A stretch of 64,000 bases of DNA from Caulobacter sp. SL161. GTDB lineage: Bacteria; Pseudomonadota; Alphaproteobacteria; Caulobacterales; Caulobacteraceae. The notes under the pieces are model-generated. The model worked only from the letters and a program-made list of their open reading frames with translations, was not told where the DNA came from and made no database searches. Location of the stretch: contig NZ_JAPPRA010000001.1 of assembly GCF_026672375.1 (NCBI RefSeq), positions 1,116,001 to 1,180,000 of the forward strand, in the 5' to 3' direction. This document shows, one piece after another, positions 1 through 64,000 of this stretch (position 1 is the stretch's first letter; each line of letters begins with the position of its first letter). Made by a program: the position numbers and the translations under genes.

Positions 1-1229
1 CAGGCGCGGCCGGTGGCGATCAGCAGCTGCTCGGTGCGGTCGGTCAGCGCGTCGAGGCCGGCGGTGGCGGTCAGGCCCTCGATCCGCGGCACGGCCCGCT
101 CATAGCTGATCCGGGCGCCCAGCTTGCGCGAGCGGTTCGAGGACTGGTCGAACAGTGTGCCGTTGGGGGCGATGCTGACGTCCTGGAAGGTGGAACTGAT
201 GTCGCCACCGAAGGTGTCGCGCGAGCGGTTGAAGAACAGCTGGGCGTTCAGGGCGCCGCCGTACACGTCGCTGGTCAGCGAGGCCGACAGGGTCTCGACC
301 CGGTTCGCCGCAGGCACGCCCGGCACGACGCCGCGATAGGCGGTGGTCGGGCGGCGTGCGGCGCGATTGCCGTCCGTCGCCGCCACGGCCGTGCCGGTCA
401 CGGTCACATAGTCGCCGTCGCCCTTCAGTTCGAAGCGGCTGCCGACGATGTCGATGCGGGTCGCCTCGTTCAGCTGCCAGCCCAGGCGCGCGAACAGCGA
501 CAGGGTCTTGGAGTCCTGGACGTCGCCCTGGGTGTTGTCCATGCCGATGCGACGGCCCTTGGCGTCGTAGAAGGCGCCGCGGGTCTCGTAGGCGACGCCG
601 GCGGTGGCGTCGAACGCGCCGTCCCGCCAGCCGACCAGGCCCGCGACCTTGCCGCCGACGGCGTCGCCGAGATCATGACCTGCGGTGGTCTGAACCAGGG
701 TGCGGCCCGAGACGCCGTCTTCCTTGGGCGCGCCGACCGTCACCTGGTTGACCACGCCGCCGGTGGCGCCGATGCCCTGCAGGGCGTTGGAGCCATAGAT
801 CAGCTCCACCCGGTCGATGAAGAACGGATCGATGGTGTAGCCGTCGCGCGAACCGTCGCGGATCGGGGTGGACTGGGGAATGCCGTTGATCGCGTAGAGC
901 GGCGAGCGGCCGCGCAGGGTCTCGCCGGCGCCCGACAGCTTCTGGCGGGTCGGAGAGAACGACGGCGACAGGGTCGAGATCGCATCGATGATCGAACCGC
1001 TGATGGTCACCTGCTGGGACAGGGTCTCGCGATCGACCACATCCACCGTCAACGGCAGGGCGCTGGCCGGCAGGATCGTGCGGGCGGCGGTGATCACCAC
1101 TTGCTCCAAGTCCGTGGCGTTCGGCTCCCGCGTCTCTTCAGCGTGCGCCGCTGTCGCCAAGGTCCAGAGGCTCAGACCCGAAAGGGCCAGACGGCGCGCG
1201 GTGGCGCAGGCGGGGAACGGGCGGGTCAT
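1..1229 (-). CDS. TonB-dependent outer-membrane receptor (3' end outside window)
   Basis: The first 409 codons of a TonB-dependent receptor are visible, running off the left edge. The ATG at 1229 is followed by a signal peptide (MTRPFPACATARRLALSGLS, cleavage near AHA-EE), then a TonB-box-like segment LEQVVITAARTI. The plug domain follows, with the typical INGIPQS, FFIDRVELIYGSNALQG and GGVVNQVTV elements. Such proteins take up siderophores, cobalamin or glycans through the outer membrane with energy from TonB-ExbBD. The substrate cannot be told from what is visible. I translated it by hand from the reverse strand and saw no stop; the barrel's C-terminus is beyond base 1. Confidence 0.85.
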   Translation of the reverse strand, partial: MTRPFPACATARRLALSGLSLWTLATAAHAEETREPNATDLEQVVITAARTILPASALPLTVDVVDRETLSQQVTISGSIIDAISTLSPSFSPTRQKLSGAGETLRGRSPLYAINGIPQSTPIRDGSRDGYTIDPFFIDRVELIYGSNALQGIGATGGVVNQVTVGAPKEDGVSGRTLVQTTAGHDLGDAVGGKVAGLVGWRDGAFDATAGVAYETRGAFYDAKGRRIGMDNTQGDVQDSKTLSLFARLGWQLNEATRIDIVGSRFELKGDGDYVTVTGTAVAATDGNRAARRPTTAYRGVVPGVPAANRVETLSASLTSDVYGGALNAQLFFNRSRDTFGGDISSTFQDVSIAPNGTLFDQSSNRSRKLGARISYERAVPRIEGLTATAGLDALTDRTEQLLIATGRA

Positions 1230-1389
1230 CTTGGCCTCGACAGGTCGGAAAGTTCCGCCGTCATATAAGATTGCGAGTGAGTTGCAAGCTGGCGCATGCC
1301 TTAGGGGTGAGCGCGCGCTGGATGTTGACACCTATGGGATGGACCAGCTCGGGCGCTGCACCAAAGGAGCGATCGCTCTGGAACCTTCA

Positions 1390-1505
1390 GACTCGAGCGT
1401 GACGCCGAAAGTGGGAACCGGTTTCGGCGTCACGCTCTAAGTGTTTGAATTGGCGCCTCGTTGTCGCGTCAAAAACGATGCTGTTTTGACGCGTGAGGCT
1501 CTAGC
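1390..1505. repeat. Intergenic palindromic repeat, copy A
   Basis: Two adjacent inverted repeats. The first has perfect 16-base arms at 1395-1410 and 1422-1437 (GAGCGTGACGCCGAAA and its complement) around GTGGGAACCGG. The second has arms CGCGTCAAAA at 1465-1474 and 1484-1493, with outer pairing GCCTC/GAGGC. A GANTC site (GACTC) sits at 1390-1394. The same arrangement, with the same GTGGGAACCGGTTTCGGC core and TCTAAGTGTTTGA linker, recurs at 62764-62876. It resembles the long intergenic repeats with CcrM (GANTC) sites described in Caulobacter and relatives; that assignment is from memory. Confidence 0.8.
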
Positions 1506-1692
1506 GACCGCAAGCAGCCGTATGCCTTCTCCAACGCCATAAACGGCGTCGGCGATAGATCAGAGGGGACGCCGCCGACGCCGCTCTGTGGCCTTGTGTG
1601 TGGGGGGGGCGACTATCGCAAGCGACAAGGCTGGCGGTCCGCCCTCTCAGGCTGGCGCGGCCGTCTGAAGATGTCGGCGCGGCCTGAGGCGT

Positions 1693-1723
1693 GAGTCGGG
1701 GCGCTTAAGCCGCACCCCGACTC
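1693..1723 (-). terminator. Hairpin after manD
   Basis: Perfect 9-base arms GAGTCGGGG (1693-1701) and CCCCGACTC (1715-1723) with a 13-base loop lie 8 bases past the manD stop. There is no U-tract, so intrinsic termination is only possible, not certain. Confidence 0.45.
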
Positions 1724-1731
1724 CGTTGGTC

Positions 1732-2943
1732 TTACCAGTTGAACATGGTCCCGTCTTCGAGCCGGTTCACCGGCAGGTAGGCGCGCTTGTAGGGGTGCTT
1801 GGCGGCCAGGTCCTCGTCGATGTCGACGCCCAGGCCCGGCTTGTCGCCCGGATGCAGCATGCCGTCGCTGAAGGTGTAGGCGTGCGGGAACACCGCGTCG
1901 GTCTCCGGCGTGTGGCGCATGTATTCCTGCAGGCCGAAGTTGGTGATCGACATGTCGAAGTGCAGGGCTGCGGCCATGGTCACCGGCGACAGGTCTGTAG
2001 CGCCGTGGCAGCCGGTCTTAACGTGGTGCAGGTCGGCGAAGGCGGCGATCTTCTTCAGGTTGGTGATGCCGCCGGCGTGCAGGACGGTGGCGCGCAGATA
2101 GTCGATCAGCTGCTCTTCGATCAGCTGCTTGGCGTCCCAGACGTGGGCGAAGATCTCGCCGACGGCCAGGGGCGTGGTGGTGTGCTGGCGGATCAGGCGG
2201 AAGCCGGCCTGGTTCTCGGCGGGAACCGAGTCTTCCAGCCAGAACAGGCGATAGGGCTCCAGGTCCTTGCCCAGGCGCGCGGCCTCGATCGGCGTCAGGC
2301 GGTGGTGGACGTCGTGCAGCAGGTGGACGTCCCAGCCCAGCACCTCGCGGGCCTTTTCGAACAGCTTGGGCACGTGGTTCAGATATCTGGCCGTCGACCA
2401 GATGTTTTCGGTCGGCAGGTCGTTGTCGGCGGGCTCGTAGAACATCTTGTCGCCCGAGACGCCGTAGGTGCTGGCCAGGCCCGGGACGCCCGTCTGCAGG
2501 CGGATGGCCTTGTAGCCCATGGCCTTGTACTTCACGGCCTCGGCGATCGTCTCGTCGATGGTCTCGCCGTTGGCATGGCCATAGACGGTGACGCCCGTGC
2601 GGCAGGCCCCGCCCAGCAGCTGATAGACCGGCAGGCCCGCGACCTTGCCCTTGATATCCCACAGCGCCATGTCGACCGCCGCCAGGGCGGTCATGGCCAC
2701 CGGGCCGCCGCGCCAATAGGACCCGCGATAGAAGAACTGCCAGATATCCTCGATCTGGTGAGCGTCGCGGCCGATCAGGCTGGGGACCATGTGGTCCTGC
2801 AGGAAGCTGACCACCGACAATTCGCGGCCGTTCAGGGTGGCGTCGCCGACGCCGGTGATCCCGTCCTCGGTCGTGATCTTCAGGGTGACGAAGTTGCGGC
2901 CGGGGCAGGTAACGATGACCTTGGCGTCGATGATCTTGAGCAT
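1732..2943 (-). CDS. manD: D-mannonate dehydratase family protein (enolase superfamily)
   Basis: A 403-residue protein, the usual length for the ManD group, which dehydrates D-mannonate to 2-keto-3-deoxygluconate in glucuronate breakdown. It opens [20 protein letters not shown], and the body carries the mandelate-racemase/enolase elements [20 protein letters not shown] and [13 protein letters not shown]. The metal-binding stretch [15 protein letters not shown] and the [13 protein letters not shown] strand also fit this family. The ATG at 2943 is chosen over an upstream codon at 2985 because homologues begin at MLKI. Some ManD-family members are poor mannonate dehydratases, so activity is inferred. 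A glucuronate role would fit the GH115 alpha-glucuronidase gene at 20.9-23.4 kb. Confidence 0.9.
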
Positions 2944-2984
2944 GGACCTGGCGTTGCTGAGTGTGACCTTAAGTGGCCTGACCA

Positions 2985-2999
2985 ATTATAACGAGTTAT
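2985..2999 (-). promoter_or_regulatory. Candidate promoter -10 and operator dyad upstream of manD
   Basis: Reading leftward, TATAAT occurs at 2990-2985 and overlaps a dyad ATAAC-TC-GTTAT (2988-2999). It lies about 45 bases before the manD start. There is no good -35 at 17 bases. An AT-rich dyad over a -10 box is what a repressor site for a sugar-acid gene would look like, but the regulator is unknown. Confidence 0.35.
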
Positions 3000-3066
3000 C
3001 TGACAAGTTTCTAGGGGGCTTGCGGCGGCCCGGCGCGGCGTTCGCAGCGACCGGGCCATCGCGCCC

Positions 3067-5379
3067 TCAAAGCCCCTGGGGCGGTTTGGGAAGGCTCTTT
3101 CCCCAAGCTCCCGGCGCAGGGCCCAGGGTCAGTTCCAGCACGCCGCCGCGGGCGAGTTCGTCATGCGAGATCCAGGCGCGCTCGAGCGGTTTGCCGTTGA
3201 GCTTGGCGCCGACGATGTAGCGGTTCTCATCAGACGTATTGGGTGCGGAGACCACGAAGGTCTTGCCGCTCTCCAGGCTGATCTGGCTGCGCGCGAAGAT
3301 GGGCGCGGAGAGGTAGTAGAAGGGCTGCCCGGCGTTGGGATAGAGGCCCATCGCGTTCCAGACGTACCAGCTGGACATGGCGCCGGCGTCGTCATTGCCG
3401 GGCAGGCCGGTGCGGCTGAGGCGGTAGTGCTTGGCCATCAGTCCACGAACGATCTCGTGGGTCCGATCGGGCCGCCCCGCGTGGATGTAGAGATAGGGCG
3501 CGAGCAGATCCGGCTCGTTGCTCTGCGAATAGTGACCGTCGAACAGGTGGTCTAGCCATTTGACGAAGCCGTCCGGACCGCCGGTCTTGGCCATCAGGCC
3601 GGCGACGTCCTGCGGCACGTAGCTCGAGTACTGCAGGGCGTTGCCCTCGTAGAACACCGCGTCCCACCACGGACCTGAACGGTCGGGATACTCGTAGGTG
3701 CAGCTATAGTTCTCGACCCATTCGCCGTTCGGATAGCGGGGGCGAACGCAGCCGATCGCGTCGTCCCACAGGTTCTTCCAGTTTCCGGAGCGGGCCAGAT
3801 AGCGCCTGGCGTCCTCGGTCTTGCCCAGGGACTTGGCGACCACGGCGATGGCGAAGTCGTTATAGGCGTACTCGAGGGTGCGCGAGGCCGAGCGGGTTTC
3901 GGTGAAGGGCACATAGCCCAGTTTCAGATAGTCCTTGAGCACGCGGCCCTGCATGAACGGCTTGTCGCTGTCGACCTCGCCGTTCTTGAGGATCGCCTCA
4001 TAGGCCAGGTTCACGTCGAAGCCGCCCAGCTTCTTGCTGACGGCGTCGGCGATCAGGATGTCGCCGTTCGAGCCGCCTTGAGTCATGCCGTTGGCGCCGG
4101 CGATGCGCGAGTCGGGCATCCAGCCGGTGTGCTTGTAGGTGTCCAGCAGCGAGCGGATCATGTCCCGCTGACGCTGGGGCTGAATGATGGTCAGCAGCGG
4201 GTGCAGCGTGCGGAAGGTGTCCCACAGGGTGTAGAAGTCTTCGTAGTGGGGCTCGTCGGACGTCCACCACACATTCTCGCCCGTCAGGTCGTGCGGCATG
4301 GTGTGGGAGCGATAGAGCGCCGAGTAGAAGATGCGCTGCTGCTCTTCGCGGCCGCCCTCGACGCGGATCTTGGCGAGGGCGTCGGACCATTGCGCCTCGG
4401 TGGTGCGGCGCGTGGCGTCGAAGTCCCAGCCCGGCGCTTCCTCGTCCAGATTGGCGCGGGCCTTGTCGGCGCTGATGAAGGACACCGCCAGCTTCATCTG
4501 GACCTGGCGGTTGGCGGTGGTGTCGAAGGTCAGGTAGGCGCCGAGGCGATTGGAGAACTCGCGCTCGGTGTCGTACTCGATCATCAGGCCCAGACGATTG
4601 GCGGCGCTCTTGACCTGGACGCCGCCCTCGGAGCGGCCGACGCCCGGCTTGGTCTCCATCCAGCCCTGTCCCGCCTTCCAGGCGCCGAAGGCCTTGGCGG
4701 GACGGTCGGTGACCGCGTGGAAATAGAGCGTGTAGGGCGTGGGGTTCCAGCCGCCCTCGACCGTGACCTCGCCGGCCAGGGTGTGATCGTTGATCAGCTC
4801 CACCTTGGCCAGGCGCACGCGCTGGCCTCGGCCGCGCATGGCGATCACCGAGCTGACGTCGAAGATCAAGTGGCTCTCGGCGCTCGCCGGATAGGTCAGA
4901 CGCTGGAGGCCGACCCGCCGCGTGGCGGTCAGCTCGACCTTGATCCGTTCGGCGTCGGTGTTGCCCAGGCCCACCGTGTAGTAGCCGGGCGAGGCGCGCT
5001 CGTCGGTCTTGCCAAAGTGCAGATGATTGACGCGCAACGGGCCGACCGTCGGCGTCACCCGGAAGTTGCCGTACTTGCCCGACCCGCCCGTGCCGCTGAC
5101 ATGGGTGTAGCTGAAGCCCATGATCGGGCTCCTGGAGTCGTAGCCGTTGGTGTCGGCGTTGGTGGTGTCGGGGCTGAGCGACACGAAGCCGAACGGCGCG
5201 CCGGCCCCGGGCACGGTGTTGCCGCCGGTGACCCCGCCGCCGTCGACGCCGACGAACGGATCGACCTTGGCCAGCAGGTCGGTCGCGGGCTGAGCCCACG
5301 CGGCCTGTCCGCAGCCGATCGCCAATGTCAGGGCCAGCGCCAGGGAGCGCTTAGACCAGCAGAGCCTCTTGTCGGGCAT
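3067..5379 (-). CDS. GH92 family alpha-mannosidase, exported
   Basis: A 770-residue exported glycosidase. Residues 1-30 form a signal peptide (KRSLALALTLAIGCGQAAWAQ). The family 92 fold follows: DPFVGVDGGGVTGGNTVPGA, GFSYTHVSGTGGSGKYGNF and YEDFYTLWDTFRTLHPLL. The GH92 signature NDDAGAMSSWYVWNAMGLYP is near the C-terminus. GH92 enzymes are calcium-dependent exo-alpha-mannosidases (1,2, 1,3, 1,4 or 1,6) acting on N-glycan or mannan-type substrates. The start overlaps the 3' end of nagA by 29 bases, so it should be co-transcribed with nagR-nagB-nagA. This ties mannose removal to GlcNAc use, as expected for N-glycan-like material. Linkage specificity cannot be read from sequence. Confidence 0.93.
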   Translation of the reverse strand: MPDKRLCWSKRSLALALTLAIGCGQAAWAQPATDLLAKVDPFVGVDGGGVTGGNTVPGAGAPFGFVSLSPDTTNADTNGYDSRSPIMGFSYTHVSGTGGSGKYGNFRVTPTVGPLRVNHLHFGKTDERASPGYYTVGLGNTDAERIKVELTATRRVGLQRLTYPASAESHLIFDVSSVIAMRGRGQRVRLAKVELINDHTLAGEVTVEGGWNPTPYTLYFHAVTDRPAKAFGAWKAGQGWMETKPGVGRSEGGVQVKSAANRLGLMIEYDTEREFSNRLGAYLTFDTTANRQVQMKLAVSFISADKARANLDEEAPGWDFDATRRTTEAQWSDALAKIRVEGGREEQQRIFYSALYRSHTMPHDLTGENVWWTSDEPHYEDFYTLWDTFRTLHPLLTIIQPQRQRDMIRSLLDTYKHTGWMPDSRIAGANGMTQGGSNGDILIADAVSKKLGGFDVNLAYEAILKNGEVDSDKPFMQGRVLKDYLKLGYVPFTETRSASRTLEYAYNDFAIAVVAKSLGKTEDARRYLARSGNWKNLWDDAIGCVRPRYPNGEWVENYSCTYEYPDRSGPWWDAVFYEGNALQYSSYVPQDVAGLMAKTGGPDGFVKWLDHLFDGHYSQSNEPDLLAPYLYIHAGRPDRTHEIVRGLMAKHYRLSRTGLPGNDDAGAMSSWYVWNAMGLYPNAGQPFYYLSAPIFARSQISLESGKTFVVSAPNTSDENRYIVGAKLNGKPLERAWISHDELARGGVLELTLGPAPGAWGKSLPKPPQGL

Positions 5380-6514
5380 GTGTTTCCTTCCCGTCGATCC
5401 AGGTGCTCGTGACGTTCATGGCGTCATCGAGTCGGCAGAAATCTGCGGCCAGTCCCGGCGCGATGGCGCCGCGCCGCTGTTGAAGGCCCAGCAGGGCCGC
5501 CGGCGCGGCCGAGGCCATCATGACCGCGTCCTCCAGCGTCAGCCCCAGCATCGAGACGGCGTTGCGGACAGCGGCGGCCATGTCCAGGTCCGAGCCGGCC
5601 AGGGTGCCGGCCTCATCGACGCAGACCCCGTCGCGAACCAGGATCTCGCGGCCCTGCAGGTTGAACCGCTTGTTGGTCAGGCCGACCGTGGGCATGGCGT
5701 CGGTGACCAGCATGAAGCGGTCCAGCGGACGGGTCCGCAGAGCGATCTTCAGGGTCACCGGATCGACGTGACGCCCGTCGACAATGATCCCGGCCCAGGC
5801 GTTCTGGTTTTCCAGCACGGCGCCGACCACGCCGGGCTCGCGGCTGGTCAGTGGCGACATGGCGTTGAACAGGTGGGTCACGGCTGTCAGGCCATGATCC
5901 AGCGCCTGCCGCATGGTCTCGTAGCGGGCATTGGTGTGGCCCGCTGCGACGATGACGCCGGCGGCGGCAAGACGCGCAATGATGTCGGGCGTTGTGCGTT
6001 CAGGCGCCAGGGTCAGCAGCAGCTTGCCGCGCTTGAGCGATGAGAGCAGCGCGATCGCGTCCTCATCGATGACCCGAAACTTGGCTTCGTCGTGGATCCC
6101 CTTGCGCTTGGGGTTCAGGAACGGCCCTTCGATGTGAACGCCCAGAACGCCCGGAACGCCCTGGGCGATCGCGTCCTCGGTGGCGCGCAGCGCCGCGTCC
6201 ACCACATCGAGATCGTCGCTGATCAAGGTCGGCAGGAACCCGGTGGTGCCATAGGCGCGATGAGCTTCGCCGATCGTGGCGATGGTCTGCGCCGTGGGGG
6301 CGTCGTTGAACAGCGCCCCGCCGCCGCCGTTGACCTGGGTGTCGATGAAGCCCGGGACAAGGCGGTCGCCGCCCAGGTCGTAGCGCTGGGCGGCGGCCGG
6401 AACGTCCCTGGCGTCGAGCAGCGCCACGACCACGCCGTTCTCCACGAGCACCGCCTTGCCGCTGACAAGGCCCGCCGGCGTCAGGACCCGACCATTGACG
6501 AGAGCGATCGGCAT
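5351..6514 (-). CDS. nagA: N-acetylglucosamine-6-phosphate deacetylase
   Basis: A 387-residue amidohydrolase that converts GlcNAc-6-phosphate to glucosamine-6-phosphate plus acetate in the cytoplasm. Family landmarks are GFIDTQVNGGGG, the metal-ligand HIEGPFLNPKRKG, AAGHTNARYETM, THLFNAMSPL, IVDGRHV and the catalytic aspartate region LVTDAMPTVG. The ATG (6512-6514) overlaps the nagB stop by one base (TGATG), and its own 3' end overlaps the GH92 start. It is therefore the third gene of a four-gene operon led by the GntR regulator. The substrate would come from the PTS transporter encoded divergently at 8.6-12.9 kb. Confidence 0.96.
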   Translation of the reverse strand: MPIALVNGRVLTPAGLVSGKAVLVENGVVVALLDARDVPAAAQRYDLGGDRLVPGFIDTQVNGGGGALFNDAPTAQTIATIGEAHRAYGTTGFLPTLISDDLDVVDAALRATEDAIAQGVPGVLGVHIEGPFLNPKRKGIHDEAKFRVIDEDAIALLSSLKRGKLLLTLAPERTTPDIIARLAAAGVIVAAGHTNARYETMRQALDHGLTAVTHLFNAMSPLTSREPGVVGAVLENQNAWAGIIVDGRHVDPVTLKIALRTRPLDRFMLVTDAMPTVGLTNKRFNLQGREILVRDGVCVDEAGTLAGSDLDMAAAVRNAVSMLGLTLEDAVMMASAAPAALLGLQQRRGAIAPGLAADFCRLDDAMNVTSTWIDGKETHARQEALLV

Positions 6515-7590
6515 CAGAGCGTTTCGGTGACCTTGTTGAGGTGCGGCGGGCTGTCGGGATCGTAACCGCGCGCCACCGAAAGGGCGTTGGCCATCCGGTA
6601 AAAGCTCTGGACCATCAGGATCGGCTCCAGCACCGGATGCGACAGGGGCGTGGGCAGGCCTCCGGGGGCGTCGTCGCCCGGGGCGGCCATCAGCACGCTG
6701 GCGCCGCGCTGGCGCAGGCCTTGGGCCATCTCGACCACGCTCTCGCGGCTCTCGTCGTTCTGGGCGAAGACCAGGGCGGGGAAGCCCTCCTTCACCAGGG
6801 CCATCGGACCATGCAGGACTTCGGCGGCGCTGAAGGCTTCGGCGTGCAGGCCGCAGGTTTCCTTGAACTTCAGGGCCGCCTCCAGGGCGACGCCAAAGCC
6901 GACGCCGCGCCCCAGCACATAGAGATTGACGGCGTGGCGCAGGCCCTCGACAGCGCTGGACCAGTCCAGATTCCAGGCCGACTCCAGCTGCAGGGGCAGG
7001 CCTTCGAGCGCCGCCGTCAGCGCCTCGTCCTGCGTCCAGGCTGCGATGAGCTGGGTGATGGCGGCGAGGGCTGCGATGTAGGACTTGGTCGCGGCGACCG
7101 ACAGCTCCGGACCGGCGTGCAGCGGGATCACCACGTCGGCGAGGGCCGCCAGGGGGGAGTCCTCGACATTGACGAACGCCACCGCATAGGCGCCCGCCGC
7201 CTTGGCGGCCTTCACCGAAGCCAGGAGGTCAGGACTCTTGCCCGACTGCGAGACCGCCAGGCAGAGGGCCCCCTCCAGATTGGGCGAGGCGTCATAGACC
7301 GAGCTGACCGACAGGCCGGCCGATGAGGTCAGCACCCCGGCCTTGGTCTCGATCAGATAGCGGGCGAAGGTGGCCGCATGGTCGCTGCTGCCGCGCGCGC
7401 AGGTCATCACGACCCGGGGCGGGTGGGCGCGCAGCCGCTCGGCCAGGGCCGCGACGCGCTCGGCGTTGGCGGCCAGAAGCGTCCGGACGACGGCCGCACC
7501 TTCTCCGGCTTCCAGGAACATGCGCGTGTCTTCAGGCGAAAGCCGCGCCGGCGCGGCGCCCTCGGGACGGGTCAAGACAGTCGCCTCCAA
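6514..7590 (-). CDS. nagB-II: Glucosamine-6-phosphate deaminase, SIS-domain type (NagB-II)
   Basis: A 358-residue protein with two SIS (sugar isomerase) domains, like the isomerase half of GlmS without the glutaminase. It has VMTCARGSSDHAATFARYLI, the phosphosugar-binding SQSGKSPDLL, VAATKSYIAAL and LGRGVGFGVALEAALKFKET. Proteins of this kind beside nagA replace the unrelated classical NagB and convert glucosamine-6-phosphate to fructose-6-phosphate and ammonia. The operon position, after the GntR gene and one base overlapping nagA, supports that role. A GlmS-like or fructosamine deglycase function is the main alternative. Confidence 0.88.
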   Translation of the reverse strand: MEATVLTRPEGAAPARLSPEDTRMFLEAGEGAAVVRTLLAANAERVAALAERLRAHPPRVVMTCARGSSDHAATFARYLIETKAGVLTSSAGLSVSSVYDASPNLEGALCLAVSQSGKSPDLLASVKAAKAAGAYAVAFVNVEDSPLAALADVVIPLHAGPELSVAATKSYIAALAAITQLIAAWTQDEALTAALEGLPLQLESAWNLDWSSAVEGLRHAVNLYVLGRGVGFGVALEAALKFKETCGLHAEAFSAAEVLHGPMALVKEGFPALVFAQNDESRESVVEMAQGLRQRGASVLMAAPGDDAPGGLPTPLSHPVLEPILMVQSFYRMANALSVARGYDPDSPPHLNKVTETL

Positions 7591-7627
7591 GCTCGTGGTC
7601 CTTTGGCAAGATGCGCGTCAGCGCCGT

Positions 7628-8368
7628 TCAGGTTGCGTCGTTCAGTTCGGCGACGAAGTCGTAGGCGTCGCCCCGATAGTAGGAATGCGAGATTTCGACG
7701 GCCCGCCCGTCCCGCAGGTAGCCGCGTCGCTCGACCAGAAGCCCGGCGTCCTTCGGCTTCACGCCCAGCAGCGAGGCGTGCTCTCGCGAGATCAGCACGC
7801 CGCGCAGGCGCTGCAAGGCGCGTGTGGGTCGGTGGCCCGTTGCGGCCATGGCCTCGTAGAGGGAGTCCTTGACGGCGTCGGCCGAGGGCAGGGCGAAGCC
7901 GGCGATGGTCGTATACTCGACCGCCATCGGCGCGCCGTCGGCCAGGCGAATGCGGTGAAAGCGATAGACCGGCGTGTTGGGCGAGACGCCCAGCATCAAG
8001 GCCTCTTCAGGGGTCACCGCGCCCTCGGCGCGGGTGATCCACTCGCTGGCGGGCGCACGGCCGCGTGAGCGCATGTCCTCGGTGAAGCAGGTCAGCTTCG
8101 AAAAGTTCTTCTCGACCCGGGCGGCCACGAAAGTGCCCGCGCCCTGGCGACGGGTCAGCAGGCCTTCGCTGACTAGGCCCTCAAGCGCCTTGCGGACCGT
8201 GATCCGCGATACGGCGAAGTCCTCGGCCATGTCGCGTTCCGGCGGAAGGGCGTCGTCGGGCGCAAGCACCTTGACTTCGATCGCCTCGCGCAGCGCGCGC
8301 TGCAGTTGCAGGTATAGAGGGGCGGGCACCGCGCCGTGGGCGAAGCCTATGCGCTTGGAAAGAGACAC
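7628..8368 (-). CDS. nagR: GntR/HutC-family regulator of the nag locus
   Basis: A winged-helix GntR repressor with a UTRA ligand domain. The HTH lies in PPERDMAEDFAVSRITVRKA and GLLTRRQGAGTFVA, and the UTRA domain runs through to the HSYYRGDAYDFVAEL end. I prefer the GTG at 8368, giving 246 residues beginning VSLSKRIGFAHG. An AGGAG lies about 10 bases upstream, and the length matches the NagR/YvoA family. An in-frame ATG at 8533 would add 55 residues of unusual composition. It is first in the operon with nagB-II, nagA and GH92 and divergent from the PTS genes, so it probably binds the 8369-8618 region. Ligands of relatives are GlcN-6-P or GlcNAc-6-P. Confidence 0.88.
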   Translation of the reverse strand: MSLSKRIGFAHGAVPAPLYLQLQRALREAIEVKVLAPDDALPPERDMAEDFAVSRITVRKALEGLVSEGLLTRRQGAGTFVAARVEKNFSKLTCFTEDMRSRGRAPASEWITRAEGAVTPEEALMLGVSPNTPVYRFHRIRLADGAPMAVEYTTIAGFALPSADAVKDSLYEAMAATGHRPTRALQRLRGVLISREHASLLGVKPKDAGLLVERRGYLRDGRAVEISHSYYRGDAYDFVAELNDAT

Positions 8369-8524
8369 GTCGCGCCGACTCCTGCGTTCGGGGGCTTCCG
8401 AAAGGTGGCTTCGCGGGATGCCAATGTGAGACCAATCGACCATCGGTAGATCAAGACGGCTGGCCTCGAAGCCCCGCGAACATATGCCGTTATAGCAGCA
8501 AATTCGCGGGCCATGAAAGGGTGT

Positions 8525-8564
8525 CCTTGCCAAATTGCAAAAGTGGCCTTGCCAAATGGTATTA
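8525..8564. promoter_or_regulatory. Direct repeats and candidate operator in the nag intergenic region
   Basis: CCTTGCCAAAT occurs twice, at 8525-8535 and 8547-8557, 22 bases apart and so on the same face of the helix. The second copy runs into AATGGTATTA (8555-8564). The region lies between divergent nagR and the PTS genes. AATGGTATTA is repeated at 13005-13014 ahead of the TonB receptor. These are candidate binding sites for NagR or another activator. Confidence 0.45.
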
Positions 8565-8618
8565 AAATGGAATGTAGTGCGTCCCGCCGGTTGGACGCTG
8601 GCGGAAAGGGGGATTCAG

Positions 8619-11156
8619 ATGTCAGCTTTGGTGCTCACGGCCCCCTTGCGGGGCTGGGTTTCGGCGCTGGAGGAGGCGCCGGACGCCGTATTCGCCGAGC
8701 GGATGTTGGGCGACGGACTGGCGATTGATCCGCTGGGTTCGACATTGCATGCGCCGTGCGACGCGACCGTTGTGAACGTGCACCGCGCTTGTCACGCCGT
8801 GACGCTGCGGGCGACGAACGGCGCTGAGATCCTGATGCATATCGGCCTGGAGACCGTCGCCCTGAACGGCGAGGGTTTCGAGGTCTTTGTCCAGGACGGC
8901 CAGTCGGTGAAGGCGGGCGATCGGCTGATCGGCTTTGACCTTGACCTCCTGGCCCAACGCGCCCGCAGCCTGATCACCCCGGTGGTGATCACCAATCTGG
9001 AGGCGTTTCAGATCGTGCGTCGCGACCAGGACCGCGAGGTCGGCGTGGGCCAGTTCCTGATGGAGCTGTCGCCGATCGCGGGCGCAACGCTCGCCGCTGC
9101 GCCCGGAACCGCAGATGAGATCACCCGCCAGATCATCGTGCCCCTGGCCCATGGAATCCATGCCCGCCCGGCCGCGCAGATCGCGCAGATGGCCAAGACC
9201 TTCGCGTCGGACCTGACCCTGGTGACCGGCCCTCGCCGGGCCAACGCCAGGAGCCCGGTGGGATTGATGTCGCTGGCTGTCCGCCATGGCGACACGATCC
9301 AGCTGCTGGCCTCTGGCCCAGACGCCCAGGCGGCGGTGACGGCCCTGGCCGAGTTGATCGAAAGCGGCATGGGCGAGGGCGCGCCGGTGGGCGCCAAGGC
9401 CTCCCCGACCAAGACAGAACCCTCCGAACCGCCCCCGCCGGCGCCGCTGCCGCGCGACGGGGTGCTGAGGGGCGTGCTGGCCGCGCCGGGCCTGGCCATC
9501 GGCAAGGCCGTGCGGCTGTCGACCGCCGAGATTGTGGTGCGCGAGGCCGGCGAGGGCCTCGCCCACGAGGAAGCGGCCCTGGCCGCGGCCCTGGAGACGG
9601 TCCGCGCCCGGATCGGCAAGGCCGCCGAGACCGGCGACAAGGCCCGCAAGGCGATCCTGGCGGCTCACCAGGCGTTCCTCGACGACCCCGAACTTTACGC
9701 CGGCGCCCATCGCCTGATCGTGGAGGGCAAGAGCGCAGGCTTTGCCTGGCGCCAGGCCGTGGGCGGCTATGTCCAGGCGCTGCAGGCGCTGGGCGATCGC
9801 CGCATGGCCGAACGGGTCGACGACCTGATCGACCTGGAACGCCAGGTCCTGCGCGCCCTGAGCGGCGAGGAAGAGACGGGCGCGGCGCTGGCGCCGGGCT
9901 CGATCCTGCTGGCCGACGAGCTGTTGCCCTCGCAGCTGATGGGCGCAGACCCCGCCGCCCTCGCCGGCTTCGCCACCGCGCGGGGCGGGCCCACCTCGCA
10001 CGTGGCCATCCTGGCCGCGGCCATGGGCGTCCCGGCCCTGGTGGCCGTCGGCGGGGCGCTGTCGAAGGTCAAGGACGGGGCGACCCTGATCCTGGACGCC
10101 GATGCGGGAACCCTGCGCGTGGCCCCCGACGCCAAGGCCCTGGAAGCCGCGCAGACGGCGCTCGCCCAACGCCAGCAGCGCAAGGCCGCCGCCAAGGCCG
10201 CCGCCCATGAGCCGGCGGTGACGCGCGATGGGGTGCGTATCGAGGTCTTCGCCAACACCGGCTCGGTCGCCGACGCCCAGGCCGCCGTGGCCAACGGCGC
10301 CGAGGGCTCGGGCCTGCTGCGCACCGAGTTCCTGTTCCTGGACCGCGAGACCCCGCCCGACGAGGACGAGCAGGCCCGCCAGTATCAGGCCATCGCCGAG
10401 GCCCTGGACGGCCGGCCCCTGATCATTCGAACGCTGGATGTCGGCGGCGACAAGGCTGCGCCCTACCTGCCGATCCCGGCCGAGGAGAACCCGGCCCTTG
10501 GCCTGCGCGGGGTGCGGGTCAGCCTGTGGCGGCCGCATCTGTTGAAGGCCCAGCTGCGCGCGATCCTGCGGGTCGAGCCGCGGGGCCAGTGCAAGATCAT
10601 GGTCCCGATGGTGGCCAGCCTTGATGAGCTGCGCGCGGTGCGCGCGGTGCTGGAGGAGGCCAAGCGCGAGCTTGGGATCACTGATCGCGTCGAGCTGGGG
10701 GTGATGATCGAGACCCCGGCGGCGGCGGTGACCGCCGACCTGCTGGCGGCCGAGGCCGACTTCCTGTCGATCGGCACCAATGACCTGACCCAGTACGTGC
10801 TGGCCATGGACCGGGGTAACCCGGAACTGGCCGCCGGCATCGACGCCCTGCACCCGGCGGTGCTGCGGATGATCGACCAGACCTGCCAGGGCGCGGCCAG
10901 GCATCATCGCTGGGTGGGGGTGTGCGGCGGCCTGGCCTCGGACCTGGACGCCACCCCGATCCTGCTGGGTCTTGGGGTCGCGGAGCTGTCGACCACGGCC
11001 TCGATCGCGCCGGACGTGAAGGCCCGGGTGCGGGCGCTGTCGCTGGAGGCCTGCCGGACCTTGGCCAACGAGGCCCTGGCGCAGACCTCGCCGCAGGCGG
11101 TGCGCGCGCTCGTGCAAGGCCAGACCAACACCCCCTTCGGAGGCTTGAACCCATGA
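8619..11156 (+). CDS. PTS multiphosphoryl transfer protein, EIIA(Glc-type)-HPr-EI fusion
   Basis: An 845-residue fusion of three soluble PTS components. EIIA (about 1-150) has the phosphorylated histidine in EILMHIGLETV (His74) and a partner His59. HPr (about 168-250) has GIHARPA with His181 and a serine in RSPVGLMSL. EI (about 283-845) has GGPTSHVAILAAAMGVPAL with His461, GSGLLRTEFLF, RTLDVGGDK, IGTNDLTQYVLAMDRG and GVCGGLASD. It would carry phosphate from PEP to NagE. The ATG at 8619 follows an AGGGGGA Shine-Dalgarno; an upstream in-frame ATG at 8535 lies among the repeats and is unlikely. It overlaps nagE by ATGA. The fusion makes a GlcNAc-dedicated relay independent of general PTS proteins. 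Confidence 0.95.
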   Translation: MSALVLTAPLRGWVSALEEAPDAVFAERMLGDGLAIDPLGSTLHAPCDATVVNVHRACHAVTLRATNGAEILMHIGLETVALNGEGFEVFVQDGQSVKAGDRLIGFDLDLLAQRARSLITPVVITNLEAFQIVRRDQDREVGVGQFLMELSPIAGATLAAAPGTADEITRQIIVPLAHGIHARPAAQIAQMAKTFASDLTLVTGPRRANARSPVGLMSLAVRHGDTIQLLASGPDAQAAVTALAELIESGMGEGAPVGAKASPTKTEPSEPPPPAPLPRDGVLRGVLAAPGLAIGKAVRLSTAEIVVREAGEGLAHEEAALAAALETVRARIGKAAETGDKARKAILAAHQAFLDDPELYAGAHRLIVEGKSAGFAWRQAVGGYVQALQALGDRRMAERVDDLIDLERQVLRALSGEEETGAALAPGSILLADELLPSQLMGADPAALAGFATARGGPTSHVAILAAAMGVPALVAVGGALSKVKDGATLILDADAGTLRVAPDAKALEAAQTALAQRQQRKAAAKAAAHEPAVTRDGVRIEVFANTGSVADAQAAVANGAEGSGLLRTEFLFLDRETPPDEDEQARQYQAIAEALDGRPLIIRTLDVGGDKAAPYLPIPAEENPALGLRGVRVSLWRPHLLKAQLRAILRVEPRGQCKIMVPMVASLDELRAVRAVLEEAKRELGITDRVELGVMIETPAAAVTADLLAAEADFLSIGTNDLTQYVLAMDRGNPELAAGIDALHPAVLRMIDQTCQGAARHHRWVGVCGGLASDLDATPILLGLGVAELSTTASIAPDVKARVRALSLEACRTLANEALAQTSPQAVRALVQGQTNTPFGGLNP

Positions 11157-12901
11157 GGTCTCCGCTCGAGATCCTGCAGCCGCTGGGCCGGGCCCTGATG
11201 CTGCCGATCGCGGTGCTGCCGGTGGCGGCGCTGCTCCTGCGCATCGGCCAGCCGGACCTGCTGGGCGCGCCGGCGCTCGCGACCATGACCCACGGGGTGT
11301 CGCTGACGGTGGCCAACACCTTCGGCGCGGCCGGCGGGGCGATCTTCGCCAGCCTTGGCCTGATCTTCGCCATCGGCGTGGCGGTGGGCCTGGCCCGCGA
11401 GAACCACGGCGCGGCCGGCCTGGCGGGCGTGGTCTGCTATGTCATCGCCACCAAGGGGGTGGAGGCGCTGCTGGTCGCCCCGCCCGAGGTGGCGGCCAAG
11501 GCGGTCGAGGGAGCCAAGGATCTCGCCATAGCCGCCTGGAAGGCCAAGGAGATCGGCAAGCTGTCGATCCCGGTGGGCATCCTCTCGGGCGTGATCAGCG
11601 GCGCGCTCTACAACCGCTACAGCACCATCCAGCTGCCCGAGTACCTGGCCTTCTTCGGCGGTCGGCGGTTCGTGCCGATCGTGGCGGGCCTGGCCGGCGT
11701 CGTGCTGGCGCTCTTGTTCGGCGCGTTCTGGAGCACGCTGGAGGCCGGCGTTGACGGCCTCAGCGGGCTGGTCACGGCCTCCGGGAACCTGGGCCTGGTC
11801 GTCTACGGCCTTCTGAACCGCCTGCTGATCGTCACGGGCCTGCACCACATCCTCAACAATGTGGTCTGGTTCATCCTGGGCGACTTCAACGGGGTCACCG
11901 GCGACCTCAACCGGTTCGCGGCCGGGGACAAGACCGCCGGGGCGTTCATGAGCGGGTTCTTCCCGGTGATGATGTTCGGCCTGCCGGCCGCGTGCCTGGC
12001 CATGCTGCACACCGCGCGGCCCGAGCGTCGCAAGGCGGTGGCGGGGATGCTGGGCTCGCTGGCCCTGACCTCGTTCCTGACCGGCGTGACCGAGCCGATC
12101 GAGTTTACGTTCATGTTCCTGGCGCCGGTGCTGTTCGCCATCCACGCGCTGCTGACGGGCCTGTCGATGGCCCTGATGAACATGCTGGACGTCAAGCTGG
12201 GCTTTGGGTTCTCGGCGGGTCTGTTCGACTATGTGCTGAACTTCAACAAGGCCACGCGCCCGCTGCTGCTGATCCCGGTGGGGCTGGTCTATGGCGCGCT
12301 CTATTACGGGGTCTTCCGGTTCGCGATCGTGCGCTTTGACCTGAAGACCCCCGGCCGCGAGGACGAGGCGCCGCCCTCCGCCCAGGCGGTGACCACCGGC
12401 GGCGGGCGCGGGGCCGACATGCTGGCGGCGCTGGGCGGCGCGGCCAATCTGGTCAGCGTCGATGCGTGCACCACCCGTCTGCGGCTGATCGTGGTCGACC
12501 AGGGGCTGGTCAACGACCCGGCCCTCAAGGCGCTGGGCGCCCGGGGCGTCGTCCGGCCCTCCGACAAGGCCCTGCAGGTGGTGCTGGGTCCCATCGCCGA
12601 CACGGTCGCCGGCGAGATCCGGCACGCCATCAGCGCTCCGCCGGCGCCGATCACCGCGCCGGCCCCCGACGTCTCCCAGGCGGCCAAGGCCCTCCTGGCC
12701 GCCCTCGGCGGCGCCGACAACCTCCGCGACCTCTCCGCCCACGCCAGCCGACTGCGCGTCGTCCTCAACGACCCCGAACGCGTCGACCAAGCCGCCCTTC
12801 ACACCGCAGGCGTGCGCGGCTTTGCCGCCGTCGCGCCCGGCGCCGTCCACATCATCATCGGCCCACACGCCGAGCGGATCGCGGAGGTGCTTCGACCCTA
12901 G
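11153..12901 (+). CDS. nagE: PTS N-acetylglucosamine transporter NagE-like, EIIC-EIIB-EIIB'
   Basis: A 582-residue permease importing and phosphorylating GlcNAc. EIIC (about 1-390) starts MRSPLEILQPLGRALMLPIA, has multiple hydrophobic helices, and carries the substrate-site motif LTGVTEPIEFTFMFLAPVLF. The first EIIB (about 420-500) has the phospho-cysteine in DACTTRLR (Cys439). A proline-rich linker leads to a second EIIB-like domain (about 512-582), where the matching stretch is SAHASRLR. His530 replaces the cysteine, so this domain should not carry phosphate on Cys. EIIA is absent here and supplied by the overlapping upstream fusion. Unlike E. coli NagE (EIICBA), the C-terminal module is a duplicated, altered EIIB. 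Confidence 0.93.
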   Translation: MRSPLEILQPLGRALMLPIAVLPVAALLLRIGQPDLLGAPALATMTHGVSLTVANTFGAAGGAIFASLGLIFAIGVAVGLARENHGAAGLAGVVCYVIATKGVEALLVAPPEVAAKAVEGAKDLAIAAWKAKEIGKLSIPVGILSGVISGALYNRYSTIQLPEYLAFFGGRRFVPIVAGLAGVVLALLFGAFWSTLEAGVDGLSGLVTASGNLGLVVYGLLNRLLIVTGLHHILNNVVWFILGDFNGVTGDLNRFAAGDKTAGAFMSGFFPVMMFGLPAACLAMLHTARPERRKAVAGMLGSLALTSFLTGVTEPIEFTFMFLAPVLFAIHALLTGLSMALMNMLDVKLGFGFSAGLFDYVLNFNKATRPLLLIPVGLVYGALYYGVFRFAIVRFDLKTPGREDEAPPSAQAVTTGGGRGADMLAALGGAANLVSVDACTTRLRLIVVDQGLVNDPALKALGARGVVRPSDKALQVVLGPIADTVAGEIRHAISAPPAPITAPAPDVSQAAKALLAALGGADNLRDLSAHASRLRVVLNDPERVDQAALHTAGVRGFAAVAPGAVHIIIGPHAERIAEVLRP

Positions 12902-13311
12902 GATCAGCGCGCCGCAGCCCATCACGCGAGCCTCTGCGCCGCACGCGCGCGCAGGTCGCAAGCGCTGGACTTCAGGCTCCGGATGACTCTTAAGGAGGCA
13001 TCACAATGGTATTATCCGAACGGGCGCTGATCGGCGCTTGTAGAGCGGATAAGTATCTGAATAAAAAATATAAAATGGAGGAAAGGATCGGCTCTCCGCT
13101 TGAGCCGAAGTCAGGTGGCGCCCAATGTCTGGTCGCCTCTTAAAAAGTGAAAAAAATAAGTGGCTTAAGGCTTTGCGACGACAACGTCGCAGCCCTTATC
13201 GTTCGGCCAAGAGTTCTGAAAAAGGTACTCGAATGGTCTGCATCATGCTTGCAATGCGCGACGTCGCCGCAGTCCGTCTTCGCGCCGCTTAGTCAAGGGG
13301 GAATACAAAAG
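12902..13311. other. Long AT-rich leader upstream of the TonB receptor
   Basis: A 410-base gap, unusually AT-rich for this genome at 13055-13165. It holds a candidate small ORF (13006-13143) and a hairpin TGCGACG-ACAA-CGTCGCA (13174-13191). The receptor's Shine-Dalgarno AAGGGGG is near 13295. The length and secondary structure would suit post-transcriptional control of the receptor, but no known riboswitch class is recognised. Confidence 0.5.
13006..13143 (+). CDS. Candidate 45-residue small ORF before the TonB receptor
   Basis: An ATG preceded by a near-ideal Shine-Dalgarno (AAGGAGG, 8 bases upstream) opens a 45-codon frame starting MVLSERALIGACRADKYLNK and ending QCLVAS with TAA. It has no signal peptide or known motif. 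It may be a leader peptide or a chance frame; the ribosome site is the only positive evidence. The preceding gene, nagE, ends 104 bases upstream. Confidence 0.33.
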   Translation: MVLSERALIGACRADKYLNKKYKMEERIGSPLEPKSGGAQCLVAS

Positions 13312-15987
13312 ATGACCAATACCAAGACCACTGCGACCGCTGGTCGCCGCAAGGCTTTCGTGATCGCGCTGTTGAGCGGCGCCTGCTTCGCCGAGGCCGC
13401 GCTCGCCCAGTCGACGCCGGCGCCGGCCGCGGACCAGGCCGCCGTTGACGAAGTGATCGTCACGGCCTTCCGCAAGAGCTTGGCGACCGCCCTGGAAGTG
13501 AAGCGCAAGGACGTCCGCGTCTCCGACGGCATCTCGTCGGAAGACATCGGCAAGTTCCCGTCGGAAAACATCGCGGAAGCCATCCAGCGCATTCCGGGCG
13601 TCCAGATCTCGGCCATCAACGGCCGCGGCTCGACGATCAGCATCCGGGGTCTGGGCCCGCAGTACGCCCTGACCACCGTGAACGGTCAGGCCTTCAAGAG
13701 CTCGAACTTCACCGACGGCTTCCGCTACGACGTCATTCAGACCGAGCTGGCGTCCGGCATCCAGGTCTACAAGTCGCCGACGGCCGACATGGACGCAGGC
13801 GGCCTCGCCGGCACGGTGAACATCGACACCGTCCATCCCTTCGACGTGAAGGGCCGCCAGATCATCGTGGCGGGCAAGCTGCAGCAGCAGGAACTCATCG
13901 GCGGCAACCCGACCGGTAAGTACGGCCTGACCTATGTCGATCACTTCCTGGACGGCAAGCTGGGTGTCTTCCTGGGCGGCGGCTATCAGGAGCTGAAGGA
14001 CCGCGGCGACTATCTGTGGATGGACCGCTGGACCGTCAGCAACAACGTCTACACCCCGGCCCGCCTGCGCTATCGCCGCATCGACCGCGAAACCAAGCGC
14101 AGCATGATCAACGGCGCGGTCCAGTGGAAGCCGACTGACCACCTGCAGATGGACCTCATCGGCACCTACGCCGAGGACAAGACCACCCAGAACATTCACC
14201 AGCAGGTCTTCCTGTTCACCACGCCTTCGGCCTCGAACGTCGTGCCGATCACGGTGGCGAACGGCACCTCCACCAAGGTGCAGGTGAACAACTTCCGGCT
14301 GGAGAACAACCAACAGTACGAGAACCGTCCGCAGTCGACCAGCGCCCTGACGACGAAGCTCCACTACACCGGCCTCGAAAAATGGGACTTCAAGGCCGTC
14401 GCGCACTATTCGCGCGGCAACGCCAAGCATAACGAAGAAGCTGCGGTTCTGGGGATCAACATCCCGAGCGCCACGGTGGATATCGCCGATCCGAAGAACG
14501 TCATCTTCACGACGTCTACGGCGCTGACGAACACCGCGCAGTACGCCCCCACCACCCTGATCCGGAACACCTATCCGACCGGCGCCTTCCGCACGGTCGG
14601 CTCGCACGAGAGCGCCGCGCAGTTCGACGCCAAGCGTTATCTCGACTGGGGCATCCTGGAGTCGGTGCAGGTCGGCGCCAAGACGCGCAGCGAGGTGCTC
14701 AAGCGCTACGTGATCCGCAAGGACAACCAGGTTGTCCCGGCGTCCTTCTCGCCGACCATGGCCAACAGCGGCATCGCGGTGACCAACTTCCTTGACGGCC
14801 AGATGACCCTGCCGGACGCCTGGGTGTCGCCGAACCTCGACGCCTATCGGGAAGCGCTCAAGGCTCAGGGCATTTCGGTGTACGAGGGCTTCGACCCGCT
14901 GGGCAGCTATCGCGTCGAGCGCGACCTGACCTCGGTCTATGCGATGGCCAACCTGCGCGGGGAAGTGCTGTCGAAGACGTTCCGCGGCAATATCGGCGTG
15001 CGTAACGAAAGCACCGATCAGACGATCAAGGGCTATGTCGGCGGTTCGGCCAATCCTCAGAACACCGAGGTCCGGCTGGTGGCGGGCAACTACACCGCCA
15101 AGAAGTCGTACGACAACCTGCTGCCGTCGGCCAATCTGAGCGTCGATCTGACCGACAACCTGCTGCTGCGCGTGGCCGCCGCCAAGGTGCTGGTGCGTCC
15201 GATCATCGACTCCAGCAACCAGCTGGCCCGGACGATGACCAGCGCCACCGACACGACGGGCCGCCGCATCTTCACGATCTCGTCGGGCCAGGGCAACCTC
15301 AACCCGATGACCGCCAACCAGCTCGATCTGACGCTGGAGTGGTACTATGGCCAGGGCAATGGTCTGAGCGCCGGCTACTTCTCCAAGAAGGTCAAGAACG
15401 GCGTCTTCAGCCAGCTCACCTGCCCCACGAGCTATGAGTCCGTCGCGCTGTCGCGGGACTCCAGCGGCGTCTGCGTCGCGGCCAACGGTGACAACTACAT
15501 GATCACCGAAAGCTTCAACGACTCGCGCGTCGTCGACATCCATGGCTACGAAGTGAACTGGCAGCAGTCGCTCGACGCCTGGCTGCCGATCGAAGGCTTT
15601 GGCCTGATCGCCAACTACACCCACGTCACCCCGGCCAAGTCGACCACCGGCTTCCGTCTGGCCAACCTGTCGGAGCACACCGCCAACGGCACCGTCTACT
15701 GGGAAAACCAGAAGTTCAGCGCCCGTCTGTCGGCCAACTACCGCAGCGCCTATGACCAGACTTCGGTGGAAAGCTTCTTCGCCGGTCCGCTGGGTCACAC
15801 GATCAAGGCGCGCACTCAGCTGGATCTGAACCTGGGTTACAACTTCAATGAGCGTCTGAGCTTCGCCTTCGCGGCGATGAACATCAACAACGCCCAGGAA
15901 GAGGCCTACCTGATCAACGCCAGCCGTTGGCAGGAGACCGCGGTCACCGGTCCCAGCTACTTCCTGTCGTTCCAATACAAGATGTAA
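13312..15987 (+). CDS. TonB-dependent receptor, likely GlcNAc/chito- or glycan-oligosaccharide uptake
   Basis: An 891-residue outer-membrane receptor of the large Xanthomonas/Caulobacter type. The signal peptide covers roughly 14-34 (KAFVIALLSGACFAEAALAQ). The TonB box is VDEVIVTAFRKSL, and the plug has IGKFPSENIAEAIQRIPGVQ and INGRGSTISIRGLGPQYAL. The barrel ends in an aromatic strand, SYFLSFQYKM. The start at 13312 has an AAGGGGG ribosome site; upstream in-frame codons from 13147 give no signal peptide. Its place right after nagE and before GH89 suggests it imports GlcNAc-containing oligosaccharides into the periplasm. The substrate is inferred from neighbours only. Confidence 0.93.
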   Translation: MTNTKTTATAGRRKAFVIALLSGACFAEAALAQSTPAPAADQAAVDEVIVTAFRKSLATALEVKRKDVRVSDGISSEDIGKFPSENIAEAIQRIPGVQISAINGRGSTISIRGLGPQYALTTVNGQAFKSSNFTDGFRYDVIQTELASGIQVYKSPTADMDAGGLAGTVNIDTVHPFDVKGRQIIVAGKLQQQELIGGNPTGKYGLTYVDHFLDGKLGVFLGGGYQELKDRGDYLWMDRWTVSNNVYTPARLRYRRIDRETKRSMINGAVQWKPTDHLQMDLIGTYAEDKTTQNIHQQVFLFTTPSASNVVPITVANGTSTKVQVNNFRLENNQQYENRPQSTSALTTKLHYTGLEKWDFKAVAHYSRGNAKHNEEAAVLGINIPSATVDIADPKNVIFTTSTALTNTAQYAPTTLIRNTYPTGAFRTVGSHESAAQFDAKRYLDWGILESVQVGAKTRSEVLKRYVIRKDNQVVPASFSPTMANSGIAVTNFLDGQMTLPDAWVSPNLDAYREALKAQGISVYEGFDPLGSYRVERDLTSVYAMANLRGEVLSKTFRGNIGVRNESTDQTIKGYVGGSANPQNTEVRLVAGNYTAKKSYDNLLPSANLSVDLTDNLLLRVAAAKVLVRPIIDSSNQLARTMTSATDTTGRRIFTISSGQGNLNPMTANQLDLTLEWYYGQGNGLSAGYFSKKVKNGVFSQLTCPTSYESVALSRDSSGVCVAANGDNYMITESFNDSRVVDIHGYEVNWQQSLDAWLPIEGFGLIANYTHVTPAKSTTGFRLANLSEHTANGTVYWENQKFSARLSANYRSAYDQTSVESFFAGPLGHTIKARTQLDLNLGYNFNERLSFAFAAMNINNAQEEAYLINASRWQETAVTGPSYFLSFQYKM

Positions 15988-16039
15988 CGCGTTCGACGCG
16001 GCGCTCGTCCTTCCTCCCCTGAGCGCTGCGTCTTTTCCT

Positions 16040-16114
16040 GCCTCGCCCGTCGGACGGGCGAGGCTCCTCCTGGCGCCCGCCGCACGCGATCTCCTAGGCG
16101 GCGGGCGCGCCTTT
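16040..16114 (+). terminator. Tandem hairpins between TonB receptor and GH89
   Basis: The first hairpin has perfect 12-base arms GCCTCGCCCGTC (16040-16051) and its complement (16053-16064). The second has perfect 11-base arms GCGCCCGCCGC (16073-16083) and its complement (16098-16108), followed by GCCTTTT. The second fits an intrinsic terminator, so the downstream glycosidase genes may need their own promoter or read-through. Confidence 0.6.
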
Positions 16115-16126
16115 TCGTAGATCCTG

Positions 16127-18439
16127 ATGCCGATGAAAGCTCTTCTGAACCGACGTCAGGCGCTAAGCCTCGCCGCTGCGGCGCTCGTGGCGCCCCCCGC
16201 CCTGGCCGCAAGCTCCACTGACGGCGCCGCCGCTGCGCGCGCCAGCCTCAAGCGGCTCTTCGGACGCCGATTGGCCGGAGCCCATCTGACCGTCTCGCCG
16301 GGCGCGGAGCGCTCCTGGTACGCCATCGCCGGCAAGGGCGGCTCTCTTTCCATTTCCGGCGACAGCCCCGTGGCCCTGGTCCGCGGCGCCTACGCCCATC
16401 TGCGCCAGGCGGGTCTGGCGCATGTCAGCTGGGAGGGCGACCGGGTCGTCCAGGCCGGCGCTGTTCCGGCGGGCGCGGGCGCGCGCGTCGAGACGCCGTT
16501 CCGCCATCGCGCCTATCTGAACACCTGCACCTATGGCTACACGACCCCCTGGTGGGGCTGGGGCCGCTGGACGCGCGAGATCGACTGGATGGCCGCGCAT
16601 GGGATCGACATGCCGTTGGCCATGGAAGGTCAGGAGTATGTCTGGCGCGCGCTGTGGCGTGAGTTCGGCCTGAGCGAGGCCGAGCTGGCCGACTACTTCT
16701 CAGGTCCCGCCTTCACGCCCTGGCACCGGATGGGCAACATCGAGGGCTACAAGGCGCCTCTGCCGACCGCCTGGATCGACAAGAAGAAGGACCTGCAGGT
16801 CAAGATTCTGGGTCGTATGCGGTCGCTGGGCATGACCCCGATCCTGCCGGCGTTCGGCGGCTATGTGCCCAAGGCCTTCGCCGCGAAGAACCCGAAGGCG
16901 CGCATCTATCGCATGCGGCCCTGGGAAGGCTTCCACGAGACCTACTGGCTGGATCCGGCCGATCCTCTGTTCGCCAAGATCGCCGGCCGCTTCCTGGCGC
17001 TCTACACCGAGACCTTCGGGGCTGGGACCTACTATCTGGCCGACTCGTTCAACGAGATGCTGCCGCCGATCAACGCCGACGGCGCGGACGCCCGTGACGC
17101 GGCCTATGGCGACGGAACCGCCAACACCGCCGTGACCAAGACCAAGGTCGAGGTCGACCCGGCCCTCAAGGCCCAGCGCCTGGCCGCCTATGGCAAGGCG
17201 ATCTACGACTCGATCCGCCAGACGCGGCCCGACGCGGTCTGGGTGATGCAAGGCTGGCTGTTCGGGGCGGACTCCCACTTCTGGGATCCGGCGGCGATCT
17301 CGGCCTATCTGAGCCTGGTGCCCGACGACAAGCTGATGATCCTCGATATCGGCAACGATCGCTATCCGAACGTCTGGAAGAACGCCAAGGCGTTCGGCGG
17401 AAAGCCCTGGATCTACGGCTACGTCCACAACTACGGGGGCAGCAATCCGGTCTACGGGGATCTCGGCTTCTATCGCCAGGACATCCCGGCCATCGCGGCA
17501 AATCCCGACGCCCGCAAGCTGGCCGGCTTTGGCATGTTCCCCGAGGGGCTGCACAACAACTCGATCGTCTATGAGGCGGTCTACGACCTGGCCTGGAGCG
17601 AGGGTCAGGCGTCGCTGCCCGCCTGGCTGTCGCGCTACGCCCGCGCGCGCTACGGCAAGACCTCGCCGGCGCTGGATGCGGCGCTGGGCCAGCTGATCGA
17701 GGCGGCGTTCTCGACCCGCTACTGGTCGCCGCGCTGGTGGAAGAGCAAGGCCGGCGCCTATCTCTTCTTCAAGCGTCCCACCGCGACGGTCGGCGACTTC
17801 CCGCAGCATCCGGGCGACCGCGCCAAGCTGGAGGCGGCCGTCAAGGCGCTGACCGCCCTGGCCCCCGCCTACGCCAAGGAGCCGCTGTTCGTCCTGGACC
17901 TGACCGACGCGACACGCCATCTCGCGACGATGCGGATCGACGACCTGCTGCAGGTCGCCGTCGCCGCCTACCGCCGAGGCGATGTCGCCGCCGGCGACGC
18001 GGCGCGGGTCGAGATCGAGGCGCTGGCGCTGTCGATCGACAAGCTGCTGGGCGTGCAACCCGACACCCTGGCGACCTGGATCGACGAGGCCCGCGCCTAT
18101 GGCGACACGCCCGCCGACGCCCAGGCCTATGTGACCAACGCCAAGGCTCAGGTCACCATCTGGGGCGGCGAGGGCAACCTCAACGACTATGCCTCCAAGG
18201 CCTGGCAAGGGCTGTACCGCGGGTTCTACCTGCCGCGCTGGTCGCGCTTCCTTGACGCGCTGAAGGCCGCCGGGACCGGGGCTTTCGATGAGGCCGCCGT
18301 GACCCGCGAGGGCGTGGCCTGGGAACGCGCCTGGGTCGAGGCCGAGGTCGCCTATCGCCGCGAGAAGCCCGCCGACCCGATCGGCGAGATCAAGGTCCTG
18401 ATCGCCCATCTCGATCGGGTCGGGGAGAAGACGCCATGA
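16127..18439 (+). CDS. GH89 alpha-N-acetylglucosaminidase (NAGLU family), exported
   Basis: A 770-residue relative of lysosomal NAGLU, which removes terminal alpha-linked GlcNAc. The N-terminus (LNRRQALSLAAAALVAPPAL) has a twin-arginine and a hydrophobic stretch, so Tat export is plausible. Family elements are YLNTCTYGYTTPWWGWGRW, REIDWMAAHGIDMPLAMEGQ, the catalytic-glutamate stretch YYLADSFNEMLPP and LHNNSIVYEAVYDLAW. Two ATG codons at 16127 and 16133 are possible starts. It overlaps the next gene by ATGA. In animals this enzyme acts on heparan sulfate after the terminal glucosamine has been N-acetylated by HGSNAT, and a homologue of that enzyme is the very next gene. Confidence 0.93.
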   Translation: MPMKALLNRRQALSLAAAALVAPPALAASSTDGAAAARASLKRLFGRRLAGAHLTVSPGAERSWYAIAGKGGSLSISGDSPVALVRGAYAHLRQAGLAHVSWEGDRVVQAGAVPAGAGARVETPFRHRAYLNTCTYGYTTPWWGWGRWTREIDWMAAHGIDMPLAMEGQEYVWRALWREFGLSEAELADYFSGPAFTPWHRMGNIEGYKAPLPTAWIDKKKDLQVKILGRMRSLGMTPILPAFGGYVPKAFAAKNPKARIYRMRPWEGFHETYWLDPADPLFAKIAGRFLALYTETFGAGTYYLADSFNEMLPPINADGADARDAAYGDGTANTAVTKTKVEVDPALKAQRLAAYGKAIYDSIRQTRPDAVWVMQGWLFGADSHFWDPAAISAYLSLVPDDKLMILDIGNDRYPNVWKNAKAFGGKPWIYGYVHNYGGSNPVYGDLGFYRQDIPAIAANPDARKLAGFGMFPEGLHNNSIVYEAVYDLAWSEGQASLPAWLSRYARARYGKTSPALDAALGQLIEAAFSTRYWSPRWWKSKAGAYLFFKRPTATVGDFPQHPGDRAKLEAAVKALTALAPAYAKEPLFVLDLTDATRHLATMRIDDLLQVAVAAYRRGDVAAGDAARVEIEALALSIDKLLGVQPDTLATWIDEARAYGDTPADAQAYVTNAKAQVTIWGGEGNLNDYASKAWQGLYRGFYLPRWSRFLDALKAAGTGAFDEAAVTREGVAWERAWVEAEVAYRREKPADPIGEIKVLIAHLDRVGEKTP

Positions 18440-19554
18440 GCCAGCCGGCTACGCGCTTTCTGTCCCTGGACGTGTTCCGGGGGCTGACGGTCTTTCTGAT
18501 GATCGTCGTCAATACGGCGGGGCCTGGGGCCAAGGCCTACACCCAGCTGGTCCATGCGCCGTGGTTCGGCTTCACGGCCGCCGACGCGGTGTTTCCGTCG
18601 TTCCTGTTCGCTGTCGGTTGCTCGATGGCCTTCGCGTTCTCGAAGCCGATCCCGCTGAACGACTTCACGGTGAAGGTGCTGCGCCGTGCTGCGCTGATCT
18701 TCCTGCTCGGCTTCCTGATGTACTGGTTCCCGTTCGTGAAGAAGGTCGACGGCGCCTGGGCCTTGATCCCGTTCTCGGACACCCGGGTGATGGGCGTGCT
18801 GCAGCGGATCGCGCTGTGCTACCTGCTGGCCGCCTTCGCCGTGCGCTGGCTATCGCCGCGTCTGATTGTGGCGCTCTGCGCGGTCCTGCTGCTGGGCTAC
18901 TGGGCGATCCTGATGGCGTTCGGCGATCCGGCCGCGCCGCTGTCCAAGCTGGGCAACGCCGGCACGCGTCTGGACCTGTTCCTGATCGGTCAGAACCATC
19001 TCTATCGCAAGGACGGCGGCTTCGATCCGGAAGGGCTGCTGGGCACGCTGCCGTCGACGGTGAATGTGCTGGCCGGCTACCTGGCCGCGCGCTTCCTGAA
19101 GGAGAACCCCGGCTCAAGCCAGGCGATGGGCCGGATGGCGATCGCGGGTGTTGTGCTGATCCTCGCAGGCCTGATCTGGAGCCCGCTCTTCCCGATCGCC
19201 AAGAAGCTGTGGACCAGCAGCTTCGTGCTGCTGACGGTCGGTATCGACCTCATCCTGCTGGCGGGCCTGGCCAAGGTTCTGGAGGGCAAGGCGTCCAATC
19301 CGGCGACCTATTTCTTCCAGGTGTTTGGTCTCAATCCCTTGGTGCTCTACCTGTTCTCGGAGCTCTTCGTGGTCGTGCTGGGCATGATTGAGGTCGCGCC
19401 GGGCGTGGGGATCTACGAGTGGGTCGGCGTCAACCTGTTCCAGGTCGTAGCGCCTGGAGCGTTCGGATCGCTGCTGTGCGCGCTCGCCTACACGCTGGTC
19501 TGCTGGCTGCTGGGCTATGTCATGGCGCGGCGCGGCGTCGTGGTGAAGCTCTAG
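18436..19554 (+). CDS. DUF5009 / heparan-alpha-glucosaminide N-acetyltransferase-like membrane protein
   Basis: A 372-residue polytopic membrane protein with about ten hydrophobic helices. It opens with the family signature FLSLDVFRGLTVFLMIVVN and the loop PWFGFTAADAVFPSFLFAVG. Relatives include human HGSNAT, which moves acetyl groups from cytosolic acetyl-CoA across the membrane onto terminal alpha-glucosamine, and uncharacterised bacterial proteins. The translational overlap with GH89 suggests it acetylates unacetylated glucosamine ends so that GH89 can cleave them. That function is an inference; the catalytic histidine of HGSNAT cannot be confirmed by eye here. Confidence 0.85.
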   Translation: MSQPATRFLSLDVFRGLTVFLMIVVNTAGPGAKAYTQLVHAPWFGFTAADAVFPSFLFAVGCSMAFAFSKPIPLNDFTVKVLRRAALIFLLGFLMYWFPFVKKVDGAWALIPFSDTRVMGVLQRIALCYLLAAFAVRWLSPRLIVALCAVLLLGYWAILMAFGDPAAPLSKLGNAGTRLDLFLIGQNHLYRKDGGFDPEGLLGTLPSTVNVLAGYLAARFLKENPGSSQAMGRMAIAGVVLILAGLIWSPLFPIAKKLWTSSFVLLTVGIDLILLAGLAKVLEGKASNPATYFFQVFGLNPLVLYLFSELFVVVLGMIEVAPGVGIYEWVGVNLFQVVAPGAFGSLLCALAYTLVCWLLGYVMARRGVVVKL

Positions 19555-19562
19555 GAGCCGGC

Positions 19563-20807
19563 ATGCGCCTGTCCCTCCGCATCGCCGTTGGGGCCCTTGC
19601 CCTGGCGTCGGCCGGCGCCGCGTCGGCCGAGACGCTGGAAAAGGTCGTCATCCTCAGCCGTCACGGCGTCCGTGCGGCCATGTCCAGTCCGGAGCGGTTG
19701 GAGGAAACCTCCGCCCGGCCCTGGCCCCGCTTCGAGGTTCCGGCGGGACACCTGACGGCGAGGGGCGAGACGCTGGTCGCGCGGATGGGCGACTATTATC
19801 GCCAACACTACGCCGCCCAGGGGCTGTTGAAGCCGTCGGACTGCGCATCCGTCTACGCCTGGGCCAATGTCACCCAGCGCACCATCGCCACGGCCAAGGC
19901 CTATGCCGGGTCTCTGGCGCCGGGATGTCCGGTCACCGTCAATACGGTGGGCGAGGGCAACATCGACCCGATGTTCGAGCCGGTGAAGGCCGGGATCGTG
20001 AAGGCCGACCACGCCCTGGCCCGCGCCGCCGTCGCTGGTCGGGTCGGCGGCGATCTGGCCGCCTGGAGCGCCAGTCACAACCCGGAGGCCGAGCAACTCG
20101 ACGCCCTCCTGATGCAGTGTGACCAGGGTCCGTGTCCGCCAGCGCCGGGTAAGCGCCGCGTGTTCGACGCCAAGCCCGGCTTTGTCGACGGCGAGGAGCT
20201 GGCTGGCCTTTCGGGGCCGGAAGCCTTCGCCTCGGGCGTCACCGAGAGCCTGCTGATGGCCTGGGCTGATGGCCGCGACTTCGCGGGTCTGGGCTGGAAG
20301 GGGCTGGACGAAGAGGCGCTGACCCGGTCGTTCTTCCTGCATCAGGCCGAGTTCGATCTGCGTCTGCGCACGCCCTATGTAGCCCGGACCCTGGCCGGCC
20401 ATCTGGCCGATCGGCTGGCGGCCACCCTCCAGGACGGCGCGGCCGCGATCGGTCCCGCCGACGCCAAGCTGGTGATCATCGCCGGCCACGACGGCACCCT
20501 GGCGTCGCTGGGGGGGCTGCTGCGAATGGAGTGGGCCTTGCCGGGCTATCAACCCAACCAGATTCAGCCGGGCGGGGCTCTCGTGTTCGAGCGCTGGCGG
20601 CGCGATGACGGCGTGCGCGTGGTCCGTGTTCGCTTCACCGGGCAAAGCCTTTCCCAACTGCGGAAAATGACTGCGCTGGACGCCAAGACCCCGCCGCTGT
20701 CCGCGCCCGTGTTCATGCAAGGCTGCGGCACGGCGGCCCCGGCCTTTGATTGCCGGCTGGAAGACTTCGAGACGGTCGTCCGGGGCGCGACGCGCACGGA
20801 CGGCTAA
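19563..20807 (+). CDS. Histidine acid phosphatase (phytase / glucose-1-phosphatase type), periplasmic
   Basis: A 414-residue protein with a signal peptide (MRLSLRIAVGALALASAGAA). It has the histidine-phosphatase motif VVILSRHGVRA, where His forms the phospho-enzyme, and the distal HD motif IIAGHDGTLASLGG. An LTARGETLVARMGDYYR stretch is as in AppA/Agp proteins. The start at 19563 has AGGAG 5 bases after the previous stop, so it is co-transcribed with GH89 and the acetyltransferase. It probably removes phosphate from sugar phosphates or phosphorylated glycan ends in the periplasm. Phytate is the alternative substrate. Confidence 0.9.
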   Translation: MRLSLRIAVGALALASAGAASAETLEKVVILSRHGVRAAMSSPERLEETSARPWPRFEVPAGHLTARGETLVARMGDYYRQHYAAQGLLKPSDCASVYAWANVTQRTIATAKAYAGSLAPGCPVTVNTVGEGNIDPMFEPVKAGIVKADHALARAAVAGRVGGDLAAWSASHNPEAEQLDALLMQCDQGPCPPAPGKRRVFDAKPGFVDGEELAGLSGPEAFASGVTESLLMAWADGRDFAGLGWKGLDEEALTRSFFLHQAEFDLRLRTPYVARTLAGHLADRLAATLQDGAAAIGPADAKLVIIAGHDGTLASLGGLLRMEWALPGYQPNQIQPGGALVFERWRRDDGVRVVRVRFTGQSLSQLRKMTALDAKTPPLSAPVFMQGCGTAAPAFDCRLEDFETVVRGATRTDG

Positions 20808-20873
20808 ACAACGTCGCCCAGGACATGGGCGCGGCGGCGGCGCTGTTGGGTGTCGCCCATAGGGAGTGTGGTG

Positions 20874-23420
20874 ATGAAGTGGATGCATGTCGCGGCGGTC
20901 TTCGCGCTCGCCTTGGCCTCCTCGGCCGTTCCAGCCCGTGAGGTCTGGGCCGCCGGCGCCCCAAGCCGCGCCCCAAGCCGCGCCATCGCCGAAACCGCGC
21001 CGATCTTCGCGGACGCGCCCGTACGCGGCGGGTTCCAGCTCGTCGGCGCGGGCGTGGTTCCGACCCTCGTGGTCGATCCGGTCGATGCGGCCGTCGTGCG
21101 GCATGCCGCCCAGGACCTGTCCGATGACATCCAGACGGTCACCGGCCAGCGCTCGGCGGTCGTAGCTACGCCCGCCGGCAAGACGGCGATCTTCATCGGG
21201 ACGCTGGGCCAGAGCCCGCTCATCGACCAGCTGGTCGCCGCCAAGCGCCTCGACGTCTCCAAGCTCAAGGGCGCCTGGGAAAGCTTCATCATCGCCTCTG
21301 TCGACCGTCCCGCGCCCGGTGTCGACAAGGCCCTGGTGGTGATCGGCAGCGACCGGCGCGGGGCGGCCTTCGGCGTCTATGAGGTGGCGCAAGCCATGGG
21401 CGTCTCGCCCTGGGCCTGGTGGGCCGATGTCACGCCCCAGCGCCGCGAGGCGCTGTTCGTGCGCGCGGGCGTGCATCGCTTCGGTCCGCCGTCGGTCCGC
21501 TATCGCGGGATCTTCGTCAATGACGAGGACTGGGGCCTCTATCCGTGGGCGGTGAAGACCTTCGATCCCGAGCGCGGCGACATCGGTCCCAAGACCTATC
21601 GCAAGATCTTCACCCTGCTGCTGCGCCTGAAGGCCAACACCCTGTGGCCGGCCATGCACCACACGACCGCGCCGTTCAATTCCGATCCGGCCAACGCCAA
21701 GCTGGCCGAAGAGTACGCCATCGTCATGGGCTCGTCCCACGCCGAGGCCATGCTGCGCAACAATGTCGGCGAGTGGAAGGACGACCCGGCCAGGTTCAAC
21801 TACGCGACCAATCCCGAGGGCGTGAAGGCCTATTGGGAAGAGAGGGCCAAGACCAATGCGGGCTTCGAGAGCCTGTGGACAGTCGGCATGCGCGGCATTC
21901 ACGACACCGGCATGGTGGGACCCAAGACCACCGAGGAAAAGGTCGCCCTGCTGGACAAGATCATCGCCGACCAGCGCGAGATCCTGGCTAAGAACGTGAA
22001 CGCCGACGTGGCCAAGATCCCGCAGATCTTCGTGCCCTACAAGGAAGTGCTCGGCATCTACCGCGCGGGGGTGAAGGTTCCCGACGACGTCACCATCGTC
22101 TGGCCCGACGACAATTTCGGCTACATCCGCCAGTTCGCCAGCGCCGAGGAGGCCGCGCGCAAGGGCGGGGCGGGGGTCTATTATCACCTCTCGTATCTGG
22201 GCTATCCGCTGTCCTACATGTGGCTCTCGACGACGCCGCCGGCCCTGGTGCAGGAGGAGATGATCCACGCCTGGGACAAGGGCGCGCGCAACGTCTGGAT
22301 CGCCAATGTCGGCGACATCAAGCCGGCCGAGATCGGGACCGGCCACTTCCTGGAGATGGCCTGGGACATCGATCGCTGGCGCGGCAAGAGCCAGAAGCAG
22401 TTTCTGAGCGACTGGACGGCCCGCAATCTGGGACCCGCGCTTGCGACCAAGACCGCCGATCTTCTGGACCGCTACTATCGCCTGAACTTCGAACGCCGGC
22501 CTGAGCACCTGGAATGGCCGCCCGTGGCCGAGAACCGGCATCTGTCCAGCTACACCCCCAAGGAGGTCAGTGCGCGCCTGCGGGCCTTCCGGACCCTGGT
22601 CGCCGAGACCAAGGCGACCAGCCAGCAGGTTCCGCCGACGCTGCAGGACGCCTGGTTCGAGCTGGTGGAGTTTCCGATCCGCATCTCGGCGGCCGCCAAT
22701 ATGCGGTTCTTCGCGGCCGAGCGGTACAACGCGCTGATCGACGGCCAGCAGGCCATGGCGCGCTCCGCCGGCGGCGCGGCGGTCGAGGCCCAGGCCGAGA
22801 TCACCGCCCTGACCGATCGGTTCCACAACCAGATCGCCGGCGGCAAGTGGCGCTGGTTCATGCCCGAGGAGCCTGCCGACAGCCAATGGCGCATCTATCG
22901 CGCCCGACCCATCCCGCTGCCGGGCGCGGCGCTGACCGCCGATCCCGCCGCCTTCCTGGCCGAGGTCGACGGCACGCTCTCGGCCGGATCACCCGTCTTC
23001 GAGGCCGAGGCCTTCAAGGCCAATCGCGGCTGGCGGTTTGTCGAGGGCGTCGGACGCGGCGACGGTGTGATGATTGCTGACGCCGCCGGCGCCGACCTGA
23101 CCCTGGAGGTCGAGGTGAAGACAGAAGGGCGCAGCCTGCGGATCGGCGTGCTGCCGATCTTCCCCGACGGTCAGGGCGGCGAGATCGCCCTGGACGTCAG
23201 CATCAACGGACAGGCTCCGCAGCGCGTGAGCTGGCCGCGCGCCGTGGGCTCGCCCGCCTGGGCCCAGGGTGTGCTGGACAACCAGCTGACCGCGACCGTC
23301 GGGGCCCCTCTGCCGCCCGGCAAGCATGTGGTCCGGGTGACCTCGCGCGCGGGCCGGGTCGCCGTCGACCAGCTGCGACTGGTGGCGCCCGAGGTCATCG
23401 CCGTCCACGAGAACCACTGA
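20874..23420 (+). CDS. GH115 family alpha-glucuronidase, exported
   Basis: An 848-residue exported glycosidase. The signal peptide (MKWMHVAAVFALALASSAVP) starts at the ATG at 20874, which has AGGGAG 8 bases upstream. Family 115 elements are RRGAAFGVYEVAQAMGVSPW, YRGIFVNDEDWGLYPW, LKANTLWPAMHH and NNVGEWKDDP. A long all-helical middle follows and then a C-terminal beta domain. GH115 enzymes remove (4-O-methyl-)glucuronic acid from xylan or arabinogalactan side chains. Here it ends a cluster dealing with GlcNAc and mannose, so the target may be a mixed glycan. Released glucuronate could feed the ManD step. Confidence 0.9.
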   Translation: MKWMHVAAVFALALASSAVPAREVWAAGAPSRAPSRAIAETAPIFADAPVRGGFQLVGAGVVPTLVVDPVDAAVVRHAAQDLSDDIQTVTGQRSAVVATPAGKTAIFIGTLGQSPLIDQLVAAKRLDVSKLKGAWESFIIASVDRPAPGVDKALVVIGSDRRGAAFGVYEVAQAMGVSPWAWWADVTPQRREALFVRAGVHRFGPPSVRYRGIFVNDEDWGLYPWAVKTFDPERGDIGPKTYRKIFTLLLRLKANTLWPAMHHTTAPFNSDPANAKLAEEYAIVMGSSHAEAMLRNNVGEWKDDPARFNYATNPEGVKAYWEERAKTNAGFESLWTVGMRGIHDTGMVGPKTTEEKVALLDKIIADQREILAKNVNADVAKIPQIFVPYKEVLGIYRAGVKVPDDVTIVWPDDNFGYIRQFASAEEAARKGGAGVYYHLSYLGYPLSYMWLSTTPPALVQEEMIHAWDKGARNVWIANVGDIKPAEIGTGHFLEMAWDIDRWRGKSQKQFLSDWTARNLGPALATKTADLLDRYYRLNFERRPEHLEWPPVAENRHLSSYTPKEVSARLRAFRTLVAETKATSQQVPPTLQDAWFELVEFPIRISAAANMRFFAAERYNALIDGQQAMARSAGGAAVEAQAEITALTDRFHNQIAGGKWRWFMPEEPADSQWRIYRARPIPLPGAALTADPAAFLAEVDGTLSAGSPVFEAEAFKANRGWRFVEGVGRGDGVMIADAAGADLTLEVEVKTEGRSLRIGVLPIFPDGQGGEIALDVSINGQAPQRVSWPRAVGSPAWAQGVLDNQLTATVGAPLPPGKHVVRVTSRAGRVAVDQLRLVAPEVIAVHENH

Positions 23421-23430
23421 CGCGACCGAA

Positions 23431-23467
23431 CGAAGGGGGCCCATGCTGAGCGCCCGGGTCCCCTTCG
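23431..23467. terminator. Stem-loop between convergent GH115 and protease-nuclease genes
   Basis: CGAAGGGG (23431-23438) pairs with CCCCTTCG (23460-23467), and the inner CCC/GGG extend the stem past a bulge. It lies between two gene ends and could serve both strands. There is no clear U-tract. Confidence 0.5.
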
Positions 23468-23482
23468 CGACGCGCCGATCCG

Positions 23483-25486
23483 TCAGAGCACCAGATCGGC
23501 GGCGGTCTCCAGCGGCACGAACACAGGCTCGTCCTGGGCGATCGCTTCCGATCCCGCCTTGGTGGCGGCCAGGGGATCGTAGTTGCGCAGATCGTGGAAG
23601 TTCATGCCGGTGGCGGCCTCCAGATCCCGGATCGCCACCTGGAAGGTGCGATAGGCGCCCAGGCGGAAGCCCTCCAACGCCTCGCTGCGCTGACGGTCCT
23701 CCAGCAACTTTCGGATCAGGTGCCCCTGGCTCAGCACATAGGCCGTGGCGTGCAGGGTGTCTTGGCCATCCTCGGTCTTTGCGGTCATCACCGCGACCTT
23801 CCAGAATTCGAGCGGAACGCGGACATCGCCCTCCTCGGGCAGATACTCGTAGTCGCCGTTCAGGATCGGCCCCGTGAAGACGCAGGCCTTGAAACCCTCG
23901 GTCCGGCTGTTGTCCAGGATGTAGTTCTCAAGACCCTGCCAGAGGCTCTTGCCCTGGTTCAGCAGCGCGTGCTGCGGCGCGGCGTTGGTGTAGTGGAAGG
24001 TGTCGAAGTTGGCCTCGATCGCATCGTCGCCCCAGTTGGGATCCTCGCGACGGACCATGTGGCCGCGATCGATGGCCTGATCGCCATAGTGCTTGGCGGT
24101 GTACTGGCAGGCCGGGTCGATGCGCGCGTCCACGAACCACTTGTCTTCGCCGCGCTTGATGCGGACAGCCCGCTTGCCGTCGATATTGACCGCTGTGGCG
24201 GCCGGCAGCTTCAGGTCCTGCGAGAACAGCACGCCAAAGTGAGTGTAGCGCAGCTCGTGAGGGCGGCCGGGCAGCGCGTCGACCGGCTTGGCCAGCCCTG
24301 CGGCGATCTCGGGCGCCAGGGTCGGCCAGGGGACGGGCGGCGTCGTCTCGCCCAGGAAGCCGGGGACATAGCCGTTGCGATCCTTCAGGTCGTCGGCCGT
24401 GTGCAGGCCGTCCTTGGCTTCGACAAAGGTCTCCTGCAACACCGCGCCGGCCACCGTCGTGCGCGAGCCGAACACCAGGCGACGCAGGGTGGCGGCCGAA
24501 ACGGCGCTATTGGCGATCCCATATTGGCCGGCGAAGTGCAGACCCACGGCCACGCGGCGCTCGAGGCTGAGCAGCACCGAGCCGGAGTTGCCGCCCAGCG
24601 AGGTGCAATCGTGGCTGATGACGCCGCCCGAGTCCGCAGCGCGGGTCACACGCCCGGGCGCGAACCGCTTCACGTCGTAGAGGCCTCGGAAGTACCGCTC
24701 CATCGCCGTCACGTCGTTGCGCGTATCGTAGGCGGGATAGCCGATTAGAGCCACCAGCTCGTCCAGGCCGGCCTCCTCGTCGGCCAGGATGGGGATGCTG
24801 TCGGGCCAGATCCAGGCGGCGTTGAGCGGACGCTTGACGCGCAGCAGCGCGACATCGGCCCCGGTGTCGTCGGCCAGGTACTCGACGGCCGTGGCCGAGG
24901 CGTTGCGCGCATCGGTGACCCGGGCGTCGACCTCCTCGTTGAAGTCGATGCTCGCGCCATAGCGAGCGCCGCTGTAGGGCGAGCGCAGGAACACGCCCCG
25001 GCCGTCGGCGCTGCGCTTGGCGACCAGCTTGGCGACGTGGCGGTTGGTGACGACCAGGGCGTCATCGGCGCCGCTGTCCACGACCCAGCCCGTTCCGCCC
25101 CAGGCCATCTCATGGTTCACGAACTCGATCCGGCCCACCGAGGCGAGGGCGGGTTCGACGGCCTTGATCTGGCCGGTGATGGTGATGGGAAACTCTTCCA
25201 GCAGCGGCGGCTCGATGACGACCGCATCGTTGCGCACGATCAGCGGCGGTCGGCCCGTCAGCCGGATGATCGCCTCCAGCGCCATGGGGTTCACGCCGAC
25301 GCTTTCGAGCTTGCCGGGGCCGGCGTCCAAAGCGCGGGCCAGGGTCTCGGCGTCGAGAACAGCCGAGCGCAGGCCGAGCGCTCGCACGCTTTCCCCGCCA
25401 TCCCTGGCCAGGCGTTCGGCGGCCTTGCCCAGACGCGGCAGCAGACTTTCCAGCCGGCTGCGGCTCTCTTCCATCTTGTCGCTCAT
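23483..25486 (-). CDS. Trypsin-like serine protease fused to DNA/RNA non-specific endonuclease
   Basis: A 667-residue protein with no signal peptide. After a helical start (1-60) comes a trypsin-like domain (about 105-350). Its triad is His150 (VVTNRHVAKL), Asp211 (TGADVALLRV) and Ser301 (SLGGNSGSVL). Residues about 405-650 form an NUC1-type nuclease with the DRGH motif (AIDRGHMVRREDPNWG, His476), the Asn in YTNAAPQH (501) and LNQGKSLWQGLENYI. Such nucleases cut DNA and RNA with Mg2+. The ATG overlaps the STAND gene stop (ATGA), making it the last gene of the operon. The protease could activate or regulate the nuclease; that is inference. Lack of a signal peptide points to action inside the cell. 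Confidence 0.88.
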   Translation of the reverse strand: MSDKMEESRSRLESLLPRLGKAAERLARDGGESVRALGLRSAVLDAETLARALDAGPGKLESVGVNPMALEAIIRLTGRPPLIVRNDAVVIEPPLLEEFPITITGQIKAVEPALASVGRIEFVNHEMAWGGTGWVVDSGADDALVVTNRHVAKLVAKRSADGRGVFLRSPYSGARYGASIDFNEEVDARVTDARNASATAVEYLADDTGADVALLRVKRPLNAAWIWPDSIPILADEEAGLDELVALIGYPAYDTRNDVTAMERYFRGLYDVKRFAPGRVTRAADSGGVISHDCTSLGGNSGSVLLSLERRVAVGLHFAGQYGIANSAVSAATLRRLVFGSRTTVAGAVLQETFVEAKDGLHTADDLKDRNGYVPGFLGETTPPVPWPTLAPEIAAGLAKPVDALPGRPHELRYTHFGVLFSQDLKLPAATAVNIDGKRAVRIKRGEDKWFVDARIDPACQYTAKHYGDQAIDRGHMVRREDPNWGDDAIEANFDTFHYTNAAPQHALLNQGKSLWQGLENYILDNSRTEGFKACVFTGPILNGDYEYLPEEGDVRVPLEFWKVAVMTAKTEDGQDTLHATAYVLSQGHLIRKLLEDRQRSEALEGFRLGAYRTFQVAIRDLEAATGMNFHDLRNYDPLAATKAGSEAIAQDEPVFVPLETAADLVL

Positions 25487-28400
25487 GATCGAAGCATCCC
25501 TTCGGGTTCGATAGCCAGGATCGCCAGGGGGGGGACGAAGGCGGCGGGGATCCAGCGCCGCAGGAATTGCCAAGCCGCGCGCGAGGCCGCCTCGCGCGGC
25601 GCCGCCTCGGGCTGTTTCGCCAACTCGGCTCGCACCGCGTCGAGCTTGGCTGACCGGAGCACCCGCGCGACGCCGGCGTCGTCACCGGCCCAGCCGACCA
25701 GCTGCGCGCGCGCCGCGTCGATGGGCGCAGGGGCTTCGAACAGGGTCGCCAGACGGTTTTCGATCACCACATCCAGGCGCGTCGGCGCGCCGCGCCAGCC
25801 GGGGGAACGCCGCGCGTAGCGCCAGCGGCCGGCGGCGGCGGCGCGCCAGCGCTCGGCGCTGCGACCGATCAGGCGCAGGTCCGGATCGCGCAGCAGCAGG
25901 CCGGCCGCCGAAAGCCATTCGGCGGTGAAGCCCAGCGCCGACAGGGCGCTTGCCGGATTGGCGCCGTCGAGACGCCCGGACGCGGCCTCGGGCAGCGCCG
26001 CCAGTTGATGTCGCAGCAGCCGCAAGAGCCCGCCGCCCCGGTCGCGCGGCAGCAGGCCTTCGGCAAGATCCCCGTAGGGCGAGAGGATGGCCAGGGTCAT
26101 GGCGTCGTCCGGGCGGGACGGGGCGGCGAGGGAGGATCCGCCGCCCCCGGCGATGCGCTGGCGTCGCTCGTGCGCGGTGGCCAGCGCACGGTTCAGGCCT
26201 TCCTGGGGCGCATCCGGCGTCCACATCGCCAGCACCGCCGCAGGCGGATTGGCGCGGTCGCCGAAGAGGCGTTCGGGATCCAGCGCGAACGCCAGCGCGC
26301 CAAAGCCCAGATGGTTTCTGGAGGAGCGGATCAACCGGGCCGCGCGCGCGGGCCGATCCTCGCCGTCTTGCCGGAACCAGCCATGCAGATCGGCGAAGTT
26401 GAACTCGGCCTGCATTTCGAGGCGGACCAGGGTCGCTTCGGGCCAGGTGTCGAAAAGCGCGTGGTCCCAGGGCAAGGTCCAGGCGCGCTCGGCCGCCAGG
26501 CGCCGCGCCTCGGTCCAGCGACCGGTGCGCCACAGCAGGGTCAGGGCCACGTCGGCGGTCGGGCTGGTCGGATCCAGGGCGGCGGGGCGCAAGACGCGCT
26601 CATAGAAATGGCTCGCCTCGGCCAAGTCGCCCTTGCTGATCAGCATGCGCAGTTCGTTGGCCGCAGCGGGCGAGACTTCGCCGGAGGGGAGGGGCGCGTC
26701 GCCGCGCCCCTCATAGCTGCGCTCGCCCCGCGCCCGCAGCAGAGCGTCGCGGGCCGCCTCGGGGAGCTCTTCGAGATCGGCGGACTGGAAGGCGACCCCC
26801 GCCGCCAGGTTCATCCCTTTCAGCGCGTCCGGTCCCGCCCAACGCGTCGCCTGCAGGCGGTGGTAGAGGCTCTCGGCGCCCGCCCACGGCTCGGGCCGTT
26901 CGGCGAACCAGCGCGCCGCGCGGCGGTGCAACGCCCCAGCGCGGCGCGTGTGTTCATCATAGAGCTTGCCGGCCAGCCGCCGCCGAAGGTCGGCCTGGGG
27001 CGTGAGCCAGCCCTCCGTCTCTCCGGCGATCAGCCAGGTCTGGTCCTTGAGCTCGGTCCACAGCGCCGCAGCCGCGCCGGGGCTGAGGCGTTCGCCAAGC
27101 ACGACCGGCGCCATCACCGCGCCCAGCAACTCGCTGTTGAGGCGGCGAAACAGGGGGATGAAGCGCGCCAGCTTGGCGTGGCGCCCACCCAGGCGCGCTT
27201 CCAGGCTGCGATAGAGGGTGATGGTCGCGCCGCCCTTGCCGGTGAGGCCGGCTTGGCCCTCATCGCGGGCGAGCGTGGCCAACAGGCGGAGCTGCAGCGG
27301 ATCACCCTCGGCCAGGTCGATGACCTGGGTCCACAAGGCGGGCGGGACGTCGGCGGCGCTCAGCAGCCTTTCCGCCTCAGCGTTAGTCAGGCGATCCAGG
27401 TCCAGGGTTTCGGCCACCCGGTCAGCCACCGGCTCCAGCGCCCGCCCTCGGCCGGCGGCGACCACGACCAGCGGAACAAGAACCGCCCGCGCCAGCTGGT
27501 CCAGCCAGTCGAACAATTGGCGAGGATGGGTTTCGCCTCGCCCGCGCAGCACCTCCAGGGTGTCCAGAACCATGATCAGCCGGCGCCCGGCGCTTTGCAG
27601 CTGGACCGCCAGCGCCTGGATCAGCGCATAGGGTATCCCGCTGCGGCCGCCGCCCTTCAGCTGGACCTCCTGGGTGGTGATCGCCTCCAGGCGCGCCTGG
27701 CGCAGATCGGCCGCAGCGCCGGGCAACTGGCTGGCGACCTGCCGCGCGACCTCCACGCTCAGGCCCAGCTGGTCCAGGACATCGAGACTGGCGCGATCAA
27801 AGTCCAGCCGCACCACGACGGTCTCGACGCCTTGTTGCGCCACCTGTCGCAAGACGTGCTCCAGCAGCGTCGATTTGCCGATCGCAGGCAGGCCGCTGAC
27901 ATACAGCGCCCGGACGCCGATAGGGTCCTGGTCCGGATTGCGGATCCAGTCGGTCAGGGTTTCCACCGCCCGCTCGCGGCCCTGGAAGCCGTCCGCCAGC
28001 AGCAGCTCGCCCCGGCGCGCCTGGTCGGTGCGGTTCAGGGCGGCCTGGAGACGCGCCAGCAGGGCGTCTGCAGGCGCCAAGACCCCGCTCCATTCCAGGG
28101 CGGTCGCCAGCCGTCGGAGTTCGGGTCCGGCGGCCGCCTCTTGCGCCTCGATCCTTTCAAGCCTCCGCGCCATGGCCTTGGGCGAGAACGCTCCCTTGCC
28201 CAGCAGCGCATCCAGCAGGTCGGCGGTGGCCGGGTCCGCGCCCAGATCGCGCCGCCAGTCGATGGCCTTCCGCAGGCTCCCCTCATCGTTCAGGCGCTTG
28301 AGATCCCAGGCGCGTTCGCTGGCGCGCAGCAGCCAGTCGCCGGTCGCGGAGACGTCGCAGACCGCGTCCAGGGCCGAGGAAACCGTGATCGCCAGGTCGA

Positions 28401-28563
28401 TCGGCTCGACCGCGCCGGCGGCGCGCAACGCCTCGACCGGGGCGAACGGTCCCGATAGCGCGGCGTAGCGCCGGGCCAGCGTGATGAAGCCCTCAGCTTC
28501 GGCCTTCATCCCCGTCAATGACGGGGCGCTGACGTCCAGATCGGGCAGGGGCGTTTCGCTCAT
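25483..28563 (-). CDS. STAND-like P-loop NTPase, large signalling ATPase
   Basis: A 1026-residue protein. Residues 1-190 form a helical N-terminal region with no recognised domain. Walker A is in YVSGLPAIGKSTLLEHV (224-232) and Walker B in RRLIMVLDTLEVLRG (about 328-335). A helical ARC/winged-helix-like part follows (LDRLTNAEAERLLSAADVPP, LAEGDPLQLRLLATLA). The C-terminal 450 residues are alanine- and arginine-rich helical repeats, like TPR-type sensors. Proteins of this build act as nucleotide-dependent switches that assemble when a trigger is sensed. ATGA overlaps on both sides place it between two protease genes. No close named family is recognised. NACHT or AP-ATPase assignment would need a profile search. 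Confidence 0.8.
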   Translation of the reverse strand: MSETPLPDLDVSAPSLTGMKAEAEGFITLARRYAALSGPFAPVEALRAAGAVEPIDLAITVSSALDAVCDVSATGDWLLRASERAWDLKRLNDEGSLRKAIDWRRDLGADPATADLLDALLGKGAFSPKAMARRLERIEAQEAAAGPELRRLATALEWSGVLAPADALLARLQAALNRTDQARRGELLLADGFQGRERAVETLTDWIRNPDQDPIGVRALYVSGLPAIGKSTLLEHVLRQVAQQGVETVVVRLDFDRASLDVLDQLGLSVEVARQVASQLPGAAADLRQARLEAITTQEVQLKGGGRSGIPYALIQALAVQLQSAGRRLIMVLDTLEVLRGRGETHPRQLFDWLDQLARAVLVPLVVVAAGRGRALEPVADRVAETLDLDRLTNAEAERLLSAADVPPALWTQVIDLAEGDPLQLRLLATLARDEGQAGLTGKGGATITLYRSLEARLGGRHAKLARFIPLFRRLNSELLGAVMAPVVLGERLSPGAAAALWTELKDQTWLIAGETEGWLTPQADLRRRLAGKLYDEHTRRAGALHRRAARWFAERPEPWAGAESLYHRLQATRWAGPDALKGMNLAAGVAFQSADLEELPEAARDALLRARGERSYEGRGDAPLPSGEVSPAAANELRMLISKGDLAEASHFYERVLRPAALDPTSPTADVALTLLWRTGRWTEARRLAAERAWTLPWDHALFDTWPEATLVRLEMQAEFNFADLHGWFRQDGEDRPARAARLIRSSRNHLGFGALAFALDPERLFGDRANPPAAVLAMWTPDAPQEGLNRALATAHERRQRIAGGGGSSLAAPSRPDDAMTLAILSPYGDLAEGLLPRDRGGGLLRLLRHQLAALPEAASGRLDGANPASALSALGFTAEWLSAAGLLLRDPDLRLIGRSAERWRAAAAGRWRYARRSPGWRGAPTRLDVVIENRLATLFEAPAPIDAARAQLVGWAGDDAGVARVLRSAKLDAVRAELAKQPEAAPREAASRAAWQFLRRWIPAAFVPPLAILAIEPEGMLRS

Positions 28564-30338
28564 CGACCCGCCTCCTGCGTGTTACGCCAATCGACCAGGC
28601 GCTCCGTCAGCCGGGCCGCGACCTCGACGCTGTGGGCGAGGTCGACATAGTCGTTCTGCGAGGGGATGCCGGCCAGCGCCGCATTGAGAATGAAGTCGAC
28701 CCCAGGATCGCCCAGCGCCAGTCCCAGCGCCTCGTCCGCGCGGAGGATCAGCGTCCTGACCTCCTGTCGCGAGAAGCGGCCGACATACTCGATGACCAGG
28801 CCCGGCGCGCCTGCGGCCGTGGCGGCCTCCGCATCGGAGAACTCGTCGCCGCCGGGTGTGCTGATGGTCTCGAAGCCCGCGATCACCAACCGCAGCGCGG
28901 GCTGTTTCAGGGCCGCGCTGACGAAGGCCTCGAAAGCCATCCGCTCGCTGTCGATCAATCCCGCCGCCGGGTTCTCGAAGAAGACCCACAAAAGCCGGTC
29001 GGGGCCGCTGGCCTGGATCGCCTGGTCCAGGGCCAGCGCCAGTCTCCGGGCCTGATCGCCCACCGCCGCCTCGGGCGTGGTGTCGCCGGCGCGCATGCCG
29101 AAGGGGACGTCCTCGGCGGGGAGTTGAAGGCCCGCGTCGAGGGCCTTCTGGCGGATCGCGCCCAGAAGGTCCTGTTGAGCCTGATCGAAGCCGATGCGGA
29201 TCAAGACGTGTCGCGACCGATCGCGGTCCAGCATCGTCTTCAGCAGCGTCGCTGAGAACGACAGGCCCGTCGTGCCGGCCGACGGGTTCATACGCAGCAC
29301 CCGCAGGCCCCGGACCCTCGCGCCGGGGCGCGAAGCCTCCGCCAGGCCCTCGAAGAAGAGGTCACGGCCAATCACCAACGGGCCCCGCAGATCATCGGTG
29401 AGCGACCACAGGAAGCTCGGCGCGATATCGGCCCGCACCTGGGTCACGAGCGGTTCGTGAAAGCGGGCCAGCGGGACCAGCCGGCGAGCGGGCGGCCAAC
29501 GTCCCTGGTGAATGCCGATCAGTTCGTAGCGGGTGTTGAGGCAGGCCGCGCCCGAGGAGCCGCCGGCGCTGTCGCTGTCGTGCTGGACGCGAGCCTGAAT
29601 GCCGTTGATGGGCGTCACATGGCCCATCCCCCAGCCTCTGGAGTGACCGTCCGGGAAGTCCAGCACGAACAGGCCGGCCCGTCTGCGCAGAGGGGGCGGC
29701 GCGTCCGGCACGCGCAGAAACTTGAAGCGCATGCCTTCGGGACGGCGGAGCTTCAGCAGAGCGACGTCATGCCGGTCGGCGAACGCCGCGTCATTGGCCG
29801 GAAAGTGGCTGGCGAACTCCTCGGACGTGCAGGGCGACAAATAGCGTTGCACGTCGCTGACGCTGTATCGGAAGCCGTCCGCCAGGATCACGCTGATCTT
29901 CTCGCGGACGGGATCCACCGTGTCGGGGCCTCCGCTCGCGATCACATGCCAAGCGGTGAGAACGAGGCTGGGCCCGATCAGGCAGCCCGACCCGCTGATG
30001 TGGTCGCCCCGCACGATGCGGCAGGCCGCCTTGCCGATACGCTCCAGGGCGCTGGGGTTCTGGATCCGCTGATCCTCGGGCGCGGCTTCGGGTTCCAGAA
30101 CCGGACCGCACGCGACTCCGCGCGCGGCGAGCGCCAGCGCATAGGCCTCCAGCAGTTGGCGCTTCTCGAGCTGCAAGGCCAGAACCCCTTCGACCGACAT
30201 GCCATGGTGTTGCGCCACGGGCTTGGCGGCCTCCAGGGTTACGGGCGCCTGATCGCCAAACTGGAGGGCCAGCAGCGCCTCTTCCGCGCGCACCGGGTCG
30301 GCCCGAATGGCGGCTTCGATGTCCTGTTTGCTGACCAT
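28560..30338 (-). CDS. Trypsin-like protease with degenerate P-loop C-terminal domain
   Basis: A 592-residue protein and first gene of the operon. Residues 1-75 are a helical domain (MVSKQDIEAAIRADPVRAEE) of the sort that acts as an adaptor. The trypsin-like domain (about 95-300) has His131 (VLTAWHVI), Asp191 (DRHDVALLKL) and Ser262 in GGSSGAACL. Residues about 320-592 look like a broken NTPase: MNPSAGTTGLSFSATLLKTM sits where a Walker A would be but has no GK[ST], and DRLLWVFFENPAAG resembles a Walker B strand. It has no signal peptide. The ATG at 30338 has a G-rich ribosome site. Its stop overlaps the STAND gene start by ATGA. Confidence 0.8.
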   Translation of the reverse strand: MVSKQDIEAAIRADPVRAEEALLALQFGDQAPVTLEAAKPVAQHHGMSVEGVLALQLEKRQLLEAYALALAARGVACGPVLEPEAAPEDQRIQNPSALERIGKAACRIVRGDHISGSGCLIGPSLVLTAWHVIASGGPDTVDPVREKISVILADGFRYSVSDVQRYLSPCTSEEFASHFPANDAAFADRHDVALLKLRRPEGMRFKFLRVPDAPPPLRRRAGLFVLDFPDGHSRGWGMGHVTPINGIQARVQHDSDSAGGSSGAACLNTRYELIGIHQGRWPPARRLVPLARFHEPLVTQVRADIAPSFLWSLTDDLRGPLVIGRDLFFEGLAEASRPGARVRGLRVLRMNPSAGTTGLSFSATLLKTMLDRDRSRHVLIRIGFDQAQQDLLGAIRQKALDAGLQLPAEDVPFGMRAGDTTPEAAVGDQARRLALALDQAIQASGPDRLLWVFFENPAAGLIDSERMAFEAFVSAALKQPALRLVIAGFETISTPGGDEFSDAEAATAAGAPGLVIEYVGRFSRQEVRTLILRADEALGLALGDPGVDFILNAALAGIPSQNDYVDLAHSVEVAARLTERLVDWRNTQEAGR

Positions 30339-30474
30339 CGCACCCCCCCCAAGTTCGAGATTGAGCTTTAAGTCTAGATGATCCAACTATGAATTGTTTG
30401 TGGCGGTCGGCGCGCGCGGGCCTGGCCAGATCAGCCCTCGGTAAGAACCGAAGCCCAGATCGAGGAGACAGGTG

Positions 30475-31032
30475 ATGCCGTTCGTACCCCTCAGTCCGTC
30501 GTCCGCAGGAGGCGAAGAAGCCCTTTCGCCCATGATGCCGCTGCCGCTGGTGGTCGCTGTGCTGGACAGCGAGGACGAGAAGGAGGGGCGGACCTGCGCG
30601 ATCGTGGCCTTTGGCTTTCGCTACATCCATCCCGCCTCGGGCGCGCAGGTCGATGTGCCGGAGGGCTATGTGACGGATTTCGCCTCGATCCCCGCCCCCG
30701 TGCGCGGCCTCTTCCCGCCGTTTGGCCGGCACGCCAAGGCCGCGGTGCTGCACGACTGGCTGTACCTGATCGGCGAGCCCGGACAGCGCGCCTTCGCCGA
30801 CCGCATCTTCCTCGACGCGATGGATGATCTGCGGGTCAGCCTGGTTCGGCGCTCGATCATGCACCGGGCCGTTCGCCTGGCGGGCGGTGGGGCCTACGCC
30901 AAGGAGGCGTCGACCTGGGCGCGCGCGTTCGGAAACTGGCGCACGGGGGACCGGCACACGCCGCCGTTCACAGCGGAGAGCCGCTATCAGGCCCATTGGC
31001 CGGTTCCGCCACGCCCGGATTTCCGGCCCTAG
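30475..31032 (+). CDS. DUF1353 family protein
   Basis: A 185-residue protein with the DUF1353 elements VPEGYVTDFASIPAPVRGLFPP and HAKAAVLHDWLYLIG. The family is common in phage genomes and has no settled function. It has no signal peptide or membrane segment, and the C-terminus is proline-rich (HWPVPPRPDFRP). The ATG at 30475 has AGGAG 9 bases upstream. It is divergent from the protease-STAND-nuclease operon across a 136-base gap and convergent with a cell-wall hydrolase-like gene. It may belong to the same island. Confidence 0.85.
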   Translation: MPFVPLSPSSAGGEEALSPMMPLPLVVAVLDSEDEKEGRTCAIVAFGFRYIHPASGAQVDVPEGYVTDFASIPAPVRGLFPPFGRHAKAAVLHDWLYLIGEPGQRAFADRIFLDAMDDLRVSLVRRSIMHRAVRLAGGGAYAKEASTWARAFGNWRTGDRHTPPFTAESRYQAHWPVPPRPDFRP

Positions 31033-31112
31033 ATCAGCGGAGCTGATCACGCGGGTCTGGGGACGGTGATCGACGCTGACGAGGCGGAGCATGGGCGCGC
31101 GCCGGGTCAGGG

Positions 31113-32480
31113 TCACAGCGTTATGGTGATATCGCCGCTGTCGGCCAGGGCCTTGATCATCAGCGCCGCGCCGCACTGCTTGGAGATCGCCTCGGGATCG
31201 TAGACGTGATCGCGGACGAACTTGCCCTTCAGGTAGTGCGTCGAGAAGCTCCACAGATAGGGCGTGTTGATGCCCTGACGGCGCGATCCGAAGCCGTTGT
31301 AGCGCTCCAGGCGATACAGCGTGGCGGGAAGGCTCCAGTCCACAAGACCGGTCAGCTGTTGGCGGGTCAGGGCGTCGAGCGCGCTCTGCTCCCACGTGAA
31401 GGGCGGCGACCCTGTCGCGGGCCGTCCGGCGGGAACCCTGACCGTGCGCGCCGACAGCGGGTCGCCGTTGTGCAGATGGGTGGTGAAGTCGAAGCTGCCC
31501 TCCAGGGCGTGGATGGCGCCGATCACGAACCAGGGAATCTGCGTCTGCTGGGCCAGGGGCTCGTAGCGCGACTTGAACGCCAGCAACTTCTTGCGATGCC
31601 ACGCCACCTGGCCCGCCCATTCGGGGCGCGTCTGGCACGTCTGGAAGAGGCGGCGATACTCGTCGGCCAGCGCCTCGAGCGTGAAGGTCTCGGCCGCCGT
31701 CGGCGGAGTCTGGGGCTCCGGCGCAGGGCGGGTCAGGGTCAGATAGCGACTCAGCAGGATCGAGGCCTGGTCGGCCACCGCCTGATCGGGGCTATCCTTC
31801 AGGTCGGTCAGCCTTTGCAGCAACGGGGTCAGCTGGGTCAGCTGGTCTGCGGCGGCCGCGATCGCGGCGATCTCCACCTCGGGCCCGGCGCTGGTCAGCG
31901 CCACGGGCGGCGGCAGTGCGGTGACGCTGGAGAGCGCCCAGGGCCTTGGATCATCGTAGAGGGCCTTGATCGGCTGGACCGAGATATGGACGTGATGATC
32001 GTGCGGATTCTTGCCGCCATAGGGACGCCACGCCCAGGCCGCCTGGCCATCGCGCGGTTCGCTCGCACAGATCCGCCGGTTCCAGATGATGTACTTGATC
32101 CGGCTGTCGCGGCTGGCCCTGAGGGCCTCGGCGATCACGCCGGCGTCGCAGCCGGTCTGGGGGCTATGCGTGAAGTCGCGGGCGGTGACGATCCCCTTGC
32201 CGCCGTCCGTGACCCAGGGATTGTGGTCGCTGGCGCGCGTGCGATGCGCCGCGTCGCCGATGCCGCCGTCGCTGATGGTGTTGCGGTCGGGGGCCAGAGC
32301 GTTGATCCGCCGCCGCAGAACCTCGAGCGCCTCGGCCACCCGCCACGGCGGCGCGACGCCCTCCAGCCCCGCTGGCGCCAGAGACTCCTCCCCCACATCG
32401 GCCGACGCGGCGTCTGGATCGGCATGGACGTCTTCGCAGAGGTCGACCGCCTGGTGGATGGTGGCTTCGATGTCCGTCAT
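31113..32480 (-). CDS. Two-domain predicted peptidoglycan hydrolase (M15-like plus lysozyme-like)
   Basis: A 455-residue protein without signal peptide. The first domain (about 47-200) resembles phage or VanY-like zinc D,D-peptidases, with RASDHNPWV, a downstream DFTH and NPHDHHVHISV. A helical linker follows. The C-terminal domain (about 258-455) matches a lysozyme-like family with WFVIGAIHALEGSFDFTTHL, HNGDPLSARTVRVPAGRP, RLERYNGFGSRRQG and SKQCGAALMIKAL. Together this looks like an endolysin cutting both peptide and glycan strands. Domain names are from remembered motifs, not a search. Lacking an export signal, it would need a holin, lysis or another route to reach the wall. Confidence 0.7.
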   Translation of the reverse strand: MTDIEATIHQAVDLCEDVHADPDAASADVGEESLAPAGLEGVAPPWRVAEALEVLRRRINALAPDRNTISDGGIGDAAHRTRASDHNPWVTDGGKGIVTARDFTHSPQTGCDAGVIAEALRASRDSRIKYIIWNRRICASEPRDGQAAWAWRPYGGKNPHDHHVHISVQPIKALYDDPRPWALSSVTALPPPVALTSAGPEVEIAAIAAAADQLTQLTPLLQRLTDLKDSPDQAVADQASILLSRYLTLTRPAPEPQTPPTAAETFTLEALADEYRRLFQTCQTRPEWAGQVAWHRKKLLAFKSRYEPLAQQTQIPWFVIGAIHALEGSFDFTTHLHNGDPLSARTVRVPAGRPATGSPPFTWEQSALDALTRQQLTGLVDWSLPATLYRLERYNGFGSRRQGINTPYLWSFSTHYLKGKFVRDHVYDPEAISKQCGAALMIKALADSGDITITL

Positions 32481-32598
32481 GCGTCCCGCTCGTGAATGGC
32501 CGCAACCATGACAAGAATGTGTCTGGAATAATCGGCTTGATTTCATAGCCGCTGGCGCGCCAAAGTGAAATAGCAACGTTCTTTGAATTGGGGCCGCA

Positions 32599-33654
32599 AT
32601 GACCAGTTTTCGCGTGTTGGGCGACAAGGTCGTCACGAAGTCGGAATATCTGGACGATCTGCGGACCAACCCGGATCGACCGTCCGCCTTCGAGGGCCAG
32701 TTCCTGGAGGAGGTCGTGCCGCCGCCGCAGGTCACGCAGTTCAGGCCGATCGGCATGGGCCTGCCCCTGACCATCCTGATTCGCGAGGTCTATACCGGCA
32801 AACACCCCAAGAAGGGCGTGCTGGGCGGGGGCGGCAAGGCGATGCTGGTCACCTCGGCGCTGAAGGGCTACGCCAGCTACGCGCCGGCCAGCCGGGCGGT
32901 GAACTTCGCCGAGCCGTCGATCTCGCCGCGCAAGACGATGATGGCGCCGTCGGCCGCCAATGCGGGCACTAACGTGGTGGCCTATTCGCCGGCGGTTCTG
33001 ACCGAGCAGATGTTCTTCACCGTGGAGATGGCGTTCGATCGCTATCCCGAGGGCCTGTTGAACACGGTCTCGTCCGCCTTCACGGGCGCGGCCAACATTC
33101 CGCTGCTGTTGCCGGCGCGCGAATTCCTGCTGGCGGCGGGGGGGCTGATCAAGATCACCAACGAGTGGGCCGAAGCCCTCATCGACGGCCGCGCCGTGTT
33201 CAGCATGACCGACACCATCGACTTCGACGTCCCGGGCGTCGCGCCGACCAAGGCCGATTTCCGTGTGTTCGGATCCGACGCCCACCGCGATCTGATCTAC
33301 AAGCCGGGCGTCGGCCTCGTGAGCAGCACAGGCACGCGTTACGACGGCGATGAGCCCTATGTCGTGGTCAGCCTCGACGGCGCCGAGCGCAAGTCGCTGG
33401 AGTCCTTTGCGCCGACCCTGGCCACCGCCGAACAGCTCAAGAAATTCCTCAACGCCCGCGACGGAACCGAGGCGTCGATCGAGTTCTTGCTGGAAGGGAT
33501 CAAGCTGGCCAACGACATCACCTACCGCAAGGAGGCTCAGGAGCTTGCCGAGCAGCTCAAGACCGAGCCCGACGGCCCGGCCAAGGAGGCCAAGACCAAG
33601 CGCTTGGAGGCGGTGAAGAAGAACATCCTGAGCAAGGAGCTGCAGCTGACCTGA
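32599..33654 (+). CDS. Protein of unknown family, cysteine-free, coiled-coil C-terminus
   Basis: A 351-residue protein that I do not recognise. The first 250 residues appear beta-rich with a glycine cluster (KKGVLGGGGKAMLVTSALKG) and a moderately hydrophobic stretch (IPLLLPAREFLLAAGGLIKI) too short and charged for a clear membrane helix. The last 70 residues are charged and helical (EAQELAEQLK, EAKTKRLEAVKKNILSKEL). It contains no cysteine and no signal peptide. It is divergent from the peptidoglycan-hydrolase gene across 118 bases, which suggests shared control. A structural, immunity or effector role is open. Confidence 0.75.
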   Translation: MTSFRVLGDKVVTKSEYLDDLRTNPDRPSAFEGQFLEEVVPPPQVTQFRPIGMGLPLTILIREVYTGKHPKKGVLGGGGKAMLVTSALKGYASYAPASRAVNFAEPSISPRKTMMAPSAANAGTNVVAYSPAVLTEQMFFTVEMAFDRYPEGLLNTVSSAFTGAANIPLLLPAREFLLAAGGLIKITNEWAEALIDGRAVFSMTDTIDFDVPGVAPTKADFRVFGSDAHRDLIYKPGVGLVSSTGTRYDGDEPYVVVSLDGAERKSLESFAPTLATAEQLKKFLNARDGTEASIEFLLEGIKLANDITYRKEAQELAEQLKTEPDGPAKEAKTKRLEAVKKNILSKELQLT

Positions 33655-33689
33655 CAGTGGCTGCGCCGTGACCGACGGGAAGGTCGGGA

Positions 33690-35132
33690 TCACCCGCCGC
33701 CGGCCGCCGTCTCCCCAGGAACAGGATCGGCCAGGGCTTCGCGCACGGCGGGCTGGCGCGAGCGGCTGACCGGCAGGGGCGGGCCCTCGTTCAGATGCAG
33801 TCGCCAGCGATCGCCGTCCCGTTCCAGCCGCTGCGCGTGCGTCAGATTGGCGATGACCGACCGGTGCACCCGCAGGAAGCTGGCCGGCAATTGGGTCGTC
33901 AGGGCGTCCAGACGGGCGGCGTGCAGCAGGCTGCGTCCTCCGACCAGCCGCAGCTCGACATAGTCGTCGGCCCCGACCACGGACAGGATCTCGGCCAAGG
34001 GCACAAGCTCGACGCCGCGCGCCGAAGCCACGGTCAGACGGTCGGGGCGGCGGACGGCCTGGGTCAGGGCGGCTTCGCGGCCCCGGTCGTCACGGCCCAG
34101 CCGAACCACCTCGACCATCAGCAACGGCAGAACCAGCCCGGCGGCGAGCAGGAAATAGGAGAGATCGGCGAGCCATTCGGGGAAGGCGAGCGCCAGGGTC
34201 AGGAACAGCGCCAGATAGGCCAAGGTCAGCCGCGCGCCCGGCCGCCTGTCGCGCACGCCGACCAGCGCCGGCAAGACGGCCAGCGCCACGCCCACGATCA
34301 GAGCCGACACCGTCTTGATGTCGAAGCCGGGCGCGAAGGCGGTGGCTGTAACCGCGACCAAGGCCACGCCGACCATCCGCCGGCTCGCCCGCGGCATGAA
34401 GCGGGTGGCGACATAGCCGACCAGCAGCACCGCGAAGGCGGCGGCCAGCGCCCAGATGGCGCTCATCCGCCAAGCGTGCAGCGGATAGGGGTAGTTGAAC
34501 AGCGGCCGCAAGCTCTCGACGATGGCCTGCAGGGCGGCGACGGCGGCCATGGCGGCGAGGGCCAGGCTGGAGCCGGTGCGGCGCAGGGCGTGGATGACGC
34601 CGAACCCGAACGCCGCCGCCAGCAGGGCGCCGGTCGCCACGAAGGTGACCGCCAGCAGCGTGGCGCGCTGCGGATAGGGGGAGGGCAGGACGGCCATGGC
34701 GCTCATGGGGCCGGCGAACCTGAGCCCCCCGTGGAAGGACGACAGGCGCAGAACCACGACGTTCGCGCCGGGGCGCCAGGTCGTCTCGCGGATCGGAAAC
34801 ACCGCCTGATAGCGTCCGGGGATCTCGTCCCCCGCGGTCGCGCCAGGACGGCCATTGGCCCCGAGGCTCTGGCCGTTGAGCCAGACCTCGGAAGAGGCGA
34901 CACCCGCCACATAGTAGGCGTACGGCCGGTCGTCCTTGGGCGCGGCGATCGTCGAACGGATCCACAGCTCCCGACCCTGGGGATCGACCACGCCCTGGAT
35001 CGCCCGGCAGTCGCTCAGCACGGGTCCATCCGGTCCGATGGCGCCCCGGCAGGCCTGCCACGGCGAATCTTGCGCACGGGCCAGGGTTGCGAAAGCCATC
35101 ATCAGGCCGGTGAGAAGCAGGAGTCGCCACAT
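33690..35132 (-). CDS. Membrane-anchored LytTR transcriptional regulator with extracytoplasmic sensor
   Basis: A 480-residue protein. It starts with a signal sequence (MWRLLLLTGLMMAFATLARA), then a beta-rich periplasmic domain of about 160 residues (ELWIRSTIAAP, SSEVWLNGQSLGANGRPG) resembling 7TM-DISM sensors. About seven membrane helices follow. The cytoplasmic C-terminal LytTR DNA-binding domain has LVPLAEILSVVGADDYVELR, SFLRVHRSVIANLTHAQRLE and LNEGPPLPVSRSR. It is therefore a one-component regulator that can bind DNA while in the membrane. The ATG at 35132 has AAGGGGTGA upstream. The divergent neighbour is the alpha/beta hydrolase gene, 112 bases away. Confidence 0.88.
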   Translation of the reverse strand: MWRLLLLTGLMMAFATLARAQDSPWQACRGAIGPDGPVLSDCRAIQGVVDPQGRELWIRSTIAAPKDDRPYAYYVAGVASSEVWLNGQSLGANGRPGATAGDEIPGRYQAVFPIRETTWRPGANVVVLRLSSFHGGLRFAGPMSAMAVLPSPYPQRATLLAVTFVATGALLAAAFGFGVIHALRRTGSSLALAAMAAVAALQAIVESLRPLFNYPYPLHAWRMSAIWALAAAFAVLLVGYVATRFMPRASRRMVGVALVAVTATAFAPGFDIKTVSALIVGVALAVLPALVGVRDRRPGARLTLAYLALFLTLALAFPEWLADLSYFLLAAGLVLPLLMVEVVRLGRDDRGREAALTQAVRRPDRLTVASARGVELVPLAEILSVVGADDYVELRLVGGRSLLHAARLDALTTQLPASFLRVHRSVIANLTHAQRLERDGDRWRLHLNEGPPLPVSRSRQPAVREALADPVPGETAAGGG

Positions 35133-35244
35133 GTCACCCCTTCTAGGGCGCCGTTCGCCGAGATGCGCCGTCATTCGCCGATGACAGGGCGCCATTGACC
35201 GAAGCGGCGTGGCGAAGGGCGCGGCCAAGGTCTTGGGTGTCGCC

Positions 35245-36705
35245 ATGACCTACACATCGCTTCATCGCCGCGCCCTGCTCGCCGCCGCCGGTCTCGCCGT
35301 TCCGGCCCTGGCCCTTCCGACCCTGGCGTTCGCTCAGACCTCCGCGCCGACGCAGGCCGGTCCCTTCCGCTTCAAGGGTTTCCAGGGCCGCGACACCGAC
35401 GCCGAGCGCGGCTTCTTCGAGGTCCCCGAGGACCGCCGCGATCCCAGGTCGCGGAAGATCCGGCTCAGCTATGTGCGGTTCGCCTCGACGGCGGCCAAGC
35501 CGGGACCGCCGATCGTCTATCTGGCCGGAGGGCCGGGCGGCCTGGCCACACGCGCGCTGGCCGGACCGCGTTTTCCGATCATGATGGCCCTGCGCGAGGT
35601 GGCCGATGTCATCGCCTTCGACCAGCGGGGCACGGGCCTGTCCAACCACATTCCCGAGCGGCCTGTCTCGAAGGGGCCGCCGCCGGCGTTCACCCAGGCG
35701 GGACTGACCGCCTATTTCCGCGAGGACTTCCAGAACGCCTGGGCCGACTGGACCAAGGCGGGCGTCGCCATGACCGGCTACAACACCGAACAGAACGCCG
35801 ACGACATCGACGATCTTCGACGCCACCTGGGCGCGGACAAGGTCGATCTCTGGGGCATCAGCTATGGCACGCACCTGGCGCTGAGCATACTCAAGCGACA
35901 CGGCGACCGGGTGAGCCGCGTGGCCCTGGCCAGCCTTGAGGGACAGGACCAGACGGTCAAGCGCCCGGCGGCGGTCGACACCCTGCTGCGCCAGGTGGAT
36001 GGCCTTCTGGCGGCCGATCCCGCCGTCCGCGCGGCGATCCCTGACCTGCCCGCCCTCATGCGCCGGGTGCACGCCAAGCTGGAAGCCGCGCCCGTGGCGA
36101 TCACCGCCACCCTGAACGGCGCGCCCGTGAGATTGCGGATCGGGGGCTTCGCCATCCAGCTGATGACGGGCGGCCTGATCGCCAATCCCCAGACCCTGGT
36201 CATGCTGCCAGGGCTGTATCTGGCGCTCGACGCCGGCAGGACCGAGGTGCTGATGCGGTTCGCGAATGAGTTCGCCAACCTGCTGGGGATCGCCGGCATG
36301 CCCGAAGCCATGGATCTGGCGTCGGGAATCTCGCCGCGCCGCTTGGCCCAGGTGCGGCGCGAGGCCAAAACCGCTGTGCTGGGCGAGGCGCTCAACTTCC
36401 CGATGCCGCAGTTGCTGGGCGTGGTCCCGGGCGTCGACCTGGGCGAGGATTTCCGCGCGCCGCTGCGCATCGACCATCCGGCCCTGCTGCTGGCCGGCAC
36501 GCTGGACGGCCGCACGCCGATGTCGGAGCAGGACGAGGTGGCGGCGCAGTTCCGCCGCAAGTCCCGGGTGATCGTCGAGAACGCCGGCCACAACGTCTTT
36601 GAGGCCCACCCCGAGGTCCAGGACCTGCTGGTTCGCTTCTTCCGTGGCGAGGCCGTTTCCGACACCCGCCTCAGCCTGCCGCCGCCGCGGTTCAGCCTAG
36701 CGTAG
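35245..36705 (+). CDS. Exported alpha/beta hydrolase, TAP/proline-iminopeptidase-like
   Basis: A 486-residue hydrolase. The N-terminus (LHRRALLAAAGLAVPALALP) is a Tat-like or Sec signal. The fold shows the oxyanion segment IVYLAGGPGGLATRA, DQRGTGLSNH, the nucleophile elbow LWGISYGTHLAL, and the aspartate and histidine in LLLAGTLDGRTPMSEQDE and IVENAGHNVFEAHP. This is the TAP-like C-terminal arrangement of secreted tripeptidyl aminopeptidases and relatives. The substrate is unknown. The ATG at 35245 is preferred because the signal sequence follows directly; a GTG at 35209 is in frame. Control by the divergent LytTR protein is plausible. Confidence 0.87.
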   Translation: MTYTSLHRRALLAAAGLAVPALALPTLAFAQTSAPTQAGPFRFKGFQGRDTDAERGFFEVPEDRRDPRSRKIRLSYVRFASTAAKPGPPIVYLAGGPGGLATRALAGPRFPIMMALREVADVIAFDQRGTGLSNHIPERPVSKGPPPAFTQAGLTAYFREDFQNAWADWTKAGVAMTGYNTEQNADDIDDLRRHLGADKVDLWGISYGTHLALSILKRHGDRVSRVALASLEGQDQTVKRPAAVDTLLRQVDGLLAADPAVRAAIPDLPALMRRVHAKLEAAPVAITATLNGAPVRLRIGGFAIQLMTGGLIANPQTLVMLPGLYLALDAGRTEVLMRFANEFANLLGIAGMPEAMDLASGISPRRLAQVRREAKTAVLGEALNFPMPQLLGVVPGVDLGEDFRAPLRIDHPALLLAGTLDGRTPMSEQDEVAAQFRRKSRVIVENAGHNVFEAHPEVQDLLVRFFRGEAVSDTRLSLPPPRFSLA

Positions 36706-36889
36706 CGGACCTGGCGCGTGACGCCAGCCACGTCTTGCCCCGGCTGACGGGCGACCTCCTGCGGCGACCTGGGGACTGCAGCACCGCTTTTTCGCCCACT
36801 CCTGGGTTGATAAGATGGCGTTACTATAGTCTTAGGTTGCGGCGGTGGTCTCGGGCATGTCAGCCCCGGGCGCGTGGGATGCGACGGCA

Positions 36890-37843
36890 ATGGCGGTCTT
36901 TGTTGGCAGCATCTACTACGGCGAGGACACCAACGACACGATCACGGGGACGACGGGGAACGATACGCTTTATGGCGGCGGGGGTGACGACACCATCGTC
37001 GCGGGCGAGGGCGATGACTATCTGGTCGGCGACGCAGGGGCCGACAATGTCGACGGCGGGCCCGGCGACGACCTGATCAGCGAGGGCCGCGCCTATGTCT
37101 ACAGCGACGGCGCTGTCGACATCATGAAGGGCGGCGCGGGCGCCGACACCTTCCGGCTCCAGATCGGGCCGCCGGGCCGGGGTGGCGATCTCAGCGCCAT
37201 CGATCGCATCGTCGACTTCTCGTCAGCCGAAGGCGACGTGCTGGATCTCCAGAGGGACAGCTTCAACGGGAAATTCGCCTGGGTCGGCGCCGTGACGAAC
37301 GCGGGCTTCACCTTTCAGGTCGGCCAATCCCTCGGCGCCGGCCCGGGCGCGAGCTATCTGGGCATCTACACCTGGTCCAGCGGTTCCAAGACTTACCTGA
37401 TCGTGGACACCAATGGCGACGGCAGGCTGGACAGCAAGGACTTCGCGCTGTCGTTCGAAAACGCGGCGCTGCTTTCGATCACGGACCTCTTCCAACGCGG
37501 CGACATCTTCCAGGTGGGTTCGGATCAGGCCGACACCTGGAGCGGCACGAAGCTGGCCGACTACTATTACGGCCAGGGCGGCACTGCAGGATCGAACCGC
37601 TCGGATGTAGGTCTCCTGGGTCCGCGGATCGAAGTTGCGGAGGGTCATGTCTTCGACCATCCTGCGACGCAACGGGTGGATCGCTTCTTCGGGCATCACT
37701 CGTCTCCTGTCTTGAGGAGGACGTGGCCGACCCACGTTCCTCTTCAGACAGGAGGATCCCGATGTTCCCCAGCGCCGAACAAATGCCCCTCCCGCGCGAG
37801 CGGGTTAGTACCATCGCGCATGTGTCTGGCGCCGGCATCGTGA
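36890..37843 (+). CDS. RTX-repeat and EF-hand calcium-binding protein, C-terminus replaced by foreign sequence
   Basis: The genuine part begins MAVFVGSIYYGEDTNDTITG with RTX nonapeptides (GNDTLYGGGGDDTI, EGDDYLVGDAGADNVDGGPG). It includes the M10-like domain ADTFRL...IDRIVDFSSAEGDVLDLQ and an EF-hand VDTNGDGRLDSKDFALSFE. After GQGG near 37580 the composition changes abruptly. From about 37590 the opposite strand encodes the start of a tyrosine recombinase, so the last 80 or so codons here are antisense to that fragment and not RTX. The original gene was probably longer, with a second RTX block. RTX proteins are usually secreted by type I systems through C-terminal signals, and that end is missing. 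Alternative start: 36857. Confidence 0.65.
   Translation: MAVFVGSIYYGEDTNDTITGTTGNDTLYGGGGDDTIVAGEGDDYLVGDAGADNVDGGPGDDLISEGRAYVYSDGAVDIMKGGAGADTFRLQIGPPGRGGDLSAIDRIVDFSSAEGDVLDLQRDSFNGKFAWVGAVTNAGFTFQVGQSLGAGPGASYLGIYTWSSGSKTYLIVDTNGDGRLDSKDFALSFENAALLSITDLFQRGDIFQVGSDQADTWSGTKLADYYYGQGGTAGSNRSDVGLLGPRIEVAEGHVFDHPATQRVDRFFGHHSSPVLRRTWPTHVPLQTGGSRCSPAPNKCPSRASGLVPSRMCLAPAS
37590..37696 (-). pseudogene. 5' fragment of a tyrosine-type recombinase gene
   Basis: About 35 codons, starting MPEEAIHPLRRRMVEDMTLR and continuing to TYIRAVR, match the N-terminal SAM-like domain of tyrosine recombinases linked to transposable elements. An AGGAGACG ribosome site precedes the ATG at 37696. After this the reading enters RTX-gene DNA and has no recombinase features, so the gene is truncated. 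The junction is near 37590. Confidence 0.65.
37706..37752. repeat. Imperfect 21-base inverted repeat upstream of the recombinase fragment
   Basis: Arms at 37706-37726 and 37732-37752 match at about 16 of 21 positions, both starting CCTGTCT when read outward. It lies just upstream of the recombinase start and may be its control region or a mobile-element end. The stretch from here to 37830 encodes nothing I recognise; a rightward frame from 37771 (MFPSAEQMPLPRERVSTIAH) may be part of the same remnant. Confidence 0.45.
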
Positions 37844-37868
37844 TCGGCGAACTCACCGATCACGATGC
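37835..37868 (-). terminator. Perfect 13-base hairpin after aceB
   Basis: GCATCGTGATCGG (37835-37847) pairs perfectly with 37856-37868 around an 8-base loop. It lies 7 bases beyond the aceB stop. No U-tract follows, so it may act as a terminator with Rho or as a 3' stabilising structure. Confidence 0.55.
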
Positions 37869-37875
37869 GGCAAAG

Positions 37876-39453
<1,578 letters not shown>

Positions 39454-39476
39454 GGGAAGCTTTCCGTGGCGGTGGG

Positions 39477-39506
39477 GACGGCTCCCCGGATATCCGGGGA
39501 GCCGTC
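39477..39506 (-). promoter_or_regulatory. Perfect 30-base palindrome in the aceB leader
   Basis: The 15-base arms GACGGCTCCCCGGAT and ATCCGGGGAGCCGTC abut with no spacer, 24 bases before the aceB start and 28 bases after the stop of the preceding small gene. In RNA it would form a very stable hairpin. Possible roles are attenuation, transcript processing or protection of the upstream aceA message. Confidence 0.6.
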
Positions 39507-39533
39507 ATCGGGACTCTGGTCGGTTCTTGATGG

Positions 39534-39761
39534 CTAGGCGCTCTTCTCGGCGCCTTTTTCACGAACGGTCGGGACGATCTGATCGCCCCAGTTGCCTGCG
39601 CCGTCATGATGGCGCGAGGTGCGCACCAGCTCCACCGAATAGCCGGCGGCGATGGCGCGACGCACGGCGTCGTTCAGGCGGTGGGAGGCCTCGGCGAGCC
39701 GTTCGACGGCGCGCTTTTCCTCATCGGCGTCGGGCATGGTGGCGGGAGAGAATGCGGTCAT
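39534..39761 (-). CDS. Small hypothetical protein between aceA and aceB
   Basis: A 75-residue protein with no recognised family. It starts MTAFSPATMPDADEEKRAVE, forms a likely amphipathic helix through RLAEASHRLNDAVRRAIAAG, and ends in a basic tail (VPTVREKGAEKSA). AGGAG lies 7 bases before the ATG at 39761. It sits 30 bases after the aceA stop, so it should share the aceA transcript. There is no membrane or metal motif. It may modulate the glyoxylate enzymes, but nothing in the sequence proves that. Confidence 0.65.
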   Translation of the reverse strand: MTAFSPATMPDADEEKRAVERLAEASHRLNDAVRRAIAAGYSVELVRTSRHHDGAGNWGDQIVPTVREKGAEKSA

Positions 39762-39791
39762 GGCTCTGCTCCTGGGCTTGATGTGTCCGGC

Positions 39792-41411
39792 CTATTCGGC
39801 GGCGAACTGGTTCATGGTGTTGGCGTGGCCGCCGGCCTTCAGGGCGCGCTCGCCGGCGACCATCTCCTTGAAGGTGTCGCCGAGATCCGAGCCGACCTCG
39901 TGCTGGTGTTTCACGGCTGACACGCCGCGGCGGATTTCCTCGCGCTGCACCGTGTTGACGTAGGCCTGCATGCGATCTTCGCCGAAGTAGCCGCGCGACA
40001 GCTCGTCCACGCTCTTGGCGGTCAGGTGGAAGGTCGGCAGGGTGATCAGGTTGTGGAACACCCCGGCGCGGGCGGCGATGTCGACCTGGAAGCGGGCCAG
40101 GCGCTCATCGGCCTCGCGGCCCAGGTCGCTCTTGTCGTACTCGGCGGACATCAGCGCATTGCCGTCCGGGTAGCTGTCCTTATGGATCTTGCCCTCGGCG
40201 ATCCACTGGTCACGCACTTGCTTGCGCAGATTGAGCGTCCAGTTGAACGACGGCGAGTTGTTGTAGGTCAGCTTGGCGTTCGGCACGACCTTGCGGACCT
40301 CGGCCACCATCGAAGCGATCTCGTCGACATTGGGGGTGTCGGTTTCGATCCACAGCAGGTCGGCGCCGCCCTGGGTCAGGTTGGCGATGCAGTCCTCGAT
40401 GACGCGCTGGCGGCCGGTGCCGTCCTGGAACGCGAACAGGCCGTTGGGCATGCGCACGGGCTTGACGAAGGCGCCGTCCTTCATGATCGCCAGCTCGCCA
40501 TCGCGCAGCGGGTTCTCGGGCGTGATGGGCTCAGTCTTCAGCCACTTGATGTAGTCGGCGGCGAGATCGCCTTCGCCCTGGCTGACCGGGATCTTCTGGG
40601 TCAGGCCCGCGCCCAGGCTGTCGGTGCGGGCGACGATGACGCCGTCGTCCACGCCGAGCTCCTCGAAGGCCAGGCGGCAAGCGCGCAGCTTTTCGATGAA
40701 GTCCTCGCGCGGCACGGTGACCTTGCCGTCTTGGTGGCCGCACTGCTTGGCGTCGCTGACCTGGTTTTCGATCTGCAGGCAGCAGGCGCCGGCCTTGATC
40801 ATCTCCTTGGCCAGCAAGTACGTGGCGTGCTCGTTGCCGAAGCCGGCGTCGATGTCGGCGATGATCGGCACGACGTGGGTTTCAAAGTTGTCGATCGCCT
40901 TGATCGCGGCCTGCTCAGCGATCTGGTCGCCGGCCTCGCGGGCGGTCTTCAAGGTCTTGAACAGGTCGTTGATCGCCACTTCGTCGGCCTGGCGCAGCGA
41001 GACGTAGATCTCTTCGATCAGGTCGACGACCGAGGTCTTCTCGTGCATCGACTGGTCGGGCAGATGGCCGAAGCGGTTGCGGAGGCCCGCGACCATCCAG
41101 CCCGAAAGATAGACGTAGGCGCCCTTGGTGGTGCCGCGCAGGCGCTTGACCGCCTTGATCATCTGCTGGGCGTGGAAGCCCGACCAGCAGCCCAGCGACT
41201 GGGTGAACTTGGAGCTGTCGCGATCGTACTCGGCCATGTCGGCGCGCATCACCGGGGCCATGGCGCGGGCGATATCCAGGTGGGTGTTGAAGGTGTTTTG
41301 CAGCTTCAGCTGGATGATGTCGTCGACATCGACCCCGCCAGGGGTGACGCCTTGCGGGTAGCGCGCCAGCAGGGCGTCGCGGTGTTCGGCATAGGTCTTG
41401 CGCTGCGTCAT
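39792..41411 (-). CDS. aceA: Isocitrate lyase, long alphaproteobacterial/pseudomonad-type form
   Basis: A 539-residue enzyme splitting isocitrate to succinate and glyoxylate. The catalytic loop is NQVSDAKQCGHQDGKVTVP with Cys224; the classical form has KKCGH. Other elements are FNTHLDIARAMAPVM, IADIDAGFGNEHATYLLA, VIVARTDSLGAGLTQ and TYNNSPSFNWTLNLRKQV. The family with KQCGH and about 530 residues, as in Pseudomonas aeruginosa, differs from E. coli AceA. It is first of the leftward glyoxylate group and divergent from the ScfR-type regulator 165 bases away. Confidence 0.96.
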   Translation of the reverse strand: MTQRKTYAEHRDALLARYPQGVTPGGVDVDDIIQLKLQNTFNTHLDIARAMAPVMRADMAEYDRDSSKFTQSLGCWSGFHAQQMIKAVKRLRGTTKGAYVYLSGWMVAGLRNRFGHLPDQSMHEKTSVVDLIEEIYVSLRQADEVAINDLFKTLKTAREAGDQIAEQAAIKAIDNFETHVVPIIADIDAGFGNEHATYLLAKEMIKAGACCLQIENQVSDAKQCGHQDGKVTVPREDFIEKLRACRLAFEELGVDDGVIVARTDSLGAGLTQKIPVSQGEGDLAADYIKWLKTEPITPENPLRDGELAIMKDGAFVKPVRMPNGLFAFQDGTGRQRVIEDCIANLTQGGADLLWIETDTPNVDEIASMVAEVRKVVPNAKLTYNNSPSFNWTLNLRKQVRDQWIAEGKIHKDSYPDGNALMSAEYDKSDLGREADERLARFQVDIAARAGVFHNLITLPTFHLTAKSVDELSRGYFGEDRMQAYVNTVQREEIRRGVSAVKHQHEVGSDLGDTFKEMVAGERALKAGGHANTMNQFAAE

Positions 41412-41521
41412 GGTCGTTCGATCCCACTACAGTGGCCGAGGCGGTGAAGCCTTGCGGGCCCAGGAAAACTCGTGATGGAGAGCTAGCGCTGCGCTGCGGG
41501 ATCGGTCGAACCTATTGAAGG

Positions 41522-41571
41522 CAAATTGTCAAAGATCTACTTTGTAATTTATGTAAAGTTGTGACAAATTG
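41522..41571. promoter_or_regulatory. AT-rich dyads between aceA and the regulator gene
   Basis: CAAATTGTCA (41522-41531) faces TGACAAATTG (41562-41571) as an imperfect inverted repeat. Between them CTTTGTAATT mirrors AATTGTCAAAG. The related RamB regulator binds short AAAGTTTGCAAA-type sites, so these TTTGT/CAAA dyads are likely operators for the adjacent regulator. They lie within 55 bases of its start, which would suit autoregulation. Confidence 0.5.
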
Positions 41572-41576
41572 ACGAA

Positions 41577-43019
41577 ATGGCGACGCTCGACAAGAAGCAG
41601 AACGACAAGAAGCTGTTCCTGGGCGGACGGCTGAAACGGCTGCGGCGCGACTTAGGCGTGACGCAGGCGCGTATGGCCGAGGAGCTGGGCGTCTCCGCCA
41701 GCTATCTGAACCTGCTCGAGCGCAATCAGCGACCGGTGACGGCGCAGATCTTACTGCGCCTGGCCGACGCCTACGATCTCGACCTGCGGAGCCTGTCAGC
41801 CGACGATCCCGGCGGCGGCGCCGGGCTGGAGGAGGTCTTGGCGGACCGGATGTTCGCGGACCTGGCCGTGTCCCGGCACGAGGCGGCCGAGGTCGCCGAA
41901 CTGTCGCCCGGGATCGCCGAGGCGATGTCCCGACTCTATCGCGCCTATCTGGATCGCGGCCGCCTGATCGATCTTGGCGCGTTCGAACGTCCGGACGGAG
42001 CAGGGCCGGTCTCGGATCTGTCGTCGCCGACCGACTGGGTGCGCGATCTGGTCGGCGCGCAGCGCAACCACTTCGTCGAGCTGGAGGCCCTGGCCGAGTC
42101 GATCGTCCGGCAGTTGAAGGCCGACCCGCAGGACTTGGGTCCGGCGGTGCGCGAGCGTCTGCAGAGCCGGTTCGGGGTCCAGACCCGGATCATGCCCCTG
42201 GAGGTCATGACCGGTTCGTTGCGTCGCTACGACCACCACCGCAAGCGGCTGATGCTTTCGGAGACCCTGGCTCACGCCAGCCGGACCTTCGGCATGTGCT
42301 ACCAGTTGGGCCTCATGGAGGGTGGGGAGGTCCTGACCGAGCTGACCGACCGCTTCAAGGCGCCCGATCGCGCCACGCGCCAGCTGCTCAAGGTGTTTCT
42401 GGACGGCTATCTCGCCGCCGCGATCATGATGCCCTACGAGCCGTTCCTGGCCGCTATGGAGAGCAGCGGCTACGACATTGAGCGCGTCCGGTCGCGCTTT
42501 GGGATCAGTTACGAGCAGGCGGCCCAGCGGTTGACCACTCTGGGGCGCGCGGGTTCGCGCGGCGTGCCGTTCTTCATGATGCGGCTGGACGCGGCGGGAA
42601 ACATCTCCAAACGCTTCGCCGCCGGTCCCTTCCCGTTCTCGCGCTTCGGCGGCGCCTGTCCGCGCTGGAACGTCCACGACAGCTTCAAGACCCCCGGCCG
42701 GATCGTCACCCAGGTGATCGAGACGCCTGACGGCGAGCGCTATTTCACCCTGTCGCGTACGGTACGGCGGACCTCGGGCCTGCAGGCCGGGCTCGAGGAC
42801 GAGCTCGTGGTCGGTCTCGGTTGCGAGTTGAAATACGCCGGCAAGCTCGTGCATGCGCGGGGCCTCGACATGGCCAATCCCATCGCCGTGGAGATCGGGC
42901 CCTCTTGCCGGATCTGCGAGCGCCCGGCCTGTCCGCAGCGGGCGGCGGCGCCCATCAACCGGACCCTGATGGTCGAGGAAACCAGCAAGGCGCTGTCCCC
43001 TTTCCCGTTCGTCCGATAG
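41577..43019 (+). CDS. ScfR/RamB-type regulator (XRE HTH, IrrE-like, DUF2083)
   Basis: A 480-residue regulator. The HTH (about 14-70) is GRLKRLRRDLGVTQARMAEE...SASYLNLLERNQRPVT. A middle region resembles IrrE/ImmA proteins but has no intact HExxH (LSETLAHASRTFGMCYQLG). The C-terminal DUF2083 includes CPRWNVHDSFKTPGRIVTQV and a cysteine cluster, CRICERPACPQR. Relatives sense short-chain acyl-CoA and control glyoxylate or propionate genes, which fits its place divergent from aceA. Effector and sign of control are inferred. Confidence 0.9.
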   Translation: MATLDKKQNDKKLFLGGRLKRLRRDLGVTQARMAEELGVSASYLNLLERNQRPVTAQILLRLADAYDLDLRSLSADDPGGGAGLEEVLADRMFADLAVSRHEAAEVAELSPGIAEAMSRLYRAYLDRGRLIDLGAFERPDGAGPVSDLSSPTDWVRDLVGAQRNHFVELEALAESIVRQLKADPQDLGPAVRERLQSRFGVQTRIMPLEVMTGSLRRYDHHRKRLMLSETLAHASRTFGMCYQLGLMEGGEVLTELTDRFKAPDRATRQLLKVFLDGYLAAAIMMPYEPFLAAMESSGYDIERVRSRFGISYEQAAQRLTTLGRAGSRGVPFFMMRLDAAGNISKRFAAGPFPFSRFGGACPRWNVHDSFKTPGRIVTQVIETPDGERYFTLSRTVRRTSGLQAGLEDELVVGLGCELKYAGKLVHARGLDMANPIAVEIGPSCRICERPACPQRAAAPINRTLMVEETSKALSPFPFVR

Positions 43020-43097
43020 CGAACGCCCGGCCATCACGCCAAGCGCTTCTGAGCTTAAGCTAGCCCTTCCAACCCTGTCGGGACCACTTAGTCCTGT

Positions 43098-43123
43098 CCG
43101 CGTAAGCCCTTGATCTTACGCGG
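43098..43123. terminator. Hairpin downstream of the ScfR-type gene
   Basis: CCGCGTAAG (43098-43106) pairs perfectly with CTTACGCGG (43115-43123) over an 8-base loop, between the regulator and the convergent recombinase pseudogene. No U-tract is present. The rest of 43020-43199 holds nothing recognisable. Confidence 0.45.
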
Positions 43124-43199
43124 TCAGCGGAAAGCGACCACTTGAGGCCACCACCAAACGCTGGCCACCAATGGTCATTCGCCCACTTTAGGCTGTCCT

Positions 43200-44770
43200 C
43201 TAGGCGTCCTCCCACGCCTTGTTCAGGATCTTCGCGGCAAGCGCGGCCTTATCCTTGGGAAGAAAGCGGCCGTAGTGCTTGGCGACAGTGTCGGCGGTGT
43301 CCTGGATCGCATAGCTCGCCTGCTCGTATGAGCCGGTCTTCTTCAGGATATGGGTCGCTAGGACGTCGCGCACATTGTGGGGGCCATGAGGAAGCAGGCC
43401 CTCGATCGCGCCCCGGCCGGTGTAAGGATTGAAGATCCCATACGCTGGATCGCCAGACGCCAGGCCTCATAGAACGTTGTCTGATCGTAGGACGCGCTTT
43501 TACTTGTGGCTTTCATCGTCTTCACGAAGAAGGTCCCAGGATCCGGCGCGCCGCCGAGCAGGCGCGGTCGGTGGATCTTGAGATATGCGCCGATCTGATC
43601 GTAAAGCCCACCCAGGTCCGGCAGCACCAGGCGAAAGGGCTGGCGGCCAAAGTATGAGGAGCCGGCGTTTTTGAACGCGACGGCGGGGATGAAGGCCTCC
43701 CATCCGCCCTCTCGATCGTTCCAGCGCAGCTCGCCACACTTCAGCGTCTCCAGGCGCCGCTCGGAAGACGCGGGCGCGCCGCGCGGGCAAATCAGCAATT
43801 GGCGCAAGTTCTTTTGCCGGACGCCCAGGTGGAGCCCTAACCGCAACATCAGAAACGCCCGACAAGCCTCAGCCGCCGGCACTGGATAGCGGCGCGCGTT
43901 CGGCGCCCGCGCCAGCACCTCCTCCGTGATCTTTCGATGGGCCGCCAAAGGGCTATCGGCCTCAAGCGCCCAACCAACTCGGGCGTTTGCCGGACCCAGC
44001 CCGTCTCCCGCCGGGTAGGCGCGGCGCCGAGCATGAGCATCTCCGCTTCCCATTGGGTGTAGAAGCCCCGCCGACCCTGCCGCCACTGTAGGTACCAGTC
44101 CCATGCGGCCGGAAATACGAGCAAGGCGAACGTGAGCCGGTTCAGCGGCACGCCAGCGCCCGCGATCTCGCCAGCGGTCGCCGCCGCCAACGCGCCAAAC
44201 ATGAGGCCTAGGTGCTCGACCTTCTGCGAAGCCGTTTCCGAGCCCCACACGCCGGAACGCTGTAGACCGCGTGAGGTCAGCGCCGCGGTTTTGAAGGCCA
44301 GGAGACTGGCCATCTTCCGCTCCAACGCGATCGGGGCAGGCACTGTCCCCGCCTCCAGCTCGGCGTCAGGCTCAGCCAACTCGAAGCCGTCCTCACATGG
44401 GTCGTCCAGCGACGAAGCAAAGTCATTGCTGGCGCCAGAGAAGCGCACGGCGAAGCGCTGGCGCACGGCCGCCGCTTGATAGCGTCGGTACTCCGTCGAC
44501 CCGGATACGATGACTGTTCGCACCCATTCCAGGATCTCTTCCCGCTTCGCCAAAGGAAGCTGATTGAAGTTGTCCGGCTGGTGCCATGCCAACCTCCGCC
44601 GCTCGGCGGTCGTCAGGCCGGGCAAGCGATGGTTGGCCACCGCGCGCCCCGATGGCGGGATCTTCGCCCGGAAATAGCCAGCTGGAAGATCGTACCGCGC
44701 CTCGATCCGCTCCAGCGCCCGTAAGCTCTGAAAGCTCTGGTCGTGCGCACGAGGGCGGGCGGTGCGGACC
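43200..44770 (-). pseudogene. Tyrosine recombinase/integrase, two frameshifts and missing N-terminus
   Basis: Three frames join into one integrase: [19 protein letters not shown]...TPELVGRL in the first and HRKITEEVLARAPNARRYPV...YEAWRLAIQRMG in the second. The third gives IFNPYTGRGAIEGLLPHGPH and NVRDVLATHILKKTGSYEQA, then DTADTVAKHYGRFLPKDKAA. The last carries the H-x-x-R pair and the likely catalytic tyrosine (AKHYGRF). Single-base shifts lie near 43435 and near 43975. The 5' end runs into the ABC ATPase remnant near 44770. If the frameshifts are real it is inactive; sequencing error is the alternative for either shift. Confidence 0.8.
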
Positions 44771-45413
44771 GTGATTAGCCAGGACCAGAACACGGTCTAC
44801 CAGGCTGAGGGCCTCGTCGACATCGTGTGTGACCAGCAGGACGGCGGGCCTGTGCCGTCGCCAGAGGTCCAGAACCAGATCATACATCTTGGGGCGCGTC
44901 AGCGCGTCTAGCGCCGCAAAGGGTTTGTCGAGGAGCAGCAGTTGTGGTTCGCGGAAAAGGGCCCGCGCCAGGGCGACCCGCTGGGCTTCGCCGCCCGACA
45001 GGGTCGCGGGCCAGGCCCCCTTGCGATGGGCAAGACCGACTTCCTCAAGTGCGGCATTGGCCCTGCCGGCCGCGTCAGAGGCTCTCAAGCCTAGCCGCAC
45101 ATTGGCCTCGGCCCGTCGCCAGGGCAGCAGGCGCGGTTCCTGAAGCACAATGGCGCGCCGGACGGGTGTCACAACGGTTTCGGCCGGGGCCGGATCGAGG
45201 CCCGCCAAGGGGCCGCAGCAGGGTCGTCTTGCCTGAGCCGCTGGCCCCGAGAAGGGCGACAAGCTCGCCTTCGGCAATTTCGAGATCCAGACCGTCGAGG
45301 ACGATCTGGTCACCGAAGGCCTTGGTGAAACCCCGGACCTTGACGGGGCTGGGGCGCGTGGGCTCCGGAACCGGAGCGGTGCGATGGATGACAGGCGCAA
45401 CGGCGAGGGACAT
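44770..45413 (-). pseudogene. ABC transporter ATP-binding protein (SsuB/TauB type), frameshifted and truncated
   Basis: The start [14 protein letters not shown] (ATG 45413) leads to Walker [17 protein letters not shown]. The frame is then lost near 45210 and resumes with [20 protein letters not shown], the ABC signature [20 protein letters not shown], Walker [17 protein letters not shown] (DK where DE is usual) and [20 protein letters not shown]. The C-terminus is cut where the integrase remnant begins. The complete gene would have powered uptake of sulfonates, taurine or nitrate-like ions. Confidence 0.8.
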
Positions 45414-45540
45414 GGTTCGGGTCCTCCTCAGGCGGATCGATCGCCGCCTCGCCCCAGCGGGAGAGGCCCGCCGACAGGGCCAGGGTCGATCCCGCAAGAA
45501 CGCTCAGCGACAGGCCGGCAGCGATCCAATGCCTCACATC
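45414..45540 (-). other. Remnant with signal-peptide-like start upstream of the ABC pseudogene
   Basis: A GTG near 45538 begins [20 protein letters not shown], a clear hydrophobic segment, then [13 protein letters not shown] before running into the ABC gene start. It may be what is left of a substrate-binding protein or permease of the same transporter. A GAGGAGG ribosome site for the ABC gene lies inside it. Confidence 0.35.
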
Positions 45541-45571
45541 GATGGGGCCTGAGCCCAGTTTGGGCCGTCCG

Positions 45572-47044
45572 TCAAAGCGCCACCACCCTTGTCGAGACAG
45601 AGCGACAGACCAGCTTGATGTCGAGATAGTCGTCGACGCCCAGATGGGACCCTTCTCGGCCGAGCCCGGATTCCTTGATCCCCCCAAAGGGCGCGACCTC
45701 GGTGGAAATCAGGCCCGTATTGAGACCGACCATGCCGTAGGCCAGTGCTTCGCTGACCCGGGTGCTGCGGTCCAGGTCACGGGTGAAGAGGTAGGCCGCC
45801 AGGCCGGCGGTCGTGTCGTTGGCCAGGGCGATGGCCTCGGCCTCGGTGCGAAACCGCACCAGTCCCGCGACAGGCCCGAAGGTCTCCTCGCGACAAAGAA
45901 GCGCTTTAGGGTCAACGTCGGCCAGCACCGTGGGCTGGTGAAACGCGCCTGGCCCTTCCAGCGGTTGACCGCCGACCATGACCCTGGCGCCGCCCGCCAG
46001 CGCGTCGCCGATATGGTCGCGCACCTTGCCGAGCGCTGCGGCGTTGATCAAAGGCCCCTGATCGGTCGGCCCCTCGAGGCCCGCGCCGACCACCAGTTTC
46101 CCGACCCGTTCGGCCAGACGCCTCGCGAAATCCTCGTAGACGCCCTCCTGCACCAGGAAGCGATTGGCGCATACGCAGGTTTGTCCGGTGTTGCGGAACT
46201 TCGACGCGATCGCGCCCTCGACCGCCGCGTCAAGATCGGCGTCGTCGAACACGATGAAGGGGGCGTTGCCGCCCAGCTCCAGAGACACTCTCTTGACCGT
46301 CTCCACGCAACGGGCCGCGAGCAGCTTGCCCACCCGGGTCGATCCGGTGAACGTGAACTTGCGAACGCGCGGATCGCCGGTCAGCACCTCGCCGATCGGC
46401 GCGGCCTGCCCGGTCACCACGTTGAAGACGCCAGCGGGCACGCCCGCGCGCTCGGCGAGGCGCGCCAGGGCCAAGGCCGAAAGCGGGGTCAGTTCCGACG
46501 GTTTCAGCACCATGGTGCAGCCGACGGCCAGAGCCGGACCGGCCTTGCGCGTGATCATCGCGAGAGGGAAGTTCCAGGGCGTGACCGCCGCCACGACGCC
46601 GACGGGGGCGCGCGACACGACCAGGCGCATGTCCGGGCGATGCGGCGTCAGCACTTCGCCCTGCACACGGCGCGCCTCTTCGGCGAACCACTCCAGGAAG
46701 CCAGCAGCGTAAACGACCTCGCCCTTAGCCTCGGCGAGCGGCTTTCCCTGCTCGGCGGTCAGGATCACGGCAAGATCATCGGCGTTGGCGATCATCAGAT
46801 CGGCCCAGCGCCTGAGGATCGCGCTGCGCTCTTTCGCCGATCGGGCGCCCCAGGCCGTCAGCGCCGCATGGGCCGCGCTGACGGCCTCTTCCGTCTCTGC
46901 GGCGCCAAGGTCAGCCACGTCAGCGAGGTGCGTGTCATCCGCTGGATTGCGAACGGGAATACGGCTGGACGCTCCGCGCCATGCGCCGGCGATGAGGCCA
47001 TCCTCCCGAAGCAGGTCGGCGTCTTTCAGGGTCAGGGGAGCCAT
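45572..47044 (-). CDS. gabD: NAD(P)-dependent succinate-semialdehyde dehydrogenase
   Basis: A 490-residue aldehyde dehydrogenase oxidising succinate semialdehyde to succinate, the last step from GABA. It has the cofactor strand TPWNFPLAMITRKAGPALAV, KPSELTPLSALALA and FTGSTRVGKLLAA. The catalytic glutamate lies in SLELGGNAPFIVFDDADLD and the cysteine in FRNTGQTCVCANRFLVQ. The second cysteine after the catalytic one matches the redox-switch spacing of GabD enzymes. Its ATG overlaps the gabT stop by one base, so the two are translationally coupled. Confidence 0.94.
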   Translation of the reverse strand: MAPLTLKDADLLREDGLIAGAWRGASSRIPVRNPADDTHLADVADLGAAETEEAVSAAHAALTAWGARSAKERSAILRRWADLMIANADDLAVILTAEQGKPLAEAKGEVVYAAGFLEWFAEEARRVQGEVLTPHRPDMRLVVSRAPVGVVAAVTPWNFPLAMITRKAGPALAVGCTMVLKPSELTPLSALALARLAERAGVPAGVFNVVTGQAAPIGEVLTGDPRVRKFTFTGSTRVGKLLAARCVETVKRVSLELGGNAPFIVFDDADLDAAVEGAIASKFRNTGQTCVCANRFLVQEGVYEDFARRLAERVGKLVVGAGLEGPTDQGPLINAAALGKVRDHIGDALAGGARVMVGGQPLEGPGAFHQPTVLADVDPKALLCREETFGPVAGLVRFRTEAEAIALANDTTAGLAAYLFTRDLDRSTRVSEALAYGMVGLNTGLISTEVAPFGGIKESGLGREGSHLGVDDYLDIKLVCRSVSTRVVAL

Positions 47045-48330
47045 CAGACGCTCATCGCCTCTCGCAGGGCCGCCTCAAGCAGGTTCAGGCCTTCCTCGAG
47101 GACCTCGTCCTCGATGGTCAGCGGCGGCAGCAGGCGGATGGCCTGCCCCGTGGCCCCGCAGGTCAGAACGATCAGACCCCGTTCCAGCGCCTTGGCGCAG
47201 ATGAGCTTGGCGCGGGCGGGGTCCATGCCGCCCGCTTGGCGGTCCGCCAGAACATCGAAGCCGATCATCGCCCCAAGACCCCGCGCCGGGCCGATCGGCG
47301 CCAAGGTCTGATCGAGCGCGAAGCTCGCCAGCCGCGCCTGGATACGCGCACCGATCACCTCGGCGCGGGCGGCGAGCTTCTCATCGGCGATCACGTCCAG
47401 GACGGCCAGGCCTGCGGCGCAGCCGATCGGCGAGCCGCCATAGGTGCCGCCCAGACCGCCCGGATCCACCGCGTCCATGATCCGGGCGCGGCCGATCAGG
47501 CCCGAGAGCGGGAAGCCGCCGCCCAACGCCTTGGCCACCGTGATCAGATCGGGCTGGACGCCGGAATGCTCGATCGCCAGGAGCTTGCCGGTCCGGGCGA
47601 AGCCGGTCTGGATCTCATCGGCGATCAGCAGGATGCCGTGCTGATCGCAAAGCGCCCGCAGAGCGCGGAGAAGCTCGGGCGGCGCGACATGGAAACCGCC
47701 TTCGCCTTGAATGGGCTCGATGATGATCGCCGCGACGTCGCTCGGATCCAGATCCGCAGCGAAAAGCAGATCCAGTGCGCGCAGGCTGTCTTCAACCGAG
47801 GCCCCGCCGGGGGTCGGGAACGGCGCGTGAAAGACGCCGCCCGGCATCGGACCAAAGGCGCGCTTGTAGGGCGCGACCTTGCCGGTCATGGCCGAGGCGA
47901 ACAGAGTCCGGCCATGGAAACCGCCAACGAAGGCGATCACCGCCGAACGCTTGGTGGCCGCGCGCGCGACCTTGATCGCGTTCTCGGTCGCCTCGGCCCC
48001 GGTCGTGAAGAAGATCGTCTTGGCCGCCTCATCGAAGGGCGCGAGTCTGTTGAGACGCTCTGCCAGCGCGACGTAGCTCTCATAGGGCGCCACCTGGAAG
48101 GCCGTGTGGCTGAACTGTTCGAGCTGACGGCCGACAGCCGCCAGGACACGCGGGTGGCGGTGGCCGACATTGAGCACCGCGATGCCGGTGGCGAAGTCGA
48201 CATAGCGACGCCCCTCCACGTCCCAGAGCAACGCGTTCTCCGCGCGGTCGGCGTAGACGGCCGTGGCCGAGCCCACGCCACGCGGCACCGCAGCGTCTCG
48301 GCGGGCGGCAAGATCTTGATTGGAAGCCAT
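47044..48330 (-). CDS. gabT: 4-aminobutyrate (GABA) aminotransferase
   Basis: A 428-residue class-III PLP aminotransferase moving the amino group of GABA (or 5-aminovalerate) to 2-oxoglutarate. Marks are YVDFATGIAVLNVGHRHPRV, FFTTGAEATENAIKVARAAT, IIEPIQGEGGFHV, LLIADEIQTGFARTGK and the PLP-lysine stretch LITVAKALGGGFPLSG. Immediately followed by gabD. A LysR gene starts 122 bases away on the other strand. It completes the route from putrescine-type amines begun by the enzymes at 49.4-54.9 kb. Confidence 0.94.
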   Translation of the reverse strand: MASNQDLAARRDAAVPRGVGSATAVYADRAENALLWDVEGRRYVDFATGIAVLNVGHRHPRVLAAVGRQLEQFSHTAFQVAPYESYVALAERLNRLAPFDEAAKTIFFTTGAEATENAIKVARAATKRSAVIAFVGGFHGRTLFASAMTGKVAPYKRAFGPMPGGVFHAPFPTPGGASVEDSLRALDLLFAADLDPSDVAAIIIEPIQGEGGFHVAPPELLRALRALCDQHGILLIADEIQTGFARTGKLLAIEHSGVQPDLITVAKALGGGFPLSGLIGRARIMDAVDPGGLGGTYGGSPIGCAAGLAVLDVIADEKLAARAEVIGARIQARLASFALDQTLAPIGPARGLGAMIGFDVLADRQAGGMDPARAKLICAKALERGLIVLTCGATGQAIRLLPPLTIEDEVLEEGLNLLEAALREAMSV

Positions 48331-48452
48331 GGTCTGATCCGTCTGATCGTGCGGTTTTACGTTCTGTAGGCCTTACTGAGGCGACGGCGGCGCACGTGAC
48401 AGACGACAAACGCGGCGCTATTGGTGACTCCAGGTCACCGCAGGAATCCCCC

Positions 48453-49385
48453 GTGACAGCCCGTCTCCGCGTGCTCCCCCCGTTCGCCGCTTTGCGCGCC
48501 TTCGAGGCGTTCGGGCGTACCGGCGGCGTCCGTCGGGCGGCGGAGGACCTGGGGGTCAGCCACGCGATCGTCAGCCGTCACCTGCGCACACTGGAAGCCG
48601 CTCTTGGGGTGATGTTGATCGACCGAGAGCGCGGCGTCATGACGCCCGCAGGCGTCGACTACTTCCAGGCGGTTGCGAGCGCTCTGGACCAGCTCAACGG
48701 CGCGACGGTCTCGGCCATGCGCTCAGCCGGCGCCCGGCTGGAGGTCTGGTGCGTCCCAGGATTCGCGTCGCAATGGCTGAACGGCCATCTCGCCGACTTC
48801 CGCCTCGCCAATCCTGCGGTCTTGGTGGATCTGCGCCCATCGGAAACAGCGGCTGTGATCACCCATATGCAGGCCGACGCCGACATCCGGTTTGTGCGCG
48901 ACGCGGACGCGCGACCGCCGGGTCCGGAAGTCCGCGCCCTGACGCTGGCGCGTCCCGACATGTTCCCCGTCGCCAGTCCCGCTCTCGCGGCTCGGCTGGG
49001 GGCGGGATTGAACCGGGTCGAAGACCTTCTGGCCGCCCCTCTGCTCCATGAAGAGAACGACGCCGACTGGCGCGCATGGTTCGCGGCCCATGGGGTGGAG
49101 CGTCCGATGCCCGCGCCGGCGGCCCGGCTTTGGCAGGCGCATCTGGCGTTGGGCGCCGCGCGCGAAGGTCAGGGCGTGGCCTTGACCAATATCTTCCTGG
49201 CCCGGAACGACTTGGCGGCGGGCACGCTCGTCCCCTTGTGCGCCGATGGCCAGGCCCTTCGCGCGCCGATCGGGACCTATGTTCTGAAGGCGCGCGCCGA
49301 CCGTTGGACAAGCAACAGCCTCGCCCGCTTCCGCCGCTGGCTGGCGAAGGCGTGCGAGGCTGAGGTGGCGGCGACGTCTAGGTAA
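48453..49385 (+). CDS. LysR-family transcriptional regulator (GcvA-like)
   Basis: Winged HTH in PPFAALRAFEAFGRTGGVRR AAEDLGVSHAIVSRHLRTLE, then a periplasmic-binding-like effector domain (LDQLNGATVSAMRSAGARLE, IRFVRDADARPPGPE). I favour the GTG at 48453 (AGGAA upstream, 310 residues, normal for the family); a GTG at 48396 adds 19 residues. It is divergent from gabTD and its 3' end overlaps the convergent aldehyde dehydrogenase gene by 8 bases. It is the natural candidate to control both groups, possibly with GABA or an amine as effector. Confidence 0.88.
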   Translation: MTARLRVLPPFAALRAFEAFGRTGGVRRAAEDLGVSHAIVSRHLRTLEAALGVMLIDRERGVMTPAGVDYFQAVASALDQLNGATVSAMRSAGARLEVWCVPGFASQWLNGHLADFRLANPAVLVDLRPSETAAVITHMQADADIRFVRDADARPPGPEVRALTLARPDMFPVASPALAARLGAGLNRVEDLLAAPLLHEENDADWRAWFAAHGVERPMPAPAARLWQAHLALGAAREGQGVALTNIFLARNDLAAGTLVPLCADGQALRAPIGTYVLKARADRWTSNSLARFRRWLAKACEAEVAATSR

Positions 49386-50877
49386 GGGCGACGCCGACCG
49401 ACTTGAGCTCGGTATAGAGCTCGATGGCGCTCCAGCCCATTTCGCGTCCCCAGCCCGACTGCTTGAAGCCGCCGAACGGCAGCGCCGGATCAACAACATG
49501 GTGGGTGTTGACGCCCACCGTTCCGGCCTTGAGGCGCGCGGCGATCAGGTGGGCCCGACTGACGTCGCGCGTATAGACGCTGGCCGCCAGCCCATAGATG
49601 CTGTCGTTGGCTTGGCGGATGACCTCGTCCAGGCCGTGGTCATCGAACGTCGCCACGACCAGCACCGGTCCGAAGATCTCTTCCCTGACCACCGTCATGT
49701 CCGGGGTCGTATGGGTCAGGATCGTCGGCTCCACGAAATAGCCGCGCTCGCCGCGCCGGCCGCCGCCGCAGAGCAGCCTGGCGCCCTGAGCCTGGCCGGC
49801 GGCGATGTGACCCATCACCTTGTCGAACTGCTCCTGGGAGACGAGCGGGCCGATCTGGGTGTCGGGATCCAGACCCGGACCGATCTTCAGGGCCCCGGCG
49901 TGCTCGGCCAGACCCTTGAGGATGGCGTCCGCGACCTTGGCGTGGACGTAGAGCCGCGTTCCCGCCGTGCAGGTCTGGCCCATGTTGTGGAAGATGCCCG
50001 AGGCGACGGCGGGGATCGTTCGCTCCAGATCGGCGTCATCCAGCACGATCATCGGCGACTTGCCGCCCAGCTCCAGCGAGACCTTCTTGAGGTTGCCCTC
50101 GGCGGCCCGAAGGATCTTCTTGCCGACTTCGGTCGAGCCGGTGAAGGCCACCTTGTCGACCAGGGGGTGAGCGGCGAGCGCGGCGCCCGCCTCCTCGCCA
50201 AGCCCGGTCACCACATTGAAGACGCCCTTGGGAAATCCGGCCTGCTCGACCAACTCGGCCAAGCGCAGCACGGTCAGCGGCGTCTGCTCGGCGGGCTTGA
50301 GGATGATCGTGCACCCGGCGGCCAGCGCCGGCGCGACCTTCCAGATCGCCATCATCAGCGAGAAGTTCCAGGGCACGATCTGGCCGCACACGCCGACGGG
50401 CTCGCGCAAGGTGTAGGCGTGGAAGGCCGACGGCGAGGACAACGGAATGGTCTCGCCGGTGATCTTCGTGCTCCAGCCCGCCATGTAGCGCAGAAGCTCA
50501 TGGCAGAAGGCGACGTCGCCCCAGCGCGCGTCGGTGACGGGCTTGCCGTTGTCGAGGGCCTCAAGCTCGGCCAGCTCGTCAGCGTGCTGTTCGACGAGGT
50601 CGCCCAGCCGCCAGACCAGCTTGCCGCGATCGGCGGGGCTCATGCTCCGCCAAGGGCCGTCATCGAACGCGACCCGCGCCGCGCGAACCGCTCGGTCGAT
50701 CTCGGCGGCGCCCGCCCGGGGGACGGTGGCGAACACCTCGCCGGTCGACGGGTCGAGCACCTCGATACGCGCTTCGAGGTCTTCCCAGGCTCCGTCGATA
50801 TAGAGTCCTCGACGGCGCTCAAGGAAGGCGCGCGCGGCGTCCCCCAGGCGGGACAGTGAAGTGTGTGAAACCGTCAT
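49378..50877 (-). CDS. Aldehyde dehydrogenase, PuuC/gamma-aminobutyraldehyde type
   Basis: A 499-residue NAD-linked aldehyde dehydrogenase. It has VPWNFSLMMAIWKVAPALAA, KPAEQTPLTVLRLAELVEQA, SLELGGKSPMIVLDDADLE with the general-base glutamate, and FHNMGQTCTAGTRLYVHAKV with the nucleophilic cysteine. It ends NTHHVVDPALPFGGFKQSGW. The start MTVSHTSL (50877) overlaps the permease stop by one base. Position after an aminotransferase and amine permease suggests it oxidises 4-aminobutanal, or its 3-amino homologue, to GABA. Confidence 0.88.
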   Translation of the reverse strand: MTVSHTSLSRLGDAARAFLERRRGLYIDGAWEDLEARIEVLDPSTGEVFATVPRAGAAEIDRAVRAARVAFDDGPWRSMSPADRGKLVWRLGDLVEQHADELAELEALDNGKPVTDARWGDVAFCHELLRYMAGWSTKITGETIPLSSPSAFHAYTLREPVGVCGQIVPWNFSLMMAIWKVAPALAAGCTIILKPAEQTPLTVLRLAELVEQAGFPKGVFNVVTGLGEEAGAALAAHPLVDKVAFTGSTEVGKKILRAAEGNLKKVSLELGGKSPMIVLDDADLERTIPAVASGIFHNMGQTCTAGTRLYVHAKVADAILKGLAEHAGALKIGPGLDPDTQIGPLVSQEQFDKVMGHIAAGQAQGARLLCGGGRRGERGYFVEPTILTHTTPDMTVVREEIFGPVLVVATFDDHGLDEVIRQANDSIYGLAASVYTRDVSRAHLIAARLKAGTVGVNTHHVVDPALPFGGFKQSGWGREMGWSAIELYTELKSVGVALT

Positions 50878-52226
50878 CAGGAAACCGCCGAGGAAGAGAG
50901 ATTGCGGCGTTGCGCCAGCCAGATGCCGACAACCAGGCCCACCAGCGTCCACGCCGCGCCGAGGACTATGGCCAGCTTGCTCATGCCGCTCAGCACAGCG
51001 CCGACCACCACCATGCCCACCAGCGGAGCAGCCCAGTGCAGCAGGATGTTGTGTGAGCGCTTTTGCAGGCCAAACCGCACCAGCACGCACAGGTGCAGAA
51101 GCAGGAACCCGAGTAGCGCGCCGAAATTGACCAGTGACGCCAACTCGTCGAGATGATCACGCATGATCAGCGCCACGACGCATGAGACGATGCTGGCTAG
51201 CGCCATCGCCACCCAGGGGGTGCCGTACTTGGGGTGAACCTTGGCCATGAACGCCGGCAACTGGCGATCACGGCTCATGGCGAACAGCATCCGCGCCACG
51301 CCGACCTGCATCGGCAAGGCGTTGGTGAAGCCGACCACGATCGCATAGGTCCAGGCGATGAGGATCGCCACCCAGGGCGCAATGCGCTGGGCCGTCAGCT
51401 CATACGTGCCCGCCGCGGCGTCCTTCACGACCAGCCCTTGCATCAGGCTGCCCAGAATCCAGGTGGTGCAGACAAAGAGCGCCGTCGCCGCCAGGAGTGA
51501 GGTCAGGATCGCCCGGCCCATGGTCTTGCCGGTCGGGTCCTTCGTTTCTTCGGCCAGGGTCGAGACGGCGTCGAAGCCCAGGAACGACATGATGCAGATG
51601 GAGGTGGCCGCGAAGATGGCCGTCATTGAGAACTGTTCGGGATTGTAGAAGGGTTTGATCGACAGCCCCCCCGCGCCCTGGCCGTGGAACAGCGCCACCA
51701 GGGCCGCGACCAGCACGATGGCGACCACGGCGGTCTGGGCGATGACCGAGAAAATGTTCACGCGGGAGGTGGTTTTGACGCCGAACCAGTTGATGCAGAA
51801 GGTCGTCAGGACCAGCAGAACGATCCACACGCCGCGATCGACGCCCGGGATCAGCTGCGATAGGGCCACGGCGATCAGCACATAGACCACCGCCGGGATC
51901 AGCAGGTAGTCGAGCAGGATCAGCCAGCCGCCGACGAAGCCGACGAAGTCGCCGAGCACCTCCCGTGCGAACCCGTAGACCGAACCGGCCGAGCGCACCT
52001 CGCGCGTCATGACTGCGTAGCTGTTCGCTGTGAACAGCATGCACAGCCCGCCGACCAGGTAAGTCAACGCGATCAGTCCGTTAGACTCGGCCCAGACAAA
52101 GCCCAGCGTGCTGAGCGGCGCGATCGGCGCGATGTAGGCGAGGCCATAGGCGACGAGGTCCGTAAAGCCCAGGCGCCGCTGAAGCGCCGCCCCTTCCGGC
52201 TTGAGTTCCGAAGTCGCCTCGCTCAT
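50877..52226 (-). CDS. APC-superfamily amino acid/polyamine permease (PuuP-like)
   Basis: A 449-residue inner-membrane transporter with about 12 hydrophobic helices. The family start is RRLGFTDLVAYGLAYIAPIA and PLSTLGFVW, with the helix 3 to 5 region VRSAGSVYGFAREVLGDFVG. FLGFDAVSTLAEETKDPTGK TMGRAI is the well-conserved APC loop. It overlaps both neighbours (ATGA with the aminotransferase, TGATG with the dehydrogenase), so the three are one operon. The substrate is most likely putrescine or a related amine or amino acid. Confidence 0.9.
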   Translation of the reverse strand: MSEATSELKPEGAALQRRLGFTDLVAYGLAYIAPIAPLSTLGFVWAESNGLIALTYLVGGLCMLFTANSYAVMTREVRSAGSVYGFAREVLGDFVGFVGGWLILLDYLLIPAVVYVLIAVALSQLIPGVDRGVWIVLLVLTTFCINWFGVKTTSRVNIFSVIAQTAVVAIVLVAALVALFHGQGAGGLSIKPFYNPEQFSMTAIFAATSICIMSFLGFDAVSTLAEETKDPTGKTMGRAILTSLLAATALFVCTTWILGSLMQGLVVKDAAAGTYELTAQRIAPWVAILIAWTYAIVVGFTNALPMQVGVARMLFAMSRDRQLPAFMAKVHPKYGTPWVAMALASIVSCVVALIMRDHLDELASLVNFGALLGFLLLHLCVLVRFGLQKRSHNILLHWAAPLVGMVVVGAVLSGMSKLAIVLGAAWTLVGLVVGIWLAQRRNLSSSAVS

Positions 52227-53602
52227 GAGCGCAACAGGGCCGGAGCGGCCTCCTCCAGGCTCTCGTGCAGGACGTCGATGACGGTATCGACCTCGGCGCG
52301 GCCGAAGGTCAGCGGCGGCGACAGGACGATGATGTTTCCGATCGGACGCACGATCACGCCGCGGCGTCTGGCCGCTTCAAAGACCTTGTGCGCCGCGCCG
52401 ACCTCGGCGTCGAAGCCCTGCTTGGTCGCGCGGTCGCTGACCAGTTCGATCCCCGCCATCAGGTGGCTGCCTCGCACATCGCCCACCGCTTCGTGGCGGA
52501 GCAGTTCGCCAAGGCGCTGCTGCAGGTAGGGCCCGACGTCGCGGACGTTCTCGAGCGTGTTTTCGCGTCGCATGATCTCGATGGTCTTGAGGGCGGCGGC
52601 GCAGGAGACCGGATGGCCGCTGTAGGTGAAGCCATGCGAAAGCACGCCCCCCGGCCCCTGGGGCACGCTGATCACGTCATAGATCTGCTTGGAGAAAATG
52701 GCGGCGCCTAGCGGGCAATAGCCCGAGGAGATGCCCTTGGCGCTCACGATGACGTCAGGAACGTGCCCGAACTCGGCTTCGGACGCAAACCACTGGCCCA
52801 GCCGCCCGAAGGCCGTAACGACCTCGTCGGCGATGTAGAGGATGTCGTTGGCCTTGCAGAGCGCGTGCACGCGGGCGTGATAGCCGCGCGGCGCCACGAG
52901 AACGCCGCCGGCGCCCATGATCGGCTCGGCGATGAAGGCGGCGACATTGTCGGCGCCCAGCTGCTCGATCCGCGCCGCCAGTTCGTCGACGAGATAGTCA
53001 CAGTAGGCGTCCTCATCCAGCCCGTCGGGGCGCCGGTAGAGGTTCGCCGCCGAGACATGATGCACGACGTCTTGGGCGATCTTGTCGAAGCCCATGTGGG
53101 TGGCGTGGATACCGGTCAGCGTCGCGCCGAAGTAGGTGGACCCATGATAGGCGTAGTTGCGGGAGATGATCTTCTTCTTCTTCGGCTTGCCAAGCTGGTT
53201 GAAATAGAAATGAACCAGCCGAACGGCGGTGTCGTTCGCGGTCGATCCGCCCGTCGTGTAGAAGACATGGTTGAGATCACCCGGCGTAAGGGCGGCGATC
53301 TCTCCGGCCAGCAAGGCGGCGGGCTCATTGGTCGAATGCCCGAAGGTGTTGAAGTAGGCCAGGGTCGAAGCCTGCTGGGCCATCGCATCAGCGATCTCCT
53401 GGCGGCCATGACCCAGATTCACGCACCAAAGCCCGGCGATCGAGTCGAGATAGCCACGCCCATCACCGTCGAACACCGTCACGCCCGCGCTTCGCGAGAT
53501 GACCTGACTGCCCGCAGGCCTAAAAGTGGCAAAGTCCGTATAGGGATGAATGAAGTGTTCGAGATCCTGACGCCAAGCGGCAGCGGCGCTGTTTGCGGTC
53601 AT
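52223..53602 (-). CDS. Class-III aminotransferase, putrescine/spermidine-pyruvate type (SpuC-like)
   Basis: A 459-residue PLP enzyme. It has FIHPYTDFATFRPAGSQVIS, GLWCVNLGHGRQEIADAMAQ and VFYTTGGSTANDTAVRLVHF. SRNYAYHGSTYFGATLTG, ILYIADEVVTAFGRLGQWF and the PLP-lysine stretch VIVSAKGISSGYCPLGA follow. These fit the omega-transaminase group that includes Pseudomonas SpuC and taurine- or beta-alanine-pyruvate transaminases. AGGAG precedes the ATG at 53602. With the downstream aldehyde dehydrogenase it would turn a diamine into an amino acid. Confidence 0.88.
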   Translation of the reverse strand: MTANSAAAAWRQDLEHFIHPYTDFATFRPAGSQVISRSAGVTVFDGDGRGYLDSIAGLWCVNLGHGRQEIADAMAQQASTLAYFNTFGHSTNEPAALLAGEIAALTPGDLNHVFYTTGGSTANDTAVRLVHFYFNQLGKPKKKKIISRNYAYHGSTYFGATLTGIHATHMGFDKIAQDVVHHVSAANLYRRPDGLDEDAYCDYLVDELAARIEQLGADNVAAFIAEPIMGAGGVLVAPRGYHARVHALCKANDILYIADEVVTAFGRLGQWFASEAEFGHVPDVIVSAKGISSGYCPLGAAIFSKQIYDVISVPQGPGGVLSHGFTYSGHPVSCAAALKTIEIMRRENTLENVRDVGPYLQQRLGELLRHEAVGDVRGSHLMAGIELVSDRATKQGFDAEVGAAHKVFEAARRRGVIVRPIGNIIVLSPPLTFGRAEVDTVIDVLHESLEEAAPALLRS

Positions 53603-53669
53603 GAGTGACTCCTGGGAGGCGCGCTTCGCCTGTGGCGGCGGCCTCATGTTTTCTTGGAAACGGCGAGGT

Positions 53670-54908
53670 TTAGGCCCGTCCGGCGACCGCCAGCATGGAC
53701 AGCAGGAGCACATTGGCTCCGGCGACCAGGTCTTCCGGTTTGGCGTTCTCGATCTCGTTGTGACTGACCCCGCCTTCGCAGGGCACAAAGATCATCGCCG
53801 TCGGCGCGACCTGAGCCAGGTGCAGGGCGTCGTGCCCGGCCCCGCTCACCATGCGCCGGGCTGACGCGCCGAGATTGAAGGCCGCGGCTTCGACCAAGCC
53901 CACCAGATGCTCGTCGAATGCGGTCGGCGGCATGTACCAGACGGTCTCCAGGCCGGCCTGCAGGCTGTGCTCGGCGGCGCTCTTGTCGATGAACGCCCGC
54001 AGCTCGGCCACCATGGCTTCCAGAGTCGCGGTGTCAGGGTGGCGGATGTCGATGGTCAGCGTCAGGCTTTCGGGCACCGTGTTGCGGGCGCCGGGCGTGG
54101 CCTTGATGTCGCCAATGGTTGCGCGGCCCCAAGGCGCGTTCGCCTCGGCGATGGCCAGGGCTTTGTTCACGATGGGGGCGGCCGCGCGCCACGGATCACG
54201 CCGCATCGACATCGGCGTGGGACCGGCGTGCGCCGACGCGCCCGTTAGTGTCAGATCGAACCAGTAGGCGCCTTGGATGCCGGTTACGACGCCGATCACG
54301 TCGCCCTCGTGCTCCAGGATCGGTCCCTGTTCGATATGGGTTTCGAACACTGCTGCGTAGCGCTGGCCGCCGACCGGCTGGTCGCCCTTGTAGCCGATCC
54401 GTTCGAGTTCTTCTCCGAACGCGAAGCCGTCCCGGTCGCGACGCGAATAGGCGAACTCCAGATCGTAGGCGCCGGAGAAGACGCCGGACCCCAGCATGGC
54501 GGGCGCGAACCGGCAGCCCTCTTCGTTCGTCCAACAGGCGACCTCGATCGGTCGATCAGTCTCGATCTGGTTTTCTTGCAGCACGCGCAAGACCTCAAGG
54601 CCGGCCAGCACGCCGTAGACGCCGTCAAACTTTCCGCCCGTGGCCTGCGTATCGAGATGGCTGCCGGTCAGGACCGGTTCGGCGGCGTCGTCGCGCCCGT
54701 GGCGTCGCGCGAAGATGTTTCCGACGGCGTCGATCCGTACGGAGCATCCTGCGGCCTTCGCCCAAGCGACAAAGAGATCGCGTCCCTGCCGATCCAAATC
54801 GGTCAGGGCCTGACGGTTGCAACCGCCCAGGGCGGTGGCGCCGATCTGGGCCATTTCCATCAATGACGCCCACAGACGATCGGCATTGATCCGAAGATTG
54901 CTGGTCAC
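53670..54908 (-). CDS. M20-type Zn hydrolase, N-carbamoyl-amino acid / allantoate amidohydrolase family
   Basis: A 412-residue di-metal amidase. Metal ligands are His84 (TGSHLDTQATGG), Asp95 (GKFDGVYG), Glu129/130 (WTNEEGCRF), His191 (FETHIEQGPIL) and the C-terminal His of EGGVSHNEIENA. The dimerisation domain has SAHAGPTPM. Members hydrolyse the ureido group of N-carbamoyl amino acids, beta-ureidopropionate, allantoate or ureidoglycolate, releasing ammonia and CO2. It lies upstream of, and in line with, the aminotransferase-permease-dehydrogenase operon (67-base gap). An arginine deiminase-type enzyme, which makes ureido groups, is encoded 6 kb away. Confidence 0.88.
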   Translation of the reverse strand: MTSNLRINADRLWASLMEMAQIGATALGGCNRQALTDLDRQGRDLFVAWAKAAGCSVRIDAVGNIFARRHGRDDAAEPVLTGSHLDTQATGGKFDGVYGVLAGLEVLRVLQENQIETDRPIEVACWTNEEGCRFAPAMLGSGVFSGAYDLEFAYSRRDRDGFAFGEELERIGYKGDQPVGGQRYAAVFETHIEQGPILEHEGDVIGVVTGIQGAYWFDLTLTGASAHAGPTPMSMRRDPWRAAAPIVNKALAIAEANAPWGRATIGDIKATPGARNTVPESLTLTIDIRHPDTATLEAMVAELRAFIDKSAAEHSLQAGLETVWYMPPTAFDEHLVGLVEAAAFNLGASARRMVSGAGHDALHLAQVAPTAMIFVPCEGGVSHNEIENAKPEDLVAGANVLLLSMLAVAGRA

Positions 54909-55210
54909 ATGAACACTCGCGAAGGCGTTGTCGTTGGGCGCGCTGGTCCATAACGGTCGGCATGGCGGCGGCCCGCGCGGGGTACTGGCTTAAACTCCAT
55001 CGGGCCGAGGATTTCGGCTCGATCTAGGGTGCATCGTACGCCCCAAACGAACGCCGATCTTGTACCTCAGAGGGGTTACTTGCCTCGCCCCCCGCCGTGA
55101 GACCAGCATGCAGGTGCAATAAAAAGAGCGCTTTGACTTGCACGGCTTGCTCGTAGCCAAGCGCCTGATCGTCGGTCGACGTTTGCTAATCTTCAAACGA
55201 GGGGGTTACT
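54909..55210. promoter_or_regulatory. Divergent control region, M20 hydrolase / TonB receptor
   Basis: A 302-base gap with no ORF of note. TTGACT occurs at 55134, but no good -10 follows at 17 bases. GAGGGGTTACTTG near 55071 repeats the sequence around the receptor start (GAGGGGGTTACTTTG near 55199). No operator is identified. Confidence 0.4.
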
Positions 55211-57766
55211 TTGAAAAGCAACACTAAGTTTCGCATAGCTCTACTGACGACAGCGCTTTCGGTTTCAGCGTCCCAAGCCTGGGCCCAAAGCACGACCGCC
55301 GCTGATTCCACGGTTATCGACGACATCGTCGTCACCGCGACGCGAACGTCAGAGCGCGCCTCGCGCGTGGCGGTCAGCGTCGCCGCCTTTGGCGAGGAGC
55401 AGATGGACAAGCAGGGGGTCAAGCGGATCGACGATCTGGTCAAGCTCACCCCCGGACTGGACCTGCAGCGTGGGCCTACGGGATCCAACAACATCTCGAT
55501 CCGCGGCATCACCTCGAACGCCGGCGCGGCCACGACCGGGGTCTATATCGACGACACGCCGATCCAGGTTCGCAATCTGGGCTACGGCTCGGGGACGGCG
55601 TTCCCGCAGGTCTTTGATCTGGAGCGCGTCGAGGTGCTGCGCGGTCCCCAGGGCACCTTGTTCGGCGCCGGGTCGCAGGGCGGCACGGTGCGCTTCATCC
55701 AGACCTCGCCGAGCCTCGATACATTCTCGACCTTGGCGCGGGTCGAAGGCGCCAAGACGGCGAAGGGCGACAACAGTTATGAGGCCGGCGTGGCCATTGG
55801 CGGTCCGATCGTCGCCGACAAGCTGGGCTTCCGCGCCAGCGTCTCGTATCGCCGAGACGGTGGTTATGTCGACGCTCTGACCGGCGATCTCGATTTTGCC
55901 CGTGACAGCAGCGGTGCGGTGCTGCCCAGGCCCACCACGGCTGCGGGATTTGACAGCAACATCGTCCTGAAGAACGCGACTGTCGTCGAGAAGGACGCCA
56001 ACTGGAACGACGTCTGGAACGCGCGCTTGGCGTTCAAGCTGGCGGCGACCGACGCCATCACCCTGACGCCTTCGCTGAGCTATCAGAAGCGCAGGACCAA
56101 TGACGGGGGCGACAGCTACTGGACGTCCCTGTCGCGCGATGGCGACTACAAGCGCGTGCGCTTCGCCCAGTCCCTGGGCTCGACGGCGGGGCTGCTCAAG
56201 CTGGACGTGCCTGACAGCGCCGAGGGCGACGAGCGGTTCTATCTGGCCAGCCTGGGCGCCAACTGGGATCTGGGCAAGTTCGAGGCCGTGTCGAGCACCT
56301 CGTTCTTCGATCGTAAGAGCGCCCAGAACCTGGACTGGACGCGTCTGGACGCCTTGCAGTTCGCGTTCGTCCTGCTGCCCACGCGCGGCTATCAGGCCGT
56401 GTCGCGCTACGAGGTCGCGCAGAAGAATTTCGTGCAGGAAGTGCGGCTGCAATCGGCTGACCCCAACGCGCGTCTGCGCTTCGTCGCCGGCGGCTTCTTC
56501 TCGCACAATGAACAGAAGGCCGACCAGTCGATCCTCAACAACTTCCTCTCCAGCCTGCCGGTGGTGGGTCTTGGGGTCGCGGGTGGAACGCCGTTCGGCG
56601 CCGGGTCGACGGCCCTGCAAAACATGTTCGGCGTCGATTCACCGGACGGAGTGAACTATTGGGAAAGCCGCAAGGCGGTGGATACCCAGTGGGCCGGCTT
56701 CACGCAGGCCGACTTCAAGGTCACCGAGAAGTTGACCCTGACCGGGGGCTTGCGCGTTTCCTACAACAAGCTCGTCTACGATGCGGAGTTCGGCGGCCCG
56801 CTGAACAATCTGAACGCTCCGGGCGGCGCGCCTTGCCCGACCGGTGTCACGTGCGCCTTGGGCAAGGCCCCCTTCACGCCGGCCTACCCGTCCACCAAGG
56901 ACTATAAGGTCTCCGAAACAGCGGTGACGCCGAAGCTGAGCCTCGGCTACCAGGCCACCAGCGACAACCTCTTCTACGCCAGCGCCGCCAAGGGCTTCCG
57001 GCCTGCAGGCGTGTCGCCCAAGTTGCCGCCGTTCTGCAATGTGGACCTGAACAACCTGGGCTATATCGATAGCAGCGGCGCGCCCAACCAGCCGCTGACG
57101 TTCAAGTCCGACACCGTCTGGAGCTATGAAGTCGGCTCGAAGAACCGGTTCCTGGGTGGCGCCCTGACCGTCGACGCCAGCGCTTTCCAGATCAACTGGA
57201 AGGGCATCCAGAGCCAGGTGTTCTTGCCCACCTGTTTCTACGACTTTGTCGACAATCTGGGCGACGCGACCGCCAGGGGTTTCGACATTGCGGTCCAGGC
57301 CCGTCCGATCCAGGGGCTGACCCTTTCGGGCTCGGTGGGATACACCAAGAGCTCCTTCGATCACGACGCGCGCACGCCGGGCGGTATCGTGTTCGTCAGC
57401 GAAGGCAGCGCCATCCAGCCGGATATGGCCCCCTGGAACGTCAATCTTTCGGCCCAGTACGAGTTCTCGAAGTACTATATCCGCGCCGACTACACCTACA
57501 CAGACAAGCGGCGCCCTCAAGGCGCGACGGACCCGGCGTCTCCGAACTACAATCCGCTCCGCAAGCCCGCTGCGGCCTTCGACCTCGTGAACGCCCGGGT
57601 GGGCGGCTACTTCGGTGACGCGGACGTCTCGCTCTTCGTCAACAACCTGACCAATGATCATCCGTCTTTGGGCAAGCAGCCCGACCGGTTCGCGTTCGAC
57701 CAGGTCTGGATCGATACGACGGTGCGTCCCCGCACGCTTGGCGTCACGGTCACTTACCGCCGCTAG
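55211..57766 (+). CDS. TonB-dependent receptor in the amine/ureido catabolic cluster
   Basis: An 851-residue outer-membrane receptor. The signal peptide is KFRIALLTTALSVSASQAWA. The TonB box is DDIVVTATRTSERASRVAVS and the plug has RIDDLVKLTPGLDLQRG, NNISIRGITSNAGAATTGVY and DLERVEVLRGPQGTLFGAGS. The barrel ends VRPRTLGVTVTYRR. The start is TTG at 55211 with GAGGGGG 5 bases upstream; no better start is in frame. A strong terminator follows. The ligand is unknown; the neighbours suggest an arginine- or polyamine-derived compound or peptide. Confidence 0.9.
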   Translation: MKSNTKFRIALLTTALSVSASQAWAQSTTAADSTVIDDIVVTATRTSERASRVAVSVAAFGEEQMDKQGVKRIDDLVKLTPGLDLQRGPTGSNNISIRGITSNAGAATTGVYIDDTPIQVRNLGYGSGTAFPQVFDLERVEVLRGPQGTLFGAGSQGGTVRFIQTSPSLDTFSTLARVEGAKTAKGDNSYEAGVAIGGPIVADKLGFRASVSYRRDGGYVDALTGDLDFARDSSGAVLPRPTTAAGFDSNIVLKNATVVEKDANWNDVWNARLAFKLAATDAITLTPSLSYQKRRTNDGGDSYWTSLSRDGDYKRVRFAQSLGSTAGLLKLDVPDSAEGDERFYLASLGANWDLGKFEAVSSTSFFDRKSAQNLDWTRLDALQFAFVLLPTRGYQAVSRYEVAQKNFVQEVRLQSADPNARLRFVAGGFFSHNEQKADQSILNNFLSSLPVVGLGVAGGTPFGAGSTALQNMFGVDSPDGVNYWESRKAVDTQWAGFTQADFKVTEKLTLTGGLRVSYNKLVYDAEFGGPLNNLNAPGGAPCPTGVTCALGKAPFTPAYPSTKDYKVSETAVTPKLSLGYQATSDNLFYASAAKGFRPAGVSPKLPPFCNVDLNNLGYIDSSGAPNQPLTFKSDTVWSYEVGSKNRFLGGALTVDASAFQINWKGIQSQVFLPTCFYDFVDNLGDATARGFDIAVQARPIQGLTLSGSVGYTKSSFDHDARTPGGIVFVSEGSAIQPDMAPWNVNLSAQYEFSKYYIRADYTYTDKRRPQGATDPASPNYNPLRKPAAAFDLVNARVGGYFGDADVSLFVNNLTNDHPSLGKQPDRFAFDQVWIDTTVRPRTLGVTVTYRR

Positions 57767-57809
57767 GACGCTGCGGCTCTCCGCCACGTCGGAAAACCTA
57801 AACTTGCAA

Positions 57810-57840
57810 GGGGCGCGAGCAATCGCGCCCCTTTTCTTTT
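57810..57840 (+). terminator. Intrinsic terminator of the TonB receptor gene
   Basis: Perfect stem GGGGCGCGA/TCGCGCCCC (57810-57818, 57823-57831) with a GCAA tetraloop, followed by TTTTCTTTT. This is the clearest intrinsic terminator in the window. Confidence 0.93.
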
Positions 57841-58000
57841 GCGCTCGGACGACAGCGCGTATTTTGGGCTCAGGCGCCCCGCAAACGGTCAGTAACAGGA
57901 CGGATTGCTTTGTTTTTTCGTTGAAAGACGTGTTCAATTGTCTCTGCGACAGGCCTCGTCGATCAATGAGCGAGGGCGGCGCTGAGGGAGGTCACCAAAC

Positions 58001-58804
58001 GTGAAGGTGCACTTCGACATTACTGCGGCGATGATGGATCGCTCGCTCGTGCAGGGGGTGGCGGATCTTATCACGTCGCTCAACACGCCTTCGTTCGAGA
58101 CCGAGCTGGCCGATCTCGTGGCGGCGGCGACGGGCTTTGACAGCATGGTAATGGTCGCGCTTTTCGAGCGCGGTGGTATCCGCCCGCTGTTCAACAATCT
58201 GTCCCAAGCGGATCTCGTGCGCACCCTGGAGCCGTATCTGGCCGGGGCCTACCTGATCGACCCCTGGTACAACATGGCGCTGGCGGGCGCGCCCAACGGC
58301 CTCTATCGGCTGTCGGACATCGCGCCCGATGATTTCGAGCGCTCGGACTATTACCGGGAGTATTACGCCGGGATCGGCTTGCACGATGAGTGCGTGTTGC
58401 TCGTGAAGCTGTCGGCCGGAGCCTGGGCCCTGCTGTCCTTTGGCGCCCGGGTCGGCCCGCCGCGCTCTGAGAGCCTTGAAAGGCTTCAGCAGATCGCGCC
58501 CTGCCTCATAGCGCTTTGCGAGCGGCACTGGAGCAATCTGGTGATCGACGACGCGCCCGAGGTCAGCCTGGAGAGCCTCTGCCTGGCCAAGGGGCTGAGC
58601 AAGCGCGAGGTCGAGGTGATCGGTCTGTTGTTGCGCGGCTACTCCAACAAGCTGATCGCGCGGGAAATGGACATCAGCCCCGAGACCGTGAAGGTCTACC
58701 GCAAGCGCATCAACAAGAAGCTGGGCACTTCCTCCGCGCGGGAGGTGTTCGCCAGCTTCTTCAGTTCGCCGTCGAACGGCGTGGCGCTTGGCCACGCCGC
58801 CTAA
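58001..58804 (+). CDS. LuxR-family regulator with autoinducer-binding-like domain
   Basis: A 267-residue protein. The first 170 residues resemble LuxR ligand domains or GAF folds (FETELADLVAAATGFDSMVM, DPWYNMALAG, YYREYYAGIGLHDECVLLV). The C-terminal HTH is GLSKREVEVIGLLLRGYSNK and LIAREMDISPETVKVYRKRI. The start is GTG at 58001 with GAGGGAG upstream. No luxI gene is visible, so it would be a solo regulator reading a small molecule. Its position between the receptor and the exported hydrolases suggests that it controls them. Confidence 0.88.
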   Translation: MKVHFDITAAMMDRSLVQGVADLITSLNTPSFETELADLVAAATGFDSMVMVALFERGGIRPLFNNLSQADLVRTLEPYLAGAYLIDPWYNMALAGAPNGLYRLSDIAPDDFERSDYYREYYAGIGLHDECVLLVKLSAGAWALLSFGARVGPPRSESLERLQQIAPCLIALCERHWSNLVIDDAPEVSLESLCLAKGLSKREVEVIGLLLRGYSNKLIAREMDISPETVKVYRKRINKKLGTSSAREVFASFFSSPSNGVALGHAA

Positions 58805-58808
58805 AGCC

Positions 58809-58903
58809 TATCGGGTTTAGATGGAACCACCTAAACTCGATAAACAGGATTTAAAGTCAGATATTTAGAGCCCTTCGATCAAGCAGTCGGATAGAAGGGC
58901 TCT
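58809..58903. repeat. Palindromic repeat between convergent genes, copy 1
   Basis: TATCGGGTTTAG (58809-58820) faces CTAAACTCGATA (58831-58842), 11 of 12 paired. A second hairpin AGAGCCCTTC (58867-58876) with its perfect complement at 58894-58903 follows. The core TTTAGATGGAAC recurs, with one change, at 63568-63579, again between convergent genes. It could act as a two-way terminator. Confidence 0.65.
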
Positions 58904-58918
58904 GCTGTAGAGGGGCGA

Positions 58919-60709
58919 CTACGGGCGAACGACGCCGGCGTCGTACACGACCTTGCCGCCGATCATGGTCATAAGAACCTTGGTCTTGGAGACCTCGGAG
59001 ACCGGAACGGTCATCACATTGCGATCCAGGACGATAAGGTCCGCCAGCTTGCCCACTTCCAGAGAGCCGGTGGTCTTGTCCTGGTGAACCTGCCAGGAGC
59101 TGTTGTAGGTGATCGACCGCAAGGCTTGCGCCCTTGTCAAACCGGGCGCGCTATTGAGGCGTCCCGCGAACTCGTCGCCGTAGGTTCCATCACCGGCCCG
59201 CGTCATCGACGCCTGCAGCGCCAGCCAATAGTTCAGGCGGTCGACAGGCCAGTCGCTCCCATAGGCGAGGGTGGCGCCGGCGGCCTGCAGCTTGTCGAAC
59301 GGCTCCATGCGTTCAAAGCGCTCCGGCCCCAGGTAGTTCTTGGCGCCGGTCACCGAGTTCGGCGCCGGAATGGACCATTGGTAGGACATGACCGGCGCGA
59401 CGTTCAGCGCCTTGAAGCGCGGATAGTCAGCCGGCTCGACCAGCTCAGTGTGGGCGATGGCGGGGCGTATATCGAGGCCGGGGTGGGCTTGGCGCAGCGC
59501 TTCATAGCCATCCAGGGCCACGCGCACGGCGCCGTCGCCGATCGCGTGGATATGGGGGTTGAGGCCGGCCTCGCCGAGAGCCAGCAGCATGGGCTTCAGT
59601 TGAGCGGGCGAGGTGTAGAGCTCACCGAGATGTTCTCCCGGCCCCCAGACCGGATGCGCATCGTCGCCATGATTGGTCCAGTAGGGCTCGGTCAGGCGAG
59701 CGGTCTGGGCGGGGGCCTGAATGACGCCGTCGAGGAACATCTTGGCGGTGTCGACCCGAAGGGTAGGGGCCGTGCCGGCGGAAGGGTCGTCATACCGGGC
59801 GCGCAGGGTCTTGAGCCATGCGACCGTCTCGGCCGGCGCCTCGACACGCGTGGTTCCCAGGAACATCGCCGCGTGGACGCGGGCGGTCATAGCGCCTTCG
59901 GCCGCGAGCTTCTTGTAGATCTCAAGGCTCGGTTCCGAGGCCGCAGCATCCAGTAGCGAGGTCACCCCGTGCGAGGCCAGATACTTGAAGGCGGCGCGCC
60001 CGTCTTCGAGAGCGTCTTGCTCGGTCGGCGCCGGCAGCTTCCGGCCGATCAGATCGCCGGCGCCATCTTCCAGGATTCCGGTGGCGCGGCCTGCGCCGTC
60101 CCGGACGATCTTTCCGCCCGGGGGATTGGGGGTCTTGTCGTCGATCTCCGCCAACGCCAGAGCCCTGGAATTGAGCAGGATCGAGTGGCCATCGCGATTG
60201 CGGACAACCACCGGCCGCTTGGTGCGCAGGCGGTCCAGAGTGGCGGCGGTCGGATTGACGCCCTTGGGCCGCATGAACTGTCGATACCAGCCGCCAACGA
60301 CGAGGATGTCGTCGTCGCCGGCCTTGGCCTTGTCGAGACAGGCCTGAATCCGTTCAAGGAACTCAGCCTCGGTCAGCGGCAGGTAGTCGAGATTGCAGGC
60401 GCGTTGTGAGCTTCCCCCGGCAAGCGGGTGGCTGTGTCCGTCGACCAAGCCCGGCATCAACATGCGCCCCTTCAGGTCGACATTGCGTGTCTTCGGCCCG
60501 ACATGTTTGGCGACGGCGGCGTTCGAGCCGACGAAGACGATCTTGCCATCGCGAACCGCCAACGCCTGCTGGACGCTGTCCTTGCCATCCACGGTGTAGA
60601 CATAGCCGTTGCGGAAGACCGTATCGGCAGGCGTAGCGCTCTGAGCCAGCGCCGTGCTCGCGGCGCTGAGAAGCAGCATGGCGCTGAGAGCGAGGGTTCG
60701 ACGACGCAT
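58919..60709 (-). CDS. Exported amidohydrolase, YtcJ-like (amidohydrolase family 3)
   Basis: A 596-residue metal hydrolase with a signal peptide (RRTLALSAMLLLSAASTALA) and AAGGAAG before the ATG at 60709. Family marks are FRNGYVYTVDGKDSVQQALA, MPGLVDGHSHPLAGGSS (metal histidines), VVVRNRDGHSILLNSRAL, MFLDGVIQAPAQTARLTEPY and NPHIHAIGDGAVRVALDGYE. The last is GSDWPVDRLNYWLAL. YtcJ-like enzymes act on amide or N-acyl bonds, but few have proven substrates. Periplasmic location and divergence from the deiminase gene suggest early processing of the imported substrate. Confidence 0.9.
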   Translation of the reverse strand: MRRRTLALSAMLLLSAASTALAQSATPADTVFRNGYVYTVDGKDSVQQALAVRDGKIVFVGSNAAVAKHVGPKTRNVDLKGRMLMPGLVDGHSHPLAGGSSQRACNLDYLPLTEAEFLERIQACLDKAKAGDDDILVVGGWYRQFMRPKGVNPTAATLDRLRTKRPVVVRNRDGHSILLNSRALALAEIDDKTPNPPGGKIVRDGAGRATGILEDGAGDLIGRKLPAPTEQDALEDGRAAFKYLASHGVTSLLDAAASEPSLEIYKKLAAEGAMTARVHAAMFLGTTRVEAPAETVAWLKTLRARYDDPSAGTAPTLRVDTAKMFLDGVIQAPAQTARLTEPYWTNHGDDAHPVWGPGEHLGELYTSPAQLKPMLLALGEAGLNPHIHAIGDGAVRVALDGYEALRQAHPGLDIRPAIAHTELVEPADYPRFKALNVAPVMSYQWSIPAPNSVTGAKNYLGPERFERMEPFDKLQAAGATLAYGSDWPVDRLNYWLALQASMTRAGDGTYGDEFAGRLNSAPGLTRAQALRSITYNSSWQVHQDKTTGSLEVGKLADLIVLDRNVMTVPVSEVSKTKVLMTMIGGKVVYDAGVVRP

Positions 60710-60975
60710 ATGAGCTTCCTTGTTTTGAACGTTACCAGCTGAAACCGACGGCGTAACAGGAACAAGTCCCGCCGTCGGGTGACACGCCCGCGAACGGGCC
60801 TCGGCGTCAAAGTGGCGTGTCCGGACCGGGTGACAGAGCGTACCCCTGCGGGGTGACTGGACCAGGCCTTGGCCACTAGAAGAGAGTTCGGCGGAGGCGT
60901 TCCCCGCCAGCCAGGGCTCATGGCATCTTTTCTGAGAAGGCTGGCGCCGCCTTTGACGAGTCCGAGGAATTGAAG
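60710..60975. promoter_or_regulatory. Divergent promoter region, amidohydrolase / deiminase
   Basis: A 266-base gap. CCGACGGC (60745-60752) is mirrored by GCCGTCGG (60771-60778), 36 bases before the amidohydrolase start, as an operator or leader hairpin. No other feature is seen. Confidence 0.4.
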
Positions 60976-62766
60976 ATGATCTTGCCACTGTTGATTGCGG
61001 GCTGGACGGTTGTGGGCGCGGACGGCGCCGCTCGCGCGCCTGTCATCCTCGCCGATACGAACCGCGATGGCGTGGTCACCATGGCGGACGCGGACGACAA
61101 GGCCGTATGGACGAGCCAGCGCGGGGCGATCCTTCTGCCCAATATCGGCGACAGCGCCAAGCGTTGCTCGGACGTCTCCAACCCCAACATCACCGACGCT
61201 CAACTCGAGGCCTGCAACGACGCCGAGGGCGACGTCGCCCGTGCGCCGGACTATTTCGCGCCGGTCATGACCTTGCCGACGCAAGGGGCCTCCAACAGCG
61301 CCAGCGGCCAGGTCGCCGCCATCGGGCCGGGCGCGGAGAAGATCCGCGTCTTTATCCAGCGCAAGGGCAAATGGGCCTATGTCGGCCCCAATGATCGCCT
61401 GAGCGCCAAGGAAGTCCGCGAGGGCGCCAGGTTCGGTGTCGACTCCCGCGATGTCGTGCGCGACGCGGCGGTTTGGGACGGGCGGGTGACCCTGCGGTTC
61501 ACGGTTTCCGATCGCGGCCAAACCTCACACGATCAGGTGGCGATGCGTGTCGCCCCGGTCCTGGTGCACAATCATCTTGAAAAGGCCGTGGACGTCTTCG
61601 CGCCGGAAAGCGGCAAGTGGGAGCCCCACAAGACGTTCATCAGCGATCTGAGTACGGCGCTGAAGAGCGCCGGCTTCCAGGGCCGGCTTCGACAGATACC
61701 GACCAGGGACATCTGGGCGCAGGACTTTGTCGAGTTCGGCTATGTCAGCATGCCCGCGCCCGGCGGCTCCAAGGTGTTGCGGATCGCGATCCGCTCGCCT
61801 CAGCCGACGCGCTCGGCCGGTCGCGCGCTGTTCACCCTTCGGGGTCCGGACATGGGCGTCGTGCAGTTGGGCGGCGCTGGGTATCACCAGACGGACTCGT
61901 TTGGGAATCTCGAGACGGTTCCGCCCTACGAACACAACGGCAAGCGCTATCCGGTCGGCCGGGTCATCTATGGCGACGCCGCCGATGGCGTTGCGCCGCA
62001 CCGCGACATGACCACCTTCTTCACCGCGCAGCAGGATCAGGCCCCGATCATGCTCGACACCTCCTGGCTCATCATCGGGCACGTCGACGAGTTCGTGCAG
62101 TTCCTGCCCGCCGATACGCCCCGGGGCTGGACGATCGCCGTCAAGGACGTCGCCTCGGGCCTGGCTCTGCTCCGCGACGCCCAACGTCGGGGCTTCGGCG
62201 CGACGAAAGCCTTCTCGCGACCCGACGCCCCGCAGCAGACGATCGACGAGGTGCTCGCCGACAAGGCGTTCCTGGAGGACAACGAGCTGGGGCGCCGGCG
62301 CGTCGAACTGAACCTGGATCTCCTCAAGGCCGAGACCGGGATCACCGAGAGCGAGGTCGTGCGCGTGCCGGGGCTGTTCCACACCGCCGAGTTCGCGGCC
62401 AGCCTCCCCAAGGCCCGGCAGCATGAGGCGTCCGCGCCGCCGCAGGACGCCCCGCCGCCGCCCGTCGACGACAACCTGCCGCTGATGGCCGAAGCCATCA
62501 CCTACGGCCCCGGTTCGCTGATCGCCTTCTATCCGGCGGCGGTGAACGGCCTGCTGCTGGACCGCAAGAACTACCTGCCGCCTCAACAGTGGGGCCCGGT
62601 CATCGATGGTCAGGACATTCTTCAGGTCGCCGTCGAGAAGGCCTATGCGAGCGTCGGTATCAAGGCTTGGTCGATCGACGACTGGCTGAGCCACCACAGC
62701 TGGGGCGGTGAAGTCCATTGCGGCACCAACGCCACCCGAACGATCAGCGCGGATTGGTGGCGCTAG
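60976..62766 (+). CDS. Peptidyl-arginine deiminase of the vertebrate PAD type, predicted exported
   Basis: A 596-residue protein of the PAD C-terminal family, which turns arginine (usually peptide-bound) into citrulline and ammonia. Catalytic residues are recognisable: Asp250 in RDIWAQDFVEFGY, His369 and Asp371 in IIGHVDEFVQFLP, and Cys582 in VHCGTNATRT. An N-terminal EF-hand-like loop DTNRDGVVTMADADD (27-41) could bind calcium. The short hydrophobic N-terminus (MILPLLIAGWTVV) suggests export but is a weak signal. ATG at 60976 is preferred over TTG at 60970; GAGGAA lies just upstream. This is not the agmatine deiminase or Porphyromonas PPAD fold group by motif. Confidence 0.9.
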   Translation: MILPLLIAGWTVVGADGAARAPVILADTNRDGVVTMADADDKAVWTSQRGAILLPNIGDSAKRCSDVSNPNITDAQLEACNDAEGDVARAPDYFAPVMTLPTQGASNSASGQVAAIGPGAEKIRVFIQRKGKWAYVGPNDRLSAKEVREGARFGVDSRDVVRDAAVWDGRVTLRFTVSDRGQTSHDQVAMRVAPVLVHNHLEKAVDVFAPESGKWEPHKTFISDLSTALKSAGFQGRLRQIPTRDIWAQDFVEFGYVSMPAPGGSKVLRIAIRSPQPTRSAGRALFTLRGPDMGVVQLGGAGYHQTDSFGNLETVPPYEHNGKRYPVGRVIYGDAADGVAPHRDMTTFFTAQQDQAPIMLDTSWLIIGHVDEFVQFLPADTPRGWTIAVKDVASGLALLRDAQRRGFGATKAFSRPDAPQQTIDEVLADKAFLEDNELGRRRVELNLDLLKAETGITESEVVRVPGLFHTAEFAASLPKARQHEASAPPQDAPPPPVDDNLPLMAEAITYGPGSLIAFYPAAVNGLLLDRKNYLPPQQWGPVIDGQDILQVAVEKAYASVGIKAWSIDDWLSHHSWGGEVHCGTNATRTISADWWR

Positions 62767-62876
62767 AGCGTGAGGCCGAAAGTGGGAACCGGTTTCGGCT
62801 TAAGTCACGCTCTAAGTGTTTGATTTAGAGCCTCGTTATCGCGTCGAAACGATTCCGTTTTGACCCGCGAGGCTCT
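62764..62876. repeat. Intergenic palindromic repeat, copy B
   Basis: Same architecture as 1390-1505. TAGAGCGTGA...GCCGAAA and TTTCGGC...TCACGCTCTA flank GTGGGAACCGG, then TCTAAGTGTTTGA, then perfect arms AGAGCCTCG (62827-62835) and CGAGGCTCT (62868-62876). A GANTC site (GATTC) is at 62851-62855. The first bases overlap the stop codon of the deiminase gene, so the element landed at, or supplies, its 3' end. Confidence 0.8.
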
Positions 62877-63003
62877 GGTCGTCTCCTGACGAAGCCTTCC
62901 GTCCTGCGCGCGTGGGGTCGCGCTTCGGCGCCGCAAGAGGCGTCACGCTCTGGCGCTGCGGCGCTGTGATGTCGTGCGCTAAAGTCAAACTGGGAACAGA
63001 GAC

Positions 63004-63495
63004 ATGAAAATTGGTCTGTTGATTACGATCATCGCCCTAGGCGTCTGCGGACCCGCACTGGCCCAGGATCGTGTCGTGGGCGTTCCCAACCCCGACGCTC
63101 TTTTCACAAGCCCAGACCCGATTTTGCACCGGAACAAGCAGACGACCTACAAGATCATCAAGGAGCTTCTGGAAGCCGGCCACTGGGATCGCGCTGATCG
63201 ATACCTGACGGAGCGTTACATCCAGCACAATCCTAACGCCGCCTCGGGGCGGCAGGGCGTGGTCGACTTTTTCACCAAGGTTCTCCAAGTCACGCCGAAA
63301 CCGATCCCGGACAAGATGGCGACCCAGATCGTATCGGTGGTGGCCGAGGGGGATATCGTCACGGTGGCCTTCCCCAGCGAAATGCCGGACCCGAAGGACC
63401 CGTCCAAGACCTATACGACCACATGGTTCGACAGCTGGCGCTTTGTGGACGGCAAGGCCGACGAGCACTGGGACAGCGCCCTGAAGCCCGAATAA
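63004..63495 (+). CDS. SnoaL/NTF2-like exported protein
   Basis: A 163-residue protein with a signal peptide (MKIGLLITIIALGVCGPALA). The fold shows the SnoaL-type pattern: KIIKELLEAGHWDRADRYLT and RYIQHNPNAASGRQGVVDFF, then TWFDSWRFVDGKADEHWDSA. Such proteins are small cone-shaped barrels, some enzymes and many of unknown role. No terminator or operon link to the deiminase gene is obvious; a repeat element lies between. A function cannot be given. Confidence 0.85.
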   Translation: MKIGLLITIIALGVCGPALAQDRVVGVPNPDALFTSPDPILHRNKQTTYKIIKELLEAGHWDRADRYLTERYIQHNPNAASGRQGVVDFFTKVLQVTPKPIPDKMATQIVSVVAEGDIVTVAFPSEMPDPKDPSKTYTTTWFDSWRFVDGKADEHWDSALKPE

Positions 63496-63563
63496 GGCCG
63501 GTCGGGATCACCCTCAGCTCTGCGGAGACCGTCTGGTTTCGATCGCGCCACCAGAGAGCTTGT

Positions 63564-63632
63564 AGAGTTTCGATGGAACTCTCTGAACCCGATAGGCGGG
63601 CTATGGGTTCATAGAGTCTGAGCCCAGCGATC
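63564..63632. repeat. Palindromic repeat between convergent genes, copy 2
   Basis: AGAGTT (63564-63569) and AACTCT (63577-63582) bracket TCGATGG. The run TTTCGATGGAAC at 63568-63579 and the following AACCCGATA and GAGCCC match copy 1 at 58809-58903 in order and spacing, although the copies are diverged. It lies between the SnoaL gene and the TonB receptor end. Confidence 0.5.
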
Positions 63633-63665
63633 CGGCCAGCTGATGCGATCCAACGGGAGAGCAGG

Positions 63666-64000
63666 CTAGAGCTTTAGTCTCAGGCTCATGCGCACCTCGC
63701 GACCGGTCCGATGCAAGAAGGTCGGGATATGGCGCGTGTCGCTGAACTGGCGGTTGGACGCCTTGGTCAGATTGATTACATCCACACTGAGGTCCAGCCC
63801 GCGTGAGAGCCGGCGGCTGGCGGAGATGTCGAGCCGCGTGACGGCGCTCTCGCCGTCGATCTCGCCGCCGTTGGGCGCGGGCGCGCTGGCGACGAACGCG
63901 CCGCGATGGGTCACGGTCGCGCCAACGGTGGTGGGGCCGGCGATCCGCTGGACGGTGAGGAAGGCCGCCGTGCGCGGGGCGCCAAGCGCGTCCTCGAATG
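63666..64000 (-). CDS. TonB-dependent receptor, C-terminal end only
   Basis: The last 111 codons of a TonB receptor are present; the 5' part lies beyond the right edge. Alternating beta strands (VTRLDISASRRLSRGLDLSV, DVINLTKASNRQF) and the closing HRTGREVRMSLRLKL, an outer-membrane barrel terminus, support this. The frame is open to base 64000. The substrate is unknown. Confidence 0.82.
   Translation of the reverse strand, partial: FEDALGAPRTAAFLTVQRIAGPTTVGATVTHRGAFVASAPAPNGGEIDGESAVTRLDISASRRLSRGLDLSVDVINLTKASNRQFSDTRHIPTFLHRTGREVRMSLRLKL

What the first reader, a model, noticed from the sequence alone, without database searches (positions are those of the whole stretch)
23483..30338. Protease - STAND NTPase - protease/nuclease operon: candidate undescribed conflict system
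Three genes joined by ATGA overlaps encode a trypsin-like protease, a 1026-residue P-loop switch protein and a second trypsin-like protease fused to an NUC1 endonuclease. None has a signal peptide. Known families: STAND NTPases with protease or nuclease effectors act in bacterial defence, and gasdermin operons pair proteases with ATPases. Here the executor would be a nuclease on a protease chain, which suggests a two-step proteolytic cascade that unleashes DNA/RNA cutting. The cascade is inference.
Basis: partly seen in the sequence, partly recalled or inferred. Interest (0 to 1): 0.88.

Follow-up and report, generated by a model that had tools for sequence, protein, structure and literature searches.

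The report
LypABC lysis switch of Caulobacter
The three genes are lypABC, a recently described immune-like protease switch that makes Caulobacter cells burst to release gene transfer agents; the system is already known, but a probable cell-wall-cutting enzyme encoded next door is an untested candidate for the missing lysis factor.

Summary
In detail: three overlapping genes encode a trypsin-like protease, a STAND/NLR-like ATPase and a trypsin-NUC1 nuclease fusion. "Undescribed" is wrong. The operon matches lypABC of Caulobacter crescentus (Banks et al. 2026, PMC13236601), a CARD-NLR-like system needed for lysis that releases gene transfer agents. The kind was predicted in 2020 as NucA-trypsin "System 3" (PMC7159879). 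So the nuclease is not the executor of that lysis, and Banks et al. call the lytic effector unknown. My survey adds a lead. The gene next but one to lypA (31113-32480, minus) encodes a probable peptidoglycan hydrolase without a Pfam match. Its lysozyme-like domain, found in 2 of 385 genomes of the class, lies within 1.3 kb of lypABC in 4 of 38 fetched loci (one the same species) and is fused to trypsin-NUC1 proteins in 8 of 120 listed homologues and on a Sinorhizobium plasmid. The link is inference: no fused protein was shown to sit beside lypAB, and the published Tn-seq text does not name the gene. Verdict: already known, with one testable lead.

The parts
28560..30338 (-). [quoted passage not shown]
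25483..28563 (-). lypB (P2, 1026 aa): STAND/NLR-like ATPase, Walker A K230, Walker B D334
   Evidence: ORF; AAA_16 and NPHP3_N; K230 and D334 61 of 61; 73 homologues at E<=0.001
23483..25486 (-). lypC (P3, 667 aa): trypsin-like peptidase (H150/D211/S301) fused to a NUC1/EndoG-type nuclease (DRGH, H476)
   Evidence: ORF; Pfam; conservation; model mean pLDDT 80.3 with a low-confidence linker 343-355; Foldseek matches to Spl/HtrA proteases and EXOG/EndoG
28560..28563 (-). ATGA overlap lypA/lypB
   Evidence: ORF coordinates
25483..25486 (-). ATGA overlap lypB/lypC
   Evidence: ORF coordinates
30339..30471 (.). divergent intergenic region between lypA and the DUF1353 gene; by position the lypABC promoter region (CdxB-repressed in C. 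crescentus according to PMC13236601)
   Evidence: sequence; CdxB; no site was mapped here
30472..31032 (+). DUF1353 gene, divergent neighbour of lypA; also beside lypA in L006, L007 and L008, and fused to the lysozyme-like domain in the neighbour gene of L013 (partner status is inference)
   Evidence: PF07087 3e-30
31113..32480 (-). probable peptidoglycan hydrolase gene, candidate lytic partner (inference): M15-like N-terminal part (31923-32447) and lysozyme-like domain LLD (31128-31670)
   Evidence: no Pfam match at E<=0.01; PHROG 32486 of unknown function over residues 50-180; LLD and N-part profile hits; fusion of LLD to trypsin-NUC1 proteins

Best explanation
The operon is lypABC, a CARD-NLR-like immune-type switch of Caulobacter vibrioides/crescentus whose third protein carries an endonuclease. 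[quoted passage not shown] On a trigger linked to gene-transfer-agent production they become active and, with the LypC peptidase, switch on cell lysis. The LypC nuclease is not needed for that lysis; its role is open (phage defence is a guess). The lysis executor is unknown in print. My inference is that a proteolytically controlled envelope-attacking enzyme does the killing, and that the neighbouring hydrolase is one candidate. Shown by others in C. crescentus: need for lypABC, for both peptidase serines and the Walker residues, and the LypA-LypB contact. Inferred: trigger, order of cleavage, executor.
For: Identity: PMC13236601 gives LypA with S262 and domains to residue 592, LypB K230, a 6.9-kb operon about 2.4 Mb from the GTA cluster, and complete operons in C. 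radicis and C. zeae. The window gives 592 aa, S262, K230, 6.9 kb, a GTA_TIM gene 2.3 Mb away, and C. zeae and C. radicis loci L007 and L008. P0194, labelled 'nuclease, putative [Caulobacter vibrioides CB15]', is 98% identical to P3. Function: lysis and mutant results from that paper. Unit: 32 of 38 loci with the same order and strand; pairwise distances of the three proteins correlate at r 0.92-0.95 over 32 loci (30 of the 38, plus the G019 locus and the window), permutation maximum 0.21. Fusions: STAND-trypsin-NUC1 in one chain in P0041, P0046, P0047, P0059 and P0063; trypsin-STAND in P0070 and P0071.
Against: The window strain is not shown to be the published strain, and no NA1000 protein was aligned directly. 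LypB Walker B is D335 in print and D334 here; LypC residues are offset by 5; lengths are 1027 and 662 in print, 1026 and 667 here. No phenotype was measured in this strain. The CARD fold of LypA residues 1-80 was not searched alone.
Confidence: 0.92

Rival explanations
1. Nuclease-executed abortive infection: activation of the proteases frees the LypC nuclease, which destroys DNA/RNA and kills an infected cell.
For: Nuclease residues are conserved (H476 110 of 110). Kaur et al. 2020 predicted a proteolytic cascade deploying NucA. A different nuclease (MBL fold) is activated by a trypsin-like protease in Hachiman and AVAST (PMC12799240). At least 3 of 38 loci lie beside known defence genes: Gabija L030, Hachiman L026, IetAS L019.
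Against: Nuclease-dead LypC still supports GTA-mediated lysis, and C. endophyticus LypC lacks the domain. Two of 38 loci have no LypC in the fetched stretch. Caulobacter lypABC is not in a defence island.
Confidence: 0.25
2. A peptidoglycan-hydrolase module is the lytic partner of LypABC. The neighbour gene 31113-32480 (with DUF1353 30472-31032) is held inactive in the cytoplasm and is switched on, directly or indirectly, by LypA/LypC proteolysis.
For: The lysozyme-like domain lies within 1.3 kb of lypABC in L006, L009, L013 and L017 (4 of 38 loci; DUF1353 in L006, L007, L008 and L013); only 24 of 38 loci have 5 kb or more on both sides. The domain is fused behind trypsin and NUC1 in 8 of the 120 listed LypC-type homologues and in S. 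meliloti L082, where the next gene carries the other half. In C. rhizosphaerae L081 the hydrolase ORF overlaps a trypsin gene two genes before a STAND-like ATPase gene, with DUF1353 beyond it. The domain is rare: 2 of 385 class genomes, one of them this genome.
Against: The parts of Banks et al. that I read name no such gene among the 41 Tn-seq hits, and the main text never uses the word peptidoglycan; the supplementary list was not readable. C. zeae (L007), C. radicis (L008) and G019 (L044) have lypABC without the domain in the fetched stretch. The L082 fusion has no lypA/lypB match within its 12.5 kb, and the context of the other 8 fusions was not seen. Copies without such a link exist: L089 among housekeeping genes, L092 with no lyp match, L087. 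Enzyme activity is inferred only; no PDB match.
Confidence: 0.25
3. Ordinary housekeeping or secreted protease operon with no conflict role.
For: Flanking genes on the lypC side look like carbohydrate and phosphatase genes (by eye).
Against: Patchy occurrence (LypB in 4 of 61 genomes searched, this one included), STAND ATPase, published lysis phenotype.
Confidence: 0.02

Closest known systems
LypABC of Caulobacter crescentus (PMC13236601)
   Same: Gene order, protein lengths within a few residues, catalytic residues, genus, distance to the GTA cluster
   Different: Window strain not shown to be NA1000; LypB one residue shorter, LypC five longer by the chosen starts
CARD-NLR anti-phage systems (Lysobacter, Azospirillum; known to me here only as described in PMC13236601)
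   Same: CARD-trypsin protein plus NLR-like ATPase plus exchangeable effector
   Different: No gasdermin; here a trypsin-NUC1 protein occupies the effector place and its nuclease is dispensable for GTA lysis
NucA-trypsin 'System 3' of Kaur et al. 2020 (PMC7159879)
   Same: Trypsin-NucA fusion, several trypsins per operon, STAND NTPase, mostly alphaproteobacteria, predicted proteolytic cascade
   Different: No EAD1 found in the window proteins; STAND and the first trypsin are separate genes here
Nuclease-protease pairs of Hachiman/AVAST/Lamassu (PMC12799240)
   Same: Trypsin-like protease paired with a nuclease; shown proteolytic activation of a pro-nuclease
   Different: That nuclease is an MBL-fold hydrolase, a separate gene; here NUC1/EndoG type fused to its own protease

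Membership tests
LypABC | Three-gene operon: CARD-trypsin-ATPase-like / NLR-like ATPase / trypsin-endonuclease | tested here: met
   compared (the CARD label is the paper's)
LypABC | Catalytic residues LypA S262, LypB K230, LypC Ser/His | tested here: met
   LypC offset of 5 residues, LypB Walker B offset of 1
LypABC | Host encodes a GTA cluster about 2.4 Mb away | tested here: met
   GTA_TIM PF13547 at C1:3454654, operon near C1:1.14 Mb; one GTA gene tested, not the cluster
LypABC | Required for GTA-mediated lysis | not testable with these tools
   shown in C. crescentus by Banks et al.
CARD-NLR systems | N-terminal CARD-fold domain on the protease protein | tested here: inconclusive
   Helical N-terminus in the model; no separate fold search of residues 1-80; called CARD-like in PMC13236601
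CARD-NLR systems | NLR-like STAND ATPase with Walker A and B | tested here: met
CARD-NLR systems | Exchangeable death effector | tested here: inconclusive
   LCAT-like gene and no LypC in L019 and L024; S8 genes directly upstream of lypA in 9 loci; patatin in L035; function not tested
CARD-NLR systems | Anti-phage activity | not testable with these tools
   Banks et al. neither show nor exclude it
NucA-trypsin System 3 | NucA-type nuclease plus trypsin-like peptidase as core | tested here: met
NucA-trypsin System 3 | STAND NTPase fused to trypsin and a Death-like domain (certain operons) | tested here: inconclusive
   Separate genes in the window; fused trypsin-STAND in P0070 and P0071; Death-like identity not tested
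NucA-trypsin System 3 | EAD1 on one trypsin (a subset of operons) | tested here: not met
   no EAD1 match listed for P1-P3 at E<=1; an optional feature
MBL nuclease-protease pairs (HamM type) | MBL-fold pro-nuclease gene | tested here: not met
   no such Pfam match in P1-P3; the nuclease is Endonuclease_NS

The most novel reading that the evidence does not exclude
A peptidoglycan-hydrolase module, the lysozyme-like/M15-like gene 31113-32480 and probably the DUF1353 gene 30472-31032, is a functional partner of LypABC and of trypsin-NUC1 systems in general: a cytoplasmic pro-lysin switched on by the immune-type proteases. It would be the missing, or one of several redundant, lysis executors of gene-transfer-agent release.
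Probability: 0.25. Interest if true: 0.75.

Novelty: already known. Interest (0 to 1): 0.4.

Why it matters
It shows that this striking operon is already explained as a CARD-NLR-like lysis switch, and that the obvious guess, nuclease as executor, is wrong in the one setting tested. What remains open in print is how LypABC bursts the cell. The recurrent genomic and fusion link between LypC-type proteins and a rare lysozyme-like domain makes that question directly testable with two gene deletions in a laboratory strain.

Tried and rejected
'Undescribed system': rejected after literature search. MBL pro-nuclease pair (PMC12799240): rejected, different nuclease. BapE of Caulobacter (recalled as a damage-induced endonuclease): search listing only, not pursued; this genome has one Endonuclease_NS match, and it is P3. 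PADLOC gives no specific system for P1-P3; best hits are LmuA to P1 (2.7e-7) and 'nacht' PDLC03010 to P3 (4.2e-19), none for P2.

DUF1353 as a phospholipase-like enzyme (my idea from an HD..Y motif, recalled): no support, no relevant PDB match, dropped. Lysozyme-like domain against PDB by profile: no match at E<=10; its enzyme type rests on fusions to Amidase_2, NlpC/P60, M15_3 and PG_binding_1 and the name 'peptidoglycan-binding protein' in a Bradyrhizobium phage. The M15-like reading of the N-terminal part rests on a recalled Zn-site pattern (H, D, HxH) seen in the alignment printed. The VIA search on LypA tests only the peptidase part; the CARD-like and C-terminal parts are barely tested. 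The class-wide LypB profile search gave 30 of 385 genomes, nearly all short P-loop matches; only this genome and G342 match over hundreds of positions, and G342 has a divergent system (L093). Defence-neighbour tallies (205 families matched, mad3 and mad8 most often with 6 of 127 each) have no control rate and were not resolved by gene; 10 genes from 7 loci were checked singly, 9 of them among the 127. Neighbour genes were called by crude scripts, so some are spurious; at most two per side were taken, 127 in all. A search for CARD-NLR with peptidoglycan-hydrolase terms listed 10 of 46 papers, none with the word CARD-NLR.
Full report
Observation. Pfam finds Trypsin_2 in P1, AAA_16/NPHP3_N in P2, and Trypsin_2 plus Endonuclease_NS in P3. 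Alignments were built from listed homologues after a length filter: P1 112 of 118 considered plus the window, P2 60 of 68 plus the window, P3 109 of 119 plus the window. The P1 triad is kept in 113 of 113, the P3 triad and nuclease histidine in 110 of 110, the P2 Walker lysine in 61 of 61. These look like working enzymes, not decayed copies. Models of P1 (mean pLDDT 87.3) and P3 (80.3) match solved HtrA/V8/Spl-type proteases, and P3 also EXOG/EndoG nucleases.

Unit. A genome-contig scan with the LypB alignment returned 38 loci; it works from two short peptide patterns, so it is not a census. In 32 of 38 the three genes lie in the same order on the same strand. In L010, L037, L039 and L041 a contig end cuts the operon. 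L019 and L024 have no P3 in the fetched stretch, with 9.8 and 10.0 kb downstream; LypC elsewhere in those genomes was not sought. In L016 P2 and P3 are one gene. Single-chain STAND-trypsin-NUC1 proteins (P0041, P0046, P0047, P0059, P0063) and trypsin-STAND proteins (P0070, P0071) also exist. Pairwise distances of the three proteins correlate at 0.946, 0.928 and 0.919 over 32 loci (30 of the 38, L018 and L034 left out as cut, plus L044 and the window), permutation maximum 0.21. The system is patchy: LypB in 4 of 61 genomes searched, this one included.

What it is. A literature search led to Banks et al. 2026, PMC13236601; I read its abstract and outline, sections 7, 9, 11 and 13, part 1 of section 68, and passages. 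They found lypABC (CCNA_03886, CCNA_00580, CCNA_00579) by Tn-seq in C. crescentus as a 6.9-kb operon about 2.4 Mb from the GTA cluster, required for GTA-mediated lysis and gene transfer. LypA ends at residue 592 and has catalytic S262; LypB has K230; LypC has S296, H471 and N505. The window operon gives 592 aa, S262, K230, and S301/H476/N510, a constant offset of 5. The genome has a GTA_TIM gene 2.3 Mb away, and C. zeae and C. radicis carry the operon as in the paper (L007, L008). A protein labelled C. vibrioides CB15 nuclease is 98% identical to P3. I did not align the NA1000 proteins themselves. It is the only paper of the library that holds the word LypABC.

Mechanism. From that paper: S262A in LypA, K230A and D335A in LypB and S296A in LypC fail to restore lysis; nuclease mutants H471A and N505A, alone or together, do restore it; [quoted passage not shown] overexpression of lypABC is toxic and needs all three proteins; CdxB represses the promoter; the lytic effector is unknown. 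So the two-protease switch is supported and the nuclease as executor is not. Kaur et al. 2020 (PMC7159879, section 32 and passages read) had already described NucA-trypsin systems with STAND partners, predicted a proteolytic cascade, and noted lysozyme- and papain-like peptidoglycan peptidases among EAD1-linked partners. Kaur et al. 2021 (PMC8195603, passages only) mention the NucA-trypsin system again. Tuck et al. 2025 (PMC12799240, outline and part 1 of the results read) showed proteolytic pro-nuclease activation for a different, MBL-fold nuclease.

Effector exchange. In L019 and L024, which lack LypC, a gene ends 3 bp before the lypA ORF; in L024 it matches LCAT/alpha-beta hydrolases, and two of the 127 neighbour genes match LCAT. 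S8 subtilisin genes sit directly upstream of lypA in 9 loci: 8 that form one BLAST cluster and L016; Pfam was checked singly for L018 and L016, and 9 of the 127 neighbours match S8. L035 has a patatin-like gene directly downstream of lypC. Banks et al. report phospholipases or endonucleases in place of gasdermin in other CARD-NLR systems, so this is expected. I recall, from no call, that DefenseFinder lists endonuclease, phospholipase and subtilase subtypes.

Defence context. Single PADLOC checks of 10 neighbour genes from 7 loci (9 of them among the 127) confirm Gabija beside L030, Hachiman beside L026 and IetAS beside L019, so at least 3 of 38 loci. I measured no background rate. In C. crescentus the authors see no defence island.

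New lead. The gene at 31113-32480 has no Pfam match at E<=0.01 and matches a PHROG of unknown function. Its C-terminal lysozyme-like domain (LLD) and N-terminal M15-like part recur beside lypABC: L006 (same species), L009 (same strand, 111 bp after lypC, shortened), L017 (convergent, 0.8 kb after lypC), and L013, where NlpC/P60, DUF1353 and LLD form one divergent gene 1.2 kb from lypA. That is 4 of 38 loci. DUF1353 is in L006, L007, L008 and L013, also 4 of 38; together 6 of 38. Only 24 of 38 loci have at least 5 kb on both sides, so these are lower bounds. Scanning all 313 fetched proteins, LLD was found in 8, all among the 120 listed LypC-type homologues (of 1229 found), and in all 8 behind trypsin and nuclease (P0245, P0246, P0247, P0251, P0262, P0265, P0271, P0282). 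On the S. meliloti plasmid L082 LLD is fused to trypsin-NUC1 and the next gene carries the M15-like part. Of 13 plasmid records with a relative I opened 8: L081 (trypsin, STAND-like ATPase just under the Pfam cut-off, DUF1353), L082, L083 (caspase-family gene 4.6 kb away), L084 (S8, patatin) and L085 (caspase, CHAT, DUF1353) have conflict-type neighbours; L086 and L087 do not; L088 has no annotation. LLD is rare: 2 of 385 class genomes including this one. The whole hydrolase matches 5 of 61 relatives, one of them partial and one a weak match with stops. DUF1353 is found in 24 of 61 genomes, mostly at other places; a copy beside lypA is in G000, G001 and G010, and one near the hydrolase operon in G007.

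Against the lead. C. zeae, C. radicis and G019 have lypABC without LLD in the fetched stretch. L082 has no lypA/lypB match in its 12.5 kb, and the contexts of the eight fusions were not seen, so the fusions tie LLD to LypC-type proteins rather than to LypABC as a whole. L089 is in a housekeeping context and L092 shows no lyp match. The parts of Banks et al. that I read name no such gene among their 41 Tn-seq hits, and the main text does not use the word peptidoglycan; their supplementary table was not readable. I rate the lead at 0.25.

Verdict.

Noticed in passing
window 30472-31032 (+): DUF1353 gene divergent from lypA. DUF1353 is found in 24 of 61 related genomes; copies beside lypA are in G000, G001 and G010, and one lies near the hydrolase-trypsin-STAND operon in G007. 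PHROGs calls its relatives tail assembly chaperone.
   Followed up: partly
L081 829-12745 (Caulobacter rhizosphaerae plasmid): Plasmid cluster with an EAD1-trypsin gene, an unknown gene and an nSTAND1-like gene, then hydrolase-trypsin-unknown-STAND-like ATPase in a row and a DUF1353 gene.
   Followed up: partly
L019 6816-8186 and L024 6813-8186: LCAT-like alpha/beta hydrolase genes directly upstream of lypA in two loci without LypC in the fetched stretch, a probable effector swap.
   Followed up: partly
L007 3539-7902 (Caulobacter zeae): A second trypsin gene followed by two unknown ORFs lies just upstream of the DUF1353 gene and lypABC.
   Followed up: no
L093 (G342) 2527-14740: A divergent relative with five ORFs matching protease or STAND profiles in a row, including a trypsin-NUC1 protein of 792 aa.
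   Followed up: no
L021 15172-20313: A 1713-aa P-loop protein directly downstream of the operon with a weak match to PADLOC candidate PDC-M54A.
   Followed up: no
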